From assembly GCF_024734405.1 (NCBI RefSeq), contig NZ_CP059556.1, forward strand, positions 2,294,001-2,358,000: a DNA stretch of 64,000 bases, written 5' to 3'. The stretch comes from Saccharopolyspora gregorii. Lineage in GTDB: Bacteria > Actinomycetota > Actinomycetes > Mycobacteriales > Pseudonocardiaceae. The notes beneath the pieces are model-generated. The model searched no databases. It was not told the origin of the DNA and saw only the letters and a program-made list of their open reading frames with translations. A program made the position numbers and the translations under genes. Positions within the stretch are counted from its first letter, which is position 1; the number at the start of each line of letters is the position of its first letter. This document shows positions 1-64,000 of the stretch, one piece after another.

Positions 1-609
1 GGTGTTGCGCGGAGCGTTGCTGCTGGATCGGTTGCCGGTCCGCGGCGGGATGGTGCCGAGCATCTTGTACGCGGTCATCTGCGGGCCGAGGATGCTCACG
101 ATCGGCTCGATGATGGCCATGTCGATGACCTGGCCGTGCCCGGTCTCGTCCCTGGCCCGCAGCGCCACCATGATCGCGTAGGCCATGGCGAGCCCCGCGA
201 TGCCGTCGGCCATCGCCAGCGGCGGCAGCACCGGTGGCCCGTCCGGTTCACCGGTGGACGCGGCGAACCCGCTCATCGCCTCGGCGAGCGTGCCGAAGCC
301 GGGCTGCCGCGACATCGGGCCGTGCTGGCCGAACCCGGTCATCCGGGCGACCACCAGCCGCGGGTTGATCGCTCGGAGGTCGTCGGGGGAGAGCCCCCAC
401 CGTTCGAGGGTTCCGGGCCGGAAGTTCTCGACGAGCACGTCGGCGTCGGCGCAGAGCTCGCGGATGATCCGCTGGCCCTCGGGGGTGGAGAGGTTCACGG
501 CGGCGGTCCGCTTGCCGCGCGCCAGGGTCTTCCACCAGAGGCCGACGCCGTCGGCGGAAGCTCCGTGGCCGCGCGCCGGGTCACCGCGGGTCGGGTGCTC
601 GATCTTGTC
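1..609 (-). pseudogene. CaiB/BaiF-type CoA transferase, 5' end missing, 3' end outside the window
   Basis: The minus-strand frame reads as a class III CoA transferase, an enzyme family that moves CoA between carboxylic acids. Visible family blocks are KIEHPTRGDPARG, LWWKTLARGKRTAAVNLS, RPGTLERWGL and GTIPPRTGNRSSSNAPRN. The reading starts abruptly at KIEH, where the family normally has a further 30-40 N-terminal residues (LSRVLAGP...GADVIK). No start codon or ribosome site lies in front of it; the next bases belong to a GntR-type fragment on the other strand. The C-terminal half lies beyond base 1. I call it a remnant, although a distant start cannot be excluded. Confidence 0.8.
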
Positions 610-1022
610 GGGAGTTCTACGACGTGCGGGCCGTCGTCGAAGGCCTCGGCGCCAAGCTCGCCGCCGAGCGGATCACCGCCGACCAGCTCGACGAGCTCCG
701 CCGGATCCACCGCTCGATGGTCGAGGACGCCGAGCGGGGCGGCCACGAGCTGCTGGGCGAGCAGAGCCGCCGGTTCCACCTGCTGATCACCGACATCGGC
801 GGCCCGGCGTTCCTCGGCAGGCAGGCCCGCGCCATCCGCAACAGCTACCCGGTGCCGGCGAACGCCTCGCTGTGGCTGGAACCGGAACGCGCGCGCGGCC
901 ACCTCGACGCGCACCGGCGGATCATCGACGCGCTGGCGGCCCAGGACGGCGCGACCGCCGAGCGGATCATGATCGAACACGTCCGGTTCAGCGGCGGCTA
1001 CCGGGCGGACCGCCAGGGCTGA
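610..1022 (+). pseudogene. GntR-family regulator remnant, FCD ligand-binding domain only
   Basis: From EFYDVRAVVEGLGAKLAAER to the stop, this frame matches the FCD effector domain of FadR/GntR regulators, including the His-containing stretches RRFHLLITDIGG and HLDAHRRIIDAL and the final EHVRFSG. The N-terminal winged-helix DNA-binding domain (about 70-80 residues) is missing; the sequence upstream is the antisense of a CoA transferase. An internal ATG at 624 would give a protein without DNA-binding ability. The divergent arrangement with the CoA transferase suggests it once regulated that gene. Inference: a deletion removed the shared promoter and both 5' ends. Confidence 0.78.
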
Positions 1023-1162
1023 CCCGGCGCCCGGAGCGGTGAACGTTCGGCCGGGGCCGGGTGGCCGATCGGCCGAGGCCCGCGGCCGGTCCGCTCCGGC
1101 AGGCTGAGCCGCCGAGGGGCCGGGAACCGCGCGGCCCGCCGTCCGCTGGAGGAGTCCCCGTC

Positions 1163-1564
1163 GTGCTGCGCAAGAGCTTCCGCACCGCCCTCGTCGTGCT
1201 CCTGGCCGGAGCGCTGCTGGTGGTGCTGGCGGTGGTCCTCATCGGACCGTCGTCGATCTCCTTGCAGGAGGAGGTCCTGCACGAGGAGCGGTCCCAGGAC
1301 TCCGGGATGACCTACGTGTACGGCGGCGAGCACTACTCCAGCGACCTGCGGCTGTTGCGGGTCGTGCGCCCGACCGGGGTGGCGCACGAACTGCGCCTCG
1401 GGCCGCACGTCACGGACTACTACTACCCGGTGCTGCTCGAACTCGGCGCGGGCCGGGAACCGCGGGTCCGCGACGTCGGCTGGCTACCGGACCGGGTGGT
1501 GGTGCGCTTCGAATCGGGCGAGTCCCTGGAGGTGCCCGCCGACAACTTCCGCAGCGTGCGCTAG
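1163..1564 (+). CDS. Small single-pass membrane protein, function unknown
   Basis: The product is about 133 residues. I chose GTG 1163 because GGAGGAG lies 8 bases upstream; an in-frame extension further upstream is Pro/Arg-rich and has no ribosome site. A short basic N-terminus (LRKSFR) is followed by one strong hydrophobic segment (about residues 7-27), which predicts a type II membrane anchor or uncleaved signal. The remaining soluble domain would lie outside the cell. I do not recognise a family. The stop codon overlaps that of the convergent hydrolase gene, so the two genes end within 4 bases of each other. Confidence 0.7.
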   Translation: MLRKSFRTALVVLLAGALLVVLAVVLIGPSSISLQEEVLHEERSQDSGMTYVYGGEHYSSDLRLLRVVRPTGVAHELRLGPHVTDYYYPVLLELGAGREPRVRDVGWLPDRVVVRFESGESLEVPADNFRSVR

Positions 1565-2346
1565 GAACCCGCCGCGGCGAGGAAGTCGCGGACCGACCGG
1601 GACGCCTCCGCGCGGAACTCGTCGAAGTAGGCGTGCCGGGCGCCGGGCAGCACGTGCAGCGCGGCGTGCGGGATGCGCTGCGCCAGCAGTTCCGCGTTGA
1701 CGACCGGGGCCAGCAGGTCCTCGTCGCCGTGCAGGACGAGGGTGGGCGCCTGGATCTCGGGGAGCCGGTCCCACGCGTCGTGCCGCGCGCTCATCCGCAG
1801 GTGCCGTCGCGCGGCGGCGGCCGTCATGGTCGGGTCGCCGAGCACGGTGCTGTCCTCCGGGGAACCCGTCCACGCGCCGGTGTACATCAGCTCGAACAGC
1901 GCGCGCCGCCGCTGCGCCGGGTCCGGGTTCAGCAGCGAGCGCCGCACCTGCTGGTCGCGCTCGACCGCGTGCTCGCCGCCGGGCGTGGTGCAGCCGAGCA
2001 CCAGCCGGTCCACCAGCTCGGGCCGGTCGATGGCGAGCCACTGCGCGATCCGGCCGCCCATCGACGTGCCGTACACGTGCGCGCGGGCGACCCCGGCGGC
2101 GCGCAGCACCTCGGCGGCGTCGGCGGCGAACGAGCGGGTCGTCCAGTCCGCATCGGGTGCGGCGGTATCCCCGGTTCCCCGGTAGTCGACGGTGATCGTC
2201 CGGTAGGTGTCCTCGAAGTCGGTGCGCACCTCGTTCCACCACCGCTGCGAGTTCGCCTGGCCCTGCAGCAGGAGCAGCGCCGGTCCGCCGGGGTTCCCGG
2301 CGAGCCGGTAGTGCAGGCGGGCGTCGGCGAAGTCGAGTTCGGGCAT
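1561..2346 (-). CDS. Alpha/beta-fold hydrolase
   Basis: The 261-residue protein has the serine-hydrolase layout. The nucleophile elbow is G-T-S-M-G-G (Ser95), the acid lies in LVLHGDED (about Asp208) and the base in PGARHAY (His238). A hydrophobic strand followed by QGQAN near residue 28 takes the place of the usual HG oxyanion motif. Length and motifs fit the broad family of 3-oxoadipate enol-lactonase-like and ester hydrolases, but the substrate cannot be named. No operon partner is visible: the gene upstream on this strand (cold-shock protein) ends about 275 bases away, and that gap holds nothing I can identify. Confidence 0.85.
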   Translation of the reverse strand: MPELDFADARLHYRLAGNPGGPALLLLQGQANSQRWWNEVRTDFEDTYRTITVDYRGTGDTAAPDADWTTRSFAADAAEVLRAAGVARAHVYGTSMGGRIAQWLAIDRPELVDRLVLGCTTPGGEHAVERDQQVRRSLLNPDPAQRRRALFELMYTGAWTGSPEDSTVLGDPTMTAAAARRHLRMSARHDAWDRLPEIQAPTLVLHGDEDLLAPVVNAELLAQRIPHAALHVLPGARHAYFDEFRAEASRSVRDFLAAAGS

Positions 2347-2620
2347 GCCCGCAGTATCGTCCTCGGTTCGGCCGAAGCCGACGGTGGCCTCGCGTGCACG
2401 ACGTCCGGGGCGCCGCGCACCGCGAGCCGCCGGGACCCCTGGCGCGGCGGCGGAGTGCGGAAGTGCCCGATTGCGCGCGACTTCCCGGGTTCTTCGCGCC
2501 GCTGCAGCAGGCGTCTTCCGGGCCGGGTTCGGTGATCGGGCCGCTACCCGCGCACGTGCTCGTCGAGGCCGGGCAGCGCCGTTGCTCCTGCCCAGCCCGG
2601 GGACGCGGGCGGCGGTGAGG

Positions 2621-3025
2621 TCAGGCTTCGATCCAGTTGTGCCTGCGCGCGATGTCGGTCACCTTGCGGCGCACCTGGACGATCTGCGCGGCGGTGAGGG
2701 TGGGGGCGGCTTCCAGCAGCGCCTCGGTGAGTTCGGTGCGGAACTCGGGCACGGACAGCACGTCGCACAGCCCGTCGTCCTCCTGCTCGCGGCGCGGCGC
2801 GCGGGATTCCGCGTCGGCCGCCGGTTCGAGCAGCCGCACCTGCGAGGCCTTCAGGCCGCGATCGCCCGCTTCGATGGCGAACTCGACGCGGGCGCCCGGC
2901 CGGAACTGCTGCTTGGAGTCCTGGATGTCGTTCGCGTGCACGAAGACGTCCTCGCCGCCGTCGTCGGGCGCGAGGAAGCCGTAGCCGCGATCGTCGTCGA
3001 ACCGGACGACCTTGCCGTTCACCAT
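2621..3025 (-). CDS. Cold-shock-domain protein with C-terminal extension (CspB type)
   Basis: Residues 1-66 form a cold-shock domain with the nucleic-acid-binding motifs RGYGFL (RNP-1) and DVFVHA (RNP-2). This is followed by an acidic linker and a helical tail (LTAAQIVQVRRKVTDIARRH). At 134 residues it matches the long CspB-like proteins of actinobacteria rather than the 67-residue CspA type. Such proteins bind single-stranded nucleic acid and act as RNA chaperones. I start at ATG 3025, which opens the domain directly with VNGKVVRF; a start 17 codons upstream would add an Ala/Pro-rich leader unknown in the family. Confidence 0.9.
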   Translation of the reverse strand: MVNGKVVRFDDDRGYGFLAPDDGGEDVFVHANDIQDSKQQFRPGARVEFAIEAGDRGLKASQVRLLEPAADAESRAPRREQEDDGLCDVLSVPEFRTELTEALLEAAPTLTAAQIVQVRRKVTDIARRHNWIEA

Positions 3026-3204
3026 CGAGTGGACCCCCGGGAGTCGAGTGCTGAGCGGAGCTGGTGCGGCTCGCATAGTAGTGACGGCGACGCGAGCGGC
3101 CGGAACCGGCTCCGCCGATCGGCCGCCGCGGATGGTTCTCGCGGCAGACGCGGGACCACATCAGTCCACAGTAGACTTGCTGGGACGGGCCCTGCTCGAT
3201 GGAG

Positions 3205-3238
3205 ATCAGCATTGCTGATTCGATATCAGGGCTCGCGA
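3205..3238. promoter_or_regulatory. Candidate MarR autoregulatory sites
   Basis: Bases 3205-3219 form a perfect 7-bp inverted repeat with a 1-base spacer (ATCAGCA-T-TGCTGAT). Bases 3226-3238 (TCAGGGCTCGCGA) match 10 of 13 positions of the operator TCAGGGTTCCTGA found before the dehydrogenase and hydratase genes. Both sites lie 40-75 bases upstream of the MarR start codon, where a self-repressor would bind. The assignment is inference from symmetry and shared sequence. Confidence 0.5.
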
Positions 3239-3280
3239 TCGCGCGGGCGGCGCGGACGGAACTGCCGCGGAGGTGACATC

Positions 3281-3784
3281 ATGACGCGGGTGAGCAGCCG
3301 AGCAGAGCGATCCGGTGCGGCCGACGGGGCCGACGCCGCGATCCCGCGTCCACCGTTGACGTTGTACCTGGTCAAGCGCCTCGAACTGGTGATCCGGGCG
3401 CTGCTGGACGACGTGCTGCGCCCGCTCGGGCTCACCACGCTGCAGTACACCGCGCTGACCGTGCTGCAGAACCGGGGCGCGCTGTCCTCGGCGCAGCTGG
3501 CGCGCCGCTCGTTCCTGCGGCCGCAGACGATGCACGAAATGGTGCTGACGCTGGAGAAGCGCGGCCTGATCACGCGCGGTCCGGACGTGCACAACAAGCG
3601 GGTGCTGCTGGCCTCGCTCACCGAAGCCGGCTCGGAGCTGCTGGCCGAGTGCGCGCCGGCCGTGCTGAAGCTGGAGGACGAGCTGCTCGCCGATCTCAGT
3701 CCCGGGCAGCGCGAAACGTTCCGCGAGGGCTTGGAGCACGGGATCACCGCGCTCGCGGCGGTGTCCGAGGTGCGCCGCGCCTAG
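3281..3784 (+). CDS. MarR-family regulator of hydroxycinnamate genes (FerR/CouR-like)
   Basis: The 167-residue protein carries a MarR winged-helix domain at about residues 40-125: LQYTALTVLQNRGALSSAQLARRS, then the recognition helix SFLRPQTMHEMVLTLEKRG and the wing containing KRVLLASLTEAG. The start ATG 3281 follows GGAGG at 3269-3273. It is encoded next to, and in the same direction as, the aldehyde dehydrogenase, and the module as a whole degrades hydroxycinnamates. Known relatives (FerR, CouR, HcaR types) repress such genes until a hydroxycinnamoyl-CoA thioester binds. The identical palindromes before the dehydrogenase and hydratase genes are its likely targets. Confidence 0.83.
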   Translation: MTRVSSRAERSGAADGADAAIPRPPLTLYLVKRLELVIRALLDDVLRPLGLTTLQYTALTVLQNRGALSSAQLARRSFLRPQTMHEMVLTLEKRGLITRGPDVHNKRVLLASLTEAGSELLAECAPAVLKLEDELLADLSPGQRETFREGLEHGITALAAVSEVRRA

Positions 3785-3853
3785 GTGTGCCGCGGTCGGG
3801 TGCCGGAGGTTGCGCCGAGCGCTCCTCGTTCCGCGGGCCGACTAGTACGATTA

Positions 3854-3866
3854 TCAGGAACCCTGA
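3854..3866. promoter_or_regulatory. Operator TCAGGAACCCTGA before the aldehyde dehydrogenase
   Basis: This 13-mer has TCAGG/CCTGA arms around AAC. It is the exact reverse complement of the 13-mer at 7863-7875 before the hydratase gene. It lies 25 bases upstream of the dehydrogenase start codon, a position suited to repression. Sharing one exact site between two separate transcripts points to a single regulator, most likely the MarR protein encoded at 3281. Confidence 0.65.
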
Positions 3867-3891
3867 GCAACGAAGCGGACGGGAGCGGACC

Positions 3892-5352
3892 ATGGCACTG
3901 CTGGACGACGCGGACTGGACCGGCCGGATCTTCACCGGTAGCTGGACCACCGGAACCGGAGGAGAACCGCGGCAGGCCGTCGAACCCGCGACCGGCGACG
4001 TCCTCGGCGAAGTCGGCCGGGCCGCGCCCGAGGACGCCGCCGAAGCGGCGAGCCGCGCCGCCCGAGCGCAACGCGACTGGGCCGCCACCTCCCCGTTCGA
4101 ACGCGCCGCGGTGCTCTCCCGCGCCGCCGCGCTGTTCGAGCGGCACGCCGCCGAGATCGGCGACTGGATCGTGCGCGAATCCGGCTCCACCCGGTTCAAA
4201 TCCGGCATCGAGACCGCCGCCGCCACCGCCGAGTGCACCGAGGCCGCCGCCCTCGCCACCGCGCCGCACGGCGAACTGCTGCACTCGCCGATGCCGCGGG
4301 TCAGCGTGCAGCGCCGGGTGCCCGCGGGGGTCGTCGCCGTCATCTCCCCGTTCAACTTCCCGCTGATCCTGTCCATCCGCTCCGTCGCGCCCGCGCTGGC
4401 GCTCGGCAACGCCGTGCTGCTCAAGCCGGACCCGCGCACCGCGATCTGCGGCGGCGTGGTGATCGCGCGGATCTTCGAGGAGGCCGGGCTGCCGCCGGGC
4501 GTGCTGCAGCTGCTGCCGGGCGACGCGGACGTCGGCGGCGCCCTGATCGACGCGCCCGAAGTGCGGATCGTGTCGTTCACCGGGTCCACCCCGGCCGGCC
4601 GGGCGATCGGGGCGCGCGCCGCGCGGACCTTCACCCGCACCCACCTGGAGCTCGGCGGGAACAGCGCGCTCGTCGTGCTCGGCGACGTCGACGTGCCCGC
4701 GGCGGCCTCCTGCGGCGCGTTCGGGAACTTCATCCACTCCGGACAGGTGTGCATGGCCATCGGCAGGCACCTGGTGCACGAATCCGTCTACCAGGAGTAC
4801 GTCGAGGTGCTCGCGGCGAAGGCCGACGCGCTGCGGGTCGGCGACGGGTACCGGGAGGACGTGCAGCTCGGGCCGATCGTCGATCGCGGGCAGCTGGACC
4901 ACGCCCAGGACCTGGTGCGGCGCAGCGCCGGATCCGGGGCCCGGCTGGTCGCGGGCGGCACGCACGAGGGGCTGTTCCACCGGCCCACGGTCCTCGCCGA
5001 CTGCACCGGCGACACCCCCGCCTACGCGGAGGAGGTGTTCGGGCCGGTCGCCTGCGTCCGCCCGTTCTCCGACGTGGACGAGGCGGTGGCGCTCGCCGCG
5101 GACAGCGAGTTCGGGCTCAGCCTCGGCGTGCTCGGCGCCGATCTGGGGGAGGCGATGGCCATCGCGGGCCGCATCCCGTCCGGCCAGGTGCACATCAACG
5201 ACCAGACGTTCAACGACGACGCGGGCGCGCCCTTCGGCGGGGTCGGGGCGTCCGGCTCCTCGCGCGTCGGCGGCGCCCGCGCCAACGCCGAGGCGTTCAC
5301 CGAGACCCAGTGGCTCACCCTCCGCCGCCAGGCCCCGACCTACCCGTTCTGA
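3892..5352 (+). CDS. vdh: Aldehyde dehydrogenase, vanillin/benzaldehyde dehydrogenase type
   Basis: The 486-residue NAD(P)-dependent enzyme shows the family hallmarks: ISPFNFPL and the Lys of LLKPDPRT for cofactor binding, the FTGSTPAGR loop, the general base Glu253 in LELGGNS and the nucleophile Cys287 in SGQVCMA. The C-terminal INDQTFNDDAGAPFGGVGAS is typical of benzaldehyde/vanillin dehydrogenases. In this locus it would oxidise the aromatic aldehyde released by the hydratase/lyase, for example vanillin to vanillate. The start is ATG 3892, with GGGAGCGG just upstream; longer in-frame starts run into the MarR gene. The shared operator precedes it. Confidence 0.87.
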   Translation: MALLDDADWTGRIFTGSWTTGTGGEPRQAVEPATGDVLGEVGRAAPEDAAEAASRAARAQRDWAATSPFERAAVLSRAAALFERHAAEIGDWIVRESGSTRFKSGIETAAATAECTEAAALATAPHGELLHSPMPRVSVQRRVPAGVVAVISPFNFPLILSIRSVAPALALGNAVLLKPDPRTAICGGVVIARIFEEAGLPPGVLQLLPGDADVGGALIDAPEVRIVSFTGSTPAGRAIGARAARTFTRTHLELGGNSALVVLGDVDVPAAASCGAFGNFIHSGQVCMAIGRHLVHESVYQEYVEVLAAKADALRVGDGYREDVQLGPIVDRGQLDHAQDLVRRSAGSGARLVAGGTHEGLFHRPTVLADCTGDTPAYAEEVFGPVACVRPFSDVDEAVALAADSEFGLSLGVLGADLGEAMAIAGRIPSGQVHINDQTFNDDAGAPFGGVGASGSSRVGGARANAEAFTETQWLTLRRQAPTYPF

Positions 5353-5421
5353 CCCCGGCCCACCCGTTCCGATCGCGATCCGGCGTTCCGCCGGGGTGTG
5401 CGGCCCGCCCGCCCGCGCGGT

Positions 5422-6909
5422 TCAGCCGCCGTGGCGGGCGCGGACCTCCGCCTTGCGGACCTTGCCGGACCCGGTGGTGGGGAGTTCGGCGGCGAAGCGC
5501 ACCGACCGCGGCACCTTGTACCCGGCGAGCCGCCCGCGCAGGTGCGCCAGCAGTTCCGCCGGATCGACCGAGGCGCCCTCCTCGGGCACGACCACGGCGC
5601 GGCCCACTTCGCCCCACCGCTCGTCCGGGACGCCGATCACCGCGCAGGCGGCGACGCCCGGGAAGGCGTGGATCTCGTTCTCCACCTCGGCCGGGTGCAC
5701 GTTCTCCCCGCCGGAGATGTACACGTCCTTGAGCCGGTCCACGATCCGCACGCAGCCGTCCTCGTCCACGGTCGCCACGTCGCCGGAGTGGAACCAGCCG
5801 TCGCGCAGCACTTCGCCCGTCTCCGCGGGCAGTCCCCAGTACCCGGGCATCACGTTCGGCCCGCTCACCACGACCTCGCCGCGCTCGCCGGGCCCGACCT
5901 CGGTCCCGTCGCCGTCCACCACGCGCACGTCGGTGAAGAACGACGGCACCCCGGCCGAGCCGATCTTGGTGGTCAGGTGCTCGCGGTCCAGCAGCAGCGC
6001 GCCGGGCGCGGTCTCGGTCATGCCGTAGCCCTGCACGAAGCTCAGCCCCCGCGCCAGGTACCGCTCGATCGTCCTGGTGGGCACCGGGGATCCGCCGCAC
6101 AGCAGCGTCCGCACCCCGGACAGGTCGGTCGCGTCCCACCGCTCGTGGGCGGCGAGCGCGTCGTACATGGCGGGCACGCCGAACATCAACGTCACCCGCT
6201 CGCGCTCGATCGCGGCCAGCGCCGCCGCCGGATCGAAGGACGAGTGCAGCACGACCGTCCCGCCCTTGAGCAGCGTCGGCAGGCACACCATGCCGAGCGC
6301 GGCGGCGTGGAACAGGGGAGCGGCGACCAGCGCGCGCTCGTCGGCGGCCAGGTCGGTCTCCACGAGCACGTTGACGCAGTTCCAGGTGAGGTTCCCGTGC
6401 GTGAGCACCACGCCCTTGGGGCGCCCGGTGGAACCGGAGGTGTACATGATCAGGCACGGGTCGTCCGGGCGCACCGGTTGGTCGACCGCGTCGGTGCCGC
6501 CCGCGTGCTCGACGTTCCCGTCGGCGTCGACGGGAACGCGGCGGGCGCGGGTGCCGAGCGCGGCGGCGGTGGCGGCGTGCTCGGCGGTGTGCACGAGCAG
6601 CACCGCCCCCGCGTCGTCGAGGACGACGTCCAGTTCCGGTGCGGTGAGCCGGAAGTTCAGCGGGACGAACACCGCGCCGATCCGTCCGCAGGCGAACAGG
6701 ACCTCCAGGTACGCCGGGTGGTTCGGCCCCAGGTAGGCGACCCGGTCGCCCTGGCGCACGCCGGCGCGGCGCAGGCCGTCCGCGAGTCGCCGCACCCGCT
6801 CGGCGAGTTCGGCGTACGTGGTGGTCCGGTCGCCGTGGCGCAGGGCGATCCGGTGCGGTGTCATCCTGGCCCGCCGGTCGGGCCAGGACCCGAGCCCCTG
6901 GTTTCGCAA
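5422..6909 (-). CDS. fcs: Feruloyl-CoA synthetase-like acyl-CoA ligase
   Basis: The 495-residue adenylate-forming enzyme has the P-loop TSGSTGRPKG, the YGMTE motif, the hinge RLKDVYISGGEN and the catalytic Lys in TGSGKVRK near the C-terminus. It would activate a hydroxycinnamate with ATP and CoA. I use the TTG start at 6909: AAAGG lies just upstream and the N-terminus RNQGLGSWPDRRARMTP is conserved in the family. The gene lies 66 bases downstream of the hydratase/lyase gene and is probably cotranscribed with it. Substrate range (ferulate, coumarate, caffeate) is inferred from the neighbours. Confidence 0.86.
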   Translation of the reverse strand: MRNQGLGSWPDRRARMTPHRIALRHGDRTTTYAELAERVRRLADGLRRAGVRQGDRVAYLGPNHPAYLEVLFACGRIGAVFVPLNFRLTAPELDVVLDDAGAVLLVHTAEHAATAAALGTRARRVPVDADGNVEHAGGTDAVDQPVRPDDPCLIMYTSGSTGRPKGVVLTHGNLTWNCVNVLVETDLAADERALVAAPLFHAAALGMVCLPTLLKGGTVVLHSSFDPAAALAAIERERVTLMFGVPAMYDALAAHERWDATDLSGVRTLLCGGSPVPTRTIERYLARGLSFVQGYGMTETAPGALLLDREHLTTKIGSAGVPSFFTDVRVVDGDGTEVGPGERGEVVVSGPNVMPGYWGLPAETGEVLRDGWFHSGDVATVDEDGCVRIVDRLKDVYISGGENVHPAEVENEIHAFPGVAACAVIGVPDERWGEVGRAVVVPEEGASVDPAELLAHLRGRLAGYKVPRSVRFAAELPTTGSGKVRKAEVRARHGG

Positions 6910-6975
6910 CGGTGCACCTTTCGCCGAGCGCCCACCGGACGCGGGAGGAGGATCTCGCGCCGCGGTGGGCGAGTG

Positions 6976-7845
6976 CTACCTGTTCGAGTCGAAGGCGCCC
7001 AGGCCCGGCCGGTACGCCTTCTCGTCCAGGAACTGGCTGAGCCCCTGCGCGCGCGCCCCGGCCTGGTCGGCGAACTGGGACTGGTCGAGCTTGGCGTAGA
7101 GGTAGTCCTCGGCCTGGTCCCACGGCATGTCCGCGGCGACCTTGTAGCCGACCTTCGCGGCGTGCAGCACCACCTGGTTCATCGAGGCGAGCTTGAGCGC
7201 GAGCTCCCGCGTCCGCTCCCGCAGGCGTTCCGCGGGCACCGCCTCGTTGACGAGCCGCATCCGCGCCGCCTCGGTGCCGTCGAAGGGTTCGCCGGTGAGG
7301 ATGTGGTACAGCGCGTCGCGCTGGCTGACGGTGGCCGCGAGCGCCCTGCTGACGACGCCGCCGGGCGGAATTCCCCAGTTCACCTCGGAAAGCCCGAACT
7401 TCGCCCGTTCGTCGGCGATGGCGAGGTCGCAGGCGACGAGCGGCGTGAAGGCGCCGCCGAAGCACCAGCCGTTGACCATCGCGATGGTCGGCTTGATCCA
7501 GTGCGCGAGCCGCTTCCACTGCCATTCGGCGCTGGCGCGGCGGACCTTGGTCTGCATGGCGGTGCTGCCGGTGGCGTCGACCTCGCGGAAGTACTCCTTG
7601 AGGTCCATGCCGGCGGAGAAGGATTCCCCGGCGCCGGTCAGCACCAGCACGCGGCAGCGCTCGTCGCCTTCGAGGTGGTCGAGCACCCGCACCATCTCGT
7701 CGTTGAGCGCCGGGTTCATCGCGTTGCGCTTGTCCGGCCGGTTGAGCGTCACCCAGGCGATGCCTTCGTCGAACTCCACCAGGACGGTGTCGCCCCAGGG
7801 TTCGGGGGTGCCCGGCCGCTGTTCGTCGTCCACCGCTGCGCTCAT
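6976..7845 (-). CDS. ech: Hydroxycinnamoyl-CoA hydratase/lyase
   Basis: The protein closely follows the crotonase-fold hydroxycinnamoyl-CoA hydratase-lyase of Pseudomonas in length (289 residues) and in the blocks SAGMDLKEYFREVDA, AMVNGWCFGG, GLSEVNWGIPPG and EDYLYAKLDQS. Glu154 aligns with the catalytic Glu143 of the P. fluorescens enzyme; the residue aligned with its Ser123 is Thr here. The reaction hydrates feruloyl-CoA and cleaves it to vanillin and acetyl-CoA. The start is ATG 7845, with GAGGTGG upstream; a GTG four codons earlier lies inside the operator palindrome. Confidence 0.92.
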   Translation of the reverse strand: MSAAVDDEQRPGTPEPWGDTVLVEFDEGIAWVTLNRPDKRNAMNPALNDEMVRVLDHLEGDERCRVLVLTGAGESFSAGMDLKEYFREVDATGSTAMQTKVRRASAEWQWKRLAHWIKPTIAMVNGWCFGGAFTPLVACDLAIADERAKFGLSEVNWGIPPGGVVSRALAATVSQRDALYHILTGEPFDGTEAARMRLVNEAVPAERLRERTRELALKLASMNQVVLHAAKVGYKVAADMPWDQAEDYLYAKLDQSQFADQAGARAQGLSQFLDEKAYRPGLGAFDSNR

Positions 7846-7854
7846 CCGCCACCT

Positions 7855-7883
7855 CACATGAATCAGGGTTCCTGATTCATGTG
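7855..7883. promoter_or_regulatory. 29-bp palindromic operator before ech
   Basis: A perfect 13-bp inverted repeat (CACATGAATCAGG / CCTGATTCATGTG) surrounds GTT. Its core 13 bases equal the reverse complement of the site before the aldehyde dehydrogenase. It lies 10-38 bases upstream of the hydratase start, so bound repressor would block transcription or translation start. It is the most symmetric copy in the window and the likely high-affinity MarR site. Confidence 0.7.
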
Positions 7884-8180
7884 TAGCAGCGCCGCGGAAG
7901 GCCGGTCAAGGTGGTCCTCGTCGTGCGCCGTGTTCAGGATCACGGTCGTCGGCCGGTGCCGCGGGGGAGATCCGGCCGCGCGGTCACTTCGTGCAGAAAT
8001 TGCTTCCTCGAAAGATGTCCGCTTCGAGTCCACAGTGGATGCCAGCTCGACCGCCGCCGCCGAAGCCTTGATCGACTGGCGGGCTGCGGCTGTAATCAGC
8101 CGCGAACTCGGGTCGCCGGCCAGCCGCGAGCAGGTACCGGCGGACCGAGCGCGTGCCCGCGTCCAGTGCGAAGGAAGCAG
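7884..8180. other. Intergenic region between ech and the flavin hydroxylase
   Basis: No gene is visible here; weak frames on both strands lack family sequence. It must hold the promoters of two divergent genes. An inverted repeat (GCGGCT-gtaatc-AGCCGC) at 8086-8103, about 80 bases before the hydroxylase, could be an operator. A GTCCACAGTGGAT element lies at 8028-8040. Confidence 0.5.
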
Positions 8181-9959
8181 ATGACGGTTCCCGACCAGCA
8201 GTCGGCCACCCGGACGGACCCGGTGCAGACCGAGGTGCTCATCATCGGATCCGGCCCCGCGGGCGCGTCCGCGGCGCTGTTCCTGTCCACCCTCGGGGTG
8301 GACAACGTGATGGTGACCAAGCACCGGTGGACCGCGAACACCCCGCGCGCTCACATCACCAACCAGCGCACGATGGAGATCTTCCGCGACGTCGGCATCG
8401 AGGAGCAGGTGATCGCCGAGGCCACGCCGCACGAGCTGATGGGCGACACCGTCTTCTGCACCGCCATCGCGGGCGAGGAGCTCGGCCGCATCCGCACCTG
8501 GGGCACCCATCCCGCCCGGCACGCCGACTACGAACTCGCCTCCGCGTCGTGGAACTGCGACATCCCGCAGAACTACCTCGAACCGATCCTCGTGGAGAAC
8601 GCGACCAAGCGCGGCACCCAGACCCGGTTCGCCACCGAGTACCTGTCGCTGCGGCAGGACGCCGACGGGGTCACGGCGCGCGTCCGCGACCGGTTCACCG
8701 GCCAGGAGTACGACATCCGGGCCCAGTACCTGATCGGCGCCGACGGCGCGCGGTCCCGGGTCGCCGCCGACGTCGAGCTGCCGATGCGCGGCGAGCTCGA
8801 CATCGCCGGATCGCTGAACATCACCTTCACCGCCGACCTCGCCGAGCACGTCGCGCACCGCCCCTCGGTGCTGTACTGGGTGGTGCAGCCCGGCACCAAC
8901 GTCGGCGGCATCGGCACCGGCGCGGTGCGGATGGTGCGGCCCTGGAACCAGTGGATGATCGTCAGCGGCTACGACGTGCGCGGCGAACCACCGGTGCTCG
9001 ACGACGCCGGCGCCACCGCCATCGTGCGCAAGCTGCTCGGGCTGCCCGAGCTGGACGTCGAGATCACCGGAACCTCGTTGTGGGGCAACAACGAGCAGTA
9101 CGCGACCCGGTTGCAGTCCGGCCGGGTGTTCTGCGCCGGGGACTCGGTGCACAAGCACCCGCCGAGCAACGGGCTCGGCTCCAACACCTCCGTGCAGGAC
9201 TCCTACAACCTCGCCTGGAAGCTCGCCGCCGTGCTGCGCGGGCAGGCGGGGGAGCGGCTGCTGGACAGCTACACCGCCGAGCGCGCTCCCGTCGCCGAGC
9301 AGATCGTGCTGCGCGCCAACAAGTCCGGCCGCGAGTTCGCGCAGTTCTTCGAAGCGCTCGACATCGCCGAACCCGGTCCGGAGGAGCAGCTGCTCGCCAA
9401 CATGGAGCAGCGCAAGGACGCCACCCCGGACGGCGCCGCCAAGCGCGAAGCCCTGCGGCGCGCGATGGAGGTCAAGGACTACGAGTTCAACGCGCACGGC
9501 GTGGAGATGGGCCAGTTCTACGAATCCGGCGCCGTGGTCCCGGACGGTTCCCCGCGGCCCGAACCGGACCGCGACCCGGAGCTGTACTACCAGCCCTCGA
9601 CCGTGCCCGGATCCCGGCTGCCGCACGCGTGGGTCGGGGACCGGTCCCGCCGGTACTCCACCCACGACCTCGCGCCCGCCGGCCGTTTCACGCTGCTCAC
9701 CGGCATCACCGGGCAGGCGTGGAAGGACGCCGCGGACAAGGTCGGGCACGAGCTGGGCGTGCCGGTCGAGGCGGTGGTGATCGGGCCCGGGCGCGAGGTC
9801 ACCGACCTGTACTTCGACTGGGCGCGGCTGCGGGAGGTCGCCGAGGACGGGGTGCTGCTCGTGCGGCCGGACAAGCACATCGGCTGGCGCGCGCACCGGC
9901 TTCCCGCCGACCCGGAGGCCGCGCTGCGGGACGCGCTGCGCGCCATCCTCGCGAGGTGA
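8181..9959 (+). CDS. FAD-dependent aromatic monooxygenase, phenol/2,4-dichlorophenol hydroxylase type
   Basis: The 592-residue class A flavoprotein has the N-terminal FAD fingerprint LIIGSGPAGASAALFLS (about residue 20), the second NAD(P)H/FAD motif GADGARSRV and the GDSVHKHPPSNGLGSN motif that contacts the FAD ribityl and pyrophosphate. A C-terminal thioredoxin-like domain (LLTGITGQAW to the end) is typical of the PheA/TfdB group. It would hydroxylate a phenolic ring ortho to an existing hydroxyl. ATG 8181 follows GAAGGAAG. It may process phenols derived from the neighbouring hydroxycinnamate route, but the substrate is not determined by sequence. Confidence 0.85.
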   Translation: MTVPDQQSATRTDPVQTEVLIIGSGPAGASAALFLSTLGVDNVMVTKHRWTANTPRAHITNQRTMEIFRDVGIEEQVIAEATPHELMGDTVFCTAIAGEELGRIRTWGTHPARHADYELASASWNCDIPQNYLEPILVENATKRGTQTRFATEYLSLRQDADGVTARVRDRFTGQEYDIRAQYLIGADGARSRVAADVELPMRGELDIAGSLNITFTADLAEHVAHRPSVLYWVVQPGTNVGGIGTGAVRMVRPWNQWMIVSGYDVRGEPPVLDDAGATAIVRKLLGLPELDVEITGTSLWGNNEQYATRLQSGRVFCAGDSVHKHPPSNGLGSNTSVQDSYNLAWKLAAVLRGQAGERLLDSYTAERAPVAEQIVLRANKSGREFAQFFEALDIAEPGPEEQLLANMEQRKDATPDGAAKREALRRAMEVKDYEFNAHGVEMGQFYESGAVVPDGSPRPEPDRDPELYYQPSTVPGSRLPHAWVGDRSRRYSTHDLAPAGRFTLLTGITGQAWKDAADKVGHELGVPVEAVVIGPGREVTDLYFDWARLREVAEDGVLLVRPDKHIGWRAHRLPADPEAALRDALRAILAR

Positions 9960-9974
9960 GCGCCGGCTGAGCGG

Positions 9975-10010
9975 GGTGCGGGAACCCGGTTCGCGCCGGA
10001 TTCCCGCACC
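9975..10010. terminator. Hairpin after the flavin hydroxylase
   Basis: GGTGCGGGAA and TTCCCGCACC form a perfect 10-bp stem around a 16-base loop between two convergent genes. There is no T-tract, as is common in actinomycetes. It probably ends transcription from both sides. Confidence 0.6.
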
Positions 10011-10022
10011 ACCGCGGGGAGA

Positions 10023-10565
10023 TCACTCCTGCATGGACTTGGCGAGTTCGCCCGCGATGCGCAGGTCCAGCCCCAGCCGCTCGCGCAGCAGCCGCACCAC
10101 TTCGATCTCCGCCTTGTGCTCGATCAGCGGCCGCAACCGCTGGGCGAGCTCCGGTTCGCGCTCGCGCAGGTCCCGCACCACCTCGGCGTAGCTCGTGGGG
10201 TGCTCGTGCTCGGCGAGCCGGTCCACCAGCAGCTTGCCCTGCAGCAGCGACACCGCGGGGATCGCCTCGCGCAGCACCTTCACCGCCCGCACCCGGTCGT
10301 CGGCGCGCACCAGTTCCCGCACCGCCTGCTGGATGTCCGGCGCGACCGGGATCGCCCACAGCAGCTCGCGCTGGCGCGGCGCGCTGAACCCCTGCCGCCA
10401 CCGCAGCCACTTGCTCAGCACCACGAGCACCAGGGCGATCCCCAGCAGCACCAGCACGAGCACGAACACGACGCGCATCGGATCGATCGGCGCGGCCTGC
10501 GCGACCGCGGGCGGCGCACCGGCGAGCACGCCGGGCGCGAGGAAGATCGGCATGGCCGGGATCAT
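10023..10565 (-). CDS. Membrane-anchored protein with two L7/L12-C-terminal-like segments
   Basis: From ATG 10565 the product is 180 residues. An N-terminal stretch and a strong membrane segment (MRVVFVLVLVLLGIALVLVV) are followed by a cytoplasmic part. Two segments there, RAVKVLREAIPAVSLLQGKLLVDRL and IEVVRLLRERLGLDLRIAGELAKSM, resemble the helix pattern of the ribosomal L7/L12 C-terminal domain (I.VI..VRE.TGL.L.EAK.LV). The similarity is my reading, not a search result. An in-frame ATG at 10553 is an alternative start. No function can be assigned, and the flanking genes are remnants. Confidence 0.6.
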   Translation of the reverse strand: MIPAMPIFLAPGVLAGAPPAVAQAAPIDPMRVVFVLVLVLLGIALVLVVLSKWLRWRQGFSAPRQRELLWAIPVAPDIQQAVRELVRADDRVRAVKVLREAIPAVSLLQGKLLVDRLAEHEHPTSYAEVVRDLREREPELAQRLRPLIEHKAEIEVVRLLRERLGLDLRIAGELAKSMQE

Positions 10566-10651
10566 GCCCGAGCGCGCTCCGCGACGGCGGAACGGGTCCC
10601 GGCCGCTGGGCCGATCGCGGCGGGCCTCGACGACCGGACGGGGGAGCGCGT

Positions 10652-10803
10652 TCAGCGCCGCGCGAGGCCGTCGATCAGCAACCGCACGGCGAAGTCGAAC
10701 CGCTCGTGCCCCGTGCCGGCGGTGAGCTCGGCCGCGTGCCGGGTGGTGTGCGGGAATGCGGCGGCGGGCAGCGCGGTGAGCCTGCGCCGCAGCGCCGAAC
10801 GCT
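10652..10803 (-). pseudogene. TetR-family regulator remnant, C-terminal end only
   Basis: About 48 codons read SALRRRLTALPAAAFPHTT and end in ERFDFAVRLLIDGLARR before the stop. This matches the C-terminal ligand-domain end of TetR/AcrR proteins (family pattern LPA..FP.....L...ERFEFGLD.LLDGL). The helix-turn-helix and most of the ligand domain are absent. Upstream bases belong to a monooxygenase fragment on the opposite strand. Codon usage remains typical of a coding gene, so the loss may be recent. Confidence 0.7.
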
Positions 10804-10955
10804 GGCCGGGGCGGGTGCGCGCGGTCCCGGACGGTCCCGGTGCGCCCGCCGGCGCGCTGGTGCGTCCGGACGGGATCGTCGTCTGGGCCGCGGACGACGC
10901 CGGGGCACCCGGCCTGCCGGAAGCGCTGCACCGGTGGGCGGGCGACCCGGAGTAG
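10803..10955 (+). pseudogene. FAD-dependent monooxygenase remnant, C-terminal end only
   Basis: The frame WPGRVRAVPDGPG...ALVRPDGIVVWAADDAG...LPEALHRWAGD ending at 10955 is the characteristic tail of aromatic-ring hydroxylases (ALLVRPDGYVAW.....L...L.RW). Roughly 450 upstream residues, including all FAD-binding motifs, are missing. The fragment begins where the opposite-strand TetR fragment begins, at about 10795-10803. Inference: a divergent TetR/monooxygenase pair lost its centre in one deletion. Confidence 0.68.
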
Positions 10956-10977
10956 CGCGAGCGGCCCGCGACGCGGC

Positions 10978-11009
10978 CCGGGCCTGCCGCGCGGGTGCGG
11001 CAGGCCCGG
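10978..11009. terminator. Hairpin between the monooxygenase remnant and the alcohol dehydrogenase
   Basis: CCGGGCCTGCCGC and GCGGCAGGCCCGG form a perfect 13-bp stem with a 6-base loop (gcgggt). The position between two converging transcripts suits a bidirectional terminator. Confidence 0.7.
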
Positions 11010-11042
11010 TGCCGGCGGCTCATCGGTTCGCCGTGCGGCGCC

Positions 11043-12170
11043 TCACCAGTCCGCGTCGGTGTAGCGGACGATGCCGCGCAGGTTCTTGCCCTCCCGCATG
11101 TCCTGGTAGCCCTTGTTGATCTCGTCCAGCGAGTAGGTGCGCGTCACCAGCTCGTCCAGCTTCAACCGCCCCTGCCGGTACAGCTCCAGCAGCCGCGGCA
11201 CCTGGGTGCGCGGGCTCGCGCCGCCGAAGATCGCGCCCTGGATGCGCTTCTGCAGCAGCGTCAGCTCGAACATGCCGATCTTCGCGTCGGTCGCGGTCAT
11301 GTCGGCGAGCGCGGTCACCACGACCTGCCCGCCCTTGCCGGTGATCGCCAGCGCCTCGGCCAGCTGATCGCCCTGCAGCTCGCCGACGGTGAGGATCGTG
11401 GTGTGCGCGAGGCTGCCCCAGGTGATGTCCCGCAGCGGCTCCAGCGCCTCCGCCATCGAGGCGAAGGTGTGCGTGGCGCCGAACTCGACGGCCTTCTGCC
11501 GCTTGAACTCCACCGGGTCGACCGCGACGACGAACCGCGCGCCCGCGGCGGCGGCGCCCTGCACGGCGTTGATGCCGATGCCGCCCGCGCCGACGATCAC
11601 CACGGTGTCGCCGGGGCGCGTGGCGCCGATCTCCGTCGCCGACCCCCAGCCGGTGGACACGCCGCAACCCAGCAGCGCCGCGGTCTCCAGCGGGATGTCG
11701 TCCTCGATCCGGATGACGCTGGACTGGTTGACCGTCACGTACGGGGCGAACGTGCCCAGCAGGCACATCGGCGCCACCGGCCGCCCCTGGTGCGTCACCC
11801 GGTGGGTGCCATCGGAGATGGCCTGCCCGGTGAGCAGGCCGGCGCCCTGGTCGCAGAGGTTCTGCATGCCCGCCGAGCACGGCCGGCACACCCCGCAGGC
11901 CGGGATGAACCCGAGCACCGCGTGATCGCCCTCCCGCAGGCCGGTGACCCCGGCCCCGACCTTCGTGACCACCCCGGCGCCCTCGTGCCCGCCGAGCACC
12001 GGGTACACCGGCACCGGCATCGCGTTGGTGCGCAGGTGCTCGTCGGAGTGGCAGAGTCCGGTCGCCGCGAGCCGCAACTGCACCTCCCCGGCGACCGGAT
12101 CACCCACCTCGATCTCGTCGATGGCCCAGTCCTGGCCCGGTTCGTGGAGAAGAGCGGCCTTGGTCTGCAC
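11043..12170 (-). CDS. NDMA-dependent (mycofactocin-linked) zinc alcohol dehydrogenase
   Basis: The 375-residue medium-chain dehydrogenase has the catalytic-zinc ligand region GLCHSDEH, GGHEGAGVV, four structural-zinc cysteines in CGVCRPCSAGMQNLC and the NAD fold motif GAGGIG. Its N-terminus (QTKAALLHEPGQDW) and overall blocks match the N,N-dimethyl-4-nitrosoaniline-dependent group, whose tightly bound NAD is thought to be re-oxidised through mycofactocin. The mycofactocin genes lie 17 kb away in this window. I start at GTG 12170, which follows GGAGGAA with a 6-base spacer, not at the longer ATG 12239. Confidence 0.88.
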   Translation of the reverse strand: MQTKAALLHEPGQDWAIDEIEVGDPVAGEVQLRLAATGLCHSDEHLRTNAMPVPVYPVLGGHEGAGVVTKVGAGVTGLREGDHAVLGFIPACGVCRPCSAGMQNLCDQGAGLLTGQAISDGTHRVTHQGRPVAPMCLLGTFAPYVTVNQSSVIRIEDDIPLETAALLGCGVSTGWGSATEIGATRPGDTVVIVGAGGIGINAVQGAAAAGARFVVAVDPVEFKRQKAVEFGATHTFASMAEALEPLRDITWGSLAHTTILTVGELQGDQLAEALAITGKGGQVVVTALADMTATDAKIGMFELTLLQKRIQGAIFGGASPRTQVPRLLELYRQGRLKLDELVTRTYSLDEINKGYQDMREGKNLRGIVRYTDADW

Positions 12171-12562
12171 GATTCGTTCCTCCCGCGGGGCGTCGGCGGA
12201 CAGCGCTGCTCCGCCGGAATGCGATGGCGTCGTCGGCATCGGGCCGGCGCAGGACGGTGCGCGCCGACCACGGGTGACCTGAATCTCATGCAGACCGTGT
12301 CATGGGTCGTAGTGGCAGGTCAACCGGTCAGCGCTGACTTCGTTGGGTGAGTGGAACCCCGTCGTGGCAGGCGGGATCCGCCCGTTCGGCGCATTGCTGA
12401 TCCGCGATCGGATGTGCTGGCCAGGCCGGAGGGGCGGGCCGTGCGCTGGTCCGAACGGCGGCAGGCCCGTCGCGCTCCGCAACCGCGCGCGGCCGCCACG
12501 TCCCGCCCGATCGTGATCGCGCCCACCGCGGTGCGCGCCTGACCTCGGGTAGCTTGCTGCAC
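12171..12562. other. Intergenic region before the NDMA-dependent dehydrogenase and carbonic anhydrase
   Basis: No gene is supported on either strand. The region must contain two divergent promoters. A perfect 12-bp palindrome (GTCAGCGCTGAC) at 12327-12338 is a candidate operator. Confidence 0.5.
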
Positions 12563-13204
12563 ATGCCCTTCAACGATCCGGACTCCCCGTCCCAGGCCCT
12601 CGATCTGCTGATCCAGGGCAACGCCCGCTTCGTCGGCGGGGAGCGGCTGCACCCGAACCAGGACGCCGATCACCGCGCCGCGCTGGCTCCCGGCCAGACG
12701 CCGTTCGCCGTCATGTTCGGCTGCTCCGACTCCCGGCTCGCCGCCGAGATCATCTTCGACCGCGGGCTCGGCGACCTGTTCGTGGTGCGCACCGCGGGGC
12801 ACGTCGCGGGCGCCGAGGCGCTCGGCAGCATCGAGTACGGCGTCGGCGTGCTCGGCGCCCCGCTCGTCGTGGTGCTCGGCCACGACTCGTGCGGCGCCGT
12901 CACCGCCGCCTCGCAGGCCTACGTCGACGGGAACTCGCCCACCGGTTTCGTGCGTGACGTGGTGGAGCGCGTCTACCCGAGCGTGCTCAGCGCCCGCGCC
13001 GCGGGCACCACCGAGATCGACGACATCGTCGACGAGCACATCCGCAAGACCACCGAGTTCCTGGTGGAGCGCTCGGCGGTGCTGGCCGCGAAGGTCGCCG
13101 ACGGCAGCTGCGCCGTGGCCGGGCTGTCCTACCGCCTGCACGAGGGCACGGTGCGCCTGGTGGCCGCGCACGGCGAGCTCGGCGAGCACCTCGTCGCGAA
13201 CTAG
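12563..13204 (+). CDS. Beta-class carbonic anhydrase
   Basis: The 213-residue protein interconverts CO2 and bicarbonate. The zinc-binding signatures are present: Cys in FGCSDSR (the Asp-Arg dyad follows) and His-x-x-Cys in GHDSCGA. The stretch GSIEYGVGVLGAPLVVVLGH is typical of beta carbonic anhydrases. ATG 12563 is preferred over the in-frame TTG 12554; neither has a good ribosome site, so the message may have a short leader. It stands alone and is followed by a strong hairpin. Confidence 0.9.
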   Translation: MPFNDPDSPSQALDLLIQGNARFVGGERLHPNQDADHRAALAPGQTPFAVMFGCSDSRLAAEIIFDRGLGDLFVVRTAGHVAGAEALGSIEYGVGVLGAPLVVVLGHDSCGAVTAASQAYVDGNSPTGFVRDVVERVYPSVLSARAAGTTEIDDIVDEHIRKTTEFLVERSAVLAAKVADGSCAVAGLSYRLHEGTVRLVAAHGELGEHLVAN

Positions 13205-13211
13205 TGCCCGC

Positions 13212-13238
13212 GGGGCGCCGGTCCGCAACCGGCGCCCC
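13212..13238. terminator. Terminator hairpin after carbonic anhydrase
   Basis: GGGGCGCCGGT and ACCGGCGCCCC form an 11-bp perfect stem with a 5-base loop, starting 7 bases after the stop codon. Confidence 0.75.
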
Positions 13239-13296
13239 GACCGCGCTGTCCCGCCCGGACGTCGATGCGGCATGATCGTCCCGGGAGGGGATCCTG

Positions 13297-14058
13297 ATGA
13301 GCGAGAGCCGCGTCGTGCAGGCCGCCGAAGGCACGTACCTGGTCCGCGGGAGCAGCAGCAACTGGGTGATCCTCGTCGAGGACGACTCGGTGACGCTGAT
13401 CGACGGCGGCTACCCGGACGACGCCGACGCGGTGGAGGCCTCCGTCCGCGAGGTCGGCCACCGGATGCGGGACGTGGAGGCGGTGCTCGTCACCCACGCG
13501 CACGTCGACCACATCGGATCGCTGCCGCACCTGGCCCGCAAGTACGGCTTCCCCGTCTACCTGGACCGGGTCGAGGTCGCGCACGCGAAGCGCGAATACC
13601 TGCAGCAGGTGTCGCCGAAGCAGATCCTGGCGAACGCGTGGCGGCCCGGCGTGCTGCCGTGGGCGGCGCACGTGGTGCGGGCCGGGGCCTTGAAGCCGTG
13701 CGCCGTCCCGTCCGCCGAACCGTTCCCGCGGGAGGGCGCGCTGGACCTGCCGGGGCGGCCGGTGCCGGTGCCGACGCACGGCCACACCTCCGGGCACAGC
13801 GCGTTCCACCTGCCGCAGCGCGGCGTGGTGATCAGCGGCGACACCGTGATCACCGGGCATCCCACGTCGCGGGTCGAGGGGCCGCAGCTGCTGCTGCCGA
13901 TGTTCCACCACGACGGCGCCCGCGCCGTGCAGTCGCTGGACGCGCTGGAAGGGCTGGGCGCGGACGTCCTGCTGCCCGGCCACGGCCCGATGCGCACCGG
14001 ATCGTTGAACAGGGCGCTCGGCGAGGCCCGCGAGAACGCCGCCCGCACCCTCCGCTGA
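13297..14058 (+). CDS. Metallo-beta-lactamase-fold hydrolase
   Basis: The 253-residue protein contains the dinuclear metal motif T-H-A-H-V-D-H-I-G (about residues 66-74) and further ligands in PTHGHTSGHS, ISGDTVITG and LLPGHGP. This order of His/Asp ligands is that of the glyoxalase II-like MBL superfamily. Candidate reactions include thioester or lactone hydrolysis; the substrate is unknown. ATG 13297 follows GGGAGGGG. A short hairpin (GCGCGGT/ACCGCGC, 14093-14112) follows the gene before the convergent GTPase. Confidence 0.85.
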   Translation: MSESRVVQAAEGTYLVRGSSSNWVILVEDDSVTLIDGGYPDDADAVEASVREVGHRMRDVEAVLVTHAHVDHIGSLPHLARKYGFPVYLDRVEVAHAKREYLQQVSPKQILANAWRPGVLPWAAHVVRAGALKPCAVPSAEPFPREGALDLPGRPVPVPTHGHTSGHSAFHLPQRGVVISGDTVITGHPTSRVEGPQLLLPMFHHDGARAVQSLDALEGLGADVLLPGHGPMRTGSLNRALGEARENAARTLR

Positions 14059-14129
14059 CCGGCCGAGTCCGCACCCCCCGGCTGCGTGCGCGGCGCGGTC
14101 GGCGGACCGCGCGCGGAAGCCGCGGTGGA

Positions 14130-15155
14130 TCAGCTGACGTAGCGGAGGACGGGCAGCATCGCGTAGTCGCCGTGCTCGGCGGGAGACCCGGCCGCGCAGG
14201 CCGCGAGCCGGGCGCGTAGGTCGGCTTCGTCCAGCTCGGTGCCGATGAGCACCAGCGCGGTGCGCGGCGCTTCCCCCGCGGGCCACTGCGTCCGGTGGAA
14301 GCGCACGTAGTTGCCCACCGTCTGGAGCAGGTACGGCTGCCGGTACCCCGGAATTCCGAAGTGGACGGTCCCCTTCATCCGGTACAGCCCGGCGGGGCGC
14401 GAGTCCAGGAACGCCATCAGGGCCCCCGGATCCACCGGATCGTCGAACTCCACGGCCACGCTCCGGTAGGCGGCGTGCGCGTGCTCGGCGCAGTCGTGCT
14501 CGGCGAGCAGGTCGGTGAACGACAGCTGGCGCGGCCCGGTGTCGGCGGGCCGTTCCGGGCGGTCGAACAGGAACGCCGGATCGACCTGGCCGCGTTCGGC
14601 CTCCAGCAGCGGGATTCCCGGCGCCTCGGCGGTGATCCGCTCGCGCAGCGCGGCGAGCTCGCCCGCGCCGACCCGGTCGGCCTTGTTCAGCACCACCGCG
14701 TCGGCGAACCGCAGGTGGGTGGCGAACTCGGGGTGGCGCCGGACGGTGCCGTCGAACTCGGCGGCGTCGACCACCTCGACGAGCCCGCCGTAGCCGGTGC
14801 GCGGGTTCTCGCCCGCCAGCAGCATCCGGATCAGCTCGCGCGGATCGGCCAGCCCGCTGCACTCCACGACGATCACGTCGATGCCCGCGCCCGGCTCGGC
14901 CAGCCGCTCCAGCATCGCGTCCAGCCCGCTCGCGTCGACCGCGCAGCACAGGCAGCCGTTGCTGAGCGAGACCATCGAATCGACCTGCCCGGCGACGTTC
15001 ATCGCGTCGATGCCGATGCTGCCGAAGTCGTTGACCACGACCCCGATCCGGGTGCCGCCCGCGGTCGCCAGCAGGTGGTTGAGCAGGGTCGTCTTGCCCG
15101 AGCCCAGGTAGCCCGCGACCAGCACCACCGGGATCCGCCCGCCCGCCACCGGCAT
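14130..15155 (-). CDS. COG0523 (CobW/ZNG-type) metal GTPase
   Basis: The 341-residue G3E GTPase has Walker A GYLGSGKTTLL, the metal-binding C-x-C-C motif in NGCLCCAV, Walker B-like VVECSGLADP and the base-specificity motif NKAD. The C-terminal CobW_C domain (LYRMKGTVHFG...YLLQTVGNYVRF) completes the family. Relatives load zinc or cobalt into client proteins or act under zinc starvation. No Zur-type site could be recognised upstream, so the metal is not assigned. Confidence 0.88.
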   Translation of the reverse strand: MPVAGGRIPVVLVAGYLGSGKTTLLNHLLATAGGTRIGVVVNDFGSIGIDAMNVAGQVDSMVSLSNGCLCCAVDASGLDAMLERLAEPGAGIDVIVVECSGLADPRELIRMLLAGENPRTGYGGLVEVVDAAEFDGTVRRHPEFATHLRFADAVVLNKADRVGAGELAALRERITAEAPGIPLLEAERGQVDPAFLFDRPERPADTGPRQLSFTDLLAEHDCAEHAHAAYRSVAVEFDDPVDPGALMAFLDSRPAGLYRMKGTVHFGIPGYRQPYLLQTVGNYVRFHRTQWPAGEAPRTALVLIGTELDEADLRARLAACAAGSPAEHGDYAMLPVLRYVS

Positions 15156-15323
15156 CGACCTCCTCCGCGTCCGTCCGCCGCGAACCTACCGGCCCCGCGC
15201 GACCCGGCCGCGGACGGTGCCGTTGTCAGCATGTGAGAACGGGCCTTGGGCGGTGGCGGTCGGTCGCGCAGCATTCGGTTCGCCGGGTCGAGTGACCTGG
15301 GACACGAACACGGAGGTCTGCAC

Positions 15324-16118
15324 ATGAGCGACCAGGCAACGACGCCGCGGAACGCACTGGTGACCGGCGCCGGGCAGGGGATCGGCAAGAGCATCGCGCT
15401 GCGGCTCGCCGCCGACGGGCTGGACGTCGCGATCAACGACATCCCGGCGAACGGCGAGGCCGCGCGGGCGGTGGCGGCGGAGGTCGAGTCCCTGGGCCGC
15501 CGTGCGACGGTCGCCCTCGCCGACGTGTCCGACGCGCAGGCCGTGGACGGCATGGTGGCGCAGGTCGCCGCCGACCTCGGCTCCCTCGACGTGATGGTCG
15601 CCAACGCGGGGATCGCGCACGTCAAACCGCTGCTGGAGGTCACCCCGGAGGAGTTCGACCACCTGATGTCGATCAACCTGCGCGGGGTGCACCTGTGCTA
15701 CGGCGCCGCCGCCCGGCGCATGATCGAGCAGGGCGGCGGCGGGAAGATCATCGGTGCGTGTTCGATCGTCGGCTACCGCCCGTTCCCGCTGCTCGGACCG
15801 TATTCGGCGTCGAAGTGGGCGGTGCGCGGGCTCACCCAGGCGGCGGCGATGGAGTGGGCGCAGTACGGCATCACCGTGAACGCCTACTGCCCGGGCATCG
15901 TGGGCACCGCCATGTGGGACCACATCGACGAGAAGCTCGCCGAGAACGAGGGGCTGCGCAAGGGCGCGGCGATCGAGAAGTACTCCGAACTGATCCACCT
16001 CGGCCGGGTGTCGGTGCCGGAGGACGTGGCGAAGTTCGTGTCGTACCTGGCATCCCCGGACTCGGACTACATGACCGGGCAGTCGGTGATGATCGACGGC
16101 GGCGTGCAGTTCTCCTGA
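15324..16118 (+). CDS. SDR dehydrogenase, meso-2,3-butanediol dehydrogenase/diacetyl reductase-like
   Basis: The 264-residue classical short-chain dehydrogenase has the NAD motif TGAGQGIG, NAG (VANAGIAH), catalytic Ser in GACSIVGY and Y-S-A-S-K. The Asp in INDIP suggests NAD preference. C-terminal blocks (GTAMWDHIDEKLAENEGL, LGRVSVPEDVAKFVSYLASP) are those of acetoin/diacetyl reductases (BudC/ButA type). ATG 15324 follows GGAGG. Acetoin genes are not present nearby, so the physiological substrate is inferred only from family resemblance. Confidence 0.82.
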   Translation: MSDQATTPRNALVTGAGQGIGKSIALRLAADGLDVAINDIPANGEAARAVAAEVESLGRRATVALADVSDAQAVDGMVAQVAADLGSLDVMVANAGIAHVKPLLEVTPEEFDHLMSINLRGVHLCYGAAARRMIEQGGGGKIIGACSIVGYRPFPLLGPYSASKWAVRGLTQAAAMEWAQYGITVNAYCPGIVGTAMWDHIDEKLAENEGLRKGAAIEKYSELIHLGRVSVPEDVAKFVSYLASPDSDYMTGQSVMIDGGVQFS

Positions 16119-16125
16119 CGCGGGG

Positions 16126-16160
16126 GACTCCGGCGGGCTCCCGGTGGGCCCGCCGGAGTC
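16126..16160. terminator. Bidirectional terminator between the SDR and CPBP genes
   Basis: GACTCCGGCGGGC and GCCCGCCGGAGTC form a 13-bp perfect stem with a 9-base loop. It overlaps the stop codon of the converging protease gene. Confidence 0.75.
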
Positions 16161-17058
16161 ACGCCGCCCTGGCGATGCCGCGGCGCCGCGCCAGCCGGTC
16201 GATCCACCACGCGTAGACCACGGTCAGCGCGGTCGTCGGCAGCACGTCCCAGGCGGCGAAGTCCCCGGACTGCTCCAGGCTCGGCACGCCCTGCGTGCAG
16301 GCGACCAGCATCCCGAACGCGTTGTTCACCACGTGCAGCGCGATCGCCGCCTCCAGGCCGCCGGTGCGCACGGTCAGCCAGCTCATCGCCAGCGCGAACA
16401 CGAACATGTCGGCCAGCACCAGCGGGTCGTCGTACCCGTGCAGCGCGACGAACAGCACCGAGGTGAGCACGGCACCGGGCCACGGGGTGCGCCACCAGGA
16501 GGCGAAGGACTGCAGCAGGAACCCGCGGCACAGGTACTCCTCGGCGGCGGCCTGCAACGGCACCACCGCCAGCGTGATCAGCGCCAGCAGCGCGTACCGG
16601 GCGAACCCCGGCCACTGCGCCGCGAGCCACGGCTCGCCCCGGGTCAGGCCGAACGCCGTGACCAGTGCGAAACCGCCCAACGCCCAGCCGGTGCAGTGCG
16701 CCAGCCACCGCAGGCGCAGTCGTCCATCCACACTGGACAGAGTTCCGGCGGGTCGGCCGTGGGCCCACCTCGCGGTGAGCAGCACCGCGGGCAGCAGCGC
16801 CGCGACGACCAGGAATCCCGCGGTGTACTCCCACACCGGGTCGGCGAAGGTGCCGTCGTGCTGCTCCACACCCGCCAAGGCGGCCAGCCCGAAGACGGCG
16901 CCGGTCACCAGCCCCATGCACACCAGCGCGAGCAGGCCCAGCAGCGGGAAGCCGAGCAGGGTGCGCCACCAGCGGTGCCGCGAGCCGCGCTGCAGCAGGT
17001 GGTACGGGATCCCGCTGCCGGGGCGGGGCGTCCTGGTGTCCTGGGTGGTCGGGACCAT
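16159..17058 (-). CDS. CPBP-family intramembrane protease
   Basis: The 299-residue polytopic membrane protein has the ABI/CPBP active-site motifs in order: E-E-Y-L-C-R (EExxxR), F-V-A-L-H-G (FxxxH) and H-V-V-N-N (HxxxN). Seven to eight hydrophobic segments surround them. Relatives of this glutamic intramembrane protease family process prenylated proteins or protect against bacteriocins; the bacterial target here is unknown. ATG 17058 is preceded by AGGAGGGG. It is divergent from the sensor kinase gene, which may be coincidental. Confidence 0.85.
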   Translation of the reverse strand: MVPTTQDTRTPRPGSGIPYHLLQRGSRHRWWRTLLGFPLLGLLALVCMGLVTGAVFGLAALAGVEQHDGTFADPVWEYTAGFLVVAALLPAVLLTARWAHGRPAGTLSSVDGRLRLRWLAHCTGWALGGFALVTAFGLTRGEPWLAAQWPGFARYALLALITLAVVPLQAAAEEYLCRGFLLQSFASWWRTPWPGAVLTSVLFVALHGYDDPLVLADMFVFALAMSWLTVRTGGLEAAIALHVVNNAFGMLVACTQGVPSLEQSGDFAAWDVLPTTALTVVYAWWIDRLARRRGIARAA

Positions 17059-17344
17059 GCGGATCCCCTCCTGGGGAAGTCTCGTCGGCTGTTGCTCGGA
17101 ACCTCGGCGCTCGCCGCGCCGCGGGATCGGTGGCGCCGCGGCCCCGCGGCGGTGCGAGCCGCTCCGGTGATCGCCCGTCCTCGGCGTCGCCACCGAGCGG
17201 GGCACCGGCACGGGAACCGGCTCGAAGCTATGCGCTGCTCCCGCACCCGATCGTCGGCCGACCGGATGCTCGTGCCGGTCGATCGGCCACGAAGTCGTGG
17301 CCATCCGGTGCTTCCGGCCGCCGGGCGTCGGGCACGATGATCGG

Positions 17345-18766
17345 GTGGTGTCATCGGGGAAGAGGGTGCCGTCGCCGCGCGAGCTGGCGGCACGGGTCGC
17401 CGCGGAACCGCGGCTCGTGCGGGAGGCGGTGCGGGCGGCGCCGCGCCGCGTGCGGCTGGCGGAGTCGGTGTGCTTCGTGCTGCTGGTCGCCGCCGGGCTG
17501 ACGATCCAGCTGAACATGCCGCCGGAACTGGTCCCGGCGCCGCGACCGCCGGTGCCGGTAGCCGTGCTCTCCGCGCTGTGGGCGGCGGTGCTCGTCCCGG
17601 CGCGGCGCCGCTGGCCCGTCGCGGTGCTGCCCGCGCTGGTGTTCGGCGAGGCGGTGCTCAGCATGCTGCTGCTGCCGGTGCTGGCGTTCTCCGCGGGCAG
17701 GCGGACCCGCAGCCCGGCCCTGCTGTGGACGGCGGTGCTGGGCACGGTGGTGCTGGGGGCGGCCTACGACGCGCTGCTGCGCCCGGCCGTCCCGATGAGC
17801 GGCGCGGACTTCGCGCTCACTCTGGTCGGCTCCGCGGTGCTGCTGGGGGTGCCGGCCGTCGCCGGGCAGCTGCTCGGCACCCGGCAACCGCTGGTGCGGC
17901 TGCTGCGGGAGCGCAACGACTATTTGGAGAGCGTCCGCCACCTCACCGCCGAGCAGGCCCGCAGCGCCGAACGCGCCGACATCGCGGGCGAGATGCACGA
18001 CATGCTCGGCCACCGGTTGTCGTTGTTGTCGCTGCACGCCGGTGCGCTGGAGCTGTCGGCGGCGAAGAAGGCGCCCGAGGTCAGCGAGCAGGCCGAGTTC
18101 GTGCGCGCCACCGCGAAAGAGGCGCTCACCGAGCTGCGCGGCATCCTCGGCGTGCTGCGTTCCGGTGCCGCCGACGCGGGCCGCGACGACAGCAGCGGCC
18201 GCCGGGCCGACGTGGAACGGCTCGTGGCCGAGTCGCGCACCGCCGGGATGGCGGTGCAGCTGCACTGGCACGGCCCCGACTTGGACGAGGTGGATCCTCG
18301 CGTGCGGCACGCGGTGCACCGCATTGTCCGGGAGGCGCTCACCAACGCGCACAAGCACGCGCCGGGCGCCGCGGTGGTCGTCGAGGTGTCGGCCGCGGAC
18401 CCCGTGTCGGTGCGGGTGCGCAACGCGCCGGTGGCCGCTCCTGATTCGCCGGCGCGCGGGCTGCGCAGCGGTCTCGCCGGGCTGGAGGAACGGGCCCGGA
18501 TGCTCGGCGGCACGTTCACCGGCGGTCCGGGCGCGGACGGCGGCTTCGCGGTGCGCGCGGAGCTGCCCGCGCACCCGCCCGCGGCGCCGCCACCGGAAGC
18601 GCCGGTGCGGGAACGGCCGCCGGTGCGGGAAGCGGAAGTGCTCACCAAGCCGCGGATGGTCGGCGCCGGGGTGCTGCTGTTCGTGCTGGCGGTGCCGATG
18701 CTGCTGCTGGTGTGCGTGCTGGTGTTCGCGCTGATGTTCAGCTCTGGCGGCGTGCCGCTACCGTAG
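17345..18766 (+). CDS. NarL-type sensor histidine kinase
   Basis: The protein is about 473 residues from GTG 17345 (GTG 17348 is equally possible). Four to five N-terminal membrane segments are followed by a HisKA_3 domain with phospho-acceptor His in AGEMHDMLGHRLS and a HATPase domain (REALTNAHKHAPGA; GLRSGLAGLEERARMLGG). An extra hydrophobic segment close to the C-terminus (VGAGVLLFVLAVPMLLLV) is unusual for kinases and places the tail in the membrane. The response regulator begins 4 bases after its stop, so the pair is cotranscribed. Confidence 0.88.
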   Translation: MVSSGKRVPSPRELAARVAAEPRLVREAVRAAPRRVRLAESVCFVLLVAAGLTIQLNMPPELVPAPRPPVPVAVLSALWAAVLVPARRRWPVAVLPALVFGEAVLSMLLLPVLAFSAGRRTRSPALLWTAVLGTVVLGAAYDALLRPAVPMSGADFALTLVGSAVLLGVPAVAGQLLGTRQPLVRLLRERNDYLESVRHLTAEQARSAERADIAGEMHDMLGHRLSLLSLHAGALELSAAKKAPEVSEQAEFVRATAKEALTELRGILGVLRSGAADAGRDDSSGRRADVERLVAESRTAGMAVQLHWHGPDLDEVDPRVRHAVHRIVREALTNAHKHAPGAAVVVEVSAADPVSVRVRNAPVAAPDSPARGLRSGLAGLEERARMLGGTFTGGPGADGGFAVRAELPAHPPAAPPPEAPVRERPPVREAEVLTKPRMVGAGVLLFVLAVPMLLLVCVLVFALMFSSGGVPLP

Positions 18767-18770
18767 GCGC

Positions 18771-19424
18771 ATGATCAGAGTGCTCATCGCCGACGACGAG
18801 ACGTTGATGCGCGCGGGGATCCGGCTGATCCTGGACAACGCCGACGACGTCGAGGTGGTCGCGGAGGTCTCCGACGGGCCCGCCGCCGTCGCCGCCTGCC
18901 GCAGGCAGGAGGTGGACGTGGCGCTGCTGGACGTGCAGATGCCCGGCGGGGACGGCATCACCGCGGTCGCCGGGATCGCGCGGGAATCGCCGCGCACCCG
19001 CAGCGTCGTGCTCACCGCGTTCGGCGACGACCGCAACGTGGCGCGGGCGCTGCGGTCGGGGGCGAGCGGGTTCCTGCTCAAGGACACCGGCCCGGCACAG
19101 CTGATCCACGCGGTGCGCGAGGTCGCGGCGGGGGAGCCGATCCTCGCGCCGCAGATCACCCGCGGCCTCATCGAACGGCACCTGCTCACCCCGGACGCGG
19201 GCGAACCGGCGCGGCGGCGGCTCGCCGAGCTCACCGAGACCGAGCTGGAAGTGCTGCGCGAGGTCGGGGCGGGCCTGTCCAACGCGGAGATCGCGACGCG
19301 GCGGCACATGGCGGTGGGCACGGTGAAAGCGCACCTGAGCAGGCTGCTCACCAAGCTGGACTGCACCAACCGCGTCCAGGCCGCGATCGTCGCGCACGAG
19401 GCGGGGATCCTGGACGGGCGCTGA
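18771..19424 (+). CDS. NarL/LuxR-type response regulator
   Basis: This 217-residue protein has a receiver domain with the phosphorylation Asp in ALLDVQMPGGDG, the conserved Thr/Lys switch residues in VVLTAFGDD and GFLLKDT, and a LuxR-type DNA-binding domain near the C-terminus (LTETELEVLREVGAGLSNAE...VGTVKAHLSRLL). Phosphotransfer from the adjacent kinase would activate DNA binding. Targets are unknown; the divergent CPBP protease is an obvious candidate only by position. Confidence 0.92.
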   Translation: MIRVLIADDETLMRAGIRLILDNADDVEVVAEVSDGPAAVAACRRQEVDVALLDVQMPGGDGITAVAGIARESPRTRSVVLTAFGDDRNVARALRSGASGFLLKDTGPAQLIHAVREVAAGEPILAPQITRGLIERHLLTPDAGEPARRRLAELTETELEVLREVGAGLSNAEIATRRHMAVGTVKAHLSRLLTKLDCTNRVQAAIVAHEAGILDGR

Positions 19425-19512
19425 CCGCGAGGTCCGCGTCGAACCGGTACCCGGCCCAGAACCCGGCGAGCCCGGCGGTGATCAGGGCGGCGATTCCCAC
19501 GAGGTGCGGCAT
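19348..19512 (-). CDS. Possible small membrane protein (54 residues)
   Basis: ATG 19512 follows GAGG with suitable spacing and opens a hydrophobic segment (VGIAALITAGLAGFWAGYRF). The C-terminal half is basic and overlaps the 3' end of the response regulator in antisense. I recognise no family. The ribosome site and membrane segment favour a real gene; the antisense overlap argues against it. Confidence 0.35.
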   Translation of the reverse strand: MPHLVGIAALITAGLAGFWAGYRFDADLAVSARPGSPPRARRSRPGRGWCSPAW

Positions 19513-19597
19513 GTCCGGTCCTCTCCGCGGAAGGGGTGGACGTCCAGTCTCGGCCCGCCGCATGTCACCGCCGTGACGGGCCGGTTTCCCGCTCGGG

Positions 19598-20425
19598 TCA
19601 GCCGTTGACGCCGGTCTCGGTGACGCCGCGCACCAGGTAGCGCTGCAACCCGGCGAACAGCAGCACGATCGGCAGGATGGACAGCGCCGCCGCCGCGAAC
19701 AGCAGGTTCAGCTGCGGGTTCTGCGCGGTGAGCAGCGCGGACAGCGCCACCTGCACCGTCCACGACGACGAGTCCTGCGCGATGACCAGCGGCCACAGGA
19801 ACGAGTTCCAGCTGCCGATGAACGTGATCGCCCCGATGGCCGCCAGGAACCCCGTCGAGTTCGGCAGCACGATCCGCCGGAACACGCCCCACCGCCCGAG
19901 CCCGTCGATGCGCCCCGCGTCTTCCAGATCGGCGGGGAAGTCGAGGAAGAACTGCCGGAACAGCACCGTGTTCAACGCGCTGAACAGGCCGGGGACCACG
20001 AGCCCGCGCAGGTCGGAGAGCCAGCCGAGGCTGGACACGAGCACGAAGCTCGGCACGAACGTCACCGAGGTCGGCACCAGCAGCGTGGCCACCACCGCGC
20101 CCAGCACCTTCCCGGAATGCCGGTAGGGGATGCGCGCCAGCCCGTACCCGGCGGCGGCGCAGAGCACCAGCGATCCGGCGGTCTGCAGCACGGCGATCAC
20201 CAGCGAGTTCAGCAGGCTGCGCGCGAACGGCACGTCGCTGGCCGACAGCAGTTCGGTGATGTTCTCCCAGCGCGGGTGGGCGGGCCAGAACGTCCAGTGC
20301 GGGGAGGTGATCTCCTCGCGGGTGGCGAGCCCGTTGCGCACCAGCAGGTAGAACGGCAGCAGGAACAGCGCCGCCGCGAGCAGCAGCGCGCTCCAGCGGA
20401 CGGCGGCGGCCGCACCGCGCCTCAC
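19598..20425 (-). CDS. Sugar ABC transporter permease, MalG type
   Basis: This 275-residue inner-membrane permease has about six membrane segments and the EAA loop EDAGRIDGLGRWGVFRRIVLPNS that docks on the ATPase. It belongs to the carbohydrate uptake CUT1 class. GTG 20425 is the start; the TGA of the preceding permease would overlap it (GTGA) if that gene were not frameshifted. No ATPase gene is nearby, as is common where a shared MsiK-type ATPase serves several importers. Confidence 0.88.
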   Translation of the reverse strand: MRRGAAAAVRWSALLLAAALFLLPFYLLVRNGLATREEITSPHWTFWPAHPRWENITELLSASDVPFARSLLNSLVIAVLQTAGSLVLCAAAGYGLARIPYRHSGKVLGAVVATLLVPTSVTFVPSFVLVSSLGWLSDLRGLVVPGLFSALNTVLFRQFFLDFPADLEDAGRIDGLGRWGVFRRIVLPNSTGFLAAIGAITFIGSWNSFLWPLVIAQDSSSWTVQVALSALLTAQNPQLNLLFAAAALSILPIVLLFAGLQRYLVRGVTETGVNG

Positions 20426-20471
20426 CGCTGCCGCCCGGTGCCGAAGCCGAACACCTTGCCCTGCACCAGGG

Positions 20472-21332
20472 TCACCACGCGATCAGCGCGGACAGGATCA
20501 CCGCACCGGCGCTGCCGCGGCCGAGGTCCTGGCCGCCGGAGCCGAGCGCCGTGTAGTACAGGTACACCAGCGGCGGCCGACCGTACGGCGGGTAACCGCG
20601 GGCGTCACCGAGGATGTTGTAGAACTCGTCGAACGCCTGGAACGCGCCGATGAGCAGCAACAGGAGCACGGCGACGCTGGTGCCGCGCAGCTGCGGCAGC
20701 GTGATGTGCCGGAACACCTGCCAGCCCGGTTTCGCCCCGTCCAGCCACGCCGCCTCGTACAGGTGCCGCGGGATACGTTGCAGCGCCGCGATGAACAGCA
20801 GCATGTAGAAGCCCAGCTGCAACCACAGCCGCGCGGTGATGAGCACGATCCAGTACAGCGGCGGGTCGGCGGTGCCGGTCCAGGCCACCGGTGCGACGCC
20901 GAGCGCGCCGAGCGCGCTGTTGACCAGCCCGGAGCTCACCCCCGGGAACAGCGAGGTCTTCCAGATCAGCGCGGCCACCACGTAGGAGCAGGCGAACGGC
21001 AGGAAGAACACGGACCGGAAGAACGCCTTCGCGATCGGCAACCGGTCCACGGCGAGCGCGAGGGCGAGCGCGGCCGCGTAGGTGAGCGGCACGATGCCCG
21101 CGGCGAACGCGGTGAACGTGCCGAGGCTGGCGAGGAACGCCTCGTTGCCCAGCATCGCGGTGTAGTTGTCGACGCCCACGAACACCTCGGGCGTGACGGT
21201 GTTGCGGGCGTCGAAGAAGCTCAGGTACAGGCTCCACCCGATCGGCACGTAGGCGAACACGACGAGCCCGAGCAGCAGCGGGCCGACGAACAGCCAGAAG
21301 TCGCGGGCATCGCGGCGGGTGCGGGCGCTCAC
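20472..21332 (-). CDS. Sugar ABC transporter permease, MalF type, frameshifted near the C-terminus
   Basis: This MalF-type permease has six predicted membrane segments and the EAA loop YEAAWLDGAKPGWQVFRHITLP. It opens at GTG 21332, overlapping the stop of the binding-protein gene (GTGA). As read it stops at 20472 after SALIAW. One extra base around 20479-20484 would continue with VVTLVQGKVFGFGTGRQR and stop at 20422, exactly overlapping the next permease start. The last 17-18 residues are therefore lost by a single-base change, either a real mutation or a sequencing error. Confidence 0.85.
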   Translation of the reverse strand: MSARTRRDARDFWLFVGPLLLGLVVFAYVPIGWSLYLSFFDARNTVTPEVFVGVDNYTAMLGNEAFLASLGTFTAFAAGIVPLTYAAALALALAVDRLPIAKAFFRSVFFLPFACSYVVAALIWKTSLFPGVSSGLVNSALGALGVAPVAWTGTADPPLYWIVLITARLWLQLGFYMLLFIAALQRIPRHLYEAAWLDGAKPGWQVFRHITLPQLRGTSVAVLLLLLIGAFQAFDEFYNILGDARGYPPYGRPPLVYLYYTALGSGGQDLGRGSAGAVILSALIAW

Positions 21333-22621
21333 CCGTGCAGGCGCTTCAACTCGGCGTCCGAAGTGGACACGACCTGCCGGGTCTCCGCCACGGGATCGGC
21401 GCCTTGGCGGGCGATGCGGAACAGCGCGTCGGACAACGCCGAACCCGCCGCCGAAGTCCACATCGGACCTCCGACGAGGTGGGCGTGCTCCCGGGTGTAG
21501 CGCACCGCGTCGGCGGCCGGACCGGTGCGCAGGGCGGACGCCCGTCCGGTGAGGCTGTCGCGCGCGGGCAGGTGGAAGCCGAACGCGGCGGCGAACTCCA
21601 GCTGGTGATCGGTGCGGTCGACCCACAGCCAGCGCACGAAGTCCTTCGCGGCGGCCACGTCCGAGCTGCGGGCGTTGACCATCGCGCCGTACGCGCCGAT
21701 CGGCACCGACGGCGCGCCCTGGTCGTCGAGGCGCGGGAACGGCAGCACGCCGAAGTCGTCGCCGAGAGCGGCCGCGACCTTCGGGATGTTCCACAGCCCG
21801 GTCCACTGCATGGCGGCGAGCCCGTCGATGAACGCGCTCGGATCGGACCAGTCGGCGGGCGCGCCGAGCAGCAGGCCGGAGTCGCCCAGTTCGGCGAGCT
21901 TGCCGAACGCGACGGCGGCTCGCGGATCGTCGAACCCGGTGCTCCGCTGATCGGGGGTGAGGTAGTCCAGGCCCGCGGACCACAGCAGCGGCCCGGCGAG
22001 CACGCCGACGCCGCCGTCGTTGCCGACGAACAGGCCGCGGGAGGTGGGGGAGTCGAGGCGCTTCGCCGCGTCGATCAGCTCGTCCACGGTCCGCGGCGGG
22101 CGCACGCCCGCGTCGGCGAGCCTGCTCTTGCGGTAGAACAGCACCTGCGTGTCCACGGCCTGCGGGATCGCGTACAGCCGCCCGTCGACGGTGGCGGTCG
22201 CCAGCACCTGCTCCGGGAAGTCGTCGCGGGCGTCGCCGAGCACGTCGTCCAGCGGTACCACCTGGTTCTGGCGCACCCAGTCCACCTTGACCTGCGCCTC
22301 GAACACGTCGGGGACCGCGCTGTTCTGCAACGCGGTGACGATCTTCGAGTCGTAGTCGCCGGGGTTCCACTGCACCGAGACCTCGCCCTGCGGGTACTCG
22401 GCGGCGTAGCGCTGCACGGCCTCGTGCACGCCGTCCTCGCCGTAGGCGTGGTACCACTGCTGCAGCGAGCCGGGCGCCGAGCCACCGCGCCCCGTGTTGG
22501 AGCCGCAGGCGGCGGCGGTCAAGCCCACCGCGCCCAAGCCGATGCCGGCCAGCAGCGACCGCCGGGTGAACCCCGGTCCGCCGAGCCGCGCCGAGGACAC
22601 CCCCGAAGTCGTTCTGCGCAC
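21329..22621 (-). CDS. Extracellular sugar-binding lipoprotein (family 1)
   Basis: The 430-residue protein has a Tat-like signal (FTRRSLLAGIGLGAVGLTAAAC) with lipobox Cys at about residue 39. The mature part follows the family 1 solute-binding fold (AEYPQGEVSVQWNPGDYDSK, IPQAVDTQVLFYRKSRL, GLAAMQWTGLWNIP). It would capture an oligosaccharide and deliver it to the two permeases transcribed after it. Start GTG 22621 has no clear ribosome site; a GTG seven codons on is an alternative. The sugar cannot be named. Confidence 0.88.
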   Translation of the reverse strand: MRRTTSGVSSARLGGPGFTRRSLLAGIGLGAVGLTAAACGSNTGRGGSAPGSLQQWYHAYGEDGVHEAVQRYAAEYPQGEVSVQWNPGDYDSKIVTALQNSAVPDVFEAQVKVDWVRQNQVVPLDDVLGDARDDFPEQVLATATVDGRLYAIPQAVDTQVLFYRKSRLADAGVRPPRTVDELIDAAKRLDSPTSRGLFVGNDGGVGVLAGPLLWSAGLDYLTPDQRSTGFDDPRAAVAFGKLAELGDSGLLLGAPADWSDPSAFIDGLAAMQWTGLWNIPKVAAALGDDFGVLPFPRLDDQGAPSVPIGAYGAMVNARSSDVAAAKDFVRWLWVDRTDHQLEFAAAFGFHLPARDSLTGRASALRTGPAADAVRYTREHAHLVGGPMWTSAAGSALSDALFRIARQGADPVAETRQVVSTSDAELKRLHG

Positions 22622-22632
22622 GGCGGATGACG

Positions 22633-22788
22633 CTAGGACGCAAGATCGCGCAGGTCAACCGCTCCCACACCGTGGTCGTCGGTCGGTCCTGCGCCGCTCA
22701 CCAGCACGACCACCCGATCACCACGCCGCTCACCCGCCCGATCCGTCCCCCGATGGAGTGGCGGCCGTCCCGGCCGCGTCCAGGTCAC
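22633..22788 (-). CDS. Possible 51-residue protein translationally coupled to an upstream small ORF
   Basis: GTG 22788 overlaps the TGA of the preceding small frame (GTGA), the same coupling style as real genes in this window. Third codon positions are G/C-rich and the product (starting TWTRPGRPPLHRGT, ending DDHGVGAVDLRDLAS) is hydrophilic. The sugar-binding protein starts 12 bases downstream. I do not recognise the family. Confidence 0.4.
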   Translation of the reverse strand: MTWTRPGRPPLHRGTDRAGERRGDRVVVLVSGAGPTDDHGVGAVDLRDLAS

Positions 22789-22963
22789 CGCTCGCCCTCG
22801 ACATCGCCGAGCACGGCGCGCAGCAGCTCCGGCGTGATCGTTCCTTCCTCGGGCACCGCCTGCATCGCCGCGCGATAGCTCGTCCACCGCACGCACTGCG
22901 GCCGCACCCCGGTCGTCGCGAACTCTTCGGGCCCGAGAACAGGAGGGTGGGCAGTTCTTGCAC
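22785..22963 (-). pseudogene. Small gene with probable one-base frameshift
   Basis: Two overlapping frames carry gene-like codon usage in succession: QELPTLLFSGP from GTG 22963, then EEFATTGVRPQCVRWTSYRA and ...EGTITPELLRAVLGDVEGER to the stop at 22785. Joining them needs one extra base in the GGGCCC run at 22929-22934. The restored product is about 59 residues of unknown family. It is divergent from the DUF397 gene. As written in this sequence, only a doubtful ATG 22985 frame covers the C-terminal part. Confidence 0.4.
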
Positions 22964-23072
22964 GAACTTGCCGATGTGTCCGCATGTGTCGGTGCGGTCG
23001 CTACGATCGAGGACTTGGCGTGTGAGGCGAGATCCGGCTCGTCGCGGACATCCTCGACCAGCGGGAGGCGTC

Positions 23073-23270
23073 GTGAGTGCACTTGGTTGGCGCAAGTCCA
23101 GCCGCAGCGTCAACACGGACAACTGCGTCGAAGTCGGGCGGTCGGCGGGCGGTGCCGCGGTGCGGGACACGAAGGACCGGGCCGCCGGGTACTTCGCCGT
23201 GCCGCGACCGCGGTGGTCGGAGTTCCTGGCGGCGCTCAAGTCGGGTCGCCTCGCCGCTGAAGCACGGTGA
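23073..23270 (+). CDS. DUF397-family protein
   Basis: The 65-residue protein has the full DUF397 pattern: GWRKSSRSVNTDNCVEV at the N-terminus, VRDTKDRAAGY in the middle and WSEFLAALKSG at the end. These small actinomycete proteins usually follow an XRE-type regulator and occur in several copies per genome, often with regulatory roles in development. No XRE gene is present upstream here, so this copy is an orphan. GTG 23073 follows GGGAGG. The stop codon is inside the terminator hairpin. Confidence 0.88.
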   Translation: MSALGWRKSSRSVNTDNCVEVGRSAGGAAVRDTKDRAAGYFAVPRPRWSEFLAALKSGRLAAEAR

Positions 23271-23314
23271 ACGGCCCGTTCGGCCGAGCGGATCGGACGA
23301 ACGGGCCGTTCACC
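23266..23314. terminator. 17-bp inverted repeat between DUF397 and the flavin monooxygenase
   Basis: GGTGAACGGCCCGTTCG and CGAACGGGCCGTTCACC are perfect reverse complements around a 15-base loop. The element lies between convergent genes. Its GGCCCGTTCG core recurs in a repeat at about 60.56 kb, so it may belong to a dispersed hairpin family rather than being a simple terminator. Confidence 0.7.
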
Positions 23315-23323
23315 CGCGGTGCG

Positions 23324-24544
23324 TCAGCGAGAGGTGGACTTCTCCGGGCGGCTGCCGAGGGCTTCGCCGCGGCGGCAGGCCAGGTACCAGCGGTGCCCGT
23401 TGTCGTACCAGCGCATTCCCTTGCGCACGGCCGGAACCTGCGTCGCCTGGTGCATCCGGTACTGCCACGGCGACTGGGCGCCGCCGCGCGCGGCCATCGC
23501 GTACGCCACGTCCACCGCCTCCCGGTCGAGATAGCGGTCCGCCCGCTCGAACCAGGCCATGCTGGTGCGCCCGGCCGCCTGCAGCGGGCGCAGCGCGCTG
23601 CGGCCCTGCTGGTCGAAGTCGCGCAGCGCGGTGTCCAGGTGCTCGTGGTCGTGCAGCTTCTGCGCCAGGATCATCGCGTCCATGATGGCCAGCCGGGTGC
23701 CGGAACCGATGCTGAAGTGCGTGGTGTGCGCGGCATCGCCGAGCAGCATCACGTTCTCGTAGCGCCAGCTCCGGTTGAGCACCTGGGTGAACCGCTGCCA
23801 CCGCGCCGGTTGGCCCCGGGAGCGGCTGATCAGCGAATGCCCTTCGAGGGGCTTCTCGAAGATCTTCTCCAGCAGCCGCACGGCGTCCTCGTCGCTGCGC
23901 TCGTCGAAGCCGAGCGCCTTCCAGGTCTGCTCGGTGGTCTCCACGATGCAGGTGCTCACGCCGGCGCTGGACGGGTAGGCGTGGAACCAGATCCAGCCCG
24001 CCGAGGTCCGCTCGAACGCGAACGTGAACCGGTCGAAGACCTTGTCCGTGCCCAGCCAGATGTAGGGGTTGTTGCCCGTCTCCACCCGGGTGCCGAACTC
24101 GTCCTCGTGCAGCGAGCGCACCTTGCTGCCCGCTCCGTCCGCGCCGATGATCAGATCGCTGTCGGCGAGCTCGTCGAGGCTCTGCACGTCGTGCTCGTAG
24201 CGGATGTCCACGCCCAGGTCGGTGGCGCGCTCGGCCAGCACGTCCAGCAGCGTCGCCCGGTTCACGCTGAACCCGTAGCCGCCGAGGAAGCCGAAATCGG
24301 TGCCGCCGAGCACCACCTGCTGCTCCTGCCACAGCGTGGACGCGGACCGGATCTGCTGCGCGCTCTCCGCATCGTTGGCGTACAGCGGATCCAGCAGGTT
24401 GTCCCAGTACACGACGCCCCACCCGTAGGTGGCGCCCGGCGGATCACGCTCGATGACGGTGATGTCGTGCCCGGCGTCGCGCAGCTTCGCGGAGATCGCG
24501 AAGTACAGCCCGGCCGGTCCAGCACCTACGCACGTGATCTTCAT
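23324..24544 (-). CDS. FAD-dependent monooxygenase (VioD/salicyloyl-CoA hydroxylase-like fold)
   Basis: The 406-residue class A flavoprotein has the FAD motif CVGAGPAGLYFAISAKL at the very N-terminus, Glu of VIERDPPG, the GADGAGSKVR motif and GDAAHTTHFSIGSGTRLA. The blocks YGWGVVYWDNLLDPLYANDAES and AGWIWFHAYPSSAGVSTCIVE place it nearest to tryptophan- and acyl-CoA-hydroxylating relatives (VioD, salicyloyl-CoA 5-hydroxylase), by my recollection of those families. ATG 24544 follows AGGAGGTG. It is 52 bases downstream of the ABC exporter and in the same direction as the HGWG-repeat peptide, so it may oxidise that peptide's Trp or His residues. Confidence 0.82.
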   Translation of the reverse strand: MKITCVGAGPAGLYFAISAKLRDAGHDITVIERDPPGATYGWGVVYWDNLLDPLYANDAESAQQIRSASTLWQEQQVVLGGTDFGFLGGYGFSVNRATLLDVLAERATDLGVDIRYEHDVQSLDELADSDLIIGADGAGSKVRSLHEDEFGTRVETGNNPYIWLGTDKVFDRFTFAFERTSAGWIWFHAYPSSAGVSTCIVETTEQTWKALGFDERSDEDAVRLLEKIFEKPLEGHSLISRSRGQPARWQRFTQVLNRSWRYENVMLLGDAAHTTHFSIGSGTRLAIMDAMILAQKLHDHEHLDTALRDFDQQGRSALRPLQAAGRTSMAWFERADRYLDREAVDVAYAMAARGGAQSPWQYRMHQATQVPAVRKGMRWYDNGHRWYLACRRGEALGSRPEKSTSR

Positions 24545-24596
24545 GGGCACCTCCTGGACGAGGACGGCGGTGTGCCGCCCGGTTGTCGTTGCGCTG

Positions 24597-26462
24597 TCAC
24601 GTGTGCTCCCGCGTGCCGCCGTTGCGCTGCGCGGGCGCGCCGTGCACCACTTCCTCCGACGGGTGGTGCAGGTGGTACAGGTGCGCGTAGCCGTTGTTGC
24701 CCGCCAGCAGCTCCGAATGCGTGCCGAGGCCGGTGACCCGCCCGTGGTCCAAGTAGAGGATCTTGTCCGCGTCGGTGACGGTGAGCAGGTTGTGCGAGAT
24801 GACGATCGTGGTCCGCCCCGCCATCAACCGGTTCAGCGGACCGAGGATCCGTTGCCCCGCCTCGGCGTCCAGGCTCGCGGTCGGCTCGTCCAGCAGCAGG
24901 ATCGGCGCGTCCCGGATCATCGCGCGGGCGATCGCGATGCGCTGGCGCTGCCCGCCGGAGAGCAACCGGCCGCGCTGGCCGACGCGGGTCTCGTAGCCGT
25001 CGGGCAGCGCGACGATGAAGTCGTGCGCGTCGGCGGCGCGCGCGGCGTCCACCAGTTCCGCGCGGTCCGCATCCGGTTTGCCCGCGCGGATGTTGTCCTC
25101 GATCGTGCCGTCCAGCAGCAGCGTCTCCTGCAGCACGATCGCGATGTGCGAGCGCAGCTCCTTCGGATCCAGCTCGCGCAGGTCCGCGCCGTCCAGCGAG
25201 ATGCTGCCGCGGTCCGGGTCGTAGAACCGCAGCAGCAGCTTCGTCAACGTCGACTTCCCCGCGCCGCTGGCGCCGACGACGGCGACGCGTTCCCCGGGCT
25301 CCGCGGTGAGGTCCACGTCGTGCAGCACCTCGTCGGCGGTGTCCGGGTAGTGGAACCCGACCCGGTCCAGCCGCACCGCACCGCGCACCCGGTCCAGCCG
25401 CTTCGGGTTCCGCGGGGCGGGCACGTGCGGGCGCTGGTCGAACAGCTCCAGGATGCGTTCCGCGCTCGCCGCCGCCCCGTAGATCACGTTCGACAGCTGG
25501 CCGAGGTTGCTCACCGGCGAGTACAGCTGCGACAGGTACACCAGGAACGCCAGCAGCCCGCCGAGGGTGATCCGGCCGGACGCCAGCTCCCAGATGCCGA
25601 CGCCGACGATCGCCATGATCGCCAGCACTTCCAGCAGGTCCACCAGCGGCTCGAACAGGCCGCCGATGCGGGCCGCGGACAGCTCCGCGGACAGGCTGGA
25701 CCGGCTCTGCCGGGTGAACCGCCGCACCTCCGCGGACTCGCGGCCGTAGGCCTGGATCAGCGGGGCGTTGCCGAGGCTCTCCTCCGCGACGGTGCCGATC
25801 GACCCGGTGCGGCCGGCGACCTCCCGGGACGCCGACTTGATGCGCATCGCGAAGAACCGCGCCACCGCCAGGAACAGCGGCACCACCAGCAGCGCCACCA
25901 CCGTGAGCCGCCAGTCCAGGTAGAACAGCACCCCGGCGAACACCACGATCTTCACCAGCGACGCCACCGTCTGCGTGATGCCCGACAGCACCAGGCTCTC
26001 GATGGAGGCCACGTCGGTGGTGAGCCTGCTCAGCGTGTCGCCGAGCCTGCGCCGGTCGAAGAAGTCCACCGACAACGTGTGCAGGTGGGTGAACACCCGG
26101 ATCCGCAAGCGGTTCAGGAAGTGCTCACCGATCCACACCGTCAGGTAGCTCTCGCCGAACCCGACGACGCCCATCACGATCGTGATCCCCGCGTACGCGA
26201 CGGCCACCAGCGGGAACAGCGAGAAGTCCCGCGGCGTCAGCACGTCGTCGATGAGGACCTTGAACAACCAGATCGCCGCCGCGTCCAGCAGCGGCGACAC
26301 CAGCACCAACCCCAAGCTGAGCACCATGTACCAGCGGAACGGTCGCGCGTCCGGCCAGAACCGCCGGAACACCTCCCGCACCCCGATCGATGGCGCGGTC
26401 TCCACCAAACCCGCCTCTTCGGCGACCGGTGGGTCGAACAACCACCGAATCGGTCCCCGCAC
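24597..26462 (-). CDS. ABC exporter, fused membrane and ATPase domains
   Basis: The 621-residue half-transporter has six N-terminal membrane segments (to about residue 350) and a C-terminal ATPase with Walker A GASGAGKST, signature LSGGQRQR, Walker B ILLLDEP and the switch His in VISHN. It belongs to the MsbA/LmrA-like exporter group and lacks an N-terminal C39 peptidase. GTG 26462 follows GGGGG. It begins 79 bases after the HGWG-repeat peptide gene with a strong hairpin between them, a layout typical of precursor peptide plus exporter. Export of a peptide or its product is inferred from this context. Confidence 0.87.
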   Translation of the reverse strand: MRGPIRWLFDPPVAEEAGLVETAPSIGVREVFRRFWPDARPFRWYMVLSLGLVLVSPLLDAAAIWLFKVLIDDVLTPRDFSLFPLVAVAYAGITIVMGVVGFGESYLTVWIGEHFLNRLRIRVFTHLHTLSVDFFDRRRLGDTLSRLTTDVASIESLVLSGITQTVASLVKIVVFAGVLFYLDWRLTVVALLVVPLFLAVARFFAMRIKSASREVAGRTGSIGTVAEESLGNAPLIQAYGRESAEVRRFTRQSRSSLSAELSAARIGGLFEPLVDLLEVLAIMAIVGVGIWELASGRITLGGLLAFLVYLSQLYSPVSNLGQLSNVIYGAAASAERILELFDQRPHVPAPRNPKRLDRVRGAVRLDRVGFHYPDTADEVLHDVDLTAEPGERVAVVGASGAGKSTLTKLLLRFYDPDRGSISLDGADLRELDPKELRSHIAIVLQETLLLDGTIEDNIRAGKPDADRAELVDAARAADAHDFIVALPDGYETRVGQRGRLLSGGQRQRIAIARAMIRDAPILLLDEPTASLDAEAGQRILGPLNRLMAGRTTIVISHNLLTVTDADKILYLDHGRVTGLGTHSELLAGNNGYAHLYHLHHPSEEVVHGAPAQRNGGTREHT

Positions 26463-26487
26463 GACTTACCCCCTGTTGCCGACGGGC

Positions 26488-26521
26488 GTGACGCCCGCAC
26501 CAGGGAAGGTGCGGGCGTCAC
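26488..26521. terminator. 14-bp hairpin between the repeat peptide and the ABC exporter
   Basis: GTGACGCCCGCACC and GGTGCGGGCGTCAC form a perfect 14-bp stem with a 6-base loop. It lies inside the apparent operon. Partial termination here would give more peptide message than exporter message, as in many ribosomal-peptide operons. No T-tract follows. Confidence 0.7.
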
Positions 26522-26541
26522 CCGGACGTTGAGCCAAGCTG

Positions 26542-26706
26542 TTACTTGCAGCCGCAGCCGTGGCCCCAGCCGTGTCCCCAACCGTGGCCCCAGCCCCAGC
26601 CGTGGCCCCAGCCCCAGCCGTGGCCCCAGCCGTTGCCCCAGCCGTGCTTGCGGCGGCGGTTGTTGTTCACGTACACGAAAACGCTGCTGCCTTTGCCCAT
26701 CGCCAT
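26542..26706 (-). CDS. 54-residue HGWG-repeat peptide with CGCK end
   Basis: The peptide starts MAMGKGSSVFVYVNNNRRRK, continues as about seven W-G units alternating with H-G or N-G (HGWGNGWGHGWGWG...), and ends HGCGCK before TAA. It contains Trp, Gly and His at regular spacing, two Cys close to the C-terminus and a basic RRRK before the repeats. ATG 26706 follows GGAAAGG. I do not recognise a family. The layout (basic leader, repetitive core, exporter and oxygenase downstream) suggests a modified secreted peptide; the repeats also resemble copper- or heme-binding His/Trp/Gly repeats such as the prion octarepeat. Confidence 0.75.
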   Translation of the reverse strand: MAMGKGSSVFVYVNNNRRRKHGWGNGWGHGWGWGHGWGWGHGWGHGWGHGCGCK

Positions 26707-27045
26707 GCACCTTTCCGTATTGCCGACTTCCCCCGGAGAAGAACGTCATCGTCGACATTCCGCTCGTCGGTCGGTGTCGTCGTTGGACATCGGACCGCTG
26801 GTGATGCCGCCCGGGCCGGGCCCGGAGATCGGCGCACTCCTCCAGTGGCTTTCCGAAAGGTAGGTGCCCCCCATGTGGCGGAACAACCCGACCTGACAAC
26901 GAGTAAACGCCATGTCACCGAGCTTGCACAGAGGACTATCGACCCTGATTTCCCGCTGAACCAACGGGTTCTGCTTTCCCGCGGTGCTGGCCGCACCCGC
27001 TCGCGCGTGGTTCCTTGTGGGGGCGCCGGACACGAGGAGGAGCGG
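26707..27045. other. Divergent promoter region of the peptide and decarboxylase genes
   Basis: The region is less G/C-rich than its surroundings and must drive both the repeat peptide (leftward) and the PLP decarboxylase (rightward). A 42-codon leftward frame (26746-26874) and a 29-codon rightward frame ending at 26863 overlap here; neither has a ribosome site, so I do not annotate them. Confidence 0.5.
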
Positions 27046-28413
27046 ATGGACCTGCGCGCGTGGGCGGACCGGGCGGTGGCCGAGATCGGTGCGTGGCAAC
27101 GGGCATTCGGCGAGTTCGCGCCGCACCCGGACGCCGTCGTGCCCGACGAGGAGTTCGGCCCCGCGTTCGCCGAACTGCTCGACCGGTTGCGCGGCACCTA
27201 CCCGTTCCACCACCCCCGCTACCTCGGACAGCTGATCAAGCCGCCGCACCCGGCGGCCGTCGTCGGCTACTTGGCGGCGATGCTGCTGAACCCGAACAAC
27301 CACGCGCTCGACGGCGGACCGGCCACCACCGGGCTGGAGCGGGAGGCGGTGGACCGGCTCGCGGCGATGCTGGGGATGCCGGGCGCGCTGGGCCACCTCA
27401 CCGGCAGCGGCACCATCGCGAATCTCGAATCCCTCTACGTGGCAAGGGAAACCCGGCCCGGAGCGGCCATCGCGCACAGCGCGGACGCGCACTACACGCA
27501 CGCCCGGATGTGCCATCTGCTGGGCGTGCGCTCGGTGCCGATCCCGGTGGACGCGGTAGGGCGGATCGACGTGGCGGCGCTGGATTCGCTGCTGGGGGAG
27601 CAGGACGTCGGGACCGTGGTGCTCACCGCCGGGACCACCGGGCTCGGTGCCGTCGATCCGATCCACGAGGTGCTGGAGCTGCGGCGGCGGCACGACTTCC
27701 GGATCCACGTCGACGCGGCCTGCGGCGGGTTCTTCGCGCTCATCGCCGATGACGCGCCGGACGGGGTGGCGGCCGCGCCGTTCCGCGCCATCGCCGAGTG
27801 CGACTCGGTGGTAGTGGACCCGCACAAGCACGGCCTGCAGCCCTACGGGTGCGGGGCGGTGCTGTTCGCGGACCCCGCGGTGGAGCGGTACTACCGGCAC
27901 GAGTCGCCGTGGACGTACTTCACCTCGGCGGAACCGCACCTGGGCGAGATCTCCCTGGAATGCTCCCGATCCGGGGCCGCCGCTGCCGCGCTGTGGCTGA
28001 CGCTGCGGGTGCTGCCGCCCACGCCGGACGGCCTCGGCCGGGTGCTGCGCGCGGGCAGGCGGGCCGCGCTGGGCTGGGCGGAGCTGCTGGCGGACTCGGC
28101 GGTGCTGTCCGCGTACCAGCGGCCGGAGCTCGACGTGCTCGGCATCGTGCCCGCCGCGCCCGGCATGGCGGCGCTGGACGAGCGCACCCAGCGGGTGCTG
28201 CACGGCGGGATGCGCGCCGAGCCCGGCGAAGCCGTGCACTTGGCGGCGATGGAGGTCACCGCGGCCGACCTGGCGCGGCGCGGCCACCGGCTGCGCGCCG
28301 ACGTGCCGACCGCGCGGGTGCTGCGCAGCGTGCTGCTGAAACCGGAGCACGAGCACTGGATCCGCCGCTGCCACACCGATCTGGAGGCGCTCGCCCGGCG
28401 CGCCGCGGAGTGA
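27046..28413 (+). CDS. PLP-dependent group II amino-acid decarboxylase
   Basis: The 455-residue protein has the group II decarboxylase features: HLTGSGTIANLESLYVARE, the HADAACGG-like IHVDAACGGFF and the PLP Lys in VDPHKHGLQPYGCGA. Relatives decarboxylate tyrosine, aspartate, glutamate or aromatic amino acids. The substrate is not determined here. ATG 27046 follows GAGGAGGA. It is divergent from the HGWG-repeat peptide gene and followed by a possible small gene and a strong terminator, so it could supply an amine or act on a peptide end in the same system. Confidence 0.87.
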   Translation: MDLRAWADRAVAEIGAWQRAFGEFAPHPDAVVPDEEFGPAFAELLDRLRGTYPFHHPRYLGQLIKPPHPAAVVGYLAAMLLNPNNHALDGGPATTGLEREAVDRLAAMLGMPGALGHLTGSGTIANLESLYVARETRPGAAIAHSADAHYTHARMCHLLGVRSVPIPVDAVGRIDVAALDSLLGEQDVGTVVLTAGTTGLGAVDPIHEVLELRRRHDFRIHVDAACGGFFALIADDAPDGVAAAPFRAIAECDSVVVDPHKHGLQPYGCGAVLFADPAVERYYRHESPWTYFTSAEPHLGEISLECSRSGAAAAALWLTLRVLPPTPDGLGRVLRAGRRAALGWAELLADSAVLSAYQRPELDVLGIVPAAPGMAALDERTQRVLHGGMRAEPGEAVHLAAMEVTAADLARRGHRLRADVPTARVLRSVLLKPEHEHWIRRCHTDLEALARRAAE

Positions 28414-28513
28414 GCGGTTTGCTCCGCCGGGTGACCGGGCACCCGGGTGGGGCGCTCGCCGGGTGACCGGACGGGCGCCGCACCGTGCCACGTTGATCGA
28501 AACCGGGGGTCCC

Positions 28514-28672
28514 ATGTCCACTCGTTCGTCTGTCCGCGCCAGGAGGGTTCGCCCGGAATTCCTGCACACCATGTGGGACGAGTCCCGCCGGATCGCCGAC
28601 GCCCGCCACCGCTTCCTGCACGGCGGGAACCCCGAACCCCGGCGCGGCCGCACCGTCCCCGCACCGCGCTGA
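28514..28672 (+). CDS. Possible 52-residue basic protein after the decarboxylase
   Basis: ATG 28514 opens a frame with G/C-rich third positions, ending in GNPEPRRGRTVPAPR. The middle (EFLHTMWDESRRIADARHRF) could form an amphipathic helix. A GTG at 28463 would extend it by 17 residues. It lies 100 bases after the decarboxylase and before a terminator, so it is probably on the same transcript. I recognise no family. Confidence 0.45.
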   Translation: MSTRSSVRARRVRPEFLHTMWDESRRIADARHRFLHGGNPEPRRGRTVPAPR

Positions 28673-28724
28673 TCCGGGTGGGCCGCTCCGAGCGGGCGGC
28701 CCGCTCACCGGACGATCTCCACGA

Positions 28725-28769
28725 GTCGACGCCCACCAGCCCGCGCACGCCGGGCGGGTGGGCGTCGAC
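28725..28769. terminator. Bidirectional terminator between the decarboxylase region and mftE
   Basis: GTCGACGCCCACC and GGTGGGCGTCGAC form a perfect 13-bp stem around a 19-base loop that itself contains a short inverted repeat. It separates the converging decarboxylase and mycofactocin transcripts. Confidence 0.75.
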
Positions 28770-28824
28770 CTGTCGGGCCGGCCCGGGTGGCACGTCCATC
28801 CGGCGGTCCGGACGAGCGGAGGGC

Positions 28825-29496
28825 TCAGCCGGTCAGCCAGCGGGTCACCGCGGTGGTGAGGGCCTCGGTCCACCGGGCGAGGAGGACCGCGCCCTCGGCG
28901 GCGGTCGCGCCCGCCGGGTCGCCTAGGACGCCGTTGGGGCTCACGGCGCGGACGCCACCGGCGCGCAGCCGGTCGATGAGCCGGGGCAGCGGTTCGATGT
29001 TGCCCGCGGCGGCGTCCGGGAGGGTGACCTCGGCCGGGTGCAGGTGCAGCATCGCGGAGGTCTCGGTGCGTCCGGCGTGGCTGTCGTCGGCCGGCCCGTC
29101 CGGGCACCACGCCAGCACGCGCCTGCCCTCGCCGCGCAGCTGCTCGGCGGCCCGGTGCACGGTGGGCAGGTTGCCGCCGTGCCCGTTCACCAGCACCACC
29201 CCGGTGAACCGGTCCGCGGACCGCACCAGTTCCACCAGCAGCAGCCACAGCGCCTCGTGCCCGATGGAGAGCGTGCCGGGGAAGGCGGCGTGCTCCCCGC
29301 TGGCGCCGTAGGGCACGGCCGGGCCGACGACGACCTCCGGCAGCCGCCGGGCCAGCCGGGCGCAGAGCGCTTCGGCGATGGCGGTGTCGGTGCGCAGCGG
29401 CAGGTGCGGCCCGTGCTGCTCGGTGGCACCGAGCGGGATCGCCAGCACCCGCGCGGCGTCGTCGAGTTCGGTCCAGCGCAGCGCGTGCAGGCTCAT
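28825..29496 (-). CDS. mftE: Mycofactocin peptidase, creatininase family
   Basis: The 223-residue creatininase-fold metalloprotein has the metal and active-site blocks IPLGATEQHGPHLPLRTDT, GASGEHAAFPGT, VNGHGGN and DSHAGRTETSAML. In the pathway it cuts the modified C-terminal Val-Tyr unit from MftA to free AHDP. It is the last gene of the mycofactocin operon and overlaps mftF by ATGA. Length and motifs match the family. Confidence 0.93.
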   Translation of the reverse strand: MSLHALRWTELDDAARVLAIPLGATEQHGPHLPLRTDTAIAEALCARLARRLPEVVVGPAVPYGASGEHAAFPGTLSIGHEALWLLLVELVRSADRFTGVVLVNGHGGNLPTVHRAAEQLRGEGRRVLAWCPDGPADDSHAGRTETSAMLHLHPAEVTLPDAAAGNIEPLPRLIDRLRAGGVRAVSPNGVLGDPAGATAAEGAVLLARWTEALTTAVTRWLTG

Positions 29497-30827
29497 CGCG
29501 TCGTCCTCCCGGTGAACCGCGGCAGCAGCGGCGCCGCCGACCGCTCCCGCGCGCACCCGGCCCACACCCCGCACCCGTAGGCGAGGTCGTCGAGCACCCG
29601 CAGCGCGAACCAGCGCGGCCCGCGCCGGGCCCGCAACGTCTCCCACGCGCAGGGCAGCACCGCCAGCAGCAGCACCGGCCGGGTCCGCCGGGAGGCCGCG
29701 GCCAGCGGGAACCAGGCGCGCCGCACCGCCTCCGCCAGCAGCCGCCCCGCGCCGAGGTGCCCGCGCACCGCCAGCCGCCACGCCTCCCGGTCCGGCACGC
29801 CGTGCGCCCGCAGCTTCCGCGGCAGCACGGCGGCGCTGCCCGTCGCGAGCCCCGCGGCCAGCACCGGCCGCCCCGCCACCAGCGCCGCCCAGGACGCCGC
29901 GCTCCACGGCGACAGCCGGGCGCAGCAGAGCCTGCCCGGGTGGCGGCGGGCCAGCGGGGCGGCGGAGGTGCCGTAGTCGAAGCGTTGCCGCAGCCAGGAC
30001 TGCAACCCGCTGCGCGGCCGGTGCCGCACCACCGACCCGGGCGCGTAGCGCACCACCGCGCCGGAGTCGACGATCCGCCACACCAGGTCCACGTCCTCGC
30101 CGAACCGCAGCGCCTCGTCGAACCCGCCGAGCTCGGCCAGCGCGGCCCGGCGCACCACGAGCGCGGCGCTGGGCACGTAGCCGACCCGGCTCATCGGCCG
30201 TACGCCCGCGGGCAGCGCCCCGAGGTCGAGCCCGCCGCGGTCGGCCTCGTAGCAGGTGATCGCCCCACCGCCCGCGGCGCTGCGGACGCGGGGCGCCACC
30301 GCGTGCACGGCGGGATCGGTGAACTGGCGCAGCAGCGGCGCGAGCCACCCCGGTTCGGGCAGCACGTCGGCGTCGAGGAACGCGACGAGTTCGGTGCGCG
30401 CCCGCCGCCAGCCGGTGTTGCGGGCGGCCGCGGGCCCGCGCGCGACCGGATGCCGGAGCTCGGCGGCGGGCTCCCGCGAGCCGTCGTCGACGACGATCCG
30501 GTGCGGCAGGTCGGCGGTCGCGGCCAGCACCCGCGCCAGGCCGGCCGGATCGTCCTTCACCGGCACCACCAGCGTCACGTCGGCGGGCCCCAGCACGCCC
30601 GCGGGCGGCTCCGGGTGGGCGAGCCCGGAGTCCAGCAGCCGCCGCGCCAGCGCGCCGCCCTCCCGCACCGGTTCGCCCGCGAACCACCGGTCGACCAGCC
30701 GCGCGGCGCGCGCCCCCACCCGCAGCAGCCGCACCGGGGAGCCGCCCAGCAGCACCTGCCCGTCGCGGGCGCGCCGCAGCGACGGGTCCGGCACCAGCCG
30801 CGTGCCCGGGGGGACCGGTGCGCTCAT
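29493..30827 (-). CDS. mftF: Mycofactocin glycosyltransferase
   Basis: The 444-residue protein contains a GT2 fold: TLVVPVKDDPAGL at about residue 85, VVDDGSREP, a DxD motif in AFLDADVLPEPG and the catalytic-loop FDEALRFGEDVDLVWR. The C-terminal half is hydrophobic and may attach it to the membrane. MftF adds glucose units to premycofactocin, giving the oligoglycosylated cofactor. It is joined by ATGA overlaps to mftE downstream and the SDR gene upstream. Confidence 0.92.
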   Translation of the reverse strand: MSAPVPPGTRLVPDPSLRRARDGQVLLGGSPVRLLRVGARAARLVDRWFAGEPVREGGALARRLLDSGLAHPEPPAGVLGPADVTLVVPVKDDPAGLARVLAATADLPHRIVVDDGSREPAAELRHPVARGPAAARNTGWRRARTELVAFLDADVLPEPGWLAPLLRQFTDPAVHAVAPRVRSAAGGGAITCYEADRGGLDLGALPAGVRPMSRVGYVPSAALVVRRAALAELGGFDEALRFGEDVDLVWRIVDSGAVVRYAPGSVVRHRPRSGLQSWLRQRFDYGTSAAPLARRHPGRLCCARLSPWSAASWAALVAGRPVLAAGLATGSAAVLPRKLRAHGVPDREAWRLAVRGHLGAGRLLAEAVRRAWFPLAAASRRTRPVLLLAVLPCAWETLRARRGPRWFALRVLDDLAYGCGVWAGCARERSAAPLLPRFTGRTTR

Positions 30828-31609
30828 GCGGTGAACCCGCCGTCGGCGTGCACCGCGGTGCCGGTGATCGCGGACGAAGCGGGCGAGCACAGGAACTCCA
30901 CCACGGCCGCCACCTCGTCGGGCTCCAAGATCCGTTCGATGAGCTGGTGCTCCGCGAAAGCGTCCACATCGGACAGACCGTAGATCTCGGCGGTGGCCCG
31001 CAGCATCTCGGTGCGCGTCGAGCCGGGGGAGACGGCGGTGGCGCAGATCCCGGTGCCGCGCAGGTCGGTCGCCAGCCCCCGCACGAGCCCCAGCACGGCG
31101 TGCTTGGCCGCGTTGTAGGAGGTGAGCCGCCACAGCCCGGTGTGCGCGGCCGCGGAGGCCAGCGCCACGAACCGCCCGGTCCGCGGCTCGGGACGGCGCA
31201 GCAGCGCGGGCACGGCGGCGCGCGCCAGGTGCGCGGTGCCGTCCACGCCGACGGAGAACGACGCCGCCCACTCGGACTCGTCGGCCTCCCAGAACGGGCG
31301 CCCGCCCGCCATCAGCGCCGCGGCGGCGACGGCGGCGTCCAGGCCGCCGAAGCGCTGCTCGGCGAGGGCGACCGCATCGCGCAGCGCCCGCGGGTCCTGC
31401 ACGTCGGCGGCCACGTCGAGCACGGCGCCCGGGTGCTCGGCGGCGAGCTCGGCCAGCTGCTCGGCGGTGCCCAGCGGGTAGGGCACCCGGGGGTCGTCGG
31501 CGCAGCGGTCCACCGCCACCACCCGCCAGCCGTGCCCGGCGAGCCGCCGCACCACCGCCGCCCCGATGCCGCGGGCCGCGCCGGTCACCACCGCCACCCG
31601 CTCAGCCAT
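30824..31609 (-). CDS. Mycofactocin-cluster SDR oxidoreductase
   Basis: The 261-residue short-chain dehydrogenase has TGAARGIGAAVVRRLAG, the Asp of VAVDRCADD (NAD preference), catalytic Ser in LASAAAHTG and Y-N-A-A-K. The C-terminal AVHADGGFTA is standard. Because it is embedded between mftF and the ETF genes with overlaps on both sides, it probably works in mycofactocin-dependent alcohol oxidation. Its substrate cannot be read from the sequence. Confidence 0.87.
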   Translation of the reverse strand: MAERVAVVTGAARGIGAAVVRRLAGHGWRVVAVDRCADDPRVPYPLGTAEQLAELAAEHPGAVLDVAADVQDPRALRDAVALAEQRFGGLDAAVAAAALMAGGRPFWEADESEWAASFSVGVDGTAHLARAAVPALLRRPEPRTGRFVALASAAAHTGLWRLTSYNAAKHAVLGLVRGLATDLRGTGICATAVSPGSTRTEMLRATAEIYGLSDVDAFAEHQLIERILEPDEVAAVVEFLCSPASSAITGTAVHADGGFTA

Positions 31610-32462
31610 CGAGGTAACCCTCGGCGCGCAGGAAGGCCAGCAGCTCGTCGGCGGCTTCCGCCGGGTCGTCGGTGACCACCACGCGTGGCGGGTCGGACCG
31701 CTGCCCGGCGCCGGTGAGCTCCCGCAGCCGCCGCAGCGGATCGGCCCCGGCGGGCGCGGGCAGTTCCTTGGCTCGCGGCCGGTAGCCGTGCGCGGCGGTG
31801 AGCGGTGGCGGATCCGGGGCGGCCCGGGCCGCGACGACCGGAACCTCGGCGGAACGCGCCGCCAGCACGGCGGGGAGCGCGGCGGTGCGCGGGCGCACCC
31901 CGGCGGCCTCCACCGAGCACACGGCGGGCAGCGGCACCGCCAGCCGCTCCCGGCGCCCCCGGTCCAGCCTGCGCAGCGCCCGCAACCGGCCGTCGGCGGC
32001 GGGTTCGGTGTCGAGGGACACCAGGCCGAGCGCCTGCGCGCAGCCGAACTCGGCGGCCAGCAGCGCCGGGGTGGCACCGGTCCCGCGGTCCGGCGAGTGG
32101 TCCCCGGTGAGCACCAGGTCGGGCGCGCCGAACCGCTCGCGGACCGCGGCGGCGAGCGCCACCGCCGTGCCCGCGCCGGAATCGGCGGCCCGCGGATCGG
32201 GTTCCCCGGCCGGTTCGACCCGCAGCACCTCGTCCGTGCCGGAGGCCAGTGCCCCGCGCAGCAGCTCGTCCGCGCCCGCCGGGGCGAGGCTCACCGCCGC
32301 GCACCGGCCGCCGGTGGACCCGGCCAGCCGCAGCCCCAGCTCCAGCGCCGCCGCGTCCGCGGCGGAGGCGCCCGCGGACCGGTCCGACGTCCGCACCCGG
32401 CCGGACAGCGGATCCACCTCGGCCCGCTCGTCCACCCAGCGCAGCGCCACCACCACGAACAT
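31602..32462 (-). CDS. Electron-transfer flavoprotein, beta-type subunit
   Basis: The 286-residue protein follows the ETF-beta/FixA fold: VVVALRWVDERAEVDP at the N-terminus, then SAADAAALELGLRL, LVLTGDHSPDRGTGATPALLAAEFG and the late PRVVVTDDPAEAADELLAFL. Together with the alpha subunit at 34140-35078 it would carry electrons from a dehydrogenase to a quinone reductase. It begins 5 bases after the FixX-like gene and overlaps the SDR by 8 bases. Confidence 0.82.
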   Translation of the reverse strand: MFVVVALRWVDERAEVDPLSGRVRTSDRSAGASAADAAALELGLRLAGSTGGRCAAVSLAPAGADELLRGALASGTDEVLRVEPAGEPDPRAADSGAGTAVALAAAVRERFGAPDLVLTGDHSPDRGTGATPALLAAEFGCAQALGLVSLDTEPAADGRLRALRRLDRGRRERLAVPLPAVCSVEAAGVRPRTAALPAVLAARSAEVPVVAARAAPDPPPLTAAHGYRPRAKELPAPAGADPLRRLRELTGAGQRSDPPRVVVTDDPAEAADELLAFLRAEGYLDG

Positions 32463-32467
32463 CCCGC

Positions 32468-32764
32468 TCACCCCTTCCGGAACACGACGCCGTGCCCGCC
32501 CGCCGGGTACTCCCAGGTGATGGCGCCGCTCTCGTCGCACACCTGGTAGCAGGTGCCGCACTCGAAGCACTGCTCGTAGTTGAACAGGATGCCGCCGTCG
32601 TCGGTGGGCACGAACAGGTTCGCCGGGCACGCGGTCACGCACGCGCGGGTCGTGCAGGAACGGCACACCTCGGTGTCCACCGCGATGTGCGGTTTCCCGG
32701 ACACCCGGAAGTCCACGTGGGACATCCGCTCTTCGAAGGAGATGTCGTGGTACGGATCGACCAT
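32468..32764 (-). CDS. FixX-type ferredoxin of an ETF:quinone oxidoreductase module
   Basis: The 98-residue ferredoxin-like protein has Cys-rich motifs CRSCTTRACVTACP and CFECGTCYQVC, giving ligands for a 4Fe-4S cluster. The N-terminal ISFEERMSHVDFRV is typical of FixX. In ETF-quinone oxidoreductases this domain passes electrons from flavin to quinone. Here it is separate from the flavoprotein encoded just upstream. Confidence 0.88.
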   Translation of the reverse strand: MVDPYHDISFEERMSHVDFRVSGKPHIAVDTEVCRSCTTRACVTACPANLFVPTDDGGILFNYEQCFECGTCYQVCDESGAITWEYPAGGHGVVFRKG

Positions 32765-32788
32765 CGCCGTCCCTTCCTTCCCGTCCGA

Positions 32789-34147
32789 TCAGCCGAAGGT
32801 CCGCAAGCCGGTGAGGGCGTCCTTGGCGAGGTCCCGCATCCGCACCCCGTTGCGCTTCGCGGCCCGGCGCAACAACGCGCGGAATCCGGGTTTCGGCCGC
32901 GGGTTGTCCACTGCGAACACGGACTCGGCGAAGTCGCACAGCAGGCCGGGATACCGCTGCTGCATCCGCTCGGAGAGCACGAGCCCCGGCGCGTCGCGCA
33001 GTCGCTCGTGGTCGGCGAGCACGAAGGAGCTCCGCAGCGCGGAGCGGTACCCGGCGAGACCGGCCGCCGAGGTGTCGCCGGTGGCGAGCGCGGTGGCCGC
33101 GGCGCGGCCCGCGCACATGCCGGAGCCGAGCGCGAAGTTCACGCCCTCCAGCCAGATCCCCGCCGCCAGGCACATCCCGGCCGCGTCTCCGGCCAGCAGC
33201 AGCCCGTCGGCGATCAGCGGCGGCATCGTCCGGTAGCCGCCTTCGGGGATGAGGTGCGCGGAGTACTCGACGAGTTCGCCGCCGCGCACCAGCGGCGCGA
33301 TCGACGGGTGCCGCTTCAGCTCGGCCAGCAGGTGCTCCGGGCGCACCTTCGCCCGCGCGAGCCCGCGCAGGCCGAGGACGAGGCCGATGCTCACCGATTC
33401 CGCGTTGGTGTAGAGGAATCCGCCGCCGGGCACCTTCCCGGTGCACCCGAGCATCTCCACGTCCACGCCGCCGCTGCCGGTGACGCCGAAGCGCTCGTCG
33501 ATGACCCCGCGCGGCAGCGCCAGCGTCTCCTTCACGCCGAGGGTGGTGTGCGAGGCCTGGTCGCCGCCGAGCAGACCGGCCTGCTTCGCCAGGAACGAGT
33601 TCACCCCGTCGCAGGCCAGCACGACCCGCGCGGTGAGGTCGCCGTCCGGCCGGTCGGTGCGCACCCCGTGCACGGCGCCGTCGGCGGTCCGCAGCAGCGC
33701 CACCACCACCGTGGACGGCACCAGCACCGCCCCGGCCCGCTGCGCGTGCTCGGCGAGCCACGGGTCGAACTCGGCGCGGTGCGTGGTGGCGCCGTTGTGC
33801 GGTGCCCGGCCCCAGTTCTCGTTGCGGAAGTCGACGGTCAGCGAGCGCGCCCCGGACAGCACCATCGTCTGCCTGCGGGTCACCCACCGCTGCACCGGCA
33901 TCTCCTGCTGCCAGCCGGGGATCAGCCCGTCGAGGACGCGTCCGTAGACGACGCCGCCGTAGACGTTCTTCGAACCGGGGAACGGTCCGCGCTCCAGCAG
34001 CGCCACGCTCCGCCCGGCGCGGGCCAGTTCCAGCGCGGCGGCCGATCCGGCCGGTCCGGCGCCGACGACGATGGCGTCGAAGTCGTAGCGCTGCGGCCGC
34101 GGTATCGGCACGGCGGCGGTGGACGGTCCGGCACCCCGGTCAGACAT
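32789..34147 (-). CDS. FixC-type flavoprotein (ETF:quinone oxidoreductase-like)
   Basis: The 452-residue FAD protein has FDAIVVGAGPAGSAAALELA near residue 23, PGSKNVYGGVVYG, LACDGVNSFLAKQAGL and LLLAGDAAGMCLAAGIWLEG. These match the geranylgeranyl-reductase/FixC group that receives electrons from ETF. It overlaps the ETF-alpha gene by 8 bases and is followed by FixX, so ETF, FixC and FixX form one chain, probably delivering electrons from mycofactocin-linked oxidations to the membrane quinone pool. That role is inference from gene order. Confidence 0.87.
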   Translation of the reverse strand: MSDRGAGPSTAAVPIPRPQRYDFDAIVVGAGPAGSAAALELARAGRSVALLERGPFPGSKNVYGGVVYGRVLDGLIPGWQQEMPVQRWVTRRQTMVLSGARSLTVDFRNENWGRAPHNGATTHRAEFDPWLAEHAQRAGAVLVPSTVVVALLRTADGAVHGVRTDRPDGDLTARVVLACDGVNSFLAKQAGLLGGDQASHTTLGVKETLALPRGVIDERFGVTGSGGVDVEMLGCTGKVPGGGFLYTNAESVSIGLVLGLRGLARAKVRPEHLLAELKRHPSIAPLVRGGELVEYSAHLIPEGGYRTMPPLIADGLLLAGDAAGMCLAAGIWLEGVNFALGSGMCAGRAAATALATGDTSAAGLAGYRSALRSSFVLADHERLRDAPGLVLSERMQQRYPGLLCDFAESVFAVDNPRPKPGFRALLRRAAKRNGVRMRDLAKDALTGLRTFG

Positions 34148-35078
34148 GGTGCTCCTCCTCGATCCGGGCGAGCCTGCGCACCAGTTCGGCGAGCAGCCGT
34201 TGCGCGTCGGTGACGAGGCCGAGATCGGCCATCGCGGTCATGGGGCAGCTGGCGTCGGTGTTCACCGACACCACGTGCCCGGATGCGTCGAGCCCGCCGA
34301 GGTGCTGGGCGGCGCCGGACACCCCGAAGGCCAGGTACAGCTCGGGGGACACCACGGCACCGGTGGTGCCGATCTGCCGCTCGGGCGCGGCCCAGCCGGC
34401 GTCGGTGACCACGCGGGTCGCTCCGACGGAGGCACCGAGGGCGGCGGCGAGTTCCTCCAGCAGCGCCACCGATTCCGGCCCGGTCAGGTCCCCGCGGGCG
34501 AGCCCCGCCCCGGCGCCGAGCAACCGGCGCGCCTCGCCGAGCTCGGCGGTCGCCGGATCCGGTTCCAGCACTTCCAGCACCTCCGCGTCCGGAACCGGCG
34601 GGAGCGAAACGTCCACATCGGACACATCGGGGAGTCCGCCCGCAGGCAGCGCCCCGCGCACCCCTGGCACCAGCGACACCACGCAGCGCACCGGGGTGCG
34701 GACGGCCGCGGTGAGCCTGCCGTCCCAGCGCACCAGGTCCGTGCCCGTCGCGTCGGTGCGGGTCGCCCCCGCCAGCAGCGGCCGGTCCAGCGCGGCCGCC
34801 AGCCGGGGCGCGAGGTCCCGGCCGTCCGGCGAACCCGGCAGCACCACCCGCGGCACCTCCGCCAGCAACGGCGCGAGCGCGGCGGCGTACGCGCCCGGCG
34901 CGAAGTTCCCGGTCTCCGCGCACCACGCCCGGCGCAGCGGCGGCAGCTCCGCGACCGCCCGGCGGCAGCCGGAACCGACCAGCACCGCGGCGCCACCGGC
35001 CTCCGCGACCGCCTCGTCCCCGCCCACCGGCGGCACGCCGTCCCGCACGAACAGCACCGCGACCACGTCCCCCTTCAC
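34140..35078 (-). CDS. Electron-transfer flavoprotein, alpha-type subunit
   Basis: The 312-residue protein has the ETF-alpha FAD-binding C-terminal domain: VTDAGWAAPERQIGTTG, SPELYLAFGVSGAAQHLGG and VSVNTDASCPMTAMADLG. The N-terminal domain is more divergent and Ala-rich. It pairs with the beta-type subunit at 31602-32462. GTG 35078 overlaps the stop of the preceding oxidoreductase (GTGA), so the two are translationally coupled. Confidence 0.87.
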   Translation of the reverse strand: MKGDVVAVLFVRDGVPPVGGDEAVAEAGGAAVLVGSGCRRAVAELPPLRRAWCAETGNFAPGAYAAALAPLLAEVPRVVLPGSPDGRDLAPRLAAALDRPLLAGATRTDATGTDLVRWDGRLTAAVRTPVRCVVSLVPGVRGALPAGGLPDVSDVDVSLPPVPDAEVLEVLEPDPATAELGEARRLLGAGAGLARGDLTGPESVALLEELAAALGASVGATRVVTDAGWAAPERQIGTTGAVVSPELYLAFGVSGAAQHLGGLDASGHVVSVNTDASCPMTAMADLGLVTDAQRLLAELVRRLARIEEEHHV

Positions 35079-37039
35079 AGCGCCACCGCCGCCCGATGTC
35101 CTTCCAGCACCGCCGCGTGCGCCCGCCGCGGCGCCACGCAGTCACCGACCCGGTGGACGGGCAGCTCGCCGGAAGCGGACAGCTCCAGCCACAGCTCCTC
35201 TTCGGGCTCCTGGTGCGTCGCGCACACCACCCAGTCGAACACCTCCGTGCCGCTCGCGCCGGTGGTGTGCTTGAGCAGCTGCACCCGCACCCGGCCGTCG
35301 TCCGCGGCGGAGGCGTCGAGCACCACCTCGTCGGTGGTCTGCTCGATGCTCTTGGCGGCGGCGCGCACCGCGAACGACTCCAGGTCCAGCGTGATGCCGA
35401 GGTCCTGGCCGACGACCATCCCGGGGGTGCTGATCCGCACCGCGCAGCCCCGGTCCGCGAGCAGCTCGGCCACCGAGCTCGCCTGGTGGAACCCGAGCTC
35501 GTCCACCACCAGCACCTGCCCGGACGGCGCCGCGCGTCCCTCCAGCACGTCCCGCACGTCCACCACGCGCGCCAGGTCGCCGGCCCAGTGCGGGCGCTGC
35601 GGCCGCGCGCCCGTCGCCAGGACCACCACGTCGGGTCGCCGCGCGCGCAGCGACTCGGCGGTGGCGTGCTCCCCGGTGCGGACCTCGACGCCGTACCGGC
35701 GGCACTCGGCGAGCGAATTCCGCACCACGTCGAGGAATTCGGCGCGCTGCGGCACGCTCGCCGCCACCGCGACCTGCCCGCCGGTGGTGGCGCGGCGCTC
35801 CAGCAGCGTCACCCGGTGCCCGCGCTGCGCGGCCGTCGCCGCGGCCTGCAACCCGCCCGGACCACCGCCGACGACCACGACCCGCTTCGCGGCGCGAGGT
35901 GACGGCAGCGGCACGGATTCCTTGCCGGTGCGGGGGTTCTCGATGCAGCCGAGCCAGCGGTTCAGGCCCATCCGGCCCACGCACTCCTGGTTGCAGGACA
36001 GGCAGGTGCGGATGTCGGCGGCGTGCCCGGAGCGCGCCTTGGCGGCGAATTCCGCGTCGGCGATCTGGCCGCGCACCACGCCGATCAGGTCCGCGTGCCC
36101 GTCGGCCAGCGCGCGGTCGGCCTGCACCGGGTCCTTGAACCGGCCCACCCCGACCACCGGCAGCTCCACCGCCTTGCGCAGCGCGCTCGGGATGAACAGG
36201 GCGTAGCCGGGCGGCACGCTCATCGACGCCTCGATCATGTGCAGCGTGGCGGTGGCGACCCCGATCGAGGTGTTCACGTAGTCCACGGCGCCGGTCGCCT
36301 CGACCAGCCGCGCCACCGCCACCGTCTCGTCGATGGTGGTGCCGCCGTCGATGAGCTCGTCGCCGCACAACCGCACGCCCAGCGCCAGATCGGGGCCGAT
36401 CACCTCCCGCACCGCCGCGACCAGCCGCAGCAGCAGCCGCGCCCGGTTCGGCAGCGCGCCGCCGTACTCGTCGGTGCGCGCGTTCGTCGCCGGGGACAGG
36501 AAACCGCGCACGATCGACGAGTGCGAGCACTGCAGCTCCACGCCGTCGAAGCCGCCGTCCCGGCAGTGCCGCGCCACGGTCGCGTACCCGGCGACGACCT
36601 CGTCGATCTCGGCGTGGTCCACGGCCTTCGGCACTTCGCGGAACAGCGGGTCCGGCACCGGCGACGGCGCCCACACCGGCAGCCGCGAGTACATCCCGGA
36701 CGCCTGCCCGCCGTTGTGGTTGAGCTGGGCGAAGATCGGCACCCCGTGCGCGTGCACCGCCTCGGTGATCCGCCGGTAGCCGGGCACGACCTCGGGGTGG
36801 AAGCCGTGGATCAGTTTCTCGTACGGCCAGTCGGTGGGGTGGGTGGAGTGCTCCTCGGTGATGATCAGCCCGGCGCCGCCCGCGGCCCGCGCCGCGTAGT
36901 AGGCGGCGTGCTGCTCGGTCGGCAGCCCGCCCTCGGCGTAGTTCGTCAGGTGCGCGGAGAACACGATGCGGTTCGCGACGGTGACCGGTCCGAGCCGCAG
37001 CGGCCGGAACAGGTGCCGGTAGCGGCCGGTGGCGCTCAT
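35075..37039 (-). CDS. Mycofactocin-system FadH/OYE-family oxidoreductase (first of two)
   Basis: The 654-residue fusion has an N-terminal FMN TIM barrel (FRPLRLGPVTVANRIVFSAH; GFDGVELQCSHSSIVRGFLSP), a 4Fe-4S Cys cluster (CLSCNQECVGR...GC) and a C-terminal FAD/NAD domain (RVVVVGGGPGGLQAAATAAQRG). This is the architecture of 2,4-dienoyl-CoA reductase and trimethylamine dehydrogenase. Two such proteins recur in a subset of mycofactocin clusters. ATG 37039 overlaps the preceding gene by ATGA. Physiological substrate unknown. Confidence 0.88.
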   Translation of the reverse strand: MSATGRYRHLFRPLRLGPVTVANRIVFSAHLTNYAEGGLPTEQHAAYYAARAAGGAGLIITEEHSTHPTDWPYEKLIHGFHPEVVPGYRRITEAVHAHGVPIFAQLNHNGGQASGMYSRLPVWAPSPVPDPLFREVPKAVDHAEIDEVVAGYATVARHCRDGGFDGVELQCSHSSIVRGFLSPATNARTDEYGGALPNRARLLLRLVAAVREVIGPDLALGVRLCGDELIDGGTTIDETVAVARLVEATGAVDYVNTSIGVATATLHMIEASMSVPPGYALFIPSALRKAVELPVVGVGRFKDPVQADRALADGHADLIGVVRGQIADAEFAAKARSGHAADIRTCLSCNQECVGRMGLNRWLGCIENPRTGKESVPLPSPRAAKRVVVVGGGPGGLQAAATAAQRGHRVTLLERRATTGGQVAVAASVPQRAEFLDVVRNSLAECRRYGVEVRTGEHATAESLRARRPDVVVLATGARPQRPHWAGDLARVVDVRDVLEGRAAPSGQVLVVDELGFHQASSVAELLADRGCAVRISTPGMVVGQDLGITLDLESFAVRAAAKSIEQTTDEVVLDASAADDGRVRVQLLKHTTGASGTEVFDWVVCATHQEPEEELWLELSASGELPVHRVGDCVAPRRAHAAVLEGHRAAVAL

Positions 37040-38970
37040 GCCGTCACCGCCAGGTCGCGGGAGAGGGCGAGCGCGGCGCGGCGCCCCTCCCGGATGGCCT
37101 CGTGCGCGGTGCGCGGCGCCACCCGGTCGCCGACGGTCGTGCCGAAGTCCGGCGGCGGAGCGGGGTCGGGCAGCCGGTGCCCGCAGTGCACGACGAGCTC
37201 GGCGGGCAGGGTCCGTTCGGCGCCGGTGAACACGTCGGCCAGCCGCACTTCGCCGGGCCGCACCGCGCGCAGCAGGCTGCGCTTGGCGAGCACCACCCCG
37301 GCGCGCTGCAACCGGGCGTTCGCGTCCGCCAGGTCGCCGGTGCGGGCCAGCTGGGTGCCGATCACCTGGTCCTGGCTGATGATCGAGACCTCCCGCCCGG
37401 TGGCGGCGAGCAGTTCGGCGACCGCGACCCCGGTGGCGTCGCCGACCGGGTCGAACACGGCGACCGGGCCGTCCGGCAGCACCTCGTCGAGCCGCTCGTC
37501 GCGGACCGCGCGCAGCAGGCCGGCGGCCTCCAGCACCGGTCCGGCGCTCGCGTAGTGCCGCGGCCCGGGTGCGGAACCCGTTGCGGCGACGAGGAATTCC
37601 CCCGGTTCGGGTCGGGCGTCCGCGCCGGTGGTAATCGGGACGCCGAGCTCCCGGACTTCCGCGACGAGCCAGTCGACCAGCGCGCCGAGCCGCGCCCGGC
37701 CGGGCAGCAGCGCCGCGAGCGCCAGCATCCCGCCGAGCCGGTCGGTGCGCTCCACCAGCCGCACCGGGTGCCCGCGCAGCGCCAGCACCCGCGCGGCCTC
37801 CAGCCCGGCAGGCCCGCCACCGGCCACCAGCACCGGTCGTCCGTTCCCGCTCCCGTCCGGGGCCGGGTCCGTGGTCTCGTGCCCGGTGCGCGGCTCGCCG
37901 AGGCAGCTCACCAGCGGGTTGCGGTCGTCGCGCACCCGGCACTGCTGGTTGGTGAGCGCGCACGGCCGGATCCGGCGCCCCGCCCGGACCTTCCGCACCA
38001 GGGCCGGGTCGGCGAGCTGCGCGCGCGTCATCTCCACCAGGTCCGCCGTCCCGTCGTCCAGCGCGGCCTGCGCCTGCGCCGGATCGACCACGGACCCCTG
38101 CAACACCACCGGAGCCGCCCCGGCCACGGCCTCGCGCACCGCGCGGCACAGCTCGCGGTTGAACCCGGGTTCCGCGTGCGCGTCGGGCGTGGTCGCGGCG
38201 GTGCCCATCGCGGAACCGCGCACCACGGCCAGGTAGTCCACCTCGGGGGCGAGCGCGGCGGCGAGCTCGGCGCCCTGCTCCGGGGTGATGCCGGCCCACG
38301 GCGCGAGCTCGTCGCAGGACAGCCGCAGGCCCAGCACCCGGCCGGCGCCGAGCTCGGCGCGCACCGCGGCGAGCACTTCCCGCAGCAGCCGGGACCGGTC
38401 GGTGCCGTACTCGTCGGCGCGCTGGTTCGTCAGGCCGGACAAGAACTGGCGCAGCAGCGAGAACTGCCCGGCGCCGATCTCCACACCGTCCACATCGGAC
38501 TCGACGGCGATCCGGGCGGCGGTGGCGAAACCCCCGACGAGAGAACGGATCTCGCGGTTCTCCACCGCCATCGGCAGTTCCCGGCTCGCCACGTCCGCGA
38601 CCCGCGACGGCGCCCACAGCGCCGACTGCGACCGCGCCGACGAACCCTGCGAGCCCGCGTGCCCGAGGCCCGCCAGCACCAGCGTCCCGTGCGGACGGCA
38701 GGCCGCCACGACCGCCGCCCAGCCCGGACCGCACTCGGCGGCCAGCGGGGCGCGCTCGTAGGGCCAGTCCGAGCCGTGCGCGCTCGCGACCTCGGTGACC
38801 ACGACTCCGGCGCCGCCCGCGGCCCGCTCGGCGTAGTGGACGGCGTGGGCGCCGGACAGCGCGCGCCCGTCGCCGAGGTTCGTCTCGTGCGGCCCGAACA
38901 GCACCCGGGACGGCGCCGCGCGCCCGGCGAGCCGCACCGGCTCGGTGAGCCCGACCGCAGATCCGCTCAT
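37036..38970 (-). CDS. Mycofactocin-system FadH/OYE-family oxidoreductase (second, more divergent)
   Basis: The 644-residue protein has the same three-part plan as its neighbour: FMN barrel (PSRVLFGPHETNLGDGRALS; DVDGVEIGAGQFSLLRQFLSG), Fe-S motif (CALTNQQCRVRDDRNPLVSC) and FAD/NAD domain (VLVAGGGPAGLEAARVLALRG). The active-site stretches differ from the neighbour (IGAGQFS instead of LQCSHSS; LGHAG instead of LNHNG), so the two are likely partners with distinct roles rather than duplicates. It follows mftC by 64 bases. Confidence 0.86.
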   Translation of the reverse strand: MSGSAVGLTEPVRLAGRAAPSRVLFGPHETNLGDGRALSGAHAVHYAERAAGGAGVVVTEVASAHGSDWPYERAPLAAECGPGWAAVVAACRPHGTLVLAGLGHAGSQGSSARSQSALWAPSRVADVASRELPMAVENREIRSLVGGFATAARIAVESDVDGVEIGAGQFSLLRQFLSGLTNQRADEYGTDRSRLLREVLAAVRAELGAGRVLGLRLSCDELAPWAGITPEQGAELAAALAPEVDYLAVVRGSAMGTAATTPDAHAEPGFNRELCRAVREAVAGAAPVVLQGSVVDPAQAQAALDDGTADLVEMTRAQLADPALVRKVRAGRRIRPCALTNQQCRVRDDRNPLVSCLGEPRTGHETTDPAPDGSGNGRPVLVAGGGPAGLEAARVLALRGHPVRLVERTDRLGGMLALAALLPGRARLGALVDWLVAEVRELGVPITTGADARPEPGEFLVAATGSAPGPRHYASAGPVLEAAGLLRAVRDERLDEVLPDGPVAVFDPVGDATGVAVAELLAATGREVSIISQDQVIGTQLARTGDLADANARLQRAGVVLAKRSLLRAVRPGEVRLADVFTGAERTLPAELVVHCGHRLPDPAPPPDFGTTVGDRVAPRTAHEAIREGRRAALALSRDLAVTA

Positions 38971-39034
38971 GTGGTGGGAGCCTTCCGTGGGAAGCGGGTG
39001 ACCGGACCCGCCGGGTTCGTCCGGGCCGCTCGGG

Positions 39035-40237
39035 TCAGGGGCGGAAACCGGCGAGGGGACTGGTGTCGCAGGCCCGGTCCGGCACCGGCTGCTCGTCCGG
39101 CGGGCCCCAGCCGATGCCGACCGCGACCGGTTCCGGCCGCCGCCGGGGCGCGGTGCGGTGCGAGTGGTCCTTGTCCGGTTTCGGCACCGCGGTCCCGACC
39201 CCGGCCAGCGCGCGTTCCCCGTTGCCCAGCACGCATTCCGGGTCCGGCCCGTCCAGCGGCAGGCCGGTGAAGAACTTCGCCGCCATGCACCCGCCCTGGC
39301 ACGCGTCGTAGGCGGTGCAGGACGTGCACGCGCCGCCGGCCTGCGGCGCGCGCAACCGCTCGAACAACTCCGATTCCCGCCACACCGCCCCGAATCCGCC
39401 CTCGTCGCGCACGTTGCCCGCGAGGAACTCGGAGTGGATCGCGAACGGGCAGGCGTAGACGTCGCCGATCGGGTCGATCAGGCACACCACGCGGCCCGCG
39501 CCGCACAGGTTCAGCCCCGGCAGCGGCGTGGAGCCGAGCGCGTTGAGGTGGAAGAACGAATCTCCGGTGAGCACGCCCTCGCCGTGCGCGATGAGCCAGT
39601 CGTAGATCTCCCGCTGCTGCCCGGCGGTCGGGTGCAGCTCGTCCCACACGTCGGCGCCGCGCCCGGACGGCCGCAGCCGGGTGAGGCGCAGCTGCGCGCC
39701 GTGCTCGTCCGCGATCTCCTTGAACCGGTCCAGCTGATCGACGTTCTCCCTGGTCAGCACGACGCTGATCTTGAAGTCGCGGAACCCGGCATCGCGCAGG
39801 TTGCGCATCGCCGCCATCGCCGTGTCGTAGGAGCCCGTCCCGCGCACCCGGTCGTTGACCTCCGCGGTCGCCCCGTCGAGGGACAGCTGCACGTCCACGT
39901 AGTCGGTGCCCGCCAGCCACCGCGCCCGCTCCGGCGTCAACCGCACCCCGTTCGTGGAGAACTTGACCCCCACCTGCTGATCCACGGCGTACTCGACGAG
40001 TTCCCAGAAGTCGGCGCGCACGGTCGGCTCGCCGCCGCCGATGTTCACGTAGAACACCTGCATCCGCTGCAGCTCGTCGAGGACGGCCTTGCACTCCGCG
40101 GTGGACAGCTCGCGCGGGTCGCGCCGCCCGGACGCGGACAGGCAGTGCACGCAGGACAGGTTGCACGCGTAGGTGAGTTCCCAGGTGAGGCAGATGGGGG
40201 AGTCCAGGCCGTGCTGGAAGTGCTCGACAAGCCGCAT
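39035..40237 (-). CDS. mftC: Mycofactocin radical SAM maturase
   Basis: The 400-residue enzyme has the radical SAM motif C25-x3-C29-x2-C32 (ACNLSCVHC), the GGEP motif (NIGGGEPTVRADF) and a C-terminal SPASM-type Cys cluster (CTSCTAYDACQGGC plus CGAGRVVC and CPFA) for auxiliary Fe-S centres. It decarboxylates and crosslinks the C-terminal Val-Tyr of MftA, with MftB as peptide chaperone. It lies directly after mftB. The C-terminal 60 residues beyond SPASM are longer than the core and of unknown use. Confidence 0.95.
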   Translation of the reverse strand: MRLVEHFQHGLDSPICLTWELTYACNLSCVHCLSASGRRDPRELSTAECKAVLDELQRMQVFYVNIGGGEPTVRADFWELVEYAVDQQVGVKFSTNGVRLTPERARWLAGTDYVDVQLSLDGATAEVNDRVRGTGSYDTAMAAMRNLRDAGFRDFKISVVLTRENVDQLDRFKEIADEHGAQLRLTRLRPSGRGADVWDELHPTAGQQREIYDWLIAHGEGVLTGDSFFHLNALGSTPLPGLNLCGAGRVVCLIDPIGDVYACPFAIHSEFLAGNVRDEGGFGAVWRESELFERLRAPQAGGACTSCTAYDACQGGCMAAKFFTGLPLDGPDPECVLGNGERALAGVGTAVPKPDKDHSHRTAPRRRPEPVAVGIGWGPPDEQPVPDRACDTSPLAGFRP

Positions 40238-40259
40238 GTGCGCCTCCTCGCGGGGCGGT

Positions 40260-40565
40260 TCAGTCGCGGGGCCGGATGGTGCCCGCCTCGCGCAGTCCGG
40301 CGAGGGCGGTCAGGTAGCGCGGGTGCTGCTCGGCGGGCACGCCGGCGGCGGTGAGCGCGGCGTGCACGTCCGGCTGGTGCTCCAGTTCGCGGACCACGGC
40401 GACGAGTTCCGGCGTCTTCAGGAACGACAGCCGCCGCGTGGTGAAGTCGTAGACGAGCGCCCCGAAGCGCTCCGGGCGCAGCGAGACGGTCGGGCTCAGC
40501 CGGTGCGGGCGGCCGGGGTCGAACCCGGCCGCCCCGCCCGGTTCAGTAGACGCCGCACATGCCAT
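40260..40565 (-). CDS. mftB: Mycofactocin precursor-binding chaperone (PqqD-like)
   Basis: The protein shows the MftB pattern: HRLSPTVSLRPERFGALVYDFTTRR (from which only a portion is quoted elsewhere), SFLKTPELVAVVREL and YLTALAGLREAGTI. It binds the MftA leader and presents it to MftC. The only in-frame start is ATG 40565, which lies inside the last codons of mftA in another frame, giving 101 residues with an unusual 16-residue head. Overlap with mftA is 23 bases, so translation is probably coupled. Confidence 0.92.
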   Translation of the reverse strand: MACAASTEPGGAAGFDPGRPHRLSPTVSLRPERFGALVYDFTTRRLSFLKTPELVAVVRELEHQPDVHAALTAAGVPAEQHPRYLTALAGLREAGTIRPRD

Positions 40566-40650
40566 CGATCGACACTTCCTCGACGAGCAGGTCGTCCTCC
40601 ACCCCGTCGGCCGGGGCGGTGCCGGTCGCGTCGTGCTGGGATTCGCTCAT
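40543..40650 (-). CDS. mftA: Mycofactocin precursor peptide
   Basis: The 35-residue peptide starts MSESQHDATG and ends VEEVSIDGMCGVY before TGA. The C-terminal I-D-G-M-C-G-V-Y is the diagnostic end of MftA; its final Val-Tyr becomes the redox core of mycofactocin. An acidic stretch (VEDDLLVEE) precedes it. It is the first gene of the operon, divergent from mftR. Confidence 0.97.
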   Translation of the reverse strand: MSESQHDATGTAPADGVEDDLLVEEVSIDGMCGVY

Positions 40651-40680
40651 GGGATGCTTCCTCCCGATCACTCACTGCGA

Positions 40681-40696
40681 TGTGGTGGCCGCCACA
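40681..40696. promoter_or_regulatory. Candidate MftR operator
   Basis: TGTGGTGG and CCGCCACA match as an inverted repeat at 7 of 8 positions, midway between the divergent mftA and mftR genes. A TetR-type repressor controlling both transcripts would be expected to bind here. This is inferred from symmetry and position only. Confidence 0.5.
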
Positions 40697-40731
40697 CGAT
40701 ATGGGCACCCGGTGTCACAATGGAAGAGGCG

Positions 40732-41343
40732 ATGACCGGACCGACCCGCGACCACACTTCCGGACCAACGACGGGGCCCGGCCGGCGGCGCACGACCAGC
40801 CCCGCCGAACTCGAACGCGTCGCCTTCGCGCTGTTCGACTCGGACGGCTTCGACCGCACCACCGTGGAGCGCATCGCGCGGGCCGCCGGCATCGGTCGGC
40901 GCACCTTCTTCCGCTACTTCGACTCGAAGAACGACGTGGTGTGGGGCGCGTTCACCGAACGGCTCGACGTGATGCGGGAGCGGTTCCGCGCCCGGCCCGC
41001 GGACGAGCCGCCGCTGGCGGCGATCCGCGCGGTCGTCGTCGAGTTCAACCGGGTCGATCCGGCCGAGACGGCGCGGCACCGCCGCCGCCTCGAACTGATC
41101 CTGCGGGTGCCCGCGCTGCAGGCGCACTCGACGTTGCGCTACGCCGACTGGCGCGCCGTCGTCGCCGAGTTCGCCGCCGACCGCCTCGGCGAACCGGTCA
41201 GCGCGCTGCGCCCGCAGGTCATCGCGCACTCCACCCTCGGCGCGGCGCTCGCGGCCTACGAGCACTGGCTCTCGACGCCGAGGGTCGACCTGTGCGCGGT
41301 CCTGGACGACGCCCTCCGCGACCTGTCCCGCGGCTTCGCCTGA
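40732..41343 (+). CDS. mftR: TetR-family mycofactocin regulator
   Basis: The 203-residue protein has an N-terminal TetR helix-turn-helix (AELERVAFALFDSDGFDRTT, then IARAAGIGRRTFFRYFDSKND) and a helical ligand domain. MftR proteins repress mft genes and may release them on binding long-chain acyl-CoA. It is divergent from mftA, the usual position. I prefer ATG 40732 (GGAAGAGG just upstream) over the ATG four codons earlier. Confidence 0.9.
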   Translation: MTGPTRDHTSGPTTGPGRRRTTSPAELERVAFALFDSDGFDRTTVERIARAAGIGRRTFFRYFDSKNDVVWGAFTERLDVMRERFRARPADEPPLAAIRAVVVEFNRVDPAETARHRRRLELILRVPALQAHSTLRYADWRAVVAEFAADRLGEPVSALRPQVIAHSTLGAALAAYEHWLSTPRVDLCAVLDDALRDLSRGFA

Positions 41344-41388
41344 CCGCGCCGCGCCCGGCTTCGGGGCGAGCGCCGCCGCGTGGTCGGG

Positions 41389-42294
41389 TCAGGGGAGTTC
41401 CAGCGCGCGGTGGCTGGTGAAGCGGCGCGGGGCCCCGGTGATCGGGTCGTCGAAGGCGAGCTCCTTGGCCAGCAGCCGCAGCGGATCGGTGAAGTCCTCC
41501 GCGGCCCGCTCCCGGACCTCCGGGTACAGCTCGTCGCCGAGGATCGGCACGCCCAGCGAGGCCAGGTGCACCCGCAGCTGGTGGGTGCGGCCGGTGGCGG
41601 GCAGCAGCCGGTAGCGGGCGAGCCCGCCCCGGTGCTCCACGAGTTCCACCCGCGTCTCCGCGTTCACCGGGCCCGGCACCTCGCGGGCCTGGAGCACGCC
41701 GCGCTCCTTCTCGATCCTGCTGCGCACCACGCGCGGCAGCGCCAGGGCCGGGTCGTGCGGCGCGATCGCCTCGTACTCCTTGCGCACCGCGCGCTCCTGG
41801 AACAGCAGCTGGTACTCGCGCCGCGCGGCCCGGTGCACGGCGAACAGCACCAGGCCCGCCGTCAGCCGGTCGAGCCGGTGCACCGGGCTCAGCTCCGGCA
41901 GCTCCAGCGCGCGGCGCAACCGCACCAGCGCCGTCTCGGCGACGTGCCCGCCGCGCGGCGTGGTGGCCAGGAAGTGCGGTTTGTCCGCCACCAGCAGGTG
42001 CTCGTCGCGGTGCAGCACGGCCACCTCGAACGGCACCGGCACCTCGGCCGGGAGTTCCCGCTGCACCCACAGGACGGCGCCGGGCGCGAACGGCGTGGTG
42101 GCGTCCACGAACCGGCCGTGCCGATCGGCGACGCGCTGCTCGCGCAGCATCCGGTCCACCTCGCCGGCCGGGATCGGCAACCGCTCGACCAGGTGGTCGC
42201 GCATCGTCGCCCACGTCCCCGAACCGGGGGTGCGCAGCCGCGCGGCGTCGAGGCCGTCGCGCTGCGGCAGGGGGGATCGGAGCTTGCGTCGCAT
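41389..42294 (-). CDS. RluA-type RNA pseudouridine synthase
   Basis: The 301-residue enzyme has the RluA catalytic motif HRLDRLTAG with the nucleophilic Asp (about residue 145), DEHLLVADKP before it and GRTHQLRVHLASLGVPILGD after it. It isomerises uridine to pseudouridine in rRNA or tRNA. The N-terminal region (LRSPLPQRDGLDAARLRTPG) is typical of the actinobacterial subgroup. ATG 42294 is chosen; longer upstream frames lack family sequence. Confidence 0.9.
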   Translation of the reverse strand: MRRKLRSPLPQRDGLDAARLRTPGSGTWATMRDHLVERLPIPAGEVDRMLREQRVADRHGRFVDATTPFAPGAVLWVQRELPAEVPVPFEVAVLHRDEHLLVADKPHFLATTPRGGHVAETALVRLRRALELPELSPVHRLDRLTAGLVLFAVHRAARREYQLLFQERAVRKEYEAIAPHDPALALPRVVRSRIEKERGVLQAREVPGPVNAETRVELVEHRGGLARYRLLPATGRTHQLRVHLASLGVPILGDELYPEVRERAAEDFTDPLRLLAKELAFDDPITGAPRRFTSHRALELP

Positions 42295-42582
42295 CACCGG
42301 CCAGCGTACGGCGCGGCCCGTGCGCTGCGGTTCCGGCCGAGATCGTCCAGCCAGTGGGATGCCGCCGGGCTCCGTTGACGCCCGGCGGGTGCGGCGCAAG
42401 AATCGTGGCGTGGACATCGAGGCGCGGTTCTTCTTCGCTCGCCTGCACGTCGACCTCCGGCGGCACGCGAGTTCGATCTGTGCGCTTGCGCTGCCCTGAG
42501 CAGCGACCTCCCGGACCCGACTCGGGTCCGATGTGGACGATTCTGGTCCCCGATCCCCGGCTGCGGCCGCTGATCGGGTCGT

Positions 42583-42656
42583 GGCGGAGTGACCGAGAGG
42601 CCAGGTAAGGGCCTGCAAAGCCCTGCACGCGGGTTCGAATCCCGCCTCCGCCTCCA
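42583..42656 (+). tRNA. tRNA-Cys (anticodon GCA)
   Basis: A seven-base acceptor stem (ggcggag/ctccgcc) closes a complete cloverleaf. The anticodon arm is aggGC-ctGCAaa-gccct with GCA at the tip and the T-arm gcggg-ttcgaat-cccgc. The CCA end is encoded (42654-42656). A TCCACTGTGGA palindrome follows immediately at 42660-42670 and could act in termination. Confidence 0.96.
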
Positions 42657-42719
42657 CGATCCACTGTGGACAGGCCGCCTCCCCCGAACCCGAGGGGAGG
42701 CGGTGCGTTGGAGGAAGCG

Positions 42720-43856
42720 ATGACCGCGGTACCGCTCTCGATCCTCGACCTCGCACCGATCCCCACCGGCGGCACGGCGGGCGGCGCGCTGCGCGACACC
42801 GTCGAACTCGCCCGGAACGCCGAGCAGTGGGGCTACCGGCGGTTCTGGCTCGCCGAGCACCACCTGGTGCCCGGCGTCGCCTCGTCCTCCCCTGCGGTGC
42901 TCATCGCCGCGGTGGCCGCCGCGACCCGGCACATCCGCGTCGGATCCGGGGCGGTGCTGCTCGGCCAGCACAGCCCGCTGCAGGTCGCCGAGGACTTCGG
43001 CACCCTCGCCCAGCTGCACCCGGACCGCATCGACCTCGGGCTCGGCCGCTCCGGCCTCGCCAAGTACGTCGAATTCGCCAAGGCCGCCACCGGCGACAGC
43101 GCACCGGTCACCGCGCCCGAACCCGCCTACGTGGACGGACTTCCGGTGCCGCGCACCGCCCGCGGCGGCAGCCTGTCGAAGGCCCGGTTGGAACAGCTCG
43201 AAGGGCATGCCCTGCTGCTCGGCGACACCGGACGCTCCGACTACGCGGATCAGGTGCGGGAAGTGCTGGCCTTCCTCGACGGCACCTTCCGCGACGGCGG
43301 TGGGCGCGAAGCGCACGCGATCACCGCCGAGCACGCGGCGCTGCAGGTGTGGGTGCTCGGCGCCAGCGCGGGCCCCAGCTCCCGCGCGGCGGGCGAGCTC
43401 GGCCTGCCGTTCGTGTCGAACTACCACGTCACCCCGAGCACCGTGCTCGACTCCGCCGCGTCCTACCGCGACTCGTTCGCGCCCTCCCCGCGGCTGGACC
43501 GGCCGCACCTCGTCGTGTCCGCCGACGTGCTCGTCGCCGAGGACGACGCCACCGCGCAGGAACTCGCCACCCCGTTCGCCGGGTGGGTGCACGACATCCG
43601 CCACGGCGACGGCGCCCAGCCGTACCCGAGCCCGGACGAAGCGCGCCGCCGCCACTGGACCGAGGCCGAACGCGCCCGGGTCGCCGACCGGGTGCAGACC
43701 CGCATCGTCGGCTCCCCGGAGACCGTCGTGGAACGGCTGGAGGTGCTGCGGCGGGTCACCGGGGCCGACGAACTGCTCATCACCACCGTCACCCACGACC
43801 CGAAGGACCGGCTGCGCTCCTACGAACTGCTCGCCGGGGCCTGGTCCCGCTCCTGA
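42720..43856 (+). CDS. Luciferase-like (LLM class) flavin-dependent oxidoreductase
   Basis: The 378-residue protein follows the LLM fold of the MsnO8/YhbW-like group: [13 protein letters not shown] at the N-terminus, [38 protein letters not shown] and [10 protein letters not shown]. Late [24 protein letters not shown] matches the family end. It uses reduced FMN or F420-like flavin; the substrate is unknown. ATG 42720 follows GGAGGAAG. It follows the tRNA gene but is not functionally linked to it. Confidence 0.87.
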
Positions 43857-43880
43857 CGCGCACGACGCCCCGGGCGGGGC

Positions 43881-44828
43881 TCAGCGGCGGTGCCGGGCCG
43901 CGTCCGCGATCCGGGGGAGCAGGTGGTCGACGAGGTACGGCAGCGAGAGCACACCGGGCTGGCGCAGCAGCGGCCAGTCCGCCTGCGCCAGCGGCAGGTA
44001 GCCGCCGTCCCGCACCGCGTCCAGCGACTCGAACACCGGCAGCGACTCGATCTGCGGCCGCACCGCCGGGTTCGGGTACGCGGTGATGAGCACGTCGGTG
44101 TCGATCCGCGCCAGGTTCTCCGCGCTGACCTGCGCGTTGAACGCTGCACCGGGCAGGTTCGCCGCCGCGGGAGACAGCGCCATGCCGAACTCGGTCAAGG
44201 TGCGCACCGTGACGTCCTGCGCGGAGCGGATCACCCCGAGGCCGCCGGGGCTGTGCCCGAGGGTGACCGCGACCTCGGCGCCCGCCAGCTGCGGGTGCGC
44301 GGCGGCGGCCTCGCGGACGCGCCGCTCGGTGTCGGCGACGAGCCGGTCCGCCTCCGCGGGCTCGCCGAGCGCGCGCCCCACCTGGCGGGTGGTGGTCTGC
44401 CACGGTTCCTCGTCCGGTGTGGTCTCGAACGCGGTGGTCGGGGCGAGCCGGGACAGCGCCGCGTACTCCCCGTCGATGTAGTAGTCGCTGCCCGCGAGGA
44501 TCAGGTCCGGGTGCAGCTGGGCGATCGCCTCGGTGGAGTAGCCCTGGTCGGTGGGCCGCAGCGTCACCGGTTCCCAGCCCGGCCGCCGCTGCCACGGCTG
44601 GACCTCCGCGCTCAGCGGCAACCCGATGCCGACCGGTTCGACGCCGAGGGCGAGCGCGGCGTCCACGTCGGCGGGCCCCAGCGCGACGACCCGCGCCGGG
44701 TGCGCGGGCGCCGTCGTGGTGCCGAGCGCATGCCGCACCTCGGTCCCGGTGCGCTCCGGGGCCTGCGGGGCGGGCGAACACCCGGCGAGGAGTCCGAGCA
44801 GCAGGACGGCGGCCGCGATCCGCTTCAC
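43881..44828 (-). CDS. Iron-siderophore ABC transporter binding lipoprotein
   Basis: The 315-residue protein has a short signal and lipobox LLAGC, then the FecB-like fold: ARVVALGPADVDAALALGVEPVGIG, TEAIAQLHPDLILAGSDYY, IDTDVLITAYPNP. It would bind a ferric siderophore outside the membrane. GTG 44828 overlaps the stop of the acyl-CoA dehydrogenase gene (GTGA), so both are in one transcript starting at an iron box. No permease or ATPase gene is adjacent. Confidence 0.87.
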   Translation of the reverse strand: MKRIAAAVLLLGLLAGCSPAPQAPERTGTEVRHALGTTTAPAHPARVVALGPADVDAALALGVEPVGIGLPLSAEVQPWQRRPGWEPVTLRPTDQGYSTEAIAQLHPDLILAGSDYYIDGEYAALSRLAPTTAFETTPDEEPWQTTTRQVGRALGEPAEADRLVADTERRVREAAAAHPQLAGAEVAVTLGHSPGGLGVIRSAQDVTVRTLTEFGMALSPAAANLPGAAFNAQVSAENLARIDTDVLITAYPNPAVRPQIESLPVFESLDAVRDGGYLPLAQADWPLLRQPGVLSLPYLVDHLLPRIADAARHRR

Positions 44829-45841
44829 CGCGCGCCTCCCGCCAGCAGCGCGAGGATGCCGTCCTTGATGGGGGGCCGGGACGCGGCGACGAGGGTGAAC
44901 GTCGCCTCCCGCACCAGCCGCTGCCCGTGCTCGCCGAGCAGCAGCGCGGAACTGCCCGCCGCGGTCACCAGCGCTCCGGCGGCGCGCAGCGCCAGCTCGG
45001 CGGCGGCCGCCCGGGCCGGTGCGATGTCGGCGCCGGTGGCGAACGCCTCGTCCAGCCCGTCCCGCACCGCGTCCCGGTCCGCTTCGAGCCGTTCGGCGAC
45101 CTCGGGCCGCCCGGCGTCGGCGATGAGCCGGGTGCAGCGCCCGGCGATCCCCAGCGGCATCGCCCCGTTGAGCCGGGCCGCCCCGGCCTGCGCGGCGAGC
45201 ACCGCCGAGTGCGGGACGACGCCCAGCACCCGCTCGGCCGGGACGAAGTGGTCGTCGAACCACAACCGCACCGTCGCGGTGGCCTGCGCCGCGACCAGCC
45301 GGAGCGGTTCGACGCGGATCCCGGGCGCCGGGCGCGCGTCGAGGAAGGCGTTCACGACCGAGTCGCCGTCCCGCGCCGACACCTGCAGCACGTCCACGAT
45401 CCCCCAGCCGCTGACGAACGGTGCTTCGCCGGTGAACCGGTAGCCGCCGTCCACCGGCACCGCGTGCAGCCGCGGCGGCTGCGGGATGGCCCCGGCGAAC
45501 GACACGCCACCGCGCAGCTTCCCGCGCACCGCGTCGTCCAGGTGGCGGTCGCGCAGTTCGGTCCGTTCGGTGCTCAGCAGCCCGCGCACCACGCCGTGGT
45601 GCTGCGCCCAGACGAACGCGGTGCTCAGGCAGCCGCCGGACAGCGCCTCCACGATCCGGCCGGCCTCGTCGAGCGGGAGCTCCGGGCCGCCGTGCTCGCG
45701 GGGCGCGACCGCACCGTAGAAACCGTGCTCGGCCAGCAGGTCGAAGTGGGAGCGCGGCACCGCGCCCGCGGCGTCGACCTCGGCCGCCGCCGGGAACAGC
45801 ACCTCGTCGGCCAGGGTCCGCGCGAGTTCGAAGGAGACCAC
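44825..45841 (-). CDS. Acyl-CoA dehydrogenase-family protein, iron-regulated
   Basis: The 338-residue flavoprotein matches the acyl-CoA dehydrogenase fold (LLAEHGFYGAVAPREHGGPEL; STAFVWAQHHGVV; GYRFTGEAPFVSGWG; DDHFVPAERVLGVVP), but is about 40 residues shorter than typical. GTG 45841 has no ribosome site and touches the iron box, so the message may be leaderless. With the siderophore-binding partner it probably serves siderophore synthesis, modification or use; the reaction is unknown. Confidence 0.82.
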   Translation of the reverse strand: MVSFELARTLADEVLFPAAAEVDAAGAVPRSHFDLLAEHGFYGAVAPREHGGPELPLDEAGRIVEALSGGCLSTAFVWAQHHGVVRGLLSTERTELRDRHLDDAVRGKLRGGVSFAGAIPQPPRLHAVPVDGGYRFTGEAPFVSGWGIVDVLQVSARDGDSVVNAFLDARPAPGIRVEPLRLVAAQATATVRLWFDDHFVPAERVLGVVPHSAVLAAQAGAARLNGAMPLGIAGRCTRLIADAGRPEVAERLEADRDAVRDGLDEAFATGADIAPARAAAAELALRAAGALVTAAGSSALLLGEHGQRLVREATFTLVAASRPPIKDGILALLAGGAR

Positions 45842-45859
45842 TGGGTGAGGCTAGCCTGA
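45841..45859. promoter_or_regulatory. IdeR/DmdR1-type iron box
   Basis: CTGGGTGAGGCTAGCCTGA matches 15 of 19 positions of the actinobacterial iron-box consensus (TTAGGTGAGGCTAACCTAA as I recall it) and has the AGGCTAGCCT palindrome at its centre. It lies at the start codon of the acyl-CoA dehydrogenase gene. Fe-bound IdeR/DmdR would block transcription. Confidence 0.72.
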
Positions 45860-45881
45860 GATCCACGGGCGGGTGAAGGTG

Positions 45882-47333
45882 TCACCCCGCGTCGCCGCCG
45901 GGCACCACGACCTCCACCTGCCCGTCCCCGGAACGGCGCAGCACCGGGATGCTCCCGCTGACCCGGTCGCCGCTGTCGGAGTCGAACGTGAACCGCCCGC
46001 TCGCCCCGGCGACGCTGTTCGTCTCGTGGTTGAGCAGCCGCAGGTGGGCCAGCACCCCGTTGGTGGTGGGCACACCAGGGTGGCGGCCCACCGCGTGCTG
46101 CGCGGCGGTGACGGCGGCGAGCGTCGCGTCGTGCCCCAGCACGCTCCAGTTCGACACCGGCGCGTCCGCGTCGAACAGCCGGTGCAGCGCACCGGTGAAG
46201 GCCGTGTACAGCGGGCGGTCCTGGTTCCTCGCGTCCGCCAGGGCCGCCGGATCGGCCACCGAGGCGTAGAGCACCGAGACCGGGGCGGTGCCCGGGTCGG
46301 CGCTCAGGTGGAGGTCGGTGGATTCGGAGCCGGTGATGATGGTGATGTGGCGGTGGGGGTCGCAGCCGCGCCTGCGGACCTTCTCGACGAAGTCGGGCAG
46401 CAGGTTGCTGCGTCCCGCGTACAGCACCACGTTCACCTCCGACGTGCAGATCCGGTCGGCGATGTACTCGAACTGGGTGCCGAGCCCGAACGCGTCCGGT
46501 CCACCCGTGTAGGAGCCGGTGGTCCGGCCGCTGCGCTGCCACGCCGCGCCGAACTTCTCCTGGAAGTTCTCCCGCAGGTCCGCGGTGTAGATGTCGTCGC
46601 CGTTGCCGTCGCGGACCAGCAGGGCCGTCGGCTGCGGCCCGACCAGCTCGTCCAAGTGCTCCGCGATGGTGCCGAGCTCCTGCTCGATGCTCGGCGACAC
46701 CCGGTGCAGGCCCGCGATCGCCGGCCCGTGCTCGCCGGGGAGGCTGTTGAACCGGTCGGCGCTGAGGTAGCCGACCATGGGGATGCCCGCCGCGGCGAGC
46801 TCGCGCGCGCCGAGCGCGGTTTCGGGGGAGCTGAGCCCGAGACCGGTGACGGCCACCAGGTTCTCCGGCTCCACCATGTCGACCAGCCGCTCCGCGACCT
46901 CCTTCCAGGCGTGCTCGTAGCGGCCCTCGTTCGCCAGCGCCAGCCGGACTTTCAGGCCGCGCCGGTCCTGGTTGGCGTTGACCTGCGCCACGTGCGCGCC
47001 CTGCAGGTAGGAGCGGATCTGCGAGATGGAGAGGCTGTCGTCCTCCCCGGCGGTCATCGGCATCAGCACGGCGACGGTGACGACGAAGTCGTCGTCGGCG
47101 ACCCGGTCGTTCTCGGCCGCGATCCGCCGTTCCACGTCCTCCAGCTCGGGCGAGAACACCTCGGAACCGTCGGTGACGCCGACGCACTCGCCCCGCACGT
47201 GCGACATCCCGCTGTCGCACGGGGCGACGGCCCAGACGACGGTGACGACGCCGAGCACCAGGACGAGCGCGCTGCCCGCCGCCAGTGCGATGCGCAGACC
47301 CCATCGGGGGCGCGGGGGCTGTTCGAAGCTCAC
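45882..47333 (-). CDS. Membrane-anchored type 1 periplasmic-binding-fold protein
   Basis: The 483-residue protein has a short cytoplasmic head, one membrane segment (IALAAGSALVLVLGVVTVVW, residues 15-34) and a large external domain resembling branched-chain amino-acid or receptor ligand-binding domains: VTVAVLMPMTAGEDDSLSI, VAVTGLGLSSPETALGARELA, ATLAAVTAAQHAVGRHPG. Four or more external Cys are present. GTG 47333 follows GGAGAGG. It follows the large NTPase gene by 26 bases, so the two likely act together. Confidence 0.75.
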   Translation of the reverse strand: MSFEQPPRPRWGLRIALAAGSALVLVLGVVTVVWAVAPCDSGMSHVRGECVGVTDGSEVFSPELEDVERRIAAENDRVADDDFVVTVAVLMPMTAGEDDSLSISQIRSYLQGAHVAQVNANQDRRGLKVRLALANEGRYEHAWKEVAERLVDMVEPENLVAVTGLGLSSPETALGARELAAAGIPMVGYLSADRFNSLPGEHGPAIAGLHRVSPSIEQELGTIAEHLDELVGPQPTALLVRDGNGDDIYTADLRENFQEKFGAAWQRSGRTTGSYTGGPDAFGLGTQFEYIADRICTSEVNVVLYAGRSNLLPDFVEKVRRRGCDPHRHITIITGSESTDLHLSADPGTAPVSVLYASVADPAALADARNQDRPLYTAFTGALHRLFDADAPVSNWSVLGHDATLAAVTAAQHAVGRHPGVPTTNGVLAHLRLLNHETNSVAGASGRFTFDSDSGDRVSGSIPVLRRSGDGQVEVVVPGGDAG

Positions 47334-47359
47334 GCTGATCCTCTCCTCGTGGCCGCGGT

Positions 47360-49300
47360 TCAGTCGGTCAGTTCGGACCACCTGCGGTACTTCTCCGATT
47401 CGGCGCGCAGCGTGGCCAGGCCGCTGCCGGAGTGCGGTGCGATCTCGTCGTAGCAGGCGGCGATCTCCAGGTAGAGCGCGTGCCGCCTGCTGTCGCCGAG
47501 CGGATCGGCGGCGATCCACCGCGCCGCGACCAGCCGCGCGACCGCGGCCTGCGGCGCGGCACCGGGATGGGTCCAGTCGGCCAGCGAACGCACCTGGTCG
47601 AGCTGCGGGTCGGCGTGGTCGAGGCGGTTGGGCGCGGCGGTGGCCGCGGCGAGCAGGTCCAGCCAGGTCGGCAGGTCGCTGTAGGCCAGCAGAGTGTTGA
47701 GCCGCCGCGCCACGGACTCCACTTCGCCGACCGCGAGCGAGTGGTAGAGCTCGCCGACCTCGTCGCCCTGGTCGGCGAGCGTCTCGCGGAACCAGGTGTG
47801 CACCGCCGTCCAGTTCGCGGGTTCCTGCTCGGGCCGCGCGGCGAGCTCCCGCAGCAGCACCCGGCGCAGCACCGGCGGCAGCACGTGGTGCCCGTCGTCG
47901 GCGGGAACCCACAGCTCCGGGGCGAACACGGCCCGCGCGCCGTGGGAGGCGGCGAGGCCGCTGTGCGCGACGAGCCGCTCCGCCTCGACCTGGTGGCGCG
48001 CGGCCGCGCAGGTCACCAGGTCGTGCAGCGCCTCCTCGGCGAGCCCGGCGCGGAACGGTTCCGCGAGCCCGAACGAGCCGCCCGGCCCGAGCAGGGGCGC
48101 GTCGCCGAGCAGCGGTCCCAGGTCCACCGGATCGCCCGGCCGGACCCGGATCTCCTCCAGCAGCCTGCGGGTCGCACCGGGATGCCCGCCGGTGAGGCGG
48201 AGGATCGCGGCGCCGACCCGGTTCTTCCGGTTCCCGGCGTACCGGCCGAGCTCGTCGACCATGTTGCCGATCTCGTCCCGGGTGAGGTCGCGCAACCGCA
48301 CCGGGTACCACGGTTTCCCGCCGTGCTCGGTGAAATCGGTGTAGTACGGCTCGGGCCCGGACGCCTCGATCCGCTCGATGTCGCGCAGCGGCGACGCTTC
48401 GCCGGTGGCGATGACGGCGCCGGAGCGCTTCCCCCGGCTGGTGGCCACCACGGTCAGCGGATCGCAGCCGCCGGGCAGGTGCGCGGCGTACTGCCTGCGG
48501 GCCCGCACGAGCGCGTCGAGGAGGGGCTTCGCGGCGGGGGAGTCGACGTCGTCGAGCAGCAGCGCGCAGTTGAGCCCGCGCCGCGCGCGCCGCGTCCCGC
48601 GGTCGAACTCCTCGCGCAGGTCGGCGAGCAGCGCCGCCCACAGCAGTTCTCCGGTGTCGCGGGCGTCGTCCTGGTTCTGCGGGGTGCGGGCGCGCCGGTT
48701 GAGCTCGACGAGCACGTCCAGCGGGTCCCGGCCGAGGTCGCGGTCCTGGTGCCCGAACCAGTCGGCGGCGAGCACCGCCCGGTGCCCGTGCCGCCAGGAC
48801 ACCAGCCCGCGCAGCACCCCGTCGGCGAGCCGCCGCCCGACGTGCTCGGCGTGCGGCAGGAGGCCGCCGAGCAGTGCGCGCAGCCGGTCGGCGCGGCGGT
48901 GCTCCACGAGCGCGCGTTCGGCTTCGAGGCGGGCGATGCCGGGGTCGACGTCGAGCTGCTGGGCGGCCACCACCTGCCCGGCGACGAACCGGGGGAACGC
49001 GATCGGGTCGGGTGCGTGCCGGTCGAGCTCGACGGCGATGTGCGCGAGGGAGAGCCGGGCGGGGTCGAGCACTTCGCAGTCCAGCCGGGCGTACGGGCCC
49101 TGCCCGTGCAGGCGGTCGGCGAGGGCGTCGAGGAACGCGGTCTTGCCGCTGCCGCGCGGACCGGTGAACAGCAGCACGGGTTGCGGCCTGCTGGCGTGTC
49201 CCGGCCGGTCGGCGAACTCCCGGACCAGGCGCATCGCGGGTTCGCGGCCGAACAGGTGTCTCCCGTCGCCCGTGCCGGTCGCGGTTGCGCGCAGTGCCAC
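47360..49300 (-). CDS. Large P-loop NTPase (STAND-like)
   Basis: The 646-residue protein has an N-terminal P-loop LLFTGPRGSGKTAFLDALAD and Walker B CALLLDDVDS, followed by a winged-helix-like region and a long helical C-terminal part without recognised repeats. This plan resembles signal-transducing STAND or Orc/Cdc6-like ATPases. I start at GTG 49300, with GGGGGG upstream; the GTG at 49354 would add 18 residues without family sequence. Gene order pairs it with an anchored ligand-binding protein, suggesting a sensor system. Confidence 0.72.
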   Translation of the reverse strand: MALRATATGTGDGRHLFGREPAMRLVREFADRPGHASRPQPVLLFTGPRGSGKTAFLDALADRLHGQGPYARLDCEVLDPARLSLAHIAVELDRHAPDPIAFPRFVAGQVVAAQQLDVDPGIARLEAERALVEHRRADRLRALLGGLLPHAEHVGRRLADGVLRGLVSWRHGHRAVLAADWFGHQDRDLGRDPLDVLVELNRRARTPQNQDDARDTGELLWAALLADLREEFDRGTRRARRGLNCALLLDDVDSPAAKPLLDALVRARRQYAAHLPGGCDPLTVVATSRGKRSGAVIATGEASPLRDIERIEASGPEPYYTDFTEHGGKPWYPVRLRDLTRDEIGNMVDELGRYAGNRKNRVGAAILRLTGGHPGATRRLLEEIRVRPGDPVDLGPLLGDAPLLGPGGSFGLAEPFRAGLAEEALHDLVTCAAARHQVEAERLVAHSGLAASHGARAVFAPELWVPADDGHHVLPPVLRRVLLRELAARPEQEPANWTAVHTWFRETLADQGDEVGELYHSLAVGEVESVARRLNTLLAYSDLPTWLDLLAAATAAPNRLDHADPQLDQVRSLADWTHPGAAPQAAVARLVAARWIAADPLGDSRRHALYLEIAACYDEIAPHSGSGLATLRAESEKYRRWSELTD

Positions 49301-49766
49301 GAGAAGCCCCCCGACTTCATTCAGTTGAACCGACTGCTTCCCCCGGTCAGCCACTCAGCGTAGTCACAAGCGATCACACCGTCAATGAAGGCCGGTCGCG
49401 GTGCGGTGGCTGGGTTCCGGCGGCGCGGCACTTCCGAGACCGTCCACTGTGGTCTCGACGGGTCGGGGCGGTTCGCGGGTGGTACGCCTTTCGGGCGTCC
49501 TCCCGGCGGTGCTCCGGTGCCGCCGCGCTCACGCTGTCCGCGATCACCGGGCCGCACCACGGGAACGCGGAAACGCCGCCGCAGCACGAGATCCGCCGCT
49601 CCGGTCGCGGCGGAACCCGTGCCCGGAGCGCCGGAACCGTTGCGCCGCAGCGGAACCACCGCACGTCCCCGGAGCGGATGAATCGCGCAGCTCCGCCCCG
49701 CCGTCGAATGGCCGTCGATCCACCTGGCTCGTACCGTCGGAACCGGCCGATCTGGGGGGAACGGAC
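49301..49766. other. Intergenic region between the NTPase and the lyase gene
   Basis: No gene is supported. It contains the NTPase promoter at 49357-49385 and a GTCCACTGTGGTC element at 49442-49454. The rest, on both strands, looks like non-coding sequence without repeats. Confidence 0.5.
49357..49385 (-). promoter_or_regulatory. Sigma-70-type promoter of the NTPase/binding-protein operon
   Basis: On the minus strand TTGACG and TACGCT are separated by exactly 17 bases. The -10 element lies about 57 bases upstream of the chosen start codon. This is one of the few near-consensus promoters in the window, suggesting constitutive expression. Confidence 0.6.
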
Positions 49767-50657
49767 ATGGTTGACGGAGACGTGGAGACGGCGGTGCGCG
49801 CCGCCCGCAGCTGGTTGTACGTACCCAGCACCCGACCGGAGCAGTTCGACTCGGCGGAGCGCGACGGCGCCGACGCGGTGATCCTCGACCTGGAGGATTC
49901 CGTGCGGCCGCAGGACAAATCCGCGGCCCGCGCCCTCGTCATCGAGCACCTGGCGGCGGCGCTGCCCGGCGAACTGGTGACCGCGGTGCGGATCAACGCC
50001 GCCTCGACGGCGGTCGGCCTCGCCGACCTGACCGCGCTGCTCTCCGCGGACGTCGCGCCGGACGTGCTGGTGCTGCCGCGGACCGAATCCGCGGGCGCGC
50101 TCGGCGTCATCGAGAACCTGCTGTTCGAGGCGGGCACCCGCACCATGCTGGTGCCGCTGATCGAGACCGCCCGCGGGCTGCGCAACCTGCCGCGGATCCT
50201 CGCCTCGCAGACCCGCGTGGTCGGCGTGCTCGTCGGTGCGGCGGACGTGGTCGCCGACCTCGGCACGCCGGGGGACCCGGAGGCCATGCGCTCCGTGCGC
50301 GATTCCGCGGTGCTGGCCGCGACGTCCGCCGACGTCGTCGTCATCGACTCGCCGCACTTCGGCGGCGGGGACCCGGACGCGCTGGCGGCCGAGACGCTGC
50401 GCGCCGCCCGCGCCGGGTTCACCTCGAAGGCCGCGGTCACCGCGGAGCAGATCGCCACGATCAACGACGCGTTCGCGCCGACCGAGCAGGAGCTGTCCTG
50501 GGCGCACGCGGTCCTCAAGGCCAGCGCGGCGCGCGCCGGCGCGGCGGGCGGCACCCCGGTGGACGAGGCCGACGCCGCCCGCGCCCGCCGCTACCTGCAG
50601 CGCGCCCGCCCCACCGGAGCGCCGGCCCCGGCCCCCGCGGCGGCCCGGGCGATCTGA
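49767..50657 (+). CDS. HpcH/HpaI aldolase/citrate lyase-family protein (CoA ester lyase)
   Basis: The 296-residue TIM-barrel enzyme has SWLYVPSTRPEQFDSAERDG, the metal-binding DAVILDLEDSVRP and the substrate motif LVPLIETARGL. It resembles CitE-like and malyl-CoA-type lyases, which split or form CoA thioesters or act on 3-hydroxyacids. ATG 49767 follows GGGGGGA. Its tail runs into a 20-bp tandem repeat that contains the stop codon. It is convergent with the sugar-phosphate operon; a functional link is possible but unproven. Confidence 0.82.
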   Translation: MVDGDVETAVRAARSWLYVPSTRPEQFDSAERDGADAVILDLEDSVRPQDKSAARALVIEHLAAALPGELVTAVRINAASTAVGLADLTALLSADVAPDVLVLPRTESAGALGVIENLLFEAGTRTMLVPLIETARGLRNLPRILASQTRVVGVLVGAADVVADLGTPGDPEAMRSVRDSAVLAATSADVVVIDSPHFGGGDPDALAAETLRAARAGFTSKAAVTAEQIATINDAFAPTEQELSWAHAVLKASAARAGAAGGTPVDEADAARARRYLQRARPTGAPAPAPAAARAI

Positions 50658-50727
50658 CAAGGGCCCTGGCGATCTGACAACGGCCCGGGCGATCGGAGAA
50701 CAGCCCGGCGATCGGACGACGGCCCGG
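50642..50727 (+). repeat. 20-bp tandem repeat, four units
   Basis: Four units of about GGCCCGGGCGATCTGACAAC (20, 20, 20 and 19 bases) run from the last codons of the lyase gene past its stop. The first two share GATCTGACAA, the third and fourth have GATCGGAGAA and GATCGGACGA. A part-unit ggcccgg follows at 50721-50727. Confidence 0.8.
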
Positions 50728-50731
50728 AAGC

Positions 50732-50768
50732 ACGAACGCACCGCCCCGGAGGAGGGCGGTGCGTTCGT
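50732..50768. terminator. 15-bp bidirectional terminator
   Basis: ACGAACGCACCGCCC and GGGCGGTGCGTTCGT form a perfect 15-bp stem with a 7-base loop, between the convergent lyase and dehydrogenase-like genes. Confidence 0.8.
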
Positions 50769-50826
50769 CGTCCCCGCGCCGACCGGCAGGTGGCGCCCGA
50801 GCGGCCGGGCGGGGTGGCCGGGCGGA

Positions 50827-51684
50827 TCAGCGCTCGATGCGGTCCAGCTTCAGCATCCGGGTGATCACGGCGTCCAGCTGCTCGTCGTCGAAGATCTTCT
50901 TCCAGTCGTCCTTGATGATCGACTCGCGGCCGTAGTCCATCGCGATCAGGCACGCGTCCGAGAACGGGTTGTCGCCCTTGAGGGTGTTCGCCAGCGCCAC
51001 CTGGGTGTGCCCGAGCAGCATCGCGCGCGCCGCCGCCTCCGGGACGCCCACGGTGTGCACCGTCTCGTGCAGCGCCTCCTTGAGCAGATCGCCCACCATG
51101 CAGGCCACCGTCTCCACCAGCGTCGGCTCCAGGTAGGCCAGCTGCTTCACCGTCACCCAGTGCACGTCCACCACCGGCGCGTACATCGCGCGGATCACCG
51201 ACTCGGCGACGGCGCGGCGCTCCTCGTCACCGGACTCGATGGCGGCCACGACCTCCTGCGGCGCGGCGATGCCGCCGAAGGTGTCGGCCAGCTCCTCCGG
51301 GGTGCGGCGCTGCAGGAACACCGACGGGTGGCAGGGGTGCGCGACCACGTACTCCAGGTCCTCGCGCTTGGCCAGCAGGTTCGCGTACGCCGCGGCCGGG
51401 TCGAGGGTGACCACGACGGAACCGGCGCGCAGCTGCGGCACGACCTCCTCGGACACCTTGCCCAGCACGATGTCCGGGACGGCGAGGATGACCACGTCGG
51501 CGTCGGCGATCGCGGCCGAGGTCTCGGTGACCGCGCGACCGGCCTCGGTGACGCGCTCCTGCCCGGCGGGGGAGTTCTCGCTGTAGAACACGGTGTGCTC
51601 GGTGCGCTGCAGGTTGTTCGACACCCGCATGCCCATCTTGCCGCCCGCGCCGATGACCGCGATCGTCAGCTTCGCATCCGTCAT
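50827..51684 (-). CDS. NAD-binding protein with phosphogluconate-dehydrogenase-type C-terminal domain
   Basis: The 285-residue protein has an N-terminal Rossmann motif IAVIGAGGKMGMRVSNNL and a C-terminal helical domain of the PGDH_C type (TVKQLAYLEPTLVETVACMV; AMLLGHTQVALANTLKGDNPFSDA). From memory, D-apionate oxidoisomerase belongs to this group, but this copy sits with C4-sugar-phosphate enzymes and its substrate is open. It is the last gene of the operon; ATG 51684 overlaps the isomerase stop. Confidence 0.78.
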   Translation of the reverse strand: MTDAKLTIAVIGAGGKMGMRVSNNLQRTEHTVFYSENSPAGQERVTEAGRAVTETSAAIADADVVILAVPDIVLGKVSEEVVPQLRAGSVVVTLDPAAAYANLLAKREDLEYVVAHPCHPSVFLQRRTPEELADTFGGIAAPQEVVAAIESGDEERRAVAESVIRAMYAPVVDVHWVTVKQLAYLEPTLVETVACMVGDLLKEALHETVHTVGVPEAAARAMLLGHTQVALANTLKGDNPFSDACLIAMDYGRESIIKDDWKKIFDDEQLDAVITRMLKLDRIER

Positions 51685-52478
51685 GTCCGCTCGCTCCTCA
51701 GGTAGTCCAGGTTGTGCGCGGTCCACTCCCGTTCGACCGCGCAGGTCGTCGCCGCGTCGCCCTGCCAGGGCAGCCAGTGCTCGACGACCTCGTTGATGCC
51801 GCGTTCGGCGGCGCGCACCGCGCGCACCTCGTGCGCCCGGTCCAGCTGCCCGGTGCCCAGCCGGGCGCCGGTCAGCGCGAACCCCACCCACCCGGCGGAG
51901 CGGGTGAAGGCGAAGTCCTTGACGTGCACGTTCTTCACGTGGGGGGCGGTCAGCTCGATCACGTCGCCGGGCAGTTCCAGCGCGGCCACCACGTTCGCCG
52001 GGTCCAGGCAGATGCCCACGTGCTCGTCGCCGACGCGGTCCACCAGGTCGACGAGCACGCGGGTGGGGACCTGCTCGTAGGTCTCCAGCGCGATCGTCAC
52101 GCCCGCCGCCGCGTACTCCGGCACGACCTCCCGCAGGTAGGCCTCGGCCTCGTCGGGGGTCGGCCTGCTGTCGGCGGAGTAGAGCATCGACCGCACCAGC
52201 GAGGCGTCCAGCCGCCCGGCCAGCTCCAGGTAGCGGCGCAGGTGCTCCGGTCGCAGCCCGCGGGTGCCCAGTTCGAGGCGCACCCCCAGTCGACGCGCCT
52301 CGTCCCGCACCTCGTCCAGCTCGGCGTCGGTCATCGACTCCAGCGGCGGGTAGTCGCAGATCTGGAACAGCTCCACGCCCTGCGCCGCGGTGTCCGCGAG
52401 CATCCCGGTCAGCGACAGCGGTTCCGGAACCTGGTCGGACCACTGCCAGAAGTAGGCGTAGGTGCTCAGCCCGATCAT
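51681..52478 (-). CDS. Sugar phosphate isomerase/epimerase (xylose-isomerase-like TIM barrel)
   Basis: The 265-residue protein opens [15 protein letters not shown] and carries the AP-endonuclease-2-like metal ligand pattern: Glu in VTIALETYEQ, Asp in GICLDPANVV, His in KNVHVKDF and a late Glu in NEVVEHWLPW. Such enzymes isomerise or epimerise keto-sugars. It overlaps the triose-phosphate-isomerase-like gene by ATGA, so the two are translationally coupled. The specific sugar is not known. Confidence 0.82.
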   Translation of the reverse strand: MIGLSTYAYFWQWSDQVPEPLSLTGMLADTAAQGVELFQICDYPPLESMTDAELDEVRDEARRLGVRLELGTRGLRPEHLRRYLELAGRLDASLVRSMLYSADSRPTPDEAEAYLREVVPEYAAAGVTIALETYEQVPTRVLVDLVDRVGDEHVGICLDPANVVAALELPGDVIELTAPHVKNVHVKDFAFTRSAGWVGFALTGARLGTGQLDRAHEVRAVRAAERGINEVVEHWLPWQGDAATTCAVEREWTAHNLDYLRSERT

Positions 52479-53248
52479 GCCGACACCCCGCCCAGTGCGA
52501 CGACCTCGTCCAGGATCCGCTCCAGCGCCGCCGGGTCGTGCGCGAACCGGCCGAGGAACAACCCGTCCGCCGCGTCGCCGAGCGTGCTGAGCAGCCCCGG
52601 CCCGGCGCTGCCGCCGTAGATGACGCGGCTGCCCGCCAGCACCGGTTCGGCGTCCAGCGCGTTGCGCAGTTCGCCGCACACCGCGCCGATGAACTCGGGG
52701 TCGGCGGGTTCGGCGGCGCCGATCGCCCACTGCGGTTCGTAGGCGATGACGACCGCCCCGACGCGGTCCGCTGCGCGGGCCGCGGCGAGCGCCGAATCCA
52801 ACTGCTCCAGGCAGGTGCGCACCGCGTCGGTAGTGCTGCCCGCCCGCTCCTCGCCGAGGCACAGCACCGGGATCAGCCCGTTGCGCAGCGCCGCCGCCGT
52901 CTTCGCCGCGACCACCCGGTCGTCCTCGCCGAACAGCCTGCGCCGCTCGGCGTGCCCGACCTCGACGTGGCGGCAACCCAGTTCGCGCAGCTCCGCGCCG
53001 CTGACCTCGCCGGTGTAGGCGCCGTGGTCCTCCCAGAACAGGTCCTGCGCGCCGACCTCGACCGGGGTGTCCCGGAACAGGTCCAGCGCGGGAGGCAGAC
53101 CGGGGAACGAGGGCAGCACGAACAGCTCCGCACCGCCGCCGCGCACCGCGGGGTGGCGGCGGGCGATCTCGGCGACGTCCGCGCACCAGTCGAGCGTGCG
53201 CTGGTGCCCGAAGTACATCTTCAGGCTGACGCCGATGGTCCGGGTCAC
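52475..53248 (-). CDS. Triose-phosphate-isomerase-like enzyme (L-erythrulose-1-phosphate isomerase candidate)
   Basis: The 257-residue TIM-family protein has SLKMYFGHQ (Lys), [15 protein letters not shown] (His), the catalytic Glu motif [10 protein letters not shown] and the phosphate loop IYGGSAGPG. Second TIM copies beside RpiB and a DhaK-type kinase act as L-erythrulose-1-phosphate isomerases (EryH/TpiA2) in erythritol catabolism. That is the likely role here. GTG 53248 overlaps the RpiB stop (GTGA). Confidence 0.82.
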
Positions 53249-53715
53249 CGCTCGGACCCGCTCTCGTAGTCGCTGATCAGGCAGACCTTCTGCGCCGACG
53301 CCGATTCCGGGTCGAAGCGGTGGGTGAGCCATTCGGCGGCGAGCTTGCGGGCCAGTTCGATGCCGACGACGCGCTGGCCGAAGGTGAGCACCTGCGCGTC
53401 GTTGCTCTTGATCGCGCGCTCCACGGAGAAGGTGTCGTGCGCGGTGACGGCGCGGATCCCCTCGACCTTGTTCGCGGCGATCGCCACGCCCAGCCCGGTG
53501 CCGCACACCAGCAGCGCCCGGTCGGCCTCCCCGGCCGCGACGAGCTCGGCGGCGGCGATGGCGACGGTGGGGTAGGGGGTGTGGCCGTCCGCGTCCACGC
53601 CGACGTCGCGCACGGACTCGACGAGGTCGCTGTTGTCCAGGTCCCGCTTCAGGACCTCCTTGTAGTCGAACCCGGCGTCGTCCGAGCCGACCACGATGCG
53701 CAGCTTGTCGCTCAC
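53245..53715 (-). CDS. RpiB-type sugar-phosphate isomerase (D-erythrulose-4-phosphate isomerase candidate)
   Basis: The 156-residue LacAB/RpiB protein has [20 protein letters not shown], the catalytic Cys in [16 protein letters not shown] and the His in AVTAHDTFS. Ribose-5-phosphate isomerase B and erythrulose-4-phosphate isomerase (EryI) share this fold. Gene order with the TIM-like protein favours the latter. GTG 53715 follows a GGAGA site. Confidence 0.85.
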
Positions 53716-53751
53716 GCGATTTCTCCTCTCACCGCAACGGGTTTCGGGTTG

Positions 53752-55467
53752 TCACCTGGCGAGCACGGCGTGCACCGCGCGGGTGATCAGCGACAGCGAG
53801 ACGGCCCCCGCGTCCGGGGTGCCGAGGCTCTTCTCCGCCAGCGGGCGGGCGCGGCCGCGCAGCGGGCGCAGCGAGGCGGTGGCCTCCGCGGCCTTCGCGG
53901 CGGTGGTGGCGGCGGCGTCCCACGCGGTGGCGAGGCCGGATCCGGCGGCGAGCGCGGATTCCAGCTCGTCGGCGAAGGGCACCAGCACGTCGACCATGGT
54001 CTTGTCGCCGAGTTCGGCCTTGCCCAGCCGCACCACCGCGTCGGCGGCGGCGCGCACGGCGGCGCCGGTGGTGCGCGGACCGGGGGCGGTCTCGTCGCCG
54101 AACTCGGCGCCGATCGCGCGCAGCGCCACGCCCCACAACGCACCCGAGGTGCCGCCGGCCCGGTCGGCCCAGGCGTCGGCGGCGCGGTTGAGGGTGCTGC
54201 CCGCGCCCGCACCGCGTTCGACGGCATCGCGGGCGACGGCCACGGCCGCGTCCGCGCCGCGCTGCATGCCGATGCCGTGGTCGCCGTCGCCCGCGACGGC
54301 GTCGATCCGGCCCAGCTCCGCCACGTTGTCGTCCACAGTGGACTTCACGGCTTCGAGCGCGGCCAGCGCGCAGCGCGCCGACTCCCGCGATTCGCCGGTG
54401 GCGGGCGGGATCACGTCCAGCGCCACGAAGTCCTCGCCCGCCTCGACGTCCGCGGCGGCGACCGCCGGGGTCTTGCGGTAGGCGGCCGAATCGGCGGGGG
54501 CGCGCCAGAACCGCTCCAGCTCCTCGTCCAGCCAGCACAGCGTGAGGGAGGCGCCCGCCATGTCGAAGCTGGTCACCAGCTCGCCGACCTCGGGCTCGAC
54601 GACCTCCACCCCGGCTTCGGCGAGCAGCGCGGCGACCCGGCGGTACACCACGAACAGCTCCTCGTACTTCACCGAACCGAGCCCGTTGAGCAGCACCACG
54701 ACCCGCGATCCGGCGACCTCGACGCCGTCGGGCACCTCGGCGAGCAGGGTGCGCACGAACAGCTCGGCGAGCTCGTCGGCGCTCGGCACGTCCTGCTCGG
54801 CGATGCCCGGTTCGCCGTGGATCCCCAGCCCCACGGCCATCTTCCCGTCCGGCACGGTGAACAGCGGCTCGTCCGCGCCGGGCAGGGTGCAGCCGCCGAA
54901 GGCGACGCCGAAGGAGCGGGTGCGGTCGTTGGCGTGCGCGGCGACCCGTGCCACCTCGTCGAGGTCGTAGCCGGCCGCTGCGGCCGCCGCCGCGGCCTTG
55001 AACACCACCAGGTCGCCTGCGACGCCGCGCCGCTTGTCCCGCTCGTCGGCCGGGGCGCTGGAGACGTCGTCGGTGACGACCACGGTGCGGCAGTCGATGC
55101 CGTCACCGCGCAGCCGCTGCTCGGCGAGGCCGAAGTGCAGCACGTCCCCGGCGTAGTTCCCGTAGCACAGCAGCACTCCGCCGCCGTTGTGCGCCGAGGT
55201 CGCCACCGAGCGCACCTGCTGCGCGGATGGCGAGGCGAACAGGTTCCCCATCGCAGCCCCGTGCGCGAGGCCGTCGCCGACCAGGCCGCTGAACGCGGGG
55301 TAGTGCCCGGAGCCGCCGCCGATGACGACGGCCACCTCGCCGCTGCGGGCTCGGTCGCGGCGGACCACTCCGCCGGGCACCCGGCGCACCCGGTGCGCCT
55401 GGGCGGCGGCGAAACCTTCCAGCATCTCCTCGGCGAACGAGCCGGGGTCGTTGAACAGGCGGGCCAT
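53752..55467 (-). CDS. Dihydroxyacetone-kinase-family (DhaK-DhaL) ketose kinase
   Basis: The 571-residue protein fuses DhaK and DhaL. DhaK has GGGSGHYPAFSGLVGDG and the substrate-binding His in LGIHGEPGI; DhaL has the ADP/Mg motif DAVAGDGDHGIGM and GGTSGALWGVAL. It is an ATP-dependent kinase. Relatives LerK and DerK phosphorylate L- or D-erythrulose, which fits the isomerases downstream. Dihydroxyacetone remains an alternative substrate. Confidence 0.88.
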   Translation of the reverse strand: MARLFNDPGSFAEEMLEGFAAAQAHRVRRVPGGVVRRDRARSGEVAVVIGGGSGHYPAFSGLVGDGLAHGAAMGNLFASPSAQQVRSVATSAHNGGGVLLCYGNYAGDVLHFGLAEQRLRGDGIDCRTVVVTDDVSSAPADERDKRRGVAGDLVVFKAAAAAAAAGYDLDEVARVAAHANDRTRSFGVAFGGCTLPGADEPLFTVPDGKMAVGLGIHGEPGIAEQDVPSADELAELFVRTLLAEVPDGVEVAGSRVVVLLNGLGSVKYEELFVVYRRVAALLAEAGVEVVEPEVGELVTSFDMAGASLTLCWLDEELERFWRAPADSAAYRKTPAVAAADVEAGEDFVALDVIPPATGESRESARCALAALEAVKSTVDDNVAELGRIDAVAGDGDHGIGMQRGADAAVAVARDAVERGAGAGSTLNRAADAWADRAGGTSGALWGVALRAIGAEFGDETAPGPRTTGAAVRAAADAVVRLGKAELGDKTMVDVLVPFADELESALAAGSGLATAWDAAATTAAKAAEATASLRPLRGRARPLAEKSLGTPDAGAVSLSLITRAVHAVLAR

Positions 55468-55497
55468 GAGCTCTCCTACGGGAACGGGGGACGGTGG

Positions 55498-56844
55498 TCA
55501 CTCGGCGGCGGGCACGCGGCGGTCGGCCCGCTCGGTGCGCGTGAGCAGCACCATCAGCACGGCGGACAGCAGCAGGAACGCGCCGACGACGAACATCGGC
55601 ACCACGTAGGAGCCGGTCCAGTCGAACAGCGCGCCGGTCACGTACGGCGCGAGGAACCCGGCCAGGTTGCCCAGCGTGTTGATCAGCGCGATGCCCGCGG
55701 CGGCGGCCACGCCGGTGAGGAACTTCGTGGGCAGCGTCCAGAAGTTCGGCAGCGCCGCGAAGATCGCGCAGGCGGTGACGGTGATGATCGCGATGGTCAG
55801 CACGGGGGAGCCGGCGAACAGCGCGAGCGGCACGCTGATCGCGCCCACGACGGCGGGCACGGTGATGTGCCAGGACCGCAGCCCGCGCCGGGTGGCGTCC
55901 CGGGACCACAGGTACAGCGCGATCGCCGCGGGCAGGTACGGGACCGCGGTGATGAGGCCCTTCTCGAACACGCCGAACGTGGTGCCGAACCGCTGCTCGA
56001 AGTCGCCGATGATCGCGGGGAGGAAGAACGCGAGCGTGTAGAGCCCGTAGATGAACCCGAAGTACAACATCGCCAGCGTCCACACCCGGCCGTTGCCGAA
56101 CACCGAGCGGAGGCCGTGGTGCCCGGATTCGGCGGCCGTGTGCTCCTTCTCGGCGGCGAGTTCGCCGGTCAGCCAGTCCTTCTCGGCCGCGGTCAGCCAC
56201 TTCGCTTCGCGCGGGTCGTCGGCGAGGTAGAACCAGGCGACGACGCCGAGCACGATGGCGGGGATCGCGACGCCGAAGAACATGAAGCGCCAGCCCTCCA
56301 GCCCGAACACCCCGTGCTGCTGGATCAGCCAGCCGGCCAGCGGGGCGCCGATGACGGTGGTCAGCGGCTGCGCGAGGTAGAACAGCGCGAGGATCTTGCC
56401 GCGGTGCCGGGCGGGCACCCACAGGCTCAGGAACAGCACGGCACCGGGGAAGAACCCGGCTTCGGCGACGCCGAGCAGGAAGCGCAGCACGGCGAGCTGG
56501 GTGAAGTCCTGCACCCAGGTGAACAGCAGCGCCACCACGCCCCAGCTGACCATGATCCGGGCGAGCCAGCGGCGGGCGCCGAACTTGTTCAGCGCGATGT
56601 TGCTGGGCACTTCCAGCAGCAGGTAGCCGACGAAGAACACGCCGGAGGCGAAGCCGAACTGGGCCGCGGACAGCGCCAGGTCGTCGCGCATCCCGTTCGG
56701 CGCGGCGAAGCTGATCGCCGTCCGGTCGAGGTAGTTGACGAAGAACATCAAGGCCACGAACGGCACGAGGCGGACGGCGACCTTGCGAATGGCCGACTTC
56801 TCCACCCCCGGACCGCGCTGCTGCGCGGCGGTCGAGGTGTCCAC
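55498..56844 (-). CDS. MFS transporter, ACS-type
   Basis: The 448-residue protein has twelve predicted membrane segments and the MFS motif KFGARRWLARIM after segment two. Sequence resembles the anion/cation symporter group used for polyols and hydroxy acids (NYLDRTAISFAAPNGMRDDL; AEAGFFPGAVLFLSLWVP). I start at GTG 56844, with AAGGAG upstream, not at the longer ATG, whose leader is Pro-rich and overlaps the operator. It is the first gene of the sugar operon. Confidence 0.87.
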   Translation of the reverse strand: MDTSTAAQQRGPGVEKSAIRKVAVRLVPFVALMFFVNYLDRTAISFAAPNGMRDDLALSAAQFGFASGVFFVGYLLLEVPSNIALNKFGARRWLARIMVSWGVVALLFTWVQDFTQLAVLRFLLGVAEAGFFPGAVLFLSLWVPARHRGKILALFYLAQPLTTVIGAPLAGWLIQQHGVFGLEGWRFMFFGVAIPAIVLGVVAWFYLADDPREAKWLTAAEKDWLTGELAAEKEHTAAESGHHGLRSVFGNGRVWTLAMLYFGFIYGLYTLAFFLPAIIGDFEQRFGTTFGVFEKGLITAVPYLPAAIALYLWSRDATRRGLRSWHITVPAVVGAISVPLALFAGSPVLTIAIITVTACAIFAALPNFWTLPTKFLTGVAAAAGIALINTLGNLAGFLAPYVTGALFDWTGSYVVPMFVVGAFLLLSAVLMVLLTRTERADRRVPAAE

Positions 56845-56979
56845 ATTGACTCCTTTGAAGCGGGTGCGGGCGAGGACCGCGGCCGGGGTGGGCGGTCCTG
56901 GTCCGGGCGTGGCGCGGCCGCGGGCGTTCCGCGGCGGGGCTTCGCCGTTCGGCCTAGTATCGGAAGCAGCCCTCAACCT

Positions 56980-57006
56980 GTCAACCGGTTGACCAATTAC
57001 CGGTAA
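56980..57006. promoter_or_regulatory. Twin palindromic operators of the FadR-type regulator
   Basis: GTCAACCGGTTGAC (56980-56993) and TTACCGGTAA (56997-57006) are both perfect palindromes with an ACCGGT core, with 3 bases between them. They lie between the divergent transporter operon and the FadR/GntR gene. The regulator encoded at 57260 is the likely binder and would control both transcripts. Confidence 0.65.
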
Positions 57007-57054
57007 CTTGAACGAGAAAGCCCCCGACCCGAACCCCAGCCCCATCCGGTCTTG

Positions 57055-57195
57055 TCAGCGGCGAAGCCGCTGAGCAGCGACCCAGCACGCAACGGGACCA
57101 CCCGCGGGTTCTCAGCGGTTCCCTCGCGAGGACAGCTTTTTCGCATGTGGCGGAGCCACCTGCGAAAAAGATCCCGCAGCGAGGGGGCCGCTGAG
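57055..57195. repeat. Compound hairpin element
   Basis: Hairpin 1 (57055-57073) is TCAGCGGC-gaa-GCCGCTGA. Hairpin 2 (57111-57195) has a 17-bp outer stem (57111-57127 with 57179-57195, two G-U pairs) and an inner stem CTTTTTCGCA-t-GTGGC/GCCAC-c-TGCGAAAAAG around gga. The inner stem is A/T-rich at its base, unlike the surrounding genes. It lies in the leader region of the FadR-type gene and could be a small mobile repeat or a structured RNA. Confidence 0.8.
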
Positions 57196-57259
57196 GTTCC
57201 GCCACCCGAGCGCTGAGCAGCAAGAGTGCAACGCCGGCAAGAAGTTAGGATGTGTGGTC

Positions 57260-58003
57260 ATGCCTCCGTACCCGGACAACCCCGATGCCGCGTTCGGCGC
57301 CGCCCTCGGCACCGTATCCGCAGGTACGGCGGTCTCCGCGGTCGCCAAGCGACTGCTGGACCTGTTCACCACCGGCGACCTGGAGCCCGGCACCCGGCTG
57401 CCGCCGGAGCGCAGCCTCGCCACCTCGCTCGGCGTCGGGCGTTCGGCGATCCGGGAAGCGCTCGCGGCGCTGGAGATCCTCGGCATCGTCGACGTGCGGC
57501 CCGGCTCCGGCACCTACCTGCGCGGCAGCGCCTCCGAGCTGCTGCCGCAGACGCTGAGCTGGGGGCTCATGCTCGGCGAGCCGCGCACCCGCGAACTCGT
57601 CGAGGTGCGCAACGGGCTGGAGGTGCTGGCGGTGCGCAGCGCCGCCGTCCGCCGCACCGACGACGACCTCGCCGACCTCGCCGCCCAGCTGGACGGGATG
57701 CGGGAGAACCGCACCGAACTGGACAAGTTCGTCGAAGCCGACCGGCTGTTCCACCTGCGGATCGCGGTGGCCTCCGGGAACGTGGTGCTGCAGCAGCTGC
57801 TGCAGAACGTGCGCTCGCTGCTGCGGTTGTGGGTGGAGCGGGCGCTGGCCGACCAGGGCCACGCCGACCTCGCGCTCGCCGAGCACGAGCTCGTCTACGC
57901 GGCCCTGCGCGACGGCGACCCGGACGCCGCCGCCGAAGCCATGAGCGCCCACATGCACACCGCCGCCGGCCGGCTCGCCGAGCACTTCGGCCAGGAGGCA
58001 TGA
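57260..58003 (+). CDS. FadR/GntR-family regulator of the sugar operon
   Basis: The 247-residue protein has a winged-helix domain (PGTRLPPERSLATSLGVGRS, then AIREALAALEILGIV) and a C-terminal FCD domain (ELVEVRNGLEVLAVRSAAVR; DRLFHLRIAVASGN; EHELVYAALRDGD). It is divergent from the transporter operon with palindromic sites between them, the usual setting for a substrate-responsive repressor. ATG 57260 (AGGA 9 bases upstream) is preferred over GTG 57254. Confidence 0.9.
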   Translation: MPPYPDNPDAAFGAALGTVSAGTAVSAVAKRLLDLFTTGDLEPGTRLPPERSLATSLGVGRSAIREALAALEILGIVDVRPGSGTYLRGSASELLPQTLSWGLMLGEPRTRELVEVRNGLEVLAVRSAAVRRTDDDLADLAAQLDGMRENRTELDKFVEADRLFHLRIAVASGNVVLQQLLQNVRSLLRLWVERALADQGHADLALAEHELVYAALRDGDPDAAAEAMSAHMHTAAGRLAEHFGQEA

Positions 58004-58120
58004 CGTCGTAGGCTCGCCGCGCTGCTCGCCGAGCTCGGGCGGGTCGTCGACGAGCACGGCGGCGCGTTCACCCTGGATTGCGCCACGATCGTGCTCACCG
58101 CGGACCGCCTTCCCCGGTGA
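58004..58120 (+). pseudogene. Remnant of a gene end, methyltransferase-like tail
   Basis: Right after the FadR-type stop and in the same frame, 38 codons with fully G/C third positions read RRRLAALLAELGRVVDEHGG and AFTLDCATIVLTADRLPR to a stop at 58120. The pattern resembles the C-terminal end of SAM-dependent methyltransferases, but this is a weak match. No start codon is present. I read it as a 3' fragment of a deleted gene. Confidence 0.4.
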
Positions 58121-58272
58121 TCAGCGGATTCTCCCTCCGTGCCAAGGGATTTCCGCGCGGAGGTAACCGGGGGAGGGAGCACCGGCGTCCCCGTTCCGGG
58201 AGGTCGTGCTCAGGCGGCCTCCGGGGGAACGGAGTCCGGGCGGGTGCACCGCCCGGTCCAGAGGAGGATGTC

Positions 58273-58647
58273 GTGCGAGGAATCATGGCCGCGATGCTCG
58301 CGGCGCCGTTGCTGGTGGCCACCGCCGCGCTGCCCGCGCAGGCCGAGGCCGCGCCGTCGGACGGCGGGCTGGACGGGGTCGTCTACCTCGACGCCGACGG
58401 GGACGGCGAACGGCAGGCCGACGAGGCGGGGGCAGCGGGGATCACCGTCTCCTACAGCTGGGCGAGCGGCGATGTGCACGGGAAGCTGGTGACCGACGAG
58501 AACGGCCACTACGCGGTCGCGGACCTGCCCTACGGCAAGTACTCGGTGCAGGTCTACGCCGACGGGCACTCGAACACCACGCCGTGGGCGGTCGGGACGT
58601 CCGTGTGGGGCCCGGGCGACTCGGGCATCGACTTCGGCATCCGGTGA
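58273..58647 (+). CDS. Secreted SdrD B-like domain protein
   Basis: The 124-residue protein has a signal peptide (RGIMAAMLAAPLLVATAALP, cleavage near AQAEA) and one SdrD B-like beta-sandwich: LDGVVYLDADGDGERQADEAG with a calcium-type loop, then VTDENGHYAVADLPYGKYSV. Such domains give rigid extracellular spacers. GTG 58273 follows GAGGAGG. It has no sorting signal, so it is probably released. A single domain this small is unusual, since most family members have several. Confidence 0.82.
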   Translation: MRGIMAAMLAAPLLVATAALPAQAEAAPSDGGLDGVVYLDADGDGERQADEAGAAGITVSYSWASGDVHGKLVTDENGHYAVADLPYGKYSVQVYADGHSNTTPWAVGTSVWGPGDSGIDFGIR

Positions 58648-58653
58648 GCGGCG

Positions 58654-58686
58654 GGTGCACGTCCCGTTCCGGGCGGGACGTGCACC
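58654..58686. terminator. Bidirectional terminator between the Sdr-like and P450 genes
   Basis: GGTGCACGTCCCG and CGGGACGTGCACC form a perfect 13-bp stem with a 7-base loop, 6 bases after the secreted protein gene. Confidence 0.75.
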
Positions 58687-58693
58687 GGTCCGA

Positions 58694-59911
58694 TCACCAG
58701 GTGATCGGGAGGGCCTTCACGCCGCCGGTCACCCGGTCCGAGCGGACGTCGAGGTCGTCGACGTCCACCGCCAGCCGCAGCTTGGGGAACCGCTGGAACA
58801 GTTCGGTGAACACCACCTTCAGCTCGGTGCGCGCCAGGCTCGCGCCGATGCAGAAGTGCATGCCGTGCCCGAAGGTCAGGTGCACGTTCGGCTTGCGCTC
58901 CGGGTCGAAGTGCTCCGGCTCGCCGTACACCGACTCGTCGCGGTTCGCCGCACCGGTCGGGATGAGCACCGCGTCACCGCGCGCGATGAGCTGCCCGCCG
59001 ACCTCCACGTCCTCGTGGGCGTAGCGCAGCAGGCCGAGGCCGCTGGGGTCGGCGACCCGCAGGATCTCCTCCACGGTCTGCTGCACCCGGCCGGCCGGGT
59101 CGGCGGCGAACTCGTCCCGGCGATCCAGGTCGGTCAGCAGCAGGAGCACCCCGAGGTCGATGCGCGTCACCGTGGTCTCGTGCCCGGCGAACAGCAGGCC
59201 GGAGGCGAGCCTGGACAGCTCGCCGTCGTCGAAGTCCGGGTCGGCTTCCTGCGCCCGCACCAGGTCGGTGACCACGTCCTCGCCGGGGGAGTGCCGCTTC
59301 GCCTCGGCGAGCCGGGCCATGTACTCGGCCAGCTCGACCCGCGCGGCCTGTGCGGCGTCGCCGGTGCCCAGCCGGCTCATCCGGTCGGAGAGCCCGGCGA
59401 AGTACTCGCGGTCCTCGAACGGCACTCCGAGGAGTTCGCAGATCACCAGCACCGGCAACGGGAACGACAGGTGCTCGTGCAGGTCCACCGGTGCGCCGGG
59501 GTTCGCGTCGTGCGCGGCCTGCATCGAGTCCAGGCAGCCCCGCACCAGGTCCTGCACGTGGTCGGTGAGCAGCCGCATCCGCTTCGCGGAGAACGCGGGG
59601 GTGAGCAGCTTGCGCATCCGGTTGTGCCGGGCCTGCTCGGTGTCGTAGTCGCCGTTCGGTCCGTTGAGGACGCCCGCGTCGGAGATCTTCGCGGCCTGCT
59701 CCGGAGCGGGGTGCGAACGGCCGAACCGCCCGTCGCCGAACACGGCGCGCGCCTCCTCGAACGAGGTGATCAGCCACGCCGGGTCCCCGGCGGGCGTGCG
59801 CACCCGGGTGATCGGCGCCTGCTTGCGCAGCACCTCGTACAGCGGCGCGATCTCCAGCACGTTCGGCCGGTCGAACGGCAGCTGCGGCAGGGCTTCGGCC
59901 GTGGTGCTCAT
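58694..59911 (-). CDS. Cytochrome P450
   Basis: The 405-residue bacterial P450 has the I-helix oxygen motif AGHETT, E-x-x-R in VEEILRV, and the heme-binding FGHGMHFCIGASLAR with the thiolate Cys. The N-terminal region (LPQLPFDRPNVLEIAPLYEV) and length fit the CYP105/107-like classes, which need a ferredoxin partner; none is encoded nearby. ATG 59911 overlaps the PadR stop (TGATG), so the regulator and P450 are cotranscribed. Confidence 0.9.
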   Translation of the reverse strand: MSTTAEALPQLPFDRPNVLEIAPLYEVLRKQAPITRVRTPAGDPAWLITSFEEARAVFGDGRFGRSHPAPEQAAKISDAGVLNGPNGDYDTEQARHNRMRKLLTPAFSAKRMRLLTDHVQDLVRGCLDSMQAAHDANPGAPVDLHEHLSFPLPVLVICELLGVPFEDREYFAGLSDRMSRLGTGDAAQAARVELAEYMARLAEAKRHSPGEDVVTDLVRAQEADPDFDDGELSRLASGLLFAGHETTVTRIDLGVLLLLTDLDRRDEFAADPAGRVQQTVEEILRVADPSGLGLLRYAHEDVEVGGQLIARGDAVLIPTGAANRDESVYGEPEHFDPERKPNVHLTFGHGMHFCIGASLARTELKVVFTELFQRFPKLRLAVDVDDLDVRSDRVTGGVKALPITW

Positions 59912-60438
59912 CAGTGCTCCTCCTGTGGTGGTAAATCTGCGGTGGCCCGGGCGGCGATCCCGTCGAGCCAGTCCAGTTCGGCGCGCAGCCTGCGCAGCGA
60001 CTCGTCCAGCGCCTCCTGCCCCCAGGTGCTCGCGCCGGTGCGGGTGAGCGCGGAAAGCCGGTCGCGGCGCTGCCGAAGCGCGCACCGGCGCGACTCGACG
60101 ACGCCGAGGCGCTCGTCGGCGGTCAGCCAGTCGAAGTGCGCCAGGCGGGCGAGGAACTCCGGTTCGTCCGCGGCGAGTTCGGCGGGCAGCTCCGCGAGCA
60201 TGTCGTGCAGCAGCTCCCGGCCGACCTCGGTGATCGTGTAGACGTTGCGCGGCGGCCGGCCCTCCTGCGGCTCGGCGGAGCGGGTGACGGCCGCGGCCTC
60301 GGTGAACCGCCGCAGCGCCGGGTAGAGCGAGTTGTTCGACAGCGCGAACCCGGTTCCTTCCTCCACCCGCTTCCGCAGCTCGTAGCCGTGCGAGGGCTCC
60401 TTGGCGAGATGGGCCAGCAGCAGGACGTCGATCCACAC
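59911..60438 (-). CDS. PadR-family regulator
   Basis: The 175-residue protein has a PadR winged helix (LLAHLAKEPSHGYELRKRVE, then NNSLYPALRRFTEA and GRPPRNVYTITEVGRELL) and a helical C-terminal dimerisation domain of the Vir_act type. GTG 60438 lies directly after a direct repeat and without a ribosome site, so the message may be leaderless. It probably represses its own operon, including the P450. Confidence 0.87.
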   Translation of the reverse strand: MWIDVLLLAHLAKEPSHGYELRKRVEEGTGFALSNNSLYPALRRFTEAAAVTRSAEPQEGRPPRNVYTITEVGRELLHDMLAELPAELAADEPEFLARLAHFDWLTADERLGVVESRRCALRQRRDRLSALTRTGASTWGQEALDESLRRLRAELDWLDGIAARATADLPPQEEH

Positions 60439-60462
60439 CTAAGTCACGATAACCTAGGTCAC
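60437..60462. promoter_or_regulatory. Direct repeats before padR
   Basis: ACCTAAGTCAC (60437-60447) and ACCTAGGTCAC (60452-60462) match at 10 of 11 bases with a 4-base spacer. The second contains the palindrome ACCTAGGT. They abut the GTG start and are probably the PadR operator. Confidence 0.55.
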
Positions 60463-60491
60463 CCTGACGGTCGACCTCCCGCACCGCCCCC

Positions 60492-60608
60492 CAGGTGAGT
60501 GGCCCCTTCGCCCTGTCTGCTCGGTCTGGTGGGCCACTCACCTGCGCGGCCCTTCTAAGGTGAGTGGCCCGTTCGCCTCGCTTGCTTGGTCCAGCGGGCC
60601 ACTCACCT
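60492..60608. repeat. Two tandem copies of a GTGAGTGGCCC hairpin
   Basis: Copy 1 pairs CAGGTGAGTGGCCC (60492-60505) with GGGCCACTCACCTG (60531-60544). Copy 2 pairs AGGTGAGTGGCCCG (60558-60571) with CGGGCCACTCACCT (60595-60608). Loops are 25 and 23 bases and share pieces. They lie between two divergent 5' ends, so termination of an upstream gene is not their obvious job. Confidence 0.8.
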
Positions 60609-60705
60609 CGGGGTGGTGGGGCTTGCCCGATCGGTGGTGAACGCTGGGCCGTTCGGCGGCGTAGGGTCGGGCGGAGTCCGGTCGCAGCCGCAAGGGGGTC
60701 GCATC

Positions 60706-61713
60706 GTGGGAGCCGCGCAGTCCTCGACCGACGAGTTCGTCCGCGAACCGCTGGGCGTGCAGGAGCGGATCACCGCCGACGGGAGCTCCCCGTGGCCCGT
60801 CGAACCGCACCGGTACCGGCTCATCGGCGCCCGCGCCTGCCCGTGGGCGAACCGCGTGATCATCGTGCGCAGGCTGCTCGGCCTGGAACCGGTGCTGTCG
60901 CTGGGCATCGCCGGGCCGCTGCACGACGACCGCAGCTGGCGCTTCCACCTCGACCCCGGCGGCGTGGACCCGGTGCTCGGCATCGAATGGCTGCGCGAGG
61001 CCTACGAGCGGGCGATTCCGGGTTACGACAAGGGCGTCACCGTGCCCGCGGTCGTCGAGATCCCCACCGGGAAGGTCGTCACCAACGCCTACCAGGACCT
61101 CGAATTCGACCTCGCCACGCAGTGGACCGCGCACCACCGCCCCGGTGCGCCCGACCTGTTCCCCGCCGCGCACCGCGACGAGATCGCCGAGATCTCCGGT
61201 CAGCTGTTCCACGACGTCAACAACGGCGTCTACAAGTGCGGGTTCGCGAAGGCCCAAGGGCCGTACGAGAAGGCCTACGACGCGCTGTTCGCCCGGCTGG
61301 ACGCGCTGTCCGAGCGGCTCGCCGGGCAGCGCTACCTCGTCGGCGACACGATCACCGAGGCCGACGTGCGGTTCTGGGTGACGCTGGTGCGCTTCGACGC
61401 CGCCTACCACGGGCACTTCAAGTGCAACCGGTCCACGCTCACCGACATGCCGGTGCTGTGGGCCTACGCGCGCGACCTGTTCCAGACGCCGGGATTCGGC
61501 GACACCATCGACTTCGAGCAGATCAAGCAGCACTACTACGGCGTGCACACCGAGATCAACCCGACCGGGATCGTGCCGAAGGGGCCGGACCCGTCGGGCT
61601 GGCTGAGCCCGCACGGCCGCGAAGAGCTCGGCGGGCGCCCCTTCGGCGACGGGACCCCGCCCGGTCCGCCGCCGATCGCGGAACGGGTGCCCTCGATCGC
61701 CGAGCCCCGGTGA
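60706..61713 (+). CDS. Glutathione-S-transferase-like (xi class) protein
   Basis: The 335-residue protein has an N-terminal thioredoxin fold with the Cys motif ACPWANRVIIVRRL, the cis-Pro region TVPAVVEI and a C-terminal helical domain (YLVGDTITEADVRFWVTLVRF). It matches the glutathionyl-hydroquinone reductase family. GTG 60706 follows GGGGG. Most actinomycetes use mycothiol instead of glutathione, so the true thiol partner is uncertain. Confidence 0.85.
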   Translation: MGAAQSSTDEFVREPLGVQERITADGSSPWPVEPHRYRLIGARACPWANRVIIVRRLLGLEPVLSLGIAGPLHDDRSWRFHLDPGGVDPVLGIEWLREAYERAIPGYDKGVTVPAVVEIPTGKVVTNAYQDLEFDLATQWTAHHRPGAPDLFPAAHRDEIAEISGQLFHDVNNGVYKCGFAKAQGPYEKAYDALFARLDALSERLAGQRYLVGDTITEADVRFWVTLVRFDAAYHGHFKCNRSTLTDMPVLWAYARDLFQTPGFGDTIDFEQIKQHYYGVHTEINPTGIVPKGPDPSGWLSPHGREELGGRPFGDGTPPGPPPIAERVPSIAEPR

Positions 61714-62074
61714 GCATTTCCCGGATTCACTCGAACCAACGCATTCGATTGCGCCGTTCGGCGCACCCCGGTTGATTCTCCGAATCGCTGATCTTCGGGT
61801 TGCTGGGCCATTCGTGAAAACCGCTTGACCTCCGAGTGCGATCTCAAGAAACTGGGCTCGCGCACCGGTTCCAGCAGGTCGCCAGCCGGGAAGGGGTCCC
61901 GGCCCTGCTCGACGCGCGAACGATCGGAGCTCCACTGCTCCGAACAGCCATTGGGGGAATGGTCTCATCTCGCGGCCCGGCATTTCCGGGTCGAGCGCTT
62001 TTCGCGCGCCCACGTTCCACCGCCTTTCCCCCTGACCCCGCGCGCTTTCCGGCGCGCGGAGGAATGGGAGGGGC
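61714..62074. other. Leader and promoter region of the tail-sheath gene
   Basis: No gene is supported in this 361-base stretch. It is somewhat A/T-richer around 61720-61830, consistent with a promoter for the injection-system operon. GGAGGAATGGGAGG precedes the sheath start. Confidence 0.5.
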
Positions 62075-63922
62075 ATGCCGACGAACACGTCCTATCCAGG
62101 TGTCCACGTCGAGGAGATCCCGAGCAGCGCGCGCACCATCTCCACCGTCACCACCTCGGTGACCGCGTTCGTCGGGCACACCCGCCGCGGACCGCTGAAC
62201 GAGCCGGTCCGGGTGACCAGCTTCGCCGAGTTCGAGCGCCGCTTCGGCGGGCTGACCTCGCGCGGCGCGCTCGGCTACGCGGTGCACCAGTTCTTCGCCA
62301 ACGGCGGCACGATCGCGCTCGTCGTGCGCGTCGCCGCCCGCGGTACCGGCAAGGCCGCCTCGGTGGTGCTGCACGCCGGCGACCGGCGCAAGGACTGCCC
62401 GGTGCTGGCGGTGCACGCGAAGGAACCCGGGGCGTGGGGCAACGGCCTGCACGTCACCGTCGACCACGACACGAACCGCCCGGAGGAGACGTTCAACCTG
62501 CACGTCGCCGACGCGCGGGTCGGGGTCCGCGAAGCCTTCGGCGGCCTGTCGCTGGAGCCCGGGCACGGCCGGTACGCGGAGACCGCGGTGAACTCGTCCT
62601 CGGCGCTGATCCGCGTCGAAGTGCTGGATTCGGGGCTGCCCGCCGCGAGCGGCACCGTCTCCCGCCCGTTCGACGGCGAGCTGCCGGACCTGGGCGTGGA
62701 GCTCACCGCGAAGATCGGCGACGTGGAGCGGGACTTCACGCTCTACGAGGAGGACGTGGACGGCGAGGCGCCGTGCACCGTCGCCGAACTGGCGCTGCTG
62801 CTGGAGCGCAAGCTGCGCTCGCTGCCGGACGCCCCGGGCAAGCGCGCGTTCGCGGGGGCGACCGTCACCGCGTTCGGCGACCGGCTGCAGACCGTCGCCG
62901 GTTCCACCGACCCGGCCGACGAGGTCCGGTTCCGCGGCGAGTGCGCCGGGGACCTCGGGCTCGACGAGACGGTGCGCCCGCCGGTGTTCCCGCTGGAGTG
63001 CGGGGAGGACGGCGACCCGCCCGGACCGCGCGACCTCATCGGCAGCGAGGCGCGCAAGACCGGGTTGCAGGCGTTGCGCGACGTGGACGACGTGAACCTG
63101 CTGGCGCTGCCCGAACTCGCCGGCTACGAGTCCACTGAGGACGTGCTGGTGGTGCTCACCGCGGCCGACCGGATCTGCCGCGAGCGCCGGATCTTCCTGC
63201 TGGTGGACGCGCCGTCAGCGTGGTCCGGGGTGGATGCGGTGCGCGCCGGCATCGCCGCGTTCGACCCGGTGCGCAGCGACCACGCTGGCCTGTTCTTCCC
63301 GCACCTGCAGCTGGTCGACCCGCTGTCCGGGCGGCTGCGGTCCTTCCCGCCGTGCGGGGCGGTCGCCGGGGTCATCGCCCGCACCGATGCCGAGCGCGGC
63401 GTGTGGAAGGCGCCGGCGGGGACCGAGGCGAAGCTGCTCGGGGTGCGGTCGCCGTCGGTGCGGCTCACCGACCGGGAGAGCGGGCTGCTCAACCCGCTCG
63501 GGGTGAACTGCCTGCGCAGCTTCCCCGTGGTGGGCGCGGTCGTGTGGGGCGCGCGGACCCTCGCGGGTTCGGATGCGGCCGACTCGGAGTGGAAGTACCT
63601 GCCGGTGCGGCGGCTGGCGCTGCACGTGGAGGAGAGCCTGCGCCGCGGCCTGCAGTGGGCGGTGTTCGAACCGAACACCGAACAGCTGTGGCAGCAGATC
63701 CGGCTCAACGCATCCGCCTACCTGCACACCCTGTTCCGGCAGGGCGCGTTCCAGGGCGGCACGCCCCGCGAGGCGTACTTCGTCAAGTGCGACGCCGACA
63801 CCACCACGCAGGAGGACGTCGATCGCGGAGTCGTCAACGTCGTCGTCGGCATCGCCCCGACGAAGCCCGCCGAGTTCGTGATCGTGACCATCCAGCAGTT
63901 CGCCGGCCTCCCGCAGGCGTAG
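62075..63922 (+). CDS. Contractile tail sheath protein (phage-tail-like injection system)
   Basis: The 615-residue protein starts PTNTSYPGVHVEEIPSSART and contains SVTAFVGHTRRGP near residue 28, then GALGYAVHQFFANGG. The C-terminal domain has GVNCLRSFPVVGAVVWGART, YLPVRRLALHVEESL and QWAVFEPNTEQLW, all classic sheath subdomain III blocks. It would polymerise around an inner tube and contract. The gene immediately downstream looks like the tube protein, the order found in extracellular and Streptomyces-type contractile injection systems. Phage origin is less likely, since no phage genes flank it on the left. Confidence 0.93.
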   Translation: MPTNTSYPGVHVEEIPSSARTISTVTTSVTAFVGHTRRGPLNEPVRVTSFAEFERRFGGLTSRGALGYAVHQFFANGGTIALVVRVAARGTGKAASVVLHAGDRRKDCPVLAVHAKEPGAWGNGLHVTVDHDTNRPEETFNLHVADARVGVREAFGGLSLEPGHGRYAETAVNSSSALIRVEVLDSGLPAASGTVSRPFDGELPDLGVELTAKIGDVERDFTLYEEDVDGEAPCTVAELALLLERKLRSLPDAPGKRAFAGATVTAFGDRLQTVAGSTDPADEVRFRGECAGDLGLDETVRPPVFPLECGEDGDPPGPRDLIGSEARKTGLQALRDVDDVNLLALPELAGYESTEDVLVVLTAADRICRERRIFLLVDAPSAWSGVDAVRAGIAAFDPVRSDHAGLFFPHLQLVDPLSGRLRSFPPCGAVAGVIARTDAERGVWKAPAGTEAKLLGVRSPSVRLTDRESGLLNPLGVNCLRSFPVVGAVVWGARTLAGSDAADSEWKYLPVRRLALHVEESLRRGLQWAVFEPNTEQLWQQIRLNASAYLHTLFRQGAFQGGTPREAYFVKCDADTTTQEDVDRGVVNVVVGIAPTKPAEFVIVTIQQFAGLPQA

Positions 63923-63940
63923 CGAACCGGAGGAGTGAGC

Positions 63941-64000
63941 ATGGCCGAGTTCCAGATCAACGCCCACCGCTTCGACCCGTACAAGAACTTCAAGTTCCTC
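63941..64000 (+). CDS. Tail-tube protein, start only (cut by the window end)
   Basis: The 20 codons visible read AEFQINAHRFDPYKNFKF after the ATG. INAHRFDPYKNFKF is the conserved start of gp19-like tail-tube proteins of contractile injection systems. GGAGG at 63929-63933 precedes the start. It lies 18 bases after the sheath gene. Confidence 0.8.
   Translation, partial: MAEFQINAHRFDPYKNFKFL

What the first reader, a model, noticed from the sequence alone, without database searches (positions are those of the whole stretch)
23324..26706. Candidate undescribed peptide system: HGWG-repeat peptide, ABC exporter, flavin monooxygenase
Seen: a 54-residue peptide with a basic leader-like half, a regular His-Gly-Trp-Gly repeat and a CGCK end, its own ribosome site, then a hairpin, an ABC exporter and a monooxygenase on one strand. 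Known: precursor peptide plus exporter plus oxygenase is a common layout of ribosomal peptide pathways, and some related monooxygenases hydroxylate tryptophan. Inference: the Trp or His side chains are oxidised and the product exported; a metal- or heme-binding secreted peptide is the main alternative. I know of no described family with this repeat.
Basis: partly seen in the sequence, partly recalled or inferred. Interest (0 to 1): 0.87.

Follow-up and report, generated by a model that had tools for sequence, protein, structure and literature searches.

The report
Trp-Gly repeat peptides with dedicated monooxygenase
Many soil actinomycetes carry a small exported peptide made of glycine-tryptophan repeats next to one particular enzyme related to a known indole hydroxylase, which suggests a new family of secreted peptides whose tryptophans are chemically modified.

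Summary
The ORF at 26542-26706(-) encodes a leader plus HGWG/NGWG repeat peptide; the real start is probably the second ATG (26700, 52 aa). A 14-bp hairpin, an MsbA-type exporter and a flavin monooxygenase (FMO) follow. This order occurs in 6 of 6 genomes of the genus examined.

The FMO is the key. Of 80 named FMO loci, 71 have a Gly/Trp-repeat ORF beside it, 5 are cut at a contig end and 4 lack it. None of 50 more distant FMO loci (11 of them seen only 1.5 kb to each side) and none of 40 random windows has one. The FMO stays while the rest changes: short leader plus ABC exporter (Saccharopolyspora and relatives), Sec-type signal without exporter (Nocardia, Streptomyces), lasso-type RiPP leader (Frankia). 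Only Gly and Trp occur in all 91 cores examined. The nearest solved structures are VioD, which hydroxylates an indole ring at C5.

Best reading: RiPP-like secreted peptides whose Trp residues are hydroxylated by a dedicated VioD-like FMO. The link is strong; chemistry and product function are inferred. No curated family matches the repeat, and the literature listings seen hold no description.

The parts
26542..26700 (-). Precursor peptide, 52 aa from the likely start ATG at 26700 (54 aa if ATG at 26706): leader MGKGSSVFVYVNNNRRRK and core HGWGNGWGHGWGWGHGWGWGHGWGHGWGHGCGCK
   Evidence: homologues in 5 of 5 other genomes of the genus examined
26710..26716 (-). Shine-Dalgarno-like GGAAAGG, conserved in the three relatives aligned
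   Evidence: read
26488..26521 (-). Perfect 14-bp stem-loop between peptide and exporter genes, conserved in the three relatives aligned; no T-run
   Evidence: z -4.6 for the 80-nt intergenic stretch
24597..26462 (-). MsbA/type-1 ABC exporter (ABC_membrane + ABC_tran), no C39 peptidase domain
23324..24550 (-). Group A flavin monooxygenase, VioD-like; likely start ATG 24544 or GTG 24550; proposed peptidyl-Trp hydroxylase
26950..28413 (+). Divergent PLP-dependent decarboxylase (Pyridoxal_deC), accessory: next to the locus in the window genus, in Gandjariella (L089) and in G017 (L289); start uncertain

Best explanation
The locus makes a ribosomal peptide with an N-terminal leader and a Gly/Trp-repeat core. 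The adjacent VioD-like flavin monooxygenase hydroxylates Trp side chains of the core in the cytoplasm (inferred), most likely on the benzene part of the indole as VioD does (inferred). The ABC exporter then secretes the peptide (inferred). In relatives the same enzyme sits beside Gly/Trp-repeat proteins that carry a Sec-type signal or a lasso-type leader, so the enzyme probably recognises the GWG repeat itself rather than the leader (inferred). The product would be a hydroxyindole-rich, flexible secreted peptide suited to adhesion, cross-linking, pigmentation or metal binding at the cell surface (speculative). Shown: the peptide gene, its conserved leader, the clade-wide pairing with the FMO, the VioD-like fold of the model, and the exchange of leader and export modules.
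Against: No chemistry was seen. The FMO is also related to salicylyl-CoA 5-hydroxylase (380 bits), so a small-molecule substrate is possible. Four of 80 named FMO loci (L093, L094, L124, L139) and L194, L287, L290 and L295 have no GWG ORF nearby. The window genome has a second GWG peptide without an adjacent FMO. Peptides were recognised by Trp/Gly content, so the universality of Trp is partly circular. Some Streptomyces members hold few Trp (2 in L152). Eleven of the 50 distant loci (L198-L208) and the 18 class-wide loci reach only about 1.5 kb from the FMO, so a peptide behind an exporter gene would be missed there.
Confidence: 0.7

Rival explanations
1. The FMO hydroxylates a small aromatic molecule, and the GWG peptide or protein is a co-expressed binding, storage or coat protein for the product or for a metal.
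For: Sequence kinship to salicylyl-CoA 5-hydroxylase (380 bits). A divergent PLP decarboxylase (best NCBIfam match: tyrosine decarboxylase MfnA, below cut-off) lies beside the locus in three genera. His/Asp-rich variants could bind metal.
Against: Apart from ABC transporters no second enzyme group reaches more than 9 of 80 FMO loci, so no shared small-molecule pathway is visible. The decarboxylase is not general. Cores share Trp, not His or Asp.
Confidence: 0.17
2. The FMO acts on the peptide but by C2-C3 epoxidation of the indole, giving hydroxypyrroloindoline or Trp-His/Trp-Cys cross-links, instead of ring hydroxylation.
For: Group A FMOs that epoxidise indoles are known (recalled). His, Cys and backbone amides are available as nucleophiles in the window peptide.
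Against: The nearest solved relatives are VioD, a C5 hydroxylase. His is absent from 26 and Cys from 61 of 91 cores.
Confidence: 0.2
3. An unmodified metal- or heme-binding secreted peptide; the FMO neighbour is incidental.
For: His-Gly-rich repeats bind metals in known proteins (recalled). An orphan paralogue exists in the window genome.
Against: 0 of 50 distant FMO loci against 71 of 80 close ones. Pairing persists while orientation and export type change.
Confidence: 0.06

Closest known systems
VioD (violacein pathway indole C5 hydroxylase)
   Different: 28-30% identity, below the curated VioD cut-off (201 against 620 bits); proposed substrate is peptidyl Trp, not a bis-indole; a search for the other violacein genes was not made
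Salicylyl-CoA 5-hydroxylase family
   Same: Best NCBIfam match of the FMO (380 bits)
   Different: Far below cut-off (1078); lacks the C-terminal half of the 768-position model; the 15 relatives of this long kind examined (L214-L228) have no strict GWG ORF nearby
Lasso peptide precursors
   Same: Frankia-type relatives carry the lasso RiPP family leader (NF033521, PF19397)
   Different: No Asp/Glu ring acceptor at the usual place in the printed Frankia-type cores; no leader peptidase gene near the locus; Gly/Trp repeats instead of a lasso core
RiPPs with flavin-modified Trp, such as Trp-halogenated lanthipeptides (recalled)
   Same: Flavin enzyme acting on Trp of a ribosomal peptide
   Different: Here the flavin enzyme is the one enzyme shared by the loci, of another family, and the core is a repeat
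Mussel adhesive protein with glycosylated hydroxytryptophan (title seen in the reference list of PMC12990085; the paper itself is not held)
   Same: A protein with hydroxylated Trp, by analogy
   Different: Animal protein; its sequence was not compared; function of the bacterial peptide unknown

Membership tests
RiPP (ribosomal, post-translationally modified peptide) | Small precursor gene with conserved leader and variable core | tested here: met
   Leader SVFVY[VI]NN conserved and repeat length variable in 6 of 6 genus genomes examined
RiPP (ribosomal, post-translationally modified peptide) | Candidate modifying enzyme encoded next to the precursor | tested here: met
   71 of 80 named FMO loci
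RiPP (ribosomal, post-translationally modified peptide) | Core residues actually modified and leader removed | not testable with these tools
   Needs mass spectrometry
Lasso peptide (Frankia-type relatives) | Lasso leader domain | tested here: met
   2 of 2 Frankia-type peptides tested pass the NF033521 cut-off (25.0 and 19.3 against 19)
Lasso peptide (Frankia-type relatives) | Asp/Glu at core position 7-9 for ring closure (definition recalled) | tested here: not met
   Read by eye in the Frankia-type peptides printed: none has Asp/Glu there
Lasso peptide (Frankia-type relatives) | B2 leader peptidase (PF13471) beside the precursor | tested here: not met
   Found in 10 of 10 Frankia-type genomes searched, but in 6 at least 54 kb from the FMO on its contig and in 4 on another contig
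VioD equivalog (NF053547) | Curated score cut-off 620 bits | tested here: not met
   201.4 bits
Salicylyl-CoA 5-hydroxylase (NF006101) | Curated cut-off 1078 bits and two-domain length | tested here: not met
   379.9 bits, 408 aa against a 768-position model
Peptidase-containing bacteriocin exporter | N-terminal C39 peptidase domain | tested here: not met
   Pfam lists ABC_membrane and ABC_tran and no C39 peptidase
VioD-like group A flavin monooxygenase (fold) | Full-length fold match | tested here: met

The most novel reading that the evidence does not exclude
Actinomycetes make a widespread class of secreted hydroxytryptophan-rich repeat peptides, a bacterial counterpart of hydroxylated adhesive proteins. 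One enzyme lineage that reads the GWG repeat directly has been coupled to at least three different export or leader modules (dedicated ABC exporter, Sec-type signal, lasso-type leader), giving a leader-independent peptidyl-Trp hydroxylase and a redox-active, cross-linkable surface material.
Probability: 0.3. Interest if true: 0.92.

Novelty: new variant of a known kind. Interest (0 to 1): 0.8.

Why it matters
If right, it is an undescribed family of ribosomal peptides or proteins modified by a single flavin enzyme that acts on repeated Trp residues. It would provide a peptidyl-Trp hydroxylase for peptide and material chemistry, and a directly testable function for a gene pair found across Nocardia, Streptomyces, Frankia and Saccharopolyspora. 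The exchange of leader and export type around one enzyme would also be an unusual case of modular RiPP evolution.

Tried and rejected
Rejected: chance ORF (0 strict hits in 60 random windows, and in 40 real random windows). Opposite-strand coding: the three opposite frames are open too but give Pro/Ala, Gln/Pro or Ser/Pro/Arg strings, and the conserved leader and ribosome site belong to the minus strand. Part of mycofactocin: mycofactocin-like genes lie 2-14 kb from the peptide in the window and are kept in the genus, but among the 80 named loci, which reach 6 kb at most from the FMO, MftE/MftF was seen only in L080 (same genus); among seven more regions an MftD-like pair was seen in L229. His as the target: 26 of 91 cores lack His. 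Classical lasso peptide for the Frankia type: see membership test.

Results against the reading, and limits. With a looser test (4 Trp, 8 Gly in 30 aa) chance frames also ring: 0 of 11, 1 of 5 and 4 of 15 distant FMO loci and 4 of 40 random windows. The 19 intermediate loci were tested with 4 Trp, 10 Gly and at least 4 GW/WG pairs. Loci L180-L208 reach only about 1.5 kb from the FMO. Peptides were picked by Trp/Gly content and starts by a simple rule, so some starts are wrong (L091, L096, L097, L121), and L195 there is a false pick, left out; L086, L140 and L154 were also not, and its 91 peptides include near-copies. Sec-type signals were judged by eye. The tree is a quick one; its script mislabelled five Streptomyces Sec-type rows as 'DH' and gave L195 that label; the 100-row branch also holds the distant long-branch row L198 and L194. 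The selection test on the leader is weak (3 synonymous, 0 non-synonymous differences summed over six pairs of four genomes). The search for related loci kept the best 80 of 189 relatives; the other 109 were not seen. A phylum-wide search (296 genomes, E 1e-130) found only the window's own FMO and five of the distant kind (four partial matches, three of them in long ORFs, and G609, already in the outgroup). Literature: ten searches of an open-licence library; three gave no paper, and of the rest I saw the listings only (15 of 58, 10 of 14), plus passages of PMC8183687, PMC12990085 and PMC9705886; one search was aimed at VioD. None of the listed titles and abstracts describes this family.

Full report
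Observation. The minus-strand ORF 26542-26706 encodes a 54-codon peptide with a short leader and HGWG/NGWG repeats. GGAAAGG precedes it at 26710-26716. Two relatives have Ile instead of the first Met, so the likely start is the second ATG, 26700. Between this gene and the exporter lies a perfect 14-bp stem-loop, 26488-26521, conserved in the three relatives aligned; no T-run follows, so it may act as an attenuator or stabiliser (inference). Exporter and FMO follow on the same strand.

Is it more than chance? A strict test, at least 5 Trp and 11 Gly within 30 residues in any frame, rings once in the window, at this ORF, and never in 60 random windows. The peptide with the leader SVFVY[VI]NN occurs in 6 of 6 genomes of the genus examined. 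In all six the order peptide, ABC exporter, FMO, with a divergent PLP decarboxylase, is kept. A second peptide of the family lies elsewhere in the window genome without an FMO of this kind beside it.

Following the FMO. A scan of the genome collection (84,980 species by its description) with an alignment of seven FMOs returned 80 loci, the best 80 of 189. Strict GWG ORFs lie within 3.5 kb in 60 of 80. Eleven more were seen by eye (L080, L086, L089, L091, L106, L112, L140, L152, L154, L155, L156); L080 is the same contig as L032, where the peptide is 32 aa, and L086 shows only the last 25 residues at a contig end. Five are cut by a contig end where the peptide would lie, to judge from their relatives (L095, L099, L126, L138, L143). 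Four have none (L093 and L094, second copies in genomes that also hold a complete locus; L124; L139). Among 18 further FMO loci of one family in a class-wide search, 14 pass; of the other four, three end close to the FMO start (L184, L185, L195) and L194 shows none within 1.5 kb. Named Parafrankia loci L141 and L145 fall among these rows in the tree, so this family is read as Frankiaceae.

Controls. More distant FMOs: 0 of 31 pass (11 of these, L198-L208, are seen only about 1.5 kb to each side, which covers the usual upstream place but not a place behind an exporter), and 0 of 19 intermediate ones. Random 8.2-kb windows from relatives: 0 of 40. After removal of duplicates, 83 of 109 FMO loci at 54% identity or more to the window FMO pass, against 2 of 54 below; those two (L196, L197) are Frankia-type. 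Of the 85 hits, 76 lie upstream on the same strand and 9 downstream on the opposite strand. The GWG-linked FMOs lie on one branch of 100 rows with SH-aLRT 96, which also holds the distant row L198.

Modules change, the pair stays. Saccharopolyspora and relatives: short leader, mostly M-x-[IV]-K-x-x-F, plus ABC exporter. Pseudonocardia and Geodermatophilaceae: short Asp/His-rich Trp peptides, mostly with the exporter. Nocardia and Streptomycetaceae: Ala-rich Sec-type signal (judged by eye, no signal-peptide predictor on hand) and no such exporter (0 of 50). Frankia: lasso-type leader, 2 of 2 tested passing the NF033521 cut-off, one of the two also PF19397, and no exporter (0 of 2 named). The exporter at 60% identity or more is present in 20 of the remaining 28 loci. 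Among called genes of 80 aa or more, the FMO forms the largest group (72 of 80 loci; the caller missed the others), then ABC transporters of any kind (31), a TetR-like regulator (15, named by eye), and nothing else above 9.

Substrate. In 91 peptide cores only Gly and Trp are universal; His occurs in 65, Asp in 36, Cys in 30, Tyr in 15. Of 1051 Trp, 990 have a Gly neighbour. Selection by Trp/Gly content makes this partly circular for Trp, but not for the absence of His.

Mechanism. Shown: gene, conserved leader, pairing, model fold. Inferred: hydroxylation of Trp in the cytosol, then export by whichever route the leader dictates. The simplest account of constant enzyme and repeat with changing leaders is that the enzyme reads the repeat. 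The purpose (adhesion, pigment, cross-linking, metal binding) is open.

Known or not. NCBIfam and Pfam have no match above cut-off for the window peptide or for the non-Frankia relatives tested (8 in NCBIfam; 4 in Pfam). Ten searches of the open-licence library listed no description; subscription papers are mostly not held. Hydroxytryptophan in a known RiPP is seen for alpha-amanitin (PMC8183687, passages). [quoted passage not shown] that paper is not held.

Noticed in passing
window 28825-40565: Mycofactocin-like genes next to the locus. MftF at 29493-31271 is confirmed (TIGR03965, 442 bits). The creatininase (MftE), SDR, FAD oxidoreductase (MftD-like), radical SAM (MftC-like) and MftB-like genes were named from recall. 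MftE, MftF and the SDR are kept beside the locus in the genus; among the 80 named loci MftE/MftF was seen only in L080.
   Followed up: partly
window genome G000:C1:3739686-3739838 (L060): A second GWG peptide (MIMQVKSIFVHSSGGWGRRHHHGWG...) with no FMO or exporter of this family beside it; an Old Yellow Enzyme-like gene (named by recall) converges on it.
   Followed up: partly
L192, L193, L196 (also L231, L232): Two lasso-leader GWG peptides in tandem upstream of one FMO.
   Followed up: no
L229:8547-12692: Two stretches similar to the window's MftD-like oxidoreductase lie right beside the Frankia-type FMO.
   Followed up: no
window 26950-28413; L089:2231-3637; L289: PLP-dependent decarboxylase repeatedly beside the peptide/FMO locus in three genera; role unknown.
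   Followed up: partly
L093, L094, L287, L290, L295: FMO copies of this clade in Saccharopolyspora-type genomes without any GWG ORF nearby (L093 and L094 are second copies); they may serve peptides in trans or have another role.
   Followed up: partly
L262, L265, L268, L273-L276: Tandem FMO pairs of the intermediate kind (42-53% identity) without GWG ORFs in other genomes of the same family; function unknown.
   Followed up: no
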